From: a virus | Reading direction: 5' to 3' (one strand) | IMG/VR virus record: IMGVR_UViG_3300031578_000398 | Location: 1 to 21,308 of that record | Length of the DNA: 21,308 nucleotides | Shown here: positions 1 through 21,308 of the stretch, piece after piece | How positions within the stretch are numbered: position 1 is the first letter of the stretch | How the letters are laid out: every line of letters begins with the position of its first letter | The notes under the pieces: model-generated | Database searches by the model: none | Told to the model about the DNA's origin: nothing | Seen by the model: only the letters and a program-made list of their open reading frames with translations | Made by a program: the position numbers and the translations under genes

Positions 1-472
1 TATTTGCTCCTGTTGAATCATAAAAGTGAATATCAAGCGTTGTTGCGTCTGCGACTTGATGCTTATGGTTTGGAATTGTAGCGGCAAGTGTTGTATGATT
101 GCTCAATGAGAGGGTAGAATGGTTTCCTACAGTAACGTTGCTCGTTACCCCATGTGTATGTGACATTGTACTACTACCACCAACCCCGCCCGCCGCAGTA
201 GCGCCCATAAGGAATCTATCATCTGTTAAATTTGGTAGATATCTCCCGGAACCATTAAAAATAGGAGAATCAGGATCATTTAAAGCTGCCCCATTACATA
301 CATGACAACCAAATTTATTTGCATAAGAATTAGCATCTGCTACAGTATTTCCACCAGCCAGAACGTCAGTATAACCACCGTTGACACCATCAGTATAATA
401 GCCACCCTGCCAAGCGAATATGGTTCCAATTAAAATTCCAGTTGCACCGTTTGATCTGTGTGGTTTTCCCAT
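1..472 (-). CDS. Tail fibre protein with phage Collar domain (partial, cut by left edge)
   Basis: An ATG at 472, directly after the previous TAA and with GGAG seven bases upstream, opens a frame that runs off the left end; 157 residues are visible. It has the Collar-domain hallmark: ILIGTIFAWQGG near residues 13-24 and GRYLPNLTDDRFLMG at 76-90. Before it lies a CHVC motif (56-59), and after it a SHTHG (H105, H107) and a NHKH (H136, H138), HxH repeats like those that bind metal in fibre tips of T4-type phages. A receptor-binding role is inferred. The distal, probably receptor-binding end is outside the window. Confidence 0.75.
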   Translation of the reverse strand, partial: MGKPHRSNGATGILIGTIFAWQGGYYTDGVNGGYTDVLAGGNTVADANSYANKFGCHVCNGAALNDPDSPIFNGSGRYLPNLTDDRFLMGATAAGGVGGSSTMSHTHGVTSNVTVGNHSTLSLSNHTTLAATIPNHKHQVADATTLDIHFYDSTGAN

Positions 473-1141
473 TTATATCTCCACGATAGTTATAATATTA
501 TTTATCTCTCCTGAATTGTCAACGAGTACATTTGTTATTGACCCTCCACCGCTATTTAATGATTCGCCGCTTCCTTTGTTTCCTGCAGCTCCAGACTCAA
601 TATAAAAAGTATTTGTTACTGTTCCAGTAGAAATATTCTCAACTTTTATATTATCGAACCTTGACCCTCCTCCACTTATTTGAACTGCTTTTACTATGGT
701 TCCAGTATGTGATAGCTCTATATTGAAATCACCTTCTATTTCAACGTCCGAACCTATTTCGATAACTTCTGACAGATCGGTTGCAGTTGAAATTTTTACA
801 CCCTTCTTTTGTTTTATTCTTATTCCATCTGGAAGAGTCAGCTTTGCAGTCAATACTTCATCAACCTTTAGCAACACATGATCCCCTGCTGCCGGAGCAT
901 CAGCGATATAATCTACCAAAGAAGTATAATCCCCTTCATCGATATCAGAGTCAATTACAATCCAATCTTCATTAGAACCCTGGAGCCAGTTTTGAACTTT
1001 GGTTATTATCCAGTGTATCCAGTTTGCATATTGGTACGGCCACTTTTCATCAGCTGCGAATCCAGTTGTTTTTTTCCCTACAGTTGGCTCCGTTCCTGTC
1101 TTTATCCATGCTATTTTTGTTGCTTTATTTTTATACCCCAT
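473..1141 (-). CDS. Tail fibre / spike protein, beta-helix-like
   Basis: 222 residues. The N-terminal 55 residues contain Lys-rich and aromatic segments (WPYQYANWIHWIITKVQNWL) resembling the attachment parts of fibre proteins. From about residue 60 on it is beta-rich with repeating strands: VIDSDIDEGDYTSLVDYIAD, VLLKVDEVLTAKLTLPDGIRI, VEIEGDFNIELS, FDNIKVENISTG and a Gly/Ser/Asn-rich end, the look of a parallel beta-helix of the pectate-lyase type. Host receptor binding is inferred from this and from its place after the gpI-like gene. GGAG seven bases ahead of ATG supports the start. The stop TAA immediately precedes the next ATG. Confidence 0.7.
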   Translation of the reverse strand: MGYKNKATKIAWIKTGTEPTVGKKTTGFAADEKWPYQYANWIHWIITKVQNWLQGSNEDWIVIDSDIDEGDYTSLVDYIADAPAAGDHVLLKVDEVLTAKLTLPDGIRIKQKKGVKISTATDLSEVIEIGSDVEIEGDFNIELSHTGTIVKAVQISGGGSRFDNIKVENISTGTVTNTFYIESGAAGNKGSGESLNSGGGSITNVLVDNSGEINNIITIVEI

Positions 1142-1153
1142 TGAGTCTCCAAA

Positions 1154-1738
1154 TTAATAAAGTTGTGCCAGCTTACCACCAGCGTTAGCATCTAGCAAAT
1201 CTCCAAATCCGCCTGTATTAGTTAAAACACCATCGAACGCGAATGCGTTGTCAGGATCGTATGATCCGAGTACACCGACAAGAACTCCACCAAGACTTGC
1301 ATCTTCTAGAAAGCCTCTTATCATATCAACCTTTGTTATATCTATTGGTACGTTTGAATAGAAAGAGTGCTCGGCAGGAAAATCTTCTCTATAGTCGGTT
1401 GCTGTTGATTTTGTAAGCAAATTAAAAATATGAATTACAGTTTCAGGTTCACAGTTTGATATCGTTATTAAAATCCTTACCTTAAGAAGCAGCCTATAGT
1501 CAACATCGGTTAAGTTTCCACGGGTCTGATTAATTATTTCTCCAATCTTATCTAGTTGAAAACCTTCTGCGTCGTCGATGCTAAGGCGTTTAGTTCTTAA
1601 ATCAGTTAGGACATCTTCGAGTTCTTGAAGCTGTATAACAAGGGCGTCAACAGTACCCTCTATTTTTGGTTTTCCCTTATATTGCATTAAGAGTTTGGCT
1701 TTTGCCTGTTCTTTGTGGTCTGTTATCGGAGTTATCAT
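1154..1738 (-). CDS. Baseplate/tail protein, DUF2612 (P2 gpI-like)
   Basis: 194 residues. The order of segments fits DUF2612: an N-terminal helix (HKEQAKAKLLMQYKGKP), VIQLQELEDVLTDLRTKRLS with DAEGFQLDKIGEIINQTRG, then DVDYRLLLKVRILITISNCE and a C-terminal beta region. This is the family that connects fibres to the wedge, as gpI does in P2. Its end (DNAFAFDGVLTNTGGFGDLL) is the typical Asp/Gly-rich tail. It sits directly after the J-like gene, as expected, overlapping it by 4 bases. Confidence 0.82.
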   Translation of the reverse strand: MITPITDHKEQAKAKLLMQYKGKPKIEGTVDALVIQLQELEDVLTDLRTKRLSIDDAEGFQLDKIGEIINQTRGNLTDVDYRLLLKVRILITISNCEPETVIHIFNLLTKSTATDYREDFPAEHSFYSNVPIDITKVDMIRGFLEDASLGGVLVGVLGSYDPDNAFAFDGVLTNTGGFGDLLDANAGGKLAQLY

Positions 1739-3222
1739 GAGTTAACCGTTATCCTTGCGCTGTCAAATATAGCAATTTCATTTATGGCAATTACTAAATT
1801 GTCATCAGTTGTAGGACTTGACGCGAATCCGATCCTTATAACTATGTCGGTAATTCCAGCAACCGTAGAAATTGATTTTTCAATAGATGGATTACCATGA
1901 GCTATGACATCACTTCCTATTTGAAGATCAGCTCCATATGCAAGAATAGCTTGTTCAACAGCGGAATCTCCACCATACTCGCTTGTTTTTGTTATATCAA
2001 CCTCGACCCATATGTTTTTATCCAATGGTCTGGAAAACTTTATCGTTCTGCTAATTCCCTGTGAATCTACAACAGTGATGTTTACAGAACCATCTGGTTC
2101 TATTCCACCACCCTTTACAAGCCATATTTTCTCAGCAATGTCTTGATCTGTTCCACCCTTCACATAAGCCCTAATAGACTTTGGTGGCAACCCATTAACA
2201 TCGATGGCATTCGAATCATTTTCAAACACTATGCAATTCTCAACCCCATCAACCTCGGCAAGTATTCTGGCCCTTATAGTTTCTACTGTTCCGGCTCCTG
2301 GCCGCTCAAGTTCTTCAATTCTTTTTAATCTTAATTCGGAATCAGTCTCTATGTTTCTTCCTACGCTTGCATCGGAAATATTAAACAAGCTATCCAGGCC
2401 AGAAACAGGAGTCTCGATAACAGTTAAAGTTTTAGTATTAGCAACAACTGGACCGGTCGACTCGGCTTGACATAAAACAGTTGCTTGGTACTCGCCAGGA
2501 ATTGTCTCTGTTATTGTAATTGTTATAGCAGCAGCTGCCTTAGTAAGTGTGTTGCTATCTTCGACTAATATTTCATGTGGCTGTTTTCCATCATCTCCTG
2601 AGAATGTTACCGTATGGCCCACAGTAAAATCACCAGTTACAACTAAACCTGATAAACCAGTCAGTGCATTGAGGGCGTTTTCTATATCGGTTATGCTTGC
2701 GTTATACGGCAATGCTGCGGTTATCTCGTAAGCAGACAGAAGATCGTTCCAGTATTTTAATTTAAAACTTCCAGCGTCTGGTACGTCAGAATATGAAACG
2801 AGTTGGACGTTATCTACTCCAACATCTATTGTCTTGTCCTCTAGGGTTTCAAACCTTGAATTAGGATCGCCACTAACGCTTATTATTGTTCCTGCTGGAA
2901 CTACAGTTGTTGCAGTTCCGAACAAAGCTTCTGTCACAGTTGAATAGGTCGCAGGACTTCTGGTTGTTCCAGTTATAGAACAAACGCCATCAAGTGAAAC
3001 ACCCTCTGCGCTTGCCGGATATTGTGAATCATAGGTGTCTTCCCAACCGTTCCATAGCTGATCTTCACGATCTGAAAATACAGAAGTAATATTCCCAAAA
3101 ACAGAGGAAGGAAGAACATTTATATATGGACCGAATAGAGTTTTAAGAGCATCTTCAATTTCTGTTTTTATTATTGATAGGGGTTTCTTTGAAAATCCAG
3201 AAGTTGTTAGTCCATAAGACAT
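1735..3222 (-). CDS. Baseplate wedge protein, gp47/J-like, with inserted beta module
   Basis: 495 residues, longer than a plain gpJ. The N-terminal part (STSGFSKKPLSIIKTEIEDAL type start, then NVLPSSVFGNITSVFSDRE) and QYPASAEGVSLDGVCSITG are typical of J/gp47 proteins, as are the FNISDASVGRNIETDSELRLKRIEEL segment and the following VETIRARILAEVDGVENC. The C-terminus has DADLQIGSDV-like strands and IGFASSPTTDDNLVI. Residues about 150-240 look like an insertion (GSFKLKYW, SITDIENALNALTGL, VVTGDFTVGHTVTFSGDD) similar to one in the sheath. The protein bridges inner baseplate and fibre-carrying parts. It overlaps the next gene by 4 bases. Confidence 0.82.
   Translation of the reverse strand: MSYGLTTSGFSKKPLSIIKTEIEDALKTLFGPYINVLPSSVFGNITSVFSDREDQLWNGWEDTYDSQYPASAEGVSLDGVCSITGTTRSPATYSTVTEALFGTATTVVPAGTIISVSGDPNSRFETLEDKTIDVGVDNVQLVSYSDVPDAGSFKLKYWNDLLSAYEITAALPYNASITDIENALNALTGLSGLVVTGDFTVGHTVTFSGDDGKQPHEILVEDSNTLTKAAAAITITITETIPGEYQATVLCQAESTGPVVANTKTLTVIETPVSGLDSLFNISDASVGRNIETDSELRLKRIEELERPGAGTVETIRARILAEVDGVENCIVFENDSNAIDVNGLPPKSIRAYVKGGTDQDIAEKIWLVKGGGIEPDGSVNITVVDSQGISRTIKFSRPLDKNIWVEVDITKTSEYGGDSAVEQAILAYGADLQIGSDVIAHGNPSIEKSISTVAGITDIVIRIGFASSPTTDDNLVIAINEIAIFDSARITVNS
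2503..2775 (-). repeat. Inserted beta module, copy 2 (in gp47-like wedge protein)
   Basis: Encodes residues about 150-240. Aligned by eye with the sheath copy: AG-[ST]-[FY]-x-[IL]-K, then A-x2-x-AL-x-AL/L-x-G, V-x-VTG, then T-x-[EF]-[FS]-G. Resemblance is at protein level; the DNA copies are not near-identical, so they are probably old or separately acquired. Boundaries are approximate. Confidence 0.55.
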
Positions 3223-3578
3223 TATGAGTATACCTCGCTAAATTCTATTTCTCCATCTACAGAGTCAGCCTTAAATTGAATTTGAAGTTCGCGCGTTGAT
3301 CGATCGATTAATAATGAAAATTCTGTTATCTGTAGAACACCTGGACTCTGGACGATAGTTCTTTTTATCACACTGTCTATAATAACAGGGTCAGCTCCTT
3401 TTTTCAATATTTGTTGTATCCAGGGAATGCCCTCTCTACTATCAAGAAAATATTCTCCTAGAAATGTTTTAAGTCTCTGGCTCACACACTGAGCTATTGC
3501 ATCAACACCCATAGTCATAGATAGGTCACCATTTTCTACAAATATATCACCATTATCATCGAGTTCCAAATCACTCAT
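3222..3578 (-). CDS. Baseplate wedge protein, gpW/gp25-like
   Basis: 118 residues. The pattern GDIFVENGDLSMTMGVDAIAQ, then QRLKTFLGEYFLDSREGIPW and GADPVIIDSVIKRTIVQSPGV, then ITEFSLLIDRSTRELQIQF is characteristic of the gp25-like family: an LxxxxGEyfldp... core with conserved acidic residue. gp25 homologues start sheath assembly on the baseplate. A 4-base overlap with the previous gene and a 1-base overlap with the gp47-like gene place it in the wedge cassette. Confidence 0.82.
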   Translation of the reverse strand: MSDLELDDNGDIFVENGDLSMTMGVDAIAQCVSQRLKTFLGEYFLDSREGIPWIQQILKKGADPVIIDSVIKRTIVQSPGVLQITEFSLLIDRSTRELQIQFKADSVDGEIEFSEVYS

Positions 3579-3805
3579 GATACTGTTCCTGTAAGTTGTG
3601 GGTGTGGAGGAAGTATACCAGTTATATTACAAGGTTGCAGTGCATCAGCTTTTGTCTCAGCATGGTTTTTGAATTCATCGACTATCTCTTTGGCTATGTT
3701 TTTCCAGTTTGATTCGATTGCTGTTTTTTCCGATGCCGTAAGGTCGGGATCAGTAGTAAAATATGCTGCTATTGCAAGACCAAGTCTGTCGCCACTAAGT
3801 GCCAT
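3575..3805 (-). CDS. Small unidentified baseplate-region protein
   Basis: 76 residues, not assigned to a family. A hydrophobic start (LGLAIAAYF) is followed by a charged helix (SEKTAIESNWKNIAKEIVDEF) and a Pro-rich tail (ILPPHPQLTGTVS). Small genes of this layout, placed between spike and gp25-like genes, recur in Mu-like and related contractile phages. They may help form the spike tip or wedge. Start/stop overlaps on both sides (ATGA with the next gene) and full retention of frame argue that it is a real gene. Confidence 0.65.
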   Translation of the reverse strand: MALSGDRLGLAIAAYFTTDPDLTASEKTAIESNWKNIAKEIVDEFKNHAETKADALQPCNITGILPPHPQLTGTVS

Positions 3806-3806
3806 T

Positions 3807-4454
3807 CTACACCTTCAAACTATCAAGGCCCGACTTGTCGGATTGGAGCTGTGTGCTTGTGCTTGTTAGCCATACACCGACCGCCGTTCCAGTTAATATT
3901 TTTCCACTTATAACGTGTCCCATCCATGAGCTTAGTATATTAATAAGTTCCTTCGATCCACCCTTAATTCGTACCTTGCCATCTGGAAACAATTCTATCA
4001 TCATTTGATCATTTGTAACATATAGATTATTCGAATCGTCTACTTTAATAGATTTTTTAAATGGTCTCATTCCAGGCCAGAAAACGCAGTCTGATAAATC
4101 ATGAATTCTAGGATCAAGCGGGGATGTTGGCGAGCCATCTCCAGCCAGCCATCTATCAAGGGACCTATCACAAAAAACAACTTTGCCAGTATCACCAGCT
4201 TTTAATGGCATTATTATATACGACTTACCATTATTAACCACAGGCCACTCGATTGGAACATCTGATATCACAGGTAGAAGACTTTCAGTACCATCTGTGT
4301 ACTTCTTTTTTAATAGCGGAACAACGTCAACTTTTTGAGTATCAGAATAATACTTCTCAACTCTAACGGGAAACATTACCCGTATACGCATTGATTCTTG
4401 TCGTATTGCATCGAAAATTATCTTTTCAAGTAGTGGTGTTTCCTGCGGATTCAT
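3807..4454 (-). CDS. Baseplate central spike, Gp138 N-terminal domain-like
   Basis: 215 residues. About residues 20-115 form an OB-like domain: MRIRVMFPVRVEKYYSDTQ, VDVVPLLKKKYTDG, VPIEWPVVNN, YIIMPLKAGDTGKVVFCDRS and LDRWL, the pattern of the Gp138_N / gpV-type spike. A RIHDLSDCVFWPGMRPF motif follows, and the C-terminal beta stretch (VDDSNNLYVTNDQMMIELFPDGKVRIKG) probably forms a short beta-helix tip. It pierces the outer host layer during contraction. The start overlaps the hub stop by one base. Confidence 0.8.
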   Translation of the reverse strand: MNPQETPLLEKIIFDAIRQESMRIRVMFPVRVEKYYSDTQKVDVVPLLKKKYTDGTESLLPVISDVPIEWPVVNNGKSYIIMPLKAGDTGKVVFCDRSLDRWLAGDGSPTSPLDPRIHDLSDCVFWPGMRPFKKSIKVDDSNNLYVTNDQMMIELFPDGKVRIKGGSKELINILSSWMGHVISGKILTGTAVGVWLTSTSTQLQSDKSGLDSLKV

Positions 4455-5272
4455 TAAATTTCCTTACCGACACATTCGATATACCAAGGCTTACCATGGG
4501 TGTCACCAACATATTTCGCTGATAGAATTTTGTAATATCCATTATAATCTGTAGACTTTATTTTGACTTTCCTACCTGGTAGAATCTTAGTAGATACTAT
4601 TAGCGATGTAAACTCAAGTCCATCCTTACCCGGTTTGGGTGAACCTATTAAACCAGTATCTTTGGAAAGATATACTGCATCATCATCTGTAGAATTATCT
4701 GGATCAAGAATTTGCAATTCGTTATTTTGAATATTCCATTCTAGGTCCTGTTTTCCAGTTATTGTATCGAGTATTGCTTTAGACGATCCAGAAACGCTTA
4801 TTCCATTTTGAGTTATATCATCTTTCACTGCTGATATTGTCTTTATAGCTGTATTCGATGTCTCCTTAAAAGTAGAAATAACATCATTAACTATTGTTTT
4901 ATAATTAGTACCAGCCTTATAGCTCTTATCAAGCCTAGATTCCCTCAACGCCTTATCTCCATCCCCACATTCGATTTCTGTTACAATATCGGGGCCTTCT
5001 TTTAATGAAACAGTTTTAGTTATATCAGCATCTAGAAGAATATCAGTTTCCTCACCATATCCGATATCTAAAATAAGAACTAGAGATTTCTCTGTTTGGA
5101 GTTTTTTCCTGTGATCTGGATTAAGGTTCCATATTTTTACTTTGGCTGGATTCGCTGATGATGTGGAGCTTCTGAGTACATCGAATGATATTCTGAGTCC
5201 TGATGTTTTAAATCCAAATTCACCACGCTTGCCTACCGTAACCGAGGCTTTTCGCGTCCACAATTTTCCCAT
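4454..5272 (-). CDS. Baseplate hub protein, gp27/gpD-like
   Basis: 272 residues from ATG 5272; a TTG one codon earlier is less likely. GAGG in the upstream gene's last codons provides the binding site. It shows the hub layout: N-terminal beta domain with ISFDVLRSSTSSANPAKVKIWNLNP, YGEETDILLDADITKTVS, then a helical part (YKTIVNDVISTFKE), and a C-terminal domain ending in GLEFTSLIVSTKILPGRKVKI and GKPWYIECVGKEI. Such proteins form the trimeric hub that joins the tube to the central spike, encoded next here. Confidence 0.75.
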   Translation of the reverse strand: MGKLWTRKASVTVGKRGEFGFKTSGLRISFDVLRSSTSSANPAKVKIWNLNPDHRKKLQTEKSLVLILDIGYGEETDILLDADITKTVSLKEGPDIVTEIECGDGDKALRESRLDKSYKAGTNYKTIVNDVISTFKETSNTAIKTISAVKDDITQNGISVSGSSKAILDTITGKQDLEWNIQNNELQILDPDNSTDDDAVYLSKDTGLIGSPKPGKDGLEFTSLIVSTKILPGRKVKIKSTDYNGYYKILSAKYVGDTHGKPWYIECVGKEI

Positions 5273-5592
5273 CAAGTTGCCTCTTCATATAGCAATAAGA
5301 CCTTATCTCCAAGGTCAAGTTCTCCGGCATTTTCATGCTCACTTTCTGTATTTATAGCAAACAAAGTACCTGGTGGGAGATTGGAATCAGCAAATCTGCC
5401 AAGCAAATCATAGTTTACAAGAACAGGAATTCCCATTACGATTTCAGTTCCATCGCTAGTTTTTATTCCAAATATCCAGCGATCTTTTCTTGAATTATAG
5501 TGGATGTCAAAAATATAGACCGTTCCGTCGAGTTCACAGCTAAATTCGTATTGATACAGGTCACTTCTTACCGGTATTTGAATAATTGCCAT
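5272..5592 (-). CDS. Baseplate plug protein, DUF6983-like
   Basis: 106 residues. The opening MAIIQIPVRSDLYQYEFSCE, then YIFDIHYNSRKDRWIFGI and a middle GIPVLVNYDLLGRFADSNLPPG match the small baseplate plug family: a beta protein with W-x-x-x-I and LL-x-R-F/Y signatures. Known members lie between Dit-like and hub genes in contractile phages, as here. The stop overlaps the hub ATG (TGATG). Confidence 0.75.
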   Translation of the reverse strand: MAIIQIPVRSDLYQYEFSCELDGTVYIFDIHYNSRKDRWIFGIKTSDGTEIVMGIPVLVNYDLLGRFADSNLPPGTLFAINTESEHENAGELDLGDKVLLLYEEAT

Positions 5593-6306
5593 TTAACCGC
5601 CTATACCAGTTATCCTTGATAATATTGATCTACCACGCTCCTGAACAGAACTTATTGCCTCTGATGGATTTAGTTTACCTAGGGCCGTCTTAGCAACGGC
5701 CCCAGGTCTAGCGGAAGAAGATATGTTTGCAGGCGGTACAATAATGGACTCACTTGATACAACTCTAACTTCCTTGAACTGAGCCGTGAACGTTAGTGAA
5801 CTTGAAGTTCGCGCATCTCTCTGAATCGATAGATCAGTGATTATGCAATTATTATATGTCCTTAGGCCAGTTATTATTGTAATTGGAATTCTCTTTTCAT
5901 ATATTTGATCGAAAGCATCGTAAGCATTTTTTGATGGCTTACCAGAATAAATTGCAGATTTACCAACAGAAGAAATCGCTCCTGATATTAAAGTGCCACC
6001 TACACCTCCAATAAGACCGCCTACAGCTCCAGAAACATTTCCGAGTAGTGCTAGTCCTATTGTAATCGGATCATCGCTAACAACGCCTGATATTGATAGC
6101 GGCCTTCCTTTTTTTATAACGTGATCGGTTATATTTGATCCGTCTTCTATTTCATGATCCGTTGTTTCTGATTGAAAACCATGAGTCTCGCTGATTACCG
6201 CATCGAGCTTAATAAGTTCCTGCTCAGATCCATCTTCCAGTGCATATTGTATAGTTGTTCTTTTTGATGTCCCTGGACCAAGTGCATCATAAATGCTTTC
6301 AAACAT
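5593..6306 (-). CDS. Dit-like baseplate protein with Gly-rich hydrophobic segment
   Basis: 237 residues. The N-terminal domain (about 13-75 with ETHGFQSETTDHEIEDG, SNITDHVIKKGRPLSISGVV) and the later RIPITIITGLRTYNNCIITDL plus SSSLTFTAQFKEVRVV match the Dit-like fold that starts the baseplate at the tail-tube tip. Residues about 81-117 form an unusual Gly/Ala/Ile/Leu stretch (LALLGNVSGAVGGLIGGVGG), which could be a flexible or membrane-active insert. The position right after the tape measure and before the plug and hub genes supports this call. A LysM-type protein often lies in this area in PBSX-like phages; no LysM motif is visible here. Confidence 0.72.
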   Translation of the reverse strand: MFESIYDALGPGTSKRTTIQYALEDGSEQELIKLDAVISETHGFQSETTDHEIEDGSNITDHVIKKGRPLSISGVVSDDPITIGLALLGNVSGAVGGLIGGVGGTLISGAISSVGKSAIYSGKPSKNAYDAFDQIYEKRIPITIITGLRTYNNCIITDLSIQRDARTSSSLTFTAQFKEVRVVSSESIIVPPANISSSARPGAVAKTALGKLNPSEAISSVQERGRSILSRITGIGG

Positions 6307-7952
6307 TAATATGCCTCCTGTGGTTCGGTCGATCTCGATGCCTGTCTGAATGTCCTACCAAGTGCATCAGAAATTCCACGTTGCACAGCATCTCCAACTT
6401 GGTCCGGTGGGGTTCCTGCTGGAACATTTACTGTAACCGGAGCATTCAAACTTATATTAGACTGTGCGATTCCAGACGCAGGACCGCCCATTGATGCAGG
6501 GACAGGCGATGAGCGCGGAGACATTGATGTTACCGTATTGATAGCGGTGCCAGCCTTATCTAGGGGAATATTTGATGCGCTCATATCACCTGCACCCAGG
6601 AAACGGCCTATTTTTGAAAGGAAACCACCGGCTATATCTGAAATGTTCTTAAGCCATTCCCAAGCGGATTTTAATGGTTCGAGAAATAAATCCCAATTAA
6701 GAGTGAAGAGACCTACCAGCATAGCGGTAAGGCCTCCTATTACTTTTCCAAGTGAATCAACCATATTTGCGATAAATCCGATTACTCCACCAGACTTTGT
6801 TAGCTCAATTATAAATTCACTTATCTTAGCAGTAACCGAATCCTTGCCCTGAAAATATGATATAACGTCTTCTAATATCAACGCAACCATGACAAACCCA
6901 ACACCTATCAGTGTTGGTATTATTGCAGCTTGAATATTTGCAACGCCTATCGCACGAGATAGTAGTTTGAAGACTGTTGACATTTGAGTAACACCCTGGA
7001 CTATCTGTCCTATACCGAATAAAAGCCTCACCCCCATCAATATACCGAATGCAATACCAACAACCTTTAAAACCTTCTCAAGACCTCCGAATAAATTTAT
7101 TACAAAGCCAACGGACCGGCCAAGATCATAAAAAACTTTGTATGCCGTCTTTGCGGAAGTAGCAAGAAATTTCAAGAACGTCCTGAGATTTGACTTTAAA
7201 ACCTCCTTATTTATCTTTATCCACTCGATGAAACTTTTCATTAGATCGGTCATTGTTGGAATGAGATCGTTTCCTATAGCGACCTTGATTCCATCGAACT
7301 GCATTTTTAACCTTGCGATTGTATCGTTAAATTCTTCCCCTGCCATAGCATCAGCATCAGAAATTACAGCACCTGACGCAAGAGCTTCTGCACGAAGATT
7401 TGCTATAGCCTTACTACCACCGTTAAGCATTGGAATTAATTTCATTCCTGATCGACCAAAGAGGTCCATGGCAAGTGCTGTTTTCTTGGTTCCGTTTTCC
7501 ATCTTTTGAAATTGATCTGAAACTTCCATAAAAATTTGATCTGTAGATTTTAAGTTTCCACTAGAATCTTTTACGGAAATACCAAGCTCATTATATGATC
7601 TTTTATAAGTCTCTACTCCACGACTGGCCTCTGATGCTGTTCTTGCTAGTTTTCCCATACTAGCAGTCATTTCTTCTTGTCCGACTCCACCTATTTTTCC
7701 AGCGAAAGCAAGCTCTTGGAGTGACTCTGTTGTAAGGCCAATCGACTGAGCTGTTTTCCTTGCCTTGTCTCCCATGTTGGCAACGGATTGAGCTATTCCA
7801 AACAAAGTTGCTGCCGCTGCTGCTCCTGCTGCTCCAATTATTGTAAGACTTGTTTTTACGCTACTGATTCCGTTATCGAAACGAGCGATTGCAGCTTCTG
7901 ATTGCTTTGTATCTAACGTCCACTTTGTAACCAGTTCCCTTATTGTTGCCAC
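6306..7952 (-). CDS. Tail tape measure protein
   Basis: 548 residues from GTG, with AGAGG five bases upstream. It sets tail length and is ejected through the tube. Seen: N-terminal helical part with a very hydrophobic Ala/Gly stretch (about 37-57), the family motif QSIGLTTESLQELAFAG with following EMTASMGKLAR, AMDLFGRSGMKLIPML (about 161-176), and several hydrophobic segments (about 283-318, 341-365, 387-418) that could insert in the host membrane. The C-terminus is low-complexity and Ser/Pro/Ala-rich. At roughly 1.5 Angstrom per residue (family rule) it predicts a short tail, near 80 nm. The stop overlaps the next start, and CAGGAGG in its last codons serves the next gene. Confidence 0.85.
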   Translation of the reverse strand: MATIRELVTKWTLDTKQSEAAIARFDNGISSVKTSLTIIGAAGAAAAATLFGIAQSVANMGDKARKTAQSIGLTTESLQELAFAGKIGGVGQEEMTASMGKLARTASEASRGVETYKRSYNELGISVKDSSGNLKSTDQIFMEVSDQFQKMENGTKKTALAMDLFGRSGMKLIPMLNGGSKAIANLRAEALASGAVISDADAMAGEEFNDTIARLKMQFDGIKVAIGNDLIPTMTDLMKSFIEWIKINKEVLKSNLRTFLKFLATSAKTAYKVFYDLGRSVGFVINLFGGLEKVLKVVGIAFGILMGVRLLFGIGQIVQGVTQMSTVFKLLSRAIGVANIQAAIIPTLIGVGFVMVALILEDVISYFQGKDSVTAKISEFIIELTKSGGVIGFIANMVDSLGKVIGGLTAMLVGLFTLNWDLFLEPLKSAWEWLKNISDIAGGFLSKIGRFLGAGDMSASNIPLDKAGTAINTVTSMSPRSSPVPASMGGPASGIAQSNISLNAPVTVNVPAGTPPDQVGDAVQRGISDALGRTFRQASRSTEPQEAY

Positions 7953-7954
7953 AA

Positions 7955-8185
7955 TTACCTCTTTGAAGCTCGATCATATTCAAATTGTTCTGCTTCTGCC
8001 TGAATATCTAACGCTTCGTGAATATCGAATAATTGTTTTAGCGTCCATCTTCTTCGTACTTCCTCTAGCGTCGCAACCTTAGCTAGTACCGGCCTCAAGA
8101 AGAGCCAGTCTTTTCCAACGATGTTTGTTTCCCCAGGGTTGTAATTATTTTTGATGCGTAGCTTTGAACGCCGGAAGTTGCGCCG
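7955..8185 (-). CDS. Hidden -1 frame extension of the tail assembly chaperone (GT-type)
   Basis: This 76-codon frame has no start codon of its own in a suitable place and is reached by -1 slippage at 8191-8185. The fusion would have 136 zero-frame residues plus 76, 212 in all. The extension reads on through DWLFLRPVLAKVATLEEVR, RRWTLKQLFDIHEALDIQ and ends AEAEQFEYDRASKR. The W-x-L...hEaLD followed by an Ala/Glu helix is the usual look of the second ORF of tail chaperones. Its stop (7957-7955) lies two bases before the tape measure GTG start. Without this frame there would be about 140 bases of apparent non-coding DNA, otherwise unknown in this tail module. Confidence 0.78.
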   Translation of the reverse strand, partial: RRNFRRSKLRIKNNYNPGETNIVGKDWLFLRPVLAKVATLEEVRRRWTLKQLFDIHEALDIQAEAEQFEYDRASKR

Positions 8186-8592
8186 AAAAAATCACTATAC
8201 TGCACCCCCAGAGCAGCAATAAAAACCTTAAGCATATGGAAAATTCTGCCCTTAAAATGTTCATCAAAACACATCGATACCTGACCTTTTCCATTTGATC
8301 CTGTATGAATTACCTGTTCCATATAAACTCTAATAATATTCAAAACTTTTTTCTCGTGTAGTCTTGAACATAATATTCCTATTGCATCCCCTACAGGACC
8401 CATATCAAGCGACTCTCCAAGCTTATCAAGATCAATATTTCCTATTCCACCCTTAACATTATTTATAACTTGCGCAAGTTTTCCGAGTGACATTCCAAAT
8501 ACATCAAGCAGTGCAATAAGCTCTTCGAATGACTGTCCGGCCATCATCAAACAAAACTGATAATGCTCGCCATCGATAATCTTTTCTTTCAT
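8095..8592 (-). CDS. Tail assembly chaperone, short (zero-frame) form
   Basis: 165 residues, helical, with FEELIALLDVFGMSLGKLAQ, a central GDAIGILCSRLHEKKVLNII and FHMLKVFIAALGVQYSDFF. Its place between tube and tape-measure genes is the conserved place of the tail assembly chaperone pair (lambda G/GT, P2 E/E'). This is the product when ribosomes do not shift; it ends in EKTGSS. A slippery heptamer at codons 135-136 leads to an alternative longer form described separately. The chaperone is expected to coat the tape measure during tail assembly and is absent from finished virions. Confidence 0.75.
   Translation of the reverse strand: MKEKIIDGEHYQFCLMMAGQSFEELIALLDVFGMSLGKLAQVINNVKGGIGNIDLDKLGESLDMGPVGDAIGILCSRLHEKKVLNIIRVYMEQVIHTGSNGKGQVSMCFDEHFKGRIFHMLKVFIAALGVQYSDFFGATSGVQSYASKIITTLGKQTSLEKTGSS
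8185..8191 (-). promoter_or_regulatory. Programmed -1 frameshift site, T TTT TTC
   Basis: Zero-frame codons GAT TTT TTC contain the canonical heptamer T TTT TTC. The -1 frame has a TGA immediately upstream and is then open for 76 codons past the heptamer, exactly as a slip here requires. Tail assembly chaperones commonly use -1 frameshifting. I did not identify a downstream pseudoknot with confidence. Confidence 0.75.
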
Positions 8593-8993
8593 TAATTGCC
8601 CCCAACAAATATATCAGCGTCACCCTCAATCATCCATTCTCGCTCACCGGCTTCTTTATCGAATTCCATATCAGCCGGTTTTACAATAGTTCCCTCTGGC
8701 ATACTGACAATCGATCGTCCAGATCGATCTATAAAACCGCAGGAAAGAAGATCGCCAGTTATAAACTTCTGACTCATGATATCGTTCATATCTGATGCCT
8801 GTGGAACTGTTATTGTAATCTGCGATCTCTTGTTAAGATTTTTCACTCTGGTTGTCTCTCCAGACGTTCCGGTTTGAAATGTCCATCCTTCTTCAACTCT
8901 TGCGACTGATATTTTATTCCAAGATTTTTCACTTGCGAGAGTTCCACCGATCATTAATGTTCCCAGTGAAGGGTCCCATGTTTTAGTTCCCAT
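8592..8993 (-). CDS. Tail tube protein, DUF3277-like
   Basis: 133 residues starting MGTKTWDPSL. An in-frame start at 9080 would overlap the sheath gene; ATG 8993 is preferred because AAGGAG lies six bases ahead. The pattern TLMIGGTLASEKSWNKISVAR, then QTGTSGETTRVKN, then SQITITVPQASDMNDIM and a final EWMIEGDADIFVGGN matches DUF3277, the tube subunit found right after DUF3383 sheaths. It forms the inner tube by stacked hexamers. Its stop overlaps the chaperone start (TAATG). Confidence 0.82.
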   Translation of the reverse strand: MGTKTWDPSLGTLMIGGTLASEKSWNKISVARVEEGWTFQTGTSGETTRVKNLNKRSQITITVPQASDMNDIMSQKFITGDLLSCGFIDRSGRSIVSMPEGTIVKPADMEFDKEAGEREWMIEGDADIFVGGN

Positions 8994-9003
8994 TGTATTC
9001 TCC

Positions 9004-10356
9004 TTATACTGATAGTTTTCCTTGTATTCCAACCTTATGAAGAGCACCCTGATAGTTAGCAGAGAATGTGCAGTTTTCAAGTAATCGCTCTAGTCTATCT
9101 GCGCTCGGTACGTCAGCCCTTAAAGGAACATATACAACAATCGATTCAAGAATAAGAATGTTGTACGGTGCTTTTGATGCGATAGTCAACCTGTTTTGAA
9201 TTTCAGCTGCAACCAGCCCGGTCCCCGCATCAGTAAAAGGAACTTTCTCGTTATTTACCAAAAGCAGCAGAACGTCTTCTGCCATTCTTACCTGAACCCA
9301 ATCGGTACCTACTATTATATCGAAGTATTCTCCACTAACAACAACCCCCTCAGAAGAAATCATATTAATGCCAGGTCCTTCTTCATAGAAGTTTCCATTT
9401 TTCGCTTTTATAATATTTTTCTGAGCAGTTGTAAGATCGTCGGTTGATATGCCAACAAGAGGCTTAAACTTTAGTGTATACGATCCGGGCGACTTAGGAA
9501 GAGCATAACCAAATACTGCAGCTTCTGGATATTTGGCCGTGTCAGCACTATACTGATAATAAGTTCTGTCATAACTAAGAGCGTATAGTGCTTCAAGAAC
9601 GTTTCCTCCTGCCCCAGAAAGAACATCTGCATCGTCAGTGCTAACGCCGTAAACCTTTGGAGGGTCCTGTGCTTCAATGATTGCAGAGTTTGCAAGAATA
9701 TCAGCCTTGAGTCTGGCCTGTGAAACAAGACCGTACCAGTCAGAATCAGCTGCGATAATAGCGGCAAGCGATACTGCGTAGGTCTCATCAGCAGCTCCCC
9801 ATTGGGTGTGTACTGTTGTTGCTGTCGAAACACCAGTTAAACTTGCAACATTATAAACCACAGTTGCAAATTCTGTGTATTGGTCTGCTCCAGTAAATTC
9901 AATTATCTGAGTTAGACTTGCATCTAAGGAACCTGTAACGGTTACCTCAGTAACACCAGCAAGTAGCTCCAAAGCAGCCTTTACAGCAGCAGCGTTAGCA
10001 TCGAATGCGATAGCTGCCGTTGTTGCGGCGCCAACTTTTATTGTATACGTTCCTGCTGTAGCAAGCGCATCGATCGTGGTTGTCTGCTTGTCATTTATGT
10101 TTGATTTCCTTCTTCCAACCTTGAATTGAGAAGGTGAATTTTCCTGAGAATACAAAGACAGCGCAGCTATATAAGCAACGTCTGTTACAACGAAACCGTC
10201 TTCTAGCATCTCGTCTGGATCGGAATAAGTAAGGACTCTGTCTGATTTATTATAATACTCACACTGAATCAAAGCAGTTCCAAATCCCACTCGCGATAGT
10301 CTTGCTGTGGCCCTTGTTATTTGAACATTTACAAAATCAGATACTTTCGCTGTCAT
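9004..10356 (-). CDS. Tail sheath protein, DUF3383-like, with inserted beta module
   Basis: 450 residues. The N-terminus (VSDFVNVQITRATARLSRVGFGTALI) and the SDPDEMLEDGF segment are typical of DUF3383 contractile sheath subunits. The C-terminal part has PLRADVPSADRLERLLENCTF and YQGALHKVGIQGKLSV, the strands that hook neighbouring subunits together. The protein surrounds the tail tube and contracts during infection. Residues about 100-186 (genome 9799-10059) look like an insertion: GTYTIKVG, AIAFDANAAAVKAALELL, VTVTGS, IIEFTGA. A similar module occurs in the gp47-like baseplate protein of this phage. GGAGGA six bases ahead of the ATG supports the start. Confidence 0.86.
   Translation of the reverse strand: MTAKVSDFVNVQITRATARLSRVGFGTALIQCEYYNKSDRVLTYSDPDEMLEDGFVVTDVAYIAALSLYSQENSPSQFKVGRRKSNINDKQTTTIDALATAGTYTIKVGAATTAAIAFDANAAAVKAALELLAGVTEVTVTGSLDASLTQIIEFTGADQYTEFATVVYNVASLTGVSTATTVHTQWGAADETYAVSLAAIIAADSDWYGLVSQARLKADILANSAIIEAQDPPKVYGVSTDDADVLSGAGGNVLEALYALSYDRTYYQYSADTAKYPEAAVFGYALPKSPGSYTLKFKPLVGISTDDLTTAQKNIIKAKNGNFYEEGPGINMISSEGVVVSGEYFDIIVGTDWVQVRMAEDVLLLLVNNEKVPFTDAGTGLVAAEIQNRLTIASKAPYNILILESIVVYVPLRADVPSADRLERLLENCTFSANYQGALHKVGIQGKLSV
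9799..10059 (-). repeat. Inserted beta module, copy 1 (in tail sheath)
   Basis: Encodes sheath residues about 100-186. The pattern is G-T-Y-x-I-K, AI-x-F-D/N-A, AA-x-V-x-AALE-x-L, V-x-VTG, then I-x-F-x-G. Modules with this layout recur in many virion and surface proteins and are usually Ig-like and surface-exposed (general recollection). The boundaries are approximate. Confidence 0.6.
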
Positions 10357-10364
10357 ATTTCCTC

Positions 10365-10898
10365 CTAACTTGCATCTACAAGTATATCAAACGTTGGTTC
10401 GTTTGTCTTCTGAATTCCAACTTTTCTAATTTCTCCGGGAGCATCGGTTTCAGTTGCATTAAAAGCAAATACAACTTCAAGTCCAGCTCTAAGCTCAAAC
10501 TGATCTTCCGATAGAAATGATAAATCAGAAGGACTCTTTGAAGACCTATATACAAGGCCAGCATCACGAAGAACCGACAACACAGTTTCCTTCGATAGCG
10601 ACCTTATTAACTTTGTAGCATAATACATGTGCGAGTCATTCGAATATATATTTATCGATATTGTAACCGCTTGCTTATAGTCTATTTCCCACGTATCTGT
10701 TGATTTGTGTGTCTTGTCTACTCCGCCATCGTCATATGGTCCAGACAGAACATTCAAAAGAACGAATGGAAGTGATGGCCTTTTAACAGAAGGTGCAGAA
10801 ACATCCCGATCCTGATATGACCATATTGTTGTTATTCCAAGAACGCTGTAAACCCAAGTATAGATTGCGTTCTCTATTGTTTCGTCAAAAAAGTTCAT
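10365..10898 (-). CDS. Tail terminator-like protein, LIC_12616 family type
   Basis: 177 residues. The sequence begins with a helix (NAIYTWVYSVLGI) and TTIWSYQDRD, followed by RPSLPFVLLNVLSGPYDDGG, a pattern I associate with the LIC_12616-like family found just before the sheath gene in contractile phages. The central YKQAVTISINIYS strand and the GLEVVFAFN strand near the end fit a tail-terminator fold. Predicted role: caps the tail at the head-proximal end and sets tube termination. The start overlaps the previous stop by one base (TAATG). The stop is eight bases before the sheath start. Confidence 0.72.
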   Translation of the reverse strand: MNFFDETIENAIYTWVYSVLGITTIWSYQDRDVSAPSVKRPSLPFVLLNVLSGPYDDGGVDKTHKSTDTWEIDYKQAVTISINIYSNDSHMYYATKLIRSLSKETVLSVLRDAGLVYRSSKSPSDLSFLSEDQFELRAGLEVVFAFNATETDAPGEIRKVGIQKTNEPTFDILVDAS

Positions 10899-11221
10899 TA
10901 CTGTTCTTCTATCCTTACCGCCATAGCCTCAAAATGTTGAGTACAGTATGGGGACCAATCAGATAACTTATGAACCTCATATCTCTCACCATCATACGTT
11001 ATAATATCATTAAGCTTCAATTCTGACGTTGAGAATATTTCCTTATGAACCTTGGTTCGATCTCCTTCGGGCAGCTGGTCTATTTCCCTACCGTCTGCCG
11101 GCTGTACAGATGCAAATATAGAAATATCGGTCTTGGCGCCCTTGGTATATTTACCATTCGTCCAAGTTCCAGCAGCATATCTCTCTACCGCTACTGATTC
11201 GAATTTTAAAAGGTCATTCAT
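10898..11221 (-). CDS. Head completion / head-tail stopper protein
   Basis: 107 residues, of the size and layout of head-tail stopper proteins (SPP1 gp16 / HK97 gp9 type). Seen: an N-terminal VERYAAGTWTNGKYTKGAK hairpin, ISIFASVQPADGREIDQLPEGDR, a charged middle, DIITYDGERYEVHKLSDW and a C-terminal strand with AMAVRIEEQ. The DxxxYDGxxYxV strand pattern is typical of this small beta-barrel family. It lies between the gp10-like and tail-terminator-like genes, with a 4-base overlap on one side and a 1-base overlap on the other. Confidence 0.72.
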   Translation of the reverse strand: MNDLLKFESVAVERYAAGTWTNGKYTKGAKTDISIFASVQPADGREIDQLPEGDRTKVHKEIFSTSELKLNDIITYDGERYEVHKLSDWSPYCTQHFEAMAVRIEEQ

Positions 11222-11718
11222 TTAACCACCGGATCATGTACCTGGTACGTTATTGATTGTCTTAATTTACCAGTTCTGAATAGTGTTTTCATTACCTGTC
11301 CGAGTTTTCCACCCTTTGCCTGTCTTTTTAAACCCTGCTCAATCTTCTTTGATGGCGGTCCACCAAATTTATCATACGCACTTAGAGTGTTTTTAATTGC
11401 AGATGTTTGTTTTATTCCAATTTGTTCAAGTGCCTTATGCACTGATATTTTTCCAAGATATACCATATCTTTTAATTTCGCAGTTAATTTCAACCATTTT
11501 TCAGCTTCCCTGTCCCAGGTATTTCTTATTGGAGCGCGTTCTGGAATTACACTTGTACCAAACTCATGCACAGCAGCGACAAGAGATACATCTGCTCCAT
11601 TTTCATAAGGCTCTGCACCGTCGTGTACACCTACTGTAACAGAGGCTTGATCTGCAGCACCTAACTGCTTAACAAAGTTTTTGTATCCCTTGTCTATATC
11701 ATTAGTCTTCGTAACCAT
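11218..11718 (-). CDS. Neck/tail-completion protein, HK97 gp10-like
   Basis: 166 residues from ATG 11718, with other in-frame ATGs at 11736, 11748 and 11757. I prefer 11718 because it limits the overlap with the upstream gene to 17 bases and the upstream context is purine-rich, but this start is not certain. The pattern ASVTVGVHDG, then VAAVHEFGTSVIPERAPIRN, then a C-terminal LFRTGKLRQSITYQV is characteristic of gp10-type tail-completion or minor tail proteins, including the HEFG loop and the TGxLRxSI ending. A GGPPSKK basic segment lies between. The stop overlaps the next ATG (ATGA), indicating coupling. Confidence 0.75.
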   Translation of the reverse strand: MVTKTNDIDKGYKNFVKQLGAADQASVTVGVHDGAEPYENGADVSLVAAVHEFGTSVIPERAPIRNTWDREAEKWLKLTAKLKDMVYLGKISVHKALEQIGIKQTSAIKNTLSAYDKFGGPPSKKIEQGLKRQAKGGKLGQVMKTLFRTGKLRQSITYQVHDPVVK

Positions 11719-12148
11719 CGCTCTCGTCCCTCGCATATCGTTCGTCATAACCTTCATAGTTATGCAGCGTTCTTGTGAACGAAGGTCTTACCCTGTCGGT
11801 ATCTTGGGATGTAGTTTCTTTATCGGAAATTGATATTCCACCAGCATACGGTCGAACTGATAACGATTGTTGCTTTTCAAGAGTCTCGCAAAGCATTTTA
11901 TAATGATTAATAAGTTGATCGTATTCCAGACGAACCTTACCAACAGACTGAGAAAACTTTCTAGCATATTTTGCCATAAGGTTTCTACACGCCTTAATAG
12001 CGGATCCTATTGCTGTTGATTCGGAGTCTATTAGATAATTAATTTCTTCGTCCGAAATTTGCTGTTCGCTTGTGTCTGTGTCTCCGATTAGAAACCTGAC
12101 TTCATCTTTCAATGAGTCGGCGGGATTTCCTGTGTACGACCACGACAT
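11702..12148 (-). CDS. Head-tail connector (adaptor) protein, gp6/gp15-like
   Basis: 148 residues. The opening NPADSLKDEVRFLIGDTDTS followed by QQISDEEINYLID is the hallmark of phage adaptor proteins that bind under the portal. It is followed by the usual long helix with an IGSAIKACRNLMAKYARKF pattern and a VRLEYDQLINHYKMLCETLE helix. The C-terminal 40 residues are hydrophilic and Asp/Arg-rich. The ATG follows the previous stop with no gap, and AGGAAGG lies just upstream. The reading frame overlaps the start of the next gene. Confidence 0.8.
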   Translation of the reverse strand: MSWSYTGNPADSLKDEVRFLIGDTDTSEQQISDEEINYLIDSESTAIGSAIKACRNLMAKYARKFSQSVGKVRLEYDQLINHYKMLCETLEKQQSLSVRPYAGGISISDKETTSQDTDRVRPSFTRTLHNYEGYDERYARDESDGYED

Positions 12149-12532
12149 TTACCTTCCTTTTCTATTTCTTCTTGATGTTCTTGTTTTTCTTTTAACAGTA
12201 ACATTAGTCGATTTCGGAAGGCCCTGTTCATCTTGCGGTAGAACTTCTTCTTTCTTTGCAGCTTCTGTTCCACGATTATTAAATTTTTCAATATAAGCAT
12301 CGTGTTTAGCATCTACGGCAATAGCTTTTTGTTCAGACCTCAGCAGTGTAGACGTGTTTTCAGTTGTTGCAATTCCTTTATCGTCTACCCACTTTAGCAT
12401 CCCGGCAAGAATAAGTATCCTTCGATTCTTAAAGCCGTCAGCTTCTGGAACAGGTTGTCCGGGGGATCGCAGAACGATCTCCCCGGATTTATTTTGAAAC
12501 TTAATTCCTTTTCTTCCTGCTATCCAAGCCAT
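12149..12532 (-). CDS. Small unidentified head/neck protein with basic tail
   Basis: 127 residues, not recognised. The N-terminus (MAWIAGRKGIKFQNKSGEIV, then SPGQPVPEADGF) suggests a small beta domain of the kind often found between capsid and connector genes. The middle is helical and charged. The C-terminus is strikingly basic, ending in VKRKTRTSRRNRKGR, and could contact DNA or the capsid interior. The start has AAGGTG four bases upstream. The stop directly abuts the next ATG (12148), so it is coupled to the connector gene. A head-tail joining or capsid accessory role is inferred from position only. Confidence 0.6.
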   Translation of the reverse strand: MAWIAGRKGIKFQNKSGEIVLRSPGQPVPEADGFKNRRILILAGMLKWVDDKGIATTENTSTLLRSEQKAIAVDAKHDAYIEKFNNRGTEAAKKEEVLPQDEQGLPKSTNVTVKRKTRTSRRNRKGR

Positions 12533-12540
12533 GTAACACC

Positions 12541-13494
12541 TTACGATATTACTGCTGTGAAGTAGCAGCCCATGTCAGCAGCAACTTGTTTCATGTCCTG
12601 ACTGATCTGTCCTTCGATTCTGTCAGACTCAAGTTCTTCCATGCGGAATTTCTTAATTCTGGCTCCACCGACTGCGCCCATATACTGCTTCCAGGACATT
12701 ATGTATCCACCGGAAGGAGCGTAAAGGGACGGACTTGAAGCAGCGTAAACAAGAAGACATGCTTTCGTTCCGAAAATACTTGACATCGAATCAGTCGCAC
12801 CCTCAGCAGCCGAATTCTTTACGGCTCTTGCTACGAGATACTTCTCAACTCCGAATACCTGAGCAATCAACTCTTCGGTTATGATTCCCTTCTGTGTGTA
12901 TTTCACCCTATCGACGATGTCAGGGTGATTTTTCAGTACGGAATGAACGTCAGGAGTAACCACAAGTCTGTTTGGCTTGTAGCCGTGTTTCAGTCTGATC
13001 TCTTCGGTCTTCGCTTCAACGTCTTCGATTGGTGTTGAGTTTGCAGCATCCCACTTCGTCGAAGGTGTGTAGTCAGCAGCGCCGGTCCATATACCACCCT
13101 TGAAAAATCCAGTTACGAAGCGAGTCTCACGATTAATGAGAATCTTCCTACCGACGAATTCTGTTCCAGCCTTGTCAAGATCAAGGGGATCATCGGAATT
13201 GGCTCTCACCGGATCGGCAATGTCCTGATGCCATGCAACTTCTTTGCAGTTGTAGGTATCAGTTTCAACATTGAAACCACCGCCTGCTGACTCTGTTCCT
13301 GGTGCTCTCTCCTGAGCAGTATCACGATACCACTCACCTTTCGGAAAAACAAAATAGCTATCAGATTTCTTCTCGACAGGAACTATCGGAAAAACCTGAC
13401 TTGCTATGAAATCGGGCTGGCTCTGTATCCAGGCCACAAGTATATTCGTAAGCGGTCTATTTACATGAACGCTTGATTGTGAAGGTTGACCCAT
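12541..13494 (-). CDS. Major capsid protein
   Basis: 317 residues, predicted HK97-fold shell protein. Features typical of this capsid family: N-terminal NRPLTNILVAWIQSQPDFIAS with the following FPIVPVEKKSDSYFVFPKG strand; a central helix with a GRKILINRETRFV pattern; NRLVVTPDVHSVLKNHPDIVDRV; and a C-terminal SWKQYMG ... RIKKFRMEELESDRIEGQ region. An AAGGGGG Shine-Dalgarno lies a few bases ahead of the ATG, suiting high expression. Its position after the decoration protein and before connector genes fits. I see no obvious propeptide, so maturation cleavage, if any, probably acts on the scaffold rather than on this protein. Confidence 0.88.
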   Translation of the reverse strand: MGQPSQSSVHVNRPLTNILVAWIQSQPDFIASQVFPIVPVEKKSDSYFVFPKGEWYRDTAQERAPGTESAGGGFNVETDTYNCKEVAWHQDIADPVRANSDDPLDLDKAGTEFVGRKILINRETRFVTGFFKGGIWTGAADYTPSTKWDAANSTPIEDVEAKTEEIRLKHGYKPNRLVVTPDVHSVLKNHPDIVDRVKYTQKGIITEELIAQVFGVEKYLVARAVKNSAAEGATDSMSSIFGTKACLLVYAASSPSLYAPSGGYIMSWKQYMGAVGGARIKKFRMEELESDRIEGQISQDMKQVAADMGCYFTAVIS

Positions 13495-13510
13495 CTTTTC
13501 CCCCTTTCGA

Positions 13511-14242
13511 TTATGCCGAGTATACGATTACAAGAACGCCGCTTCCTTCGATGAAGGCCGTCGTGCTTGATGCTTCGATACTGATTGCATCCGTTGCGTT
13601 GAATGTGTTGTTTGCTGTTATCGCTGTTGCATTTATTACTGCGCCCAGCGGAGTCATTGTTGCTGATGCAAGAGAAAGAACGCCGCCAGTAACATTGGTA
13701 CTACCAATTTCCAAGTTCAGCGTTGATTCCTTTAAAGCCGTAGTTACAGGATCAGTCACAATGTACATCAATTTTTCAATCGTTCCTGCGAATCCTGGGA
13801 CAAGACTTGTTACCAAATCACCGTCAGCAATTTTCGTATTGTCGATAGGAATGCAGAACGTACCGTAAGAAACGCTATTTCCCTTGGCACTTGCTACCGA
13901 AACAAGGACTGCATGAATTTCATCGGCGGCACCTGATTCAAGTGCTACTCCAACAACTTCATTCGTTCCGGTATGAGGAACTGCTTTGCCATTTGCATCG
14001 CTCATCAACTGCTGTCCTGCGGTTACTGTATTTCCGTAAATAACCTTGGATATACCAAGAGTCCTTACGCTTGTTGCAGCAGAGATCGCAGGGGTATTCT
14101 GAATGACACCGATTCCAGCTTCACCAGCCCCGCACAGTGCTGCGTTTCCGCTTGCATCAACTTTAACAAGATAGAACTGCTTCGCTGAAAAGTCGGCAGC
14201 GGCAAGCAGGGTAATGTCCAATACTGGTACTTCGTAACCCAT
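13511..14242 (-). CDS. Capsid decoration (cement) protein, DUF2190-like N-terminal domain
   Basis: 243 residues. The first half resembles DUF2190 / parallel-beta decoration proteins: Ala- and Gly-rich strands such as FYLVKVDASGNAALCGAGEA, IGVIQNTP and a later AGQQLMSDANGKAVP, with the typical GxGVxxN pattern. The second half (about 120-243) is also beta-rich and low in charge, ending in SGVLVIVYSA; I do not recognise it separately. It could be a surface-exposed Ig-like or spike domain. The start is well fixed by GGAGGT six bases ahead of ATG. That site is formed by the last codons of the scaffold gene, three bases away. Gene order (scaffold, decoration, major capsid) supports the role. Confidence 0.72.
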   Translation of the reverse strand: MGYEVPVLDITLLAAADFSAKQFYLVKVDASGNAALCGAGEAGIGVIQNTPAISAATSVRTLGISKVIYGNTVTAGQQLMSDANGKAVPHTGTNEVVGVALESGAADEIHAVLVSVASAKGNSVSYGTFCIPIDNTKIADGDLVTSLVPGFAGTIEKLMYIVTDPVTTALKESTLNLEIGSTNVTGGVLSLASATMTPLGAVINATAITANNTFNATDAISIEASSTTAFIEGSGVLVIVYSA

Positions 14243-14245
14243 GAG

Positions 14246-15157
14246 TTACCTCCCTTCCTGGTTGTACTCAGAGTACAATTTCGGATTTTCTTTCAGGACC
14301 TTATCGATAGCCTGTTCTTTGGAAATCTTGGAATCTTCCTTCATTACTTTTTCAGCTTCCTTCTCAATCTTTCCCCATACATCGCTGTTTCCAGAAAGGT
14401 TCGATCCAAGTTCTTTTGTGATTATTTTCTGTGCATCGCAAGCCTGTGAATCAATAGCCTTAAGGACTTCATGAAACTTCTTGGATTCCTTTTCATCGAG
14501 GGATGCTTCAATTTTCAAAATAGTCTCTGCGAGTTCTTCTTTCTTGATTCCAATGTGCTTGTACTCTTTTTCGATTTTCTCTTCACACTCTTTTCGGACT
14601 CTCAATGATTTCTCATTTTCAAGTTCCTTCTGGAGCTTCTCAATTCTTGGGTCTTCACCTGGGAGTTCAACTTTTACAATTTCAGTCTCATAAACTTCCA
14701 GTGCCTTGAGAACGGGTTCACGGTGTTCCTTGGCTAGTGCAAGAACAAATTCTTTCTTCATGTCACCGTAAGGTTTCTTGTACGGAGATTTTTCGCCATC
14801 CTGTTTCTTTTCAGGGGCGGCATAACCGTATCCAACCTTTGAAGCGATAACTTTCATAACATCGCCAACCTGATCTTTGTACTTTGCGAGAGTCTTGAGA
14901 GCCATTTTCAGAGCGTCGGATGCGTCGCTTGATAGTGCTTTCTCGATCTTCTCGATTTCTTCTTTTACTTCCTTTGGAAGTTCGCTCTTTGCAATTTCCT
15001 GAAGTTCAATCAGGAGTTCATTTTTTATGTCCATGCTACCTCCATCTTCGGACTTAAAACAAATGAATGGCGTACCGTTTGCGCCCCTACGTTTATTAGT
15101 AAGAGCCGCGATCGCCGTAATTTTAAGGTCCTTAATTTCACGTTTTACTTTTTCCAA
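14246..15157 (-). CDS. Scaffold-like protein with an XkdF-N-terminal-like leader
   Basis: 303 residues from a TTG start (weak AAGAG site upstream). Residues 1-37 (REIKDLKITAIAAL then RGANGTPFICFKS) resemble the opening segment of XkdF, which reads roughly as a lysine-rich strand followed by a small ANxxxF...K loop. The rest is highly charged, rich in Lys and Glu and strongly helical, with a predicted coiled coil around residues 165-235, as expected of an internal scaffolding protein that the protease would degrade. It lies between the protease and the decoration and capsid genes, the normal scaffold position. A strong second start exists at codon 42 (ATG 15034), which would give a 262-residue form lacking the leader. 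Scaffold is inferred from composition and position; no enzyme motif is visible. Confidence 0.75.
   Translation of the reverse strand: MEKVKREIKDLKITAIAALTNKRRGANGTPFICFKSEDGGSMDIKNELLIELQEIAKSELPKEVKEEIEKIEKALSSDASDALKMALKTLAKYKDQVGDVMKVIASKVGYGYAAPEKKQDGEKSPYKKPYGDMKKEFVLALAKEHREPVLKALEVYETEIVKVELPGEDPRIEKLQKELENEKSLRVRKECEEKIEKEYKHIGIKKEELAETILKIEASLDEKESKKFHEVLKAIDSQACDAQKIITKELGSNLSGNSDVWGKIEKEAEKVMKEDSKISKEQAIDKVLKENPKLYSEYNQEGR
15034..15043 (-). promoter_or_regulatory. Internal ribosome binding site and start inside the scaffold gene
   Basis: On the minus strand GGAGG (15043-15039) lies four bases upstream of an in-frame ATG at 15034 (codon 42). It is a better Shine-Dalgarno match than the one before the TTG start at 15157. 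It may produce a separate 262-residue scaffold, or it may be the only real start. Confidence 0.6.
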
Positions 15158-15218
15158 ATTTATTCTCTTTTTAAAATCACTTAATTAAATAAGAACACGA
15201 AAAAATATAAAATGCAAA
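15158..15218 (-). other. Only sizeable intergenic gap; AT-rich, possible weak promoter
   Basis: This 61-base gap is by far the longest untranslated stretch in an operon whose other gaps are about 17 bases or less. It is very AT-rich. On the minus strand it holds TTGCAT (15217-15212), a 17-base spacer, then TCTTAT (15194-15189), a poor match to a sigma-70 promoter, and an AAGAG weak Shine-Dalgarno before the TTG start at 15157. I see no convincing terminator hairpin. A promoter that boosts scaffold and capsid expression is plausible but unproven. Confidence 0.25.
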
Positions 15219-18200
15219 TCAAATCTTTTGAACAATCCCATCTCCCTCCATAGAAACGAAATTTATATTTCCATTTTTAACTTCTTGCCATAATTTGTCG
15301 TCTAGAACTTTAAATCCACCGAGCGCATCATGTTCATTTATTTTCTGACCATACCATTCATGGTCTTGCTTGGCAGTCCATAATTCAACCGGAATAATAT
15401 CGCTTGTGAACTTGCCTTCGTGATTTAGCTTAACCTTTCTTGACGATACCATATAGTCATGCAGTGCGTTCTCAAGTACATCTGGATTCCTTATAATATC
15501 GCCGTGCGCATCGGCGCGATTGAATGGATATATTATAGTATAAAATACCTTCTTCTCATCGTCTGCCTTTATGATATTAGCGGACTCTGACTTCGATATT
15601 TTCATCGAGTTGATTACAATTTCTTTCTCGATCTTGCCTGGGTTTTTGACATCAATTATTCGTGGTTTTTCGCCTGGTAAATTCCAGTATATCCACTTTC
15701 TACCCTTACTCTTCTGATCCGCAATTTCACTATCAAGGTCCCTTGACTCAGCGAGAGGAGTCTGATCTACTGGCTTTGTTATCTGCCAAACGTCTATCCC
15801 TTCTCGTCCTGGAAATCTAGAAATTATATAACGACCATTCAACTTCTTTCCCTTTAGGAATATTTCATACGCGTGCAACTTTGCAACACCAAGTTCATAG
15901 GTTCCACTATCCAATGCAAAGAATTTTGAATATGCTTGCGATGTTGATCCAGCCTCTCCGGGTTTCATTACGGCTCCACCTGGTTTCTTGCCAATATCTA
16001 GCCACTCGGTAGGCTGTTCAAGTTTAAATCCACCCCTGAGCGACTCCTTTGGCTCAAGAGCAAATAATTTGCTTCCTCCATTTGCCTTAATATCGCTTGT
16101 CTTACCTTCGAATAAACTAAAACCCCATAGAGCATTTTTACTTTCTAGCCTCAGATCACCATGAACGGAATGATCTGTCTCAAGAAGTTGATTTTCATCG
16201 AGCTTTGATTCTTCCTCACTGAGTCCTCTCCAATGATGTTGATAAACAAACTTTCCTTTTCCACTTTTAGGAAGTAGCTCGATCCAGTTGTTTTCCCAAT
16301 TTCTGATTGCGAGTTCTCCACGCGTTTCCCCTCCCTCGGTATCAGCTTGATTCAATATATTGTGGCCCATGGCTATAAGTGCAAGTGCAACACTTGGAAG
16401 TATTTCTTCATCTTTCTTAACCTGTAAAACTCCCGACCTAGCCGCCATGCTAACAACCTGACCGACAAAATATGGTTGAGTTCTTGCTTTGTCCACGTCT
16501 ATAACACTAGCGCCTAGCCAAGCCAGCTTTTTATTTTCGTCGTCTGGAATAATCTCTAGTACCTTAACAGTTATTATGTCTCCAATATCAGCAGGTATTT
16601 TACTGTTAAATGACTTACCAAGGTTGATGTATTTCCTGCCCGACAGTTCTGTGATGTTTTCATAATAGAATCCGTCACTTGGAAGAATACCACCAAAATA
16701 ATTATAGTCTCCAGACTTACCACGGACTTTATCGAGAACTATAACCTTAAGTTCTATAACCTTTTTTATCTTTGCCATTTCATTTGATGAACCATTTAGT
16801 TGGTAAAACCCTGGTTCGTTCGAAACAAATACAGCCCCCTCAGACATATCAAAACCATATGACCATTTTCCTATTGGTTCAAGTTGATCTTCTGAGTTCG
16901 CCCACTTAACAGGGACTGTATCAAATGAGTATTTCTTGCCAAATTCATCGAGCTTCTTTTTCATTTCGCCATATGGAAGATCATGAATATCATCGTTCAA
17001 GTATGGTAGAAATAAACCTGTAACAACAACTTTCTCGTTGGGACCAAATTCTGGTTCATCCTGATTTAACTTCATCAGGTCCGGTCGTGATAGCCTTTTT
17101 CCATTCGAAGTAATTGCAAGATCAATATCCAATATGAAGGGTTCTTTTATCTTCGAGAACGTTTCCTTTACGTTAGGAAATTTATCTATCTGGTTCTTTC
17201 CAAGTTGACCATCGAACCACATTTCAACCTTTCGGCCATCTCCTATTATCTCTGCCCTAAACCCATTGAGTTTCGGCGATCCTGCTACAGGAAATCTATT
17301 TGAAGCCCAGTCTTTAATTTCGTCTACGGAAAAAGCCTCTGTATATCCTGCCATCGCAGGCTTTGGTAACGCGAATCTTCTGAACGGGGCGAGTGCAGCC
17401 TTTTGAATTAAAGGTTTTACAAGGACCCCTTCCACGTAAACGCATTCTCCATCGGTACGTTCACCGAGCTTCTCAATTTCAAACCTTGGCCTGTCGTCAA
17501 GAAGTTCTTCGTTAACCCAAAACCAGAATGAAGCTTTATTCCATAATGACTTGTGTCCAGGATGAGCAACTGCACCTTCGCCCTTTGTACTTGGAACTTC
17601 GAAAGAAAGTTTTCCTCCTGGAACAAGAACTCGATGAATCTCAGCCATAATCTTCTCTTTATCGGCGACATGTTCAAGAAAATGATTCGCTCTTACTTCG
17701 TTAACGGTACCATCTCCAAATGGAATACCATTTGATAGGTCGTGGATAGTATCGGCTTTTGAATCTTTATTTACATCAATTCCATGCCATCCCTTAGGCT
17801 TATTATTTCCGCAGCCAAGATCAATCTTAACTTTCTCTACATTGCTGGATATTTTCTTGTTAAGTTCGTACTTTATCTTACTGATAGTTTCCTTTAGGTC
17901 GGTGTTCTTTATTCCGTACTTTTTGAGATAGTCCGGTTTTGGAAGTGTGAAGTCTGCCATATCTCCAAGCGCTAGCTTCGCGTGTTCCCCAAGTGCTATA
18001 ACTACGCTTGGATTTATGCTTTCTATTTCCTTTTGAATCTTATCCTGCCAGTATTCAATTTCTTCAATCGATGGTGTCCTGCTAAGACCATTTTTCTCAA
18101 GATATATTGGGACTGCGTTTGAAACATAAACATCTTCAATACTTATTCCAAGTTCATCGAGATAGTATTCTTTAAGTAACTCCTCATTTACTCCACATAT

Positions 18201-18998
18201 AGGAACTCCCAGTTCATACTCTAATTGTCCAGGAGCATCGCATATAAAGGCAACTAGGGCATTATTTGGACCTGACCCATCAACTACATCGGACTTTACT
18301 ATTTGACGCTTGATTTGGTCTTTCCTACGAAGCACTAGATCATAGATTGGGATGTTGTCGCCATGAGCTCCCTGGGGATTATCTATAAAATGAAGACATT
18401 CGCACTTATCTGGATCGATAGCGTTCCTTACGGGAAGTTCTATGTTATCAGCCTGTATAAGAAAGCTGCTTTCTTTCTTACTAGCTCTGAATAAAACATC
18501 AATGTCATTAGGATCTTTTACTCCCTTCGCAGTGGAACCAACAAGACCAACGAAGTCTTGAATTACAACTACTTCTTTTGGAAAACTATTGAAACCACGA
18601 ACACCCTTTGCGATCGACTTAAGATTTTCTATATCACTATAGAAATCCGATTCTTTATCAGCGTTTATACCACGTTTTTCCATTTCCTCTGAAACGAATA
18701 TACCAGCGTTTACAAAGTCTTCAACCGATCTATTTCTTTTCTTTGCCTGTCCATACCATTGATTGAGTCTTAGCCACGCAGATTGTATTTCACTATCCGG
18801 AACGTCTCTTAATTTGGATGGACGCATATCTGTTAAGGCTAACTTCTCAAAGCAAGTTGGTTCATCGTCGATATTATTTCCTTTTCCTCCGGCATATCCC
18901 CTAGCTTTCGCGTGTATCTTTTGAAACATATCATCGTTTACAACTCCAAGTTTCTTCAAATAGTTAAGGAATCCTTCGAGATAGAATTTACTTGCCAT
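15219..18998 (-). CDS. Giant fusion: nucleotidyltransferase, UDG-like, methyltransferase, DNA ligase-like, 3'-phosphoesterase-like and XkdF prohead protease
   Basis: 1259 residues, several times the length of an ordinary prohead protease. Modules seen: helical N-domain (1-135); nucleotidyltransferase fold (140-235) with GS at 154-155, DID at 165-167 and a third acid D220; family-4-like uracil glycosylase (248-365) with DAPGQLE (254-260) and VIALGEHAKLALG; methyltransferase (388-530) with SAM motif DLGCG (393-397) and FLEHV; DNA-ligase-like core (548-760) with K576-L-N-G, FILDIDL (621-627) and EGAVFV (720-725), then an OB fold to about 840; LigD 3'-phosphoesterase-like domain (900-1075) with H946-x-D948-x-R950; XkdF-type protease (1138-1259) with probable catalytic H1193 (LNHEG) and S1249 (FVSMEG). 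The position between minor head protein and scaffold is where a prohead protease is expected. Domain calls are by motif recognition; several enzymatic motifs are degenerate, so activity is uncertain. Confidence 0.85.
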   Translation of the reverse strand: MASKFYLEGFLNYLKKLGVVNDDMFQKIHAKARGYAGGKGNNIDDEPTCFEKLALTDMRPSKLRDVPDSEIQSAWLRLNQWYGQAKKRNRSVEDFVNAGIFVSEEMEKRGINADKESDFYSDIENLKSIAKGVRGFNSFPKEVVVIQDFVGLVGSTAKGVKDPNDIDVLFRASKKESSFLIQADNIELPVRNAIDPDKCECLHFIDNPQGAHGDNIPIYDLVLRRKDQIKRQIVKSDVVDGSGPNNALVAFICDAPGQLEYELGVPICGVNEELLKEYYLDELGISIEDVYVSNAVPIYLEKNGLSRTPSIEEIEYWQDKIQKEIESINPSVVIALGEHAKLALGDMADFTLPKPDYLKKYGIKNTDLKETISKIKYELNKKISSNVEKVKIDLGCGNNKPKGWHGIDVNKDSKADTIHDLSNGIPFGDGTVNEVRANHFLEHVADKEKIMAEIHRVLVPGGKLSFEVPSTKGEGAVAHPGHKSLWNKASFWFWVNEELLDDRPRFEIEKLGERTDGECVYVEGVLVKPLIQKAALAPFRRFALPKPAMAGYTEAFSVDEIKDWASNRFPVAGSPKLNGFRAEIIGDGRKVEMWFDGQLGKNQIDKFPNVKETFSKIKEPFILDIDLAITSNGKRLSRPDLMKLNQDEPEFGPNEKVVVTGLFLPYLNDDIHDLPYGEMKKKLDEFGKKYSFDTVPVKWANSEDQLEPIGKWSYGFDMSEGAVFVSNEPGFYQLNGSSNEMAKIKKVIELKVIVLDKVRGKSGDYNYFGGILPSDGFYYENITELSGRKYINLGKSFNSKIPADIGDIITVKVLEIIPDDENKKLAWLGASVIDVDKARTQPYFVGQVVSMAARSGVLQVKKDEEILPSVALALIAMGHNILNQADTEGGETRGELAIRNWENNWIELLPKSGKGKFVYQHHWRGLSEEESKLDENQLLETDHSVHGDLRLESKNALWGFSLFEGKTSDIKANGGSKLFALEPKESLRGGFKLEQPTEWLDIGKKPGGAVMKPGEAGSTSQAYSKFFALDSGTYELGVAKLHAYEIFLKGKKLNGRYIISRFPGREGIDVWQITKPVDQTPLAESRDLDSEIADQKSKGRKWIYWNLPGEKPRIIDVKNPGKIEKEIVINSMKISKSESANIIKADDEKKVFYTIIYPFNRADAHGDIIRNPDVLENALHDYMVSSRKVKLNHEGKFTSDIIPVELWTAKQDHEWYGQKINEHDALGGFKVLDDKLWQEVKNGNINFVSMEGDGIVQKI

Positions 18999-19005
18999 TC
19001 TTTTA

Positions 19006-19018
19006 CTCCTTACTCCTT
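19006..19018 (-). promoter_or_regulatory. Tandem Shine-Dalgarno that fixes the start of the 1259-residue protein
   Basis: Read on the minus strand, AAGGAG occurs twice in a row (19018-19013 and 19011-19006). The second copy is seven bases from ATG at 18998. This favours ATG 18998 over an in-frame upstream ATG at 19052, which would overlap the previous gene by 43 bases. The doubled site suggests strong initiation or standby binding; that effect is inferred. Confidence 0.7.
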
Positions 19019-19954
19019 GACCTCTATATTTGTCGTAATCGTGCATGAACAATTAGGGTGTGCTGGCGGAGCATAAACAGAATCTCCATCCGGTAGAATA
19101 AATGGATCATTAATGGGGACCGTTACGCCATCCATGGCTTGGCAGATTTCACAAGAACCTCCCCCTGCTTCCCATGTTTTTGTTGATTTATCTGGATCAA
19201 CCAAACCTTGATCTGCTGCTTGATTCCAGACCTCAATCTCGCCAGTGTTAGCAGCGTCCATTGCTTCTGTTCGAGCTACCATTTCGGCCCTATCGCGAAG
19301 TAATTTATCACGATATTTTCCAACCATTTTCTCGTAGTCTTGTAGCGGAATATTTGCAGCCTTAAGTTTTTCTCTATAATTTAAAAGTGCATTGGCCTGT
19401 GGTTGATTAAGTCCTATGTCACCAATTAAATTCTTAGCTGCCTTTCGATGTGGTATTCCATACTGGTTTATATCGAATACAGCTCCCCTAACAATATCCA
19501 TAACGCTTCCCTTCGTTTCGCGTGATAGATTTGTTATTCTCTTTCCTATCTCACTTGAAATATATTTCGACACCCTTGGATTATTGATATCGAATATGAG
19601 ATTTGGTTTTATAACTTTAGGAACGAGATTCTTCTGAGTATTTGCTGCTGCCCTTGCAATCGTCTTTGTGTACGAATCTTTCATCGGCGCTAGATTGAAG
19701 TCAAGTTTCTCCCATCCAAGAGCCTCATTAATTGCCTTAGTTGACGGATTTTTCTTTAGTAGTTCACGTGCAACTTCCTCTATTGATATTTTGTCCTTGA
19801 ACTGTCGCATTCCATTTAAAAAAGAAGTTTCAAAGAAGCTTGACATATTATTTGCTAATTTGCGTTTCAATGATAGCTGGTTCTTTTTAGATATTTTTGA
19901 AATAAATACTTTCGACTTCTTAATTGTGAGCTTTGGTTCAGGATAGTAGAACAT
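19010..19954 (-). CDS. Minor head / head morphogenesis protein, SPP1 gp7-like
   Basis: 314 residues; minor capsid protein normally encoded directly after the portal and thought to sit near the portal vertex. The first half is basic and helical. The diagnostic part is the C-terminus: a WEAGGGSCEICQAMDG segment (about residues 261-276; C268, C271) followed by PPAHPNCSC (H299, C302, C304). This matches the Cys-rich C-x2-C ... HPNCxC signature of the phage Mu protein F / SPP1 gp7 family and could bind a metal. Preceding it is the usual MVARTEAMDAANTGEIEVW helix. The ATG overlaps the portal stop by one base. The stop lies 11 bases before the next start, and its final codons form part of a doubled Shine-Dalgarno sequence. 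Confidence 0.88.
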   Translation of the reverse strand: MFYYPEPKLTIKKSKVFISKISKKNQLSLKRKLANNMSSFFETSFLNGMRQFKDKISIEEVARELLKKNPSTKAINEALGWEKLDFNLAPMKDSYTKTIARAAANTQKNLVPKVIKPNLIFDINNPRVSKYISSEIGKRITNLSRETKGSVMDIVRGAVFDINQYGIPHRKAAKNLIGDIGLNQPQANALLNYREKLKAANIPLQDYEKMVGKYRDKLLRDRAEMVARTEAMDAANTGEIEVWNQAADQGLVDPDKSTKTWEAGGGSCEICQAMDGVTVPINDPFILPDGDSVYAPPAHPNCSCTITTNIEVKE

Positions 19955-21228
19955 TAAATGTCACTTTCGGGTGCAGGAATACCGCAAATTTTACGGACCC
20001 ACTCTTCCATTTTCTCGTCAGGTTCGATTACTCCTGCGTTTACCATATCAACTACAAATTTTCCAACTATCATAAGATCAACGGCCTTCACTCCGCCATG
20101 ATTTAGAGTGGGTGGATGAGATATGTCTTTTCCGTTGAGGTCGAGAAGTCTTGGGATTGCGTGTCTGTTATAGGTCTCTTTAATTATATCAAGCATGGCT
20201 GTTATACCAAGAGCCATCCAGTTGTTTTTTTCTCGTGCGAGCGCCAAAGAACCAACACTTTCTAGACCTAATAGAAGAACGTCAGACAGTAAAGATAGTG
20301 CTATGAACTTATTATATCGCATAATCGGACCATTAAGATCAATTGACCTGGACCCTGCGGAAGTTAGTAAGTCAACATCATATAGAAATTGGCCCTTATC
20401 ATCTCTATCCGATGGGATCAGTAAGTAGGCTTGTTCATCTGTTCTTAAGTTCTTTCCAACTTTCTGCCAATGTTCAAGTATCTTCTTATCTATAGTCGAG
20501 GCACCCTCCAATAATATCTTCGCCGGTACCCTTAATTTAGGTATTCCGCAGCCATCGCGTTCTGCTGAAATAGCCTCTATTTTTTGAAGTTCCTTTGCGT
20601 AGTACCACGGTTCGTAAGCACCTCGAAGAAGTGATTCACCTTCTGGATTGTTTCGCGCTGCTGAGGTTCTAAATAATAAGCATTTTTCAATTGGTAGATA
20701 TACATCCTTGTAGTCTGGTGGGGCAGATTGAGTTACACCTTGAATCCCTCCAGTTGAATCAAAGTCCCAATTGTCTATCAAGGTGTCTGGTGCTCGTCCA
20801 GCAATTTTTCGCCATCCTATAAGTCCATCGTTGTGTTTGCTTCTCTTTGATGGCTCTTTACTTGGTCCGTTACGCAATTTGTAAACTATTTCAGAATATT
20901 CAAATCCATTCCATGGAAACTCCATGTGTTCACTGATTGTGTCGGTCCACGAAGAAGACATATCATTCAAACACGATTCGACAAACTTTGCATCTTCCTC
21001 ATTACCTTCTGGATTGGGGTCGACTCGCCACATGACAGGTCGGATAGATAGTGTAAACGCTTTTATCATTCCTGAAACAACAGGATTTGCACGCATTTTT
21101 TTCCATACCTTAATCGCTCGTGCTCCCTTGAGTTCACTCAGATACTCTTCATCGAGATAACCGTCAAATCGTTTTAACCCCGACGAACCTATTTCCTTAA
21201 ATTTGCTTGACGGTTCATATTTAGACAT
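19954..21228 (-). CDS. Portal protein, DUF935 / Mu gp29-like
   Basis: Predicted 424-residue portal, the dodecameric ring at the capsid vertex through which DNA is packaged and ejected and to which the neck attaches. The early part has the family pattern: a helix with KVWKKMRANPVVSGMIKAF, then SIRPVMWRV and acidic residues, then the MEFPWNGFEYSEIVYKL segment. A later GWRKIAGRAPDTLI stretch and a conserved LLRGAYEPWYY helix follow, as in DUF935 proteins. I chose ATG at 21228 because AAGGA lies about nine bases upstream; a TTG two codons earlier would be only three bases from that site. The reading frame is open to the window edge, so a longer N-terminus cannot be fully excluded. The stop overlaps the next start (TAATG at 19954), indicating coupling with the minor head protein. 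Confidence 0.88.
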   Translation of the reverse strand: MSKYEPSSKFKEIGSSGLKRFDGYLDEEYLSELKGARAIKVWKKMRANPVVSGMIKAFTLSIRPVMWRVDPNPEGNEEDAKFVESCLNDMSSSWTDTISEHMEFPWNGFEYSEIVYKLRNGPSKEPSKRSKHNDGLIGWRKIAGRAPDTLIDNWDFDSTGGIQGVTQSAPPDYKDVYLPIEKCLLFRTSAARNNPEGESLLRGAYEPWYYAKELQKIEAISAERDGCGIPKLRVPAKILLEGASTIDKKILEHWQKVGKNLRTDEQAYLLIPSDRDDKGQFLYDVDLLTSAGSRSIDLNGPIMRYNKFIALSLLSDVLLLGLESVGSLALAREKNNWMALGITAMLDIIKETYNRHAIPRLLDLNGKDISHPPTLNHGGVKAVDLMIVGKFVVDMVNAGVIEPDEKMEEWVRKICGIPAPESDI

Positions 21229-21308
21229 ATTCAAGTTTCCTTTCGAGGGCCATGTGTGGAGATCGTATGCTTTGAAATAATGATATACGACTAACTCCGT
21301 ATTTACAA
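21221..21308 (-). CDS. Possible C-terminal end of an upstream gene (partial, cut by right edge)
   Basis: From the right edge a frame is open for 28 codons and ends with TAA at 21223-21221, overlapping the portal start by 8 bases. The visible residues end in ALERKLEYV. Stop/start overlaps of this kind are the rule in this operon, and by gene order in Mu-like and related phages the gene before a DUF935 portal is usually the large terminase subunit. The fragment is too short to show any terminase motif, so the identity rests on position alone. The portal frame is also open to the edge, so openness alone does not decide which frame is coding here. Confidence 0.35.
   Translation of the reverse strand, partial: CKYGVSRISLFQSIRSPHMALERKLEYV

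Follow-up and report, generated by a model that had tools for sequence, protein, structure and literature searches.

Polyvalent proteins, LigD and viral end joining

Phage polyvalent proteins such as P1 DarB and the MuF fusions are single polypeptides made up of many enzyme domains of unrelated kinds; they are usually encoded among virion genes and shuffle domains between relatives, and their packaging and injection have been proposed (Iyer et al. 2017, PMC5512222). A comparable protein is encoded in the window, i.e. the whole stretch of 21,308 nucleotides analysed here, which derives from a tailed virus known from environmental DNA alone. It is specified by one ORF of 1259 aa and comprises, from N- to C-terminus, an NTase, a UDG-like domain, a SAM methyltransferase, an ATP-dependent DNA ligase with OB fold, a LigD-type 3'-phosphoesterase (PE) and an XkdF head protease. 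Like the polyvalent proteins, it features several disparate catalytic domains, a location among late virion genes and domain exchange between homologues, the latter being observed across the frames of its family; moreover, methyltransferases, NTases and 2H phosphoesterases are common to both groups (PMC5512222). On the other hand, the main text of that paper contains neither XkdF nor LigD, uses 'ligase' for RNA ligases only and has 'uracil' solely in a reference title, and no DNA ligase/PE/UDG core on a head protease is described there. The best reading is that the protein belongs to a known kind, the polyvalent head proteins, the new element being the DNA ligase/PE/UDG core on a head protease; in open-access papers, no description of this domain architecture was found.

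Bacterial LigD, which serves NHEJ, likewise holds an ATP-dependent ligase and a 3'-phosphoesterase in one chain together with a nucleotide-adding partner domain, whereas the window family has a Pol-beta-type NTase in place of the POL domain and, in addition, the fusion to a head protease. Pfam called no archaeo-eukaryotic primase-type POL domain in either the window protein or the relatives scanned. According to what PMC7719229 relates of them, the mycobacteriophages Omega and Corndog are tailed phages that rely on end joining for successful infection; they encode Ku and use host LigD (Pitcher et al. 2006, as cited in PMC7719229), while the window virus encodes ligase and PE itself and possibly carries them in the head. 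In African swine fever virus, DNA polymerase X and DNA ligase are listed in the virion nucleoid and were proposed to be ready for the incoming genome, but this eukaryotic virus employs separate proteins, including an AP endonuclease and a dUTPase, and no protease fusion (PMC12172490). As for the protease, homologues adjoin portal and/or capsid genes in Lactococcus 28201, Rhizobium RHph_TM16 and halovirus HSTV-1, yet these proteins of isolated phages measure about 210-470 aa and match neither ligase nor PE, UDG or NTase. Some of them are labelled 'DNA methyltransferase', which looks like a naming error, and the 'DNA methyltransferase/prohead protease' of phage RHph_TM16 was rejected as a precedent fusion, the gene encoding about 210 aa only.

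Domains and neighbourhood of the window protein

The multidomain gene sits amid late virion genes, with portal and MuF on one side and scaffold and capsid on the other (Table 1). Its frame starts with the ATG at 18998, directly past the MuF stop, and ends at 15219. Pfam, relative-based profiles searched against the PDB, an AlphaFold model and motifs together bear out a single frame with the modules, and the order, named in the original prediction, which had overlooked only the OB fold.

Table 1. Features of the window around the multidomain gene
Feature	Position	Strand	Residues	Details
Multidomain head maturation protease (polyvalent protein)	15219..18998	-	whole, 1259 aa	
N-terminal helical region and Pol-beta-type NTase	18318..18893	-	36-227	GS 154-155, DID 165-167, D220
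UDG-superfamily domain	17910..18278	-	241-363	motif A CDAPG 253-257; motif B His replaced by K354
Class I SAM methyltransferase	17412..17828	-	391-529	DLGCG 393-397
ATP-dependent DNA ligase, nucleotidyltransferase domain	16827..17363	-	546-724	motif I K576-LNG; motif IV EG 720-721; motif IIIa Asp replaced by F663
Ligase OB fold	16455..16793	-	736-848	motif V KIKK
LigD-type 3'-phosphoesterase (PE)	15783..16328	-	891-1072	QHHWRG 920-925, HGDLRLE 946-952, H1042/E1045
XkdF (Peptidase_S78_2) head maturation protease domain	15243..15581	-	1140-1252	H1193, S1249
GGAG ribosome-binding site	19006..19009	-		11 nt before ATG, just past MuF stop codon; from sequence
MuF-type head morphogenesis protein	19010..19954	-		upstream neighbour
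Portal protein (Mu type)	19954..21306	-		5' end beyond window
Scaffold-like protein, lysine/glutamate-rich	14246..15157	-		downstream neighbour; function inferred from position and composition
Head decoration/scaffold-family protein	13511..14242	-		phrog_673
Major capsid protein	12541..13494	-		phrog_1005, E 6e-81

Three domains are recognised by Pfam in the window protein itself, namely Peptidase_S78_2/XkdF (1140-1253, E 5e-14, 52.8 bits against a cut-off of 24), UDG (242-368, E 1e-10, 42.4 bits against 24.3) and Methyltransf_11 (E 3e-7). H1193 and S1249 of XkdF, conserved in 56/57 and 56/56 members, respectively, are probably catalytic. With the window sequence as sole query, the regions of NTase, ligase and PE yielded weak matches or nothing in Pfam, PHROG and PDB, with no Pfam detection of the ligase and LigD_N at E 0.009; these three families emerge only with alignments of relatives, in which Pfam calls ligase, UDG, XkdF and LigD_N.

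The relative-aligned ligase profile matches an archaeal DNA ligase in the PDB (E 2.5e-26), and the AlphaFold model of residues 535-1259 (pLDDT 82) matches human DNA ligase 1 (E 2e-14), adenylation fold and OB fold both being present in the model and its fold match. This ranking of DNA ligases first by profile and fold, along with the occurrence of UDG and D12 methyltransferases, which are DNA enzymes, argues against the notion that NTase, ligase and phosphoesterase, with 2H in some members, constitute an RNA/tRNA repair kit against RNA-cleaving defences. RNA repair does include Pol-beta NTases, 2H enzymes and ligases, and Pfam RNA_ligase also matches one of 19 aligned members (E 3.5e-5), but such a kit appears quite unlikely.

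For the PE domain, LigD_N attains 56.9 bits in relative L122 (cut-off 31.1), five of the eight weak PDB matches of a PE-XkdF profile are known PE structures, and His and Glu are kept in 83/83 members each; the equivalents of LigD His84/Tyr88 appear replaced in a by-eye comparison with LigD. The putative NTase identity rests on its motif, one PDB match and one Pfam match. The Pol-beta signature GS...DxD with third carboxylate is present in the window copy (G154 S155 D165 D167 D220), and across the family GS(x9)DID retains G in 49/49, the first D in 49/49 and the second in 48/49 members, while the residue equivalent to D220 is Asp in 43/49. A single PDB match, an NTase (E 0.24), was obtained, and NTP_transf_2 lies barely over its cut-off in L127; the N-terminal AlphaFold model is of moderate confidence, with a Foldseek list filled by methyltransferases.

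The aligned residues mark the window copy as atypical: its UDG has lost the motif-B His, and its ligase both the motif-IIIa Asp and the motif-IV Lys. Family 4 UDGs are defined by motif A GE(A/G)PG, motif B His and Fe-S cysteines. The window UDG matches NCBIfam UDG_fam4 (E 1.6e-16) with 60.5 bits, under the cut-off of 125.3, and the relative-aligned profile finds UDG in the PDB (E 4.8e-17), but family 4 hallmarks are absent from the window copy, which has CDAPG as motif A, K354 and no conserved cysteines. In relatives, motif A is mostly GASPG, its acid being mostly Ala family-wide, and motif B His is kept in 33/35. The window ligase keeps motif I Lys K576 and motif IV Glu E720 but is without motif IIIa Asp (F663) and motif IV Lys (S726); in the family, the catalytic Lys is found in 51/52 and Glu in 50/51 members, motif IIIa Asp in 52/54 and motif IV Lys/Arg in 52/54. 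The losses in the window, as well as the motif-A Ala of the family, would suit enzyme folds whose present role in the head is mainly that of structural or DNA-binding filler, with fading catalysis. This seems very unlikely, as across the family the catalytic positions in ligase, PE, NTase and XkdF are near invariant and dN/dS is low. The earlier view of glycosylase, end cleaning, nucleotide addition and ligation as one pathway fused to the protease needs qualifying: the set recurs and is selected, but UDG and ligase of the window have each lost near-invariant active-site residues.

Recurrence of the fusion in viral metagenomes

With the window protein as a single sequence, scanning of viral contigs yielded no relatives, which were found once the QHHWRG motif was turned into a degenerate search pattern; this located 59 loci, and family frames >200 aa were present at 53 of these. 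Altogether, 86 distinct related frames were recovered, nearly all on IMG/VR contigs, so that the same fusion does recur in viral metagenomes, where a search for it had been advised; chimeric assembly, the original concern about this frame, is refuted as its origin by the recurrence of the domain set in many independent contigs. The full set occurs in 11/86 frames, with UDG placed after the OB fold. Including the window, 57 frames contain a well-covered XkdF and 54 the ligase domain; window-type portal/MuF upstream and/or scaffold/decoration/capsid downstream are kept on 27 contigs, on 13 of them on both sides. dN/dS amounts to 0-0.26 in all domains of relatives wherever calculable, which indicates strong purifying selection. 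At the sequence level, domain identities, recurrence, synteny and purifying selection can be regarded as established.

In L055, the domains are unfused in the order terminase, portal, NTase-ligase, PE and XkdF, the last three as separate genes; L015 is partly fused, with an NTase-ligase gene preceding a PE-XkdF gene, and L020 has a metallo-beta-lactamase-NTase-ligase gene followed by a PE gene. Because unfused versions keep the same gene order, the NTase-ligase-PE core behaves as a functional unit, and the existence of such versions at the same place implies that fusion is not essential. They would also be compatible with the fusion as an expression device, whereby late in infection the protease would set the N-terminal enzymes free in the cytoplasm, as ordinary repair or anti-defence enzymes. 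However, problems of the entry stage are already past by late expression, and the predominantly C-terminal location of XkdF suggests that members have been selected to accompany the prohead, which renders this device rather improbable.

Neither the ligase-PE part nor the N-terminal domain had a tblastn match among isolated phages; the fusion is absent among isolated phages of the collection searched, and work on cultured phages would therefore miss it. A host search gave a Dehalococcoides-labelled MAG and one more among 400 genomes of the same phylum, with no others.

Proposed cargo of the head protease and its variable domains

The C-terminal XkdF protease, encoded between portal/MuF and scaffold/capsid and with conserved His and Ser, would tie the protein to the procapsid programme, and the N-terminal part would constitute cargo with a constant core of Pol-beta-type NTase, ATP-dependent DNA ligase/OB fold and LigD-type PE. 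The protein may enter the procapsid together with the scaffold and be cut by the protease, the cargo being retained in the mature head; upon exit with the genome, it would repair, seal or join the DNA as it arrives and weaken host defences ahead of phage gene expression. Packaging and ejection of the cargo are suggested by this arrangement, and a virion-targeted polyvalent protein, whose cargo enters the procapsid, stays after cleavage and leaves with the genome for repair or joining and counter-defence, is the reading we favour by a modest degree. Scaffold and protease fragments exit the head in many phages, and hence the cargo could be lost as well.

A putative role in end joining or repair is the best fit for the core, which forms a LigD-like set potentially capable of 3'-end cleaning, nucleotide addition and sealing. 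Of the two pathways originally envisaged, end joining accords with the core, but base excision describes some members only, as UDG and methyltransferase are optional; AP lyase/endonuclease and Ku were not recognised among the domain matches obtained, the window itself being a 21-kb fragment. More tentatively, the tailed virus may package and eject its own LigD-like end-processing and joining machine, freed in the head by the fused protease, to repair or circularise the genome when it enters the host; counter-defence enzymes, for instance Acb1, would occupy a slot in which they can be exchanged. The late-gene position adjoining portal and scaffold, as well as the combination of ligase and end cleaning, would also suit enzymes that act at the assembly stage, within the procapsid or the infected cell, mending nicks, gaps, uracils and ends before or during packaging, the fusion merely localising them at the portal or prohead. 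Nucleotide-signal phosphodiesterases, Acb1 among them, in the same polypeptide have no obvious packaging role, and assembly-stage repair is deemed unlikely.

If, as favoured, head-protease-fused cargo is packaged and ejected, it would represent a protein-delivery platform provided by nature, as well as an end-joining route that the phage itself encodes and that is active at the moment of entry. Variable accessories surround the core: UDG and methyltransferase in the window, and elsewhere adenine methyltransferases, Acb1, 2H, metallo-beta-lactamase or DHH phosphodiesterases, which in the relatives point to a broader, presumptive invasion and counter-defence payload. The occupants of the variable slots are candidate counter-defence enzymes; one example is Acb1, an anti-CBASS domain that disarms a bacterial immune signal. 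An assignment of the metallo-beta-lactamase modules to Apyc1 was rejected, as matches were weak and other phosphodiesterase-like structures matched better. Domains of the 2H, metallo-beta-lactamase, DHH and D12 methyltransferase types occur in further members, and in L031 Acb1 lies between NTase and methyltransferase (Pfam E 1.6e-23; PDB Acb1 E 8e-9) with both H-x-T motifs.

Domain layout and gene neighbourhood of the window protein

The 1259-residue window protein, encoded on a 21308-base viral fragment from IMG/VR, carries in one frame, and in the N- to C-terminal order originally predicted, a nucleotidyltransferase (NTase), a uracil-DNA glycosylase-like domain (UDG), a methyltransferase, a ligase, a LigD-type 3'-phosphoesterase (PE) and the head maturation protease XkdF. 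Portal and MuF genes lie upstream, while a scaffold-like protein, a decoration/scaffold-family protein and the major capsid protein are encoded downstream. Further downstream genes (window 473-10898, frames read by eye only) resemble tail and baseplate genes of contractile-tailed phages.

Coordinates of the window protein, its domains and selected relatives (L, loci holding relatives)
Feature	Position	Strand	Remark
Window protein gene	15219-18998	minus	ATG at 18998, preceded by GGAG; directly after MuF gene
NTase	residues 36-227		window protein
UDG-like	residues 241-363		window protein
Class I methyltransferase	residues 391-529		window protein
DNA ligase	residues 546-724		window protein
OB fold	residues 736-848		window protein
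LigD-type PE	residues 891-1072		window protein
XkdF protease	residues 1140-1252		window protein
Acb1 (anti-CBASS) in head protease polyprotein	L031:3237-7445	minus	between NTase and methyltransferase; both H-x-T motifs
DHH/DHHA1 phosphodiesterase domain	L103:6774-9029		on NTase-PE-XkdF protein
PAPS-reductase-like domain	L128:5034-9164		within NTase-ligase-PE protein
2592-aa member	L127:2964-10739		intein interrupts ligase domain; LAGLIDADG, HNH, adenine methyltransferase and metallo-beta-lactamase domains
LAGLIDADG segment	L126:3522-8363		between two PE pieces
Provirus-like locus	L061:5923-10822		MAG labelled Dehalococcoides sp. JdFR-54
XkdF head protease labelled 'DNA methyltransferase'	L131:3980-4612 (MN988459.1)		also similar Lactococcus phage records

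Searched alone, the window protein scores above the Pfam cut-offs for UDG, methyltransferase and XkdF but not for ligase and PE. Among 19 aligned members, 18 match DNA_ligase_A_M (the window being the sole exception), 17 XkdF, 12 UDG and four LigD_N, all at E <=0.01, and LigD_N scores 56.9 bits in relative L122 (cut-off 31.1). Against the PDB, the family profile has its ligase matches in archaeal DNA ligases (E 2.5e-26) and its UDG matches in uracil-DNA glycosylases (E 4.8e-17). The model of residues 535-1259 (pLDDT 82) resembles human DNA ligase 1 (E 2e-14), and its other matches include ligase domains of LigD. PE matches in the PDB are weak (E 0.003-1), yet five of eight are PE structures with the correct blocks aligned. 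The NTase assignment draws on a near-invariant GS...DxD motif, a single NTase match in the PDB (E 0.24) and NTP_transf_2 in L127 (21.5 bits, cut-off 21).

Architectures, synteny and precedent

A degenerate QHHWRG-motif pattern and a subsequent alignment-based scan recovered 86 distinct frames, a set biased towards PE-motif proteins because this motif was the probe. The domain set recurs with UDG after the OB fold: NTase-ligase-OB-UDG-PE-XkdF occurs in 15 frames and, with an additional methyltransferase, in 11. Other combinations include NTase-UDG-PE-XkdF (six), NTase-ligase-OB-PE-XkdF (six) and NTase-methyltransferase-ligase-OB-PE-XkdF (five), and some lack XkdF. Among the frames recovered, only the window places UDG between NTase and methyltransferase with a ligase present. 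Synteny is likewise preserved: window-like genes (portal/MuF upstream or scaffold/decoration/capsid downstream) flank the gene on 27 contigs, on both sides in 13.

More distantly related viruses encode these parts as individual genes next to one another: terminase and portal (identified by reading), NTase-ligase, PE and XkdF in L055; NTase-ligase, then PE-XkdF in L015; and metallo-beta-lactamase-NTase-ligase, then a triple PE in L020. This ordered neighbourhood, kept even without fusion, argues for a functionally linked core of NTase, ligase and PE, fused or not.

Polyvalent proteins are already known as a kind (PMC5512222), in a main text that is without XkdF and LigD and does not discuss DNA ligase or UDG. 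No description of the window-type architecture was found in the open-access papers searched.

Constraint and proposed function

Active-site residues are almost invariant among family members: in the ligase, Lys of motif I (51/52) and Glu of motif IV (50/51); the NTase Asp residues (49/49 and 48/49); the second His and Glu of PE (83/83 each); and the putative catalytic His (56/57) and Ser (56/56) of XkdF. Among close relatives, dN/dS is 0-0.26 wherever computable. Unique or nearly unique departures in the window are K354 for His in UDG (His in 33/35), and F663 for Asp (52/54) and S726 for Lys/Arg (52/54) in the ligase. UDG motif A reads GASPG in most relatives versus CDAPG in the window, and conserved Fe-S cysteines are absent, so the domain does not qualify as a family-4 enzyme of the canonical type.

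In the constant core, PE would clean 3' ends, NTase would add nucleotides and ligase would seal, a logic shared with LigD, which has a primase-type polymerase in contrast to the Pol-beta-type domain here. Accessory enzymes would suit threats to an incoming genome, namely base damage, restriction and nucleotide-signal defences, while fusion to the head protease may offer both a route into the procapsid and a means of being cut loose. The sequences themselves establish the domains, their order, the synteny and the selection; from these we infer that family proteins are packaged, cleaved, ejected and enzymatically active.

Accessory domains, host and isolated phages

The L031 Acb1 domain is recognised by Pfam (E 1.6e-23) and matches Acb1 in the PDB (E 8e-9); the PDB search also matched the Pam3 portal protein weakly, and this portal may carry a related domain. 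2H domains occur in L081 and L085, D12 adenine methyltransferases in L002, L061, L095, L125 and L127, and metallo-beta-lactamase domains in L002, L087, L113, L115, L122, L126 and L127; one of the latter, when tested, best matched phosphodiesterase-like structures and Apyc1 weakly. The PAPS-reductase-like domain possibly relates to DNA phosphorothioation or nucleotide chemistry, and the L126 LAGLIDADG segment probably represents an intein that interrupts PE.

The L061 module adjoins terminase, portal and MuF and is not fused to XkdF; a metallo-beta-lactamase gene precedes two D12 methyltransferases-NTase-ligase-OB-PE with a terminal zinc ribbon. A DUF2213-like gene, possibly a protease, lies at L061:19869. 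One further genome of the same phylum holds a close relative. The isolated phages searched carry plain XkdF proteases only. The shortest of those labelled 'DNA methyltransferase' are too short for such a domain, and phrog_1530 bears the same label.
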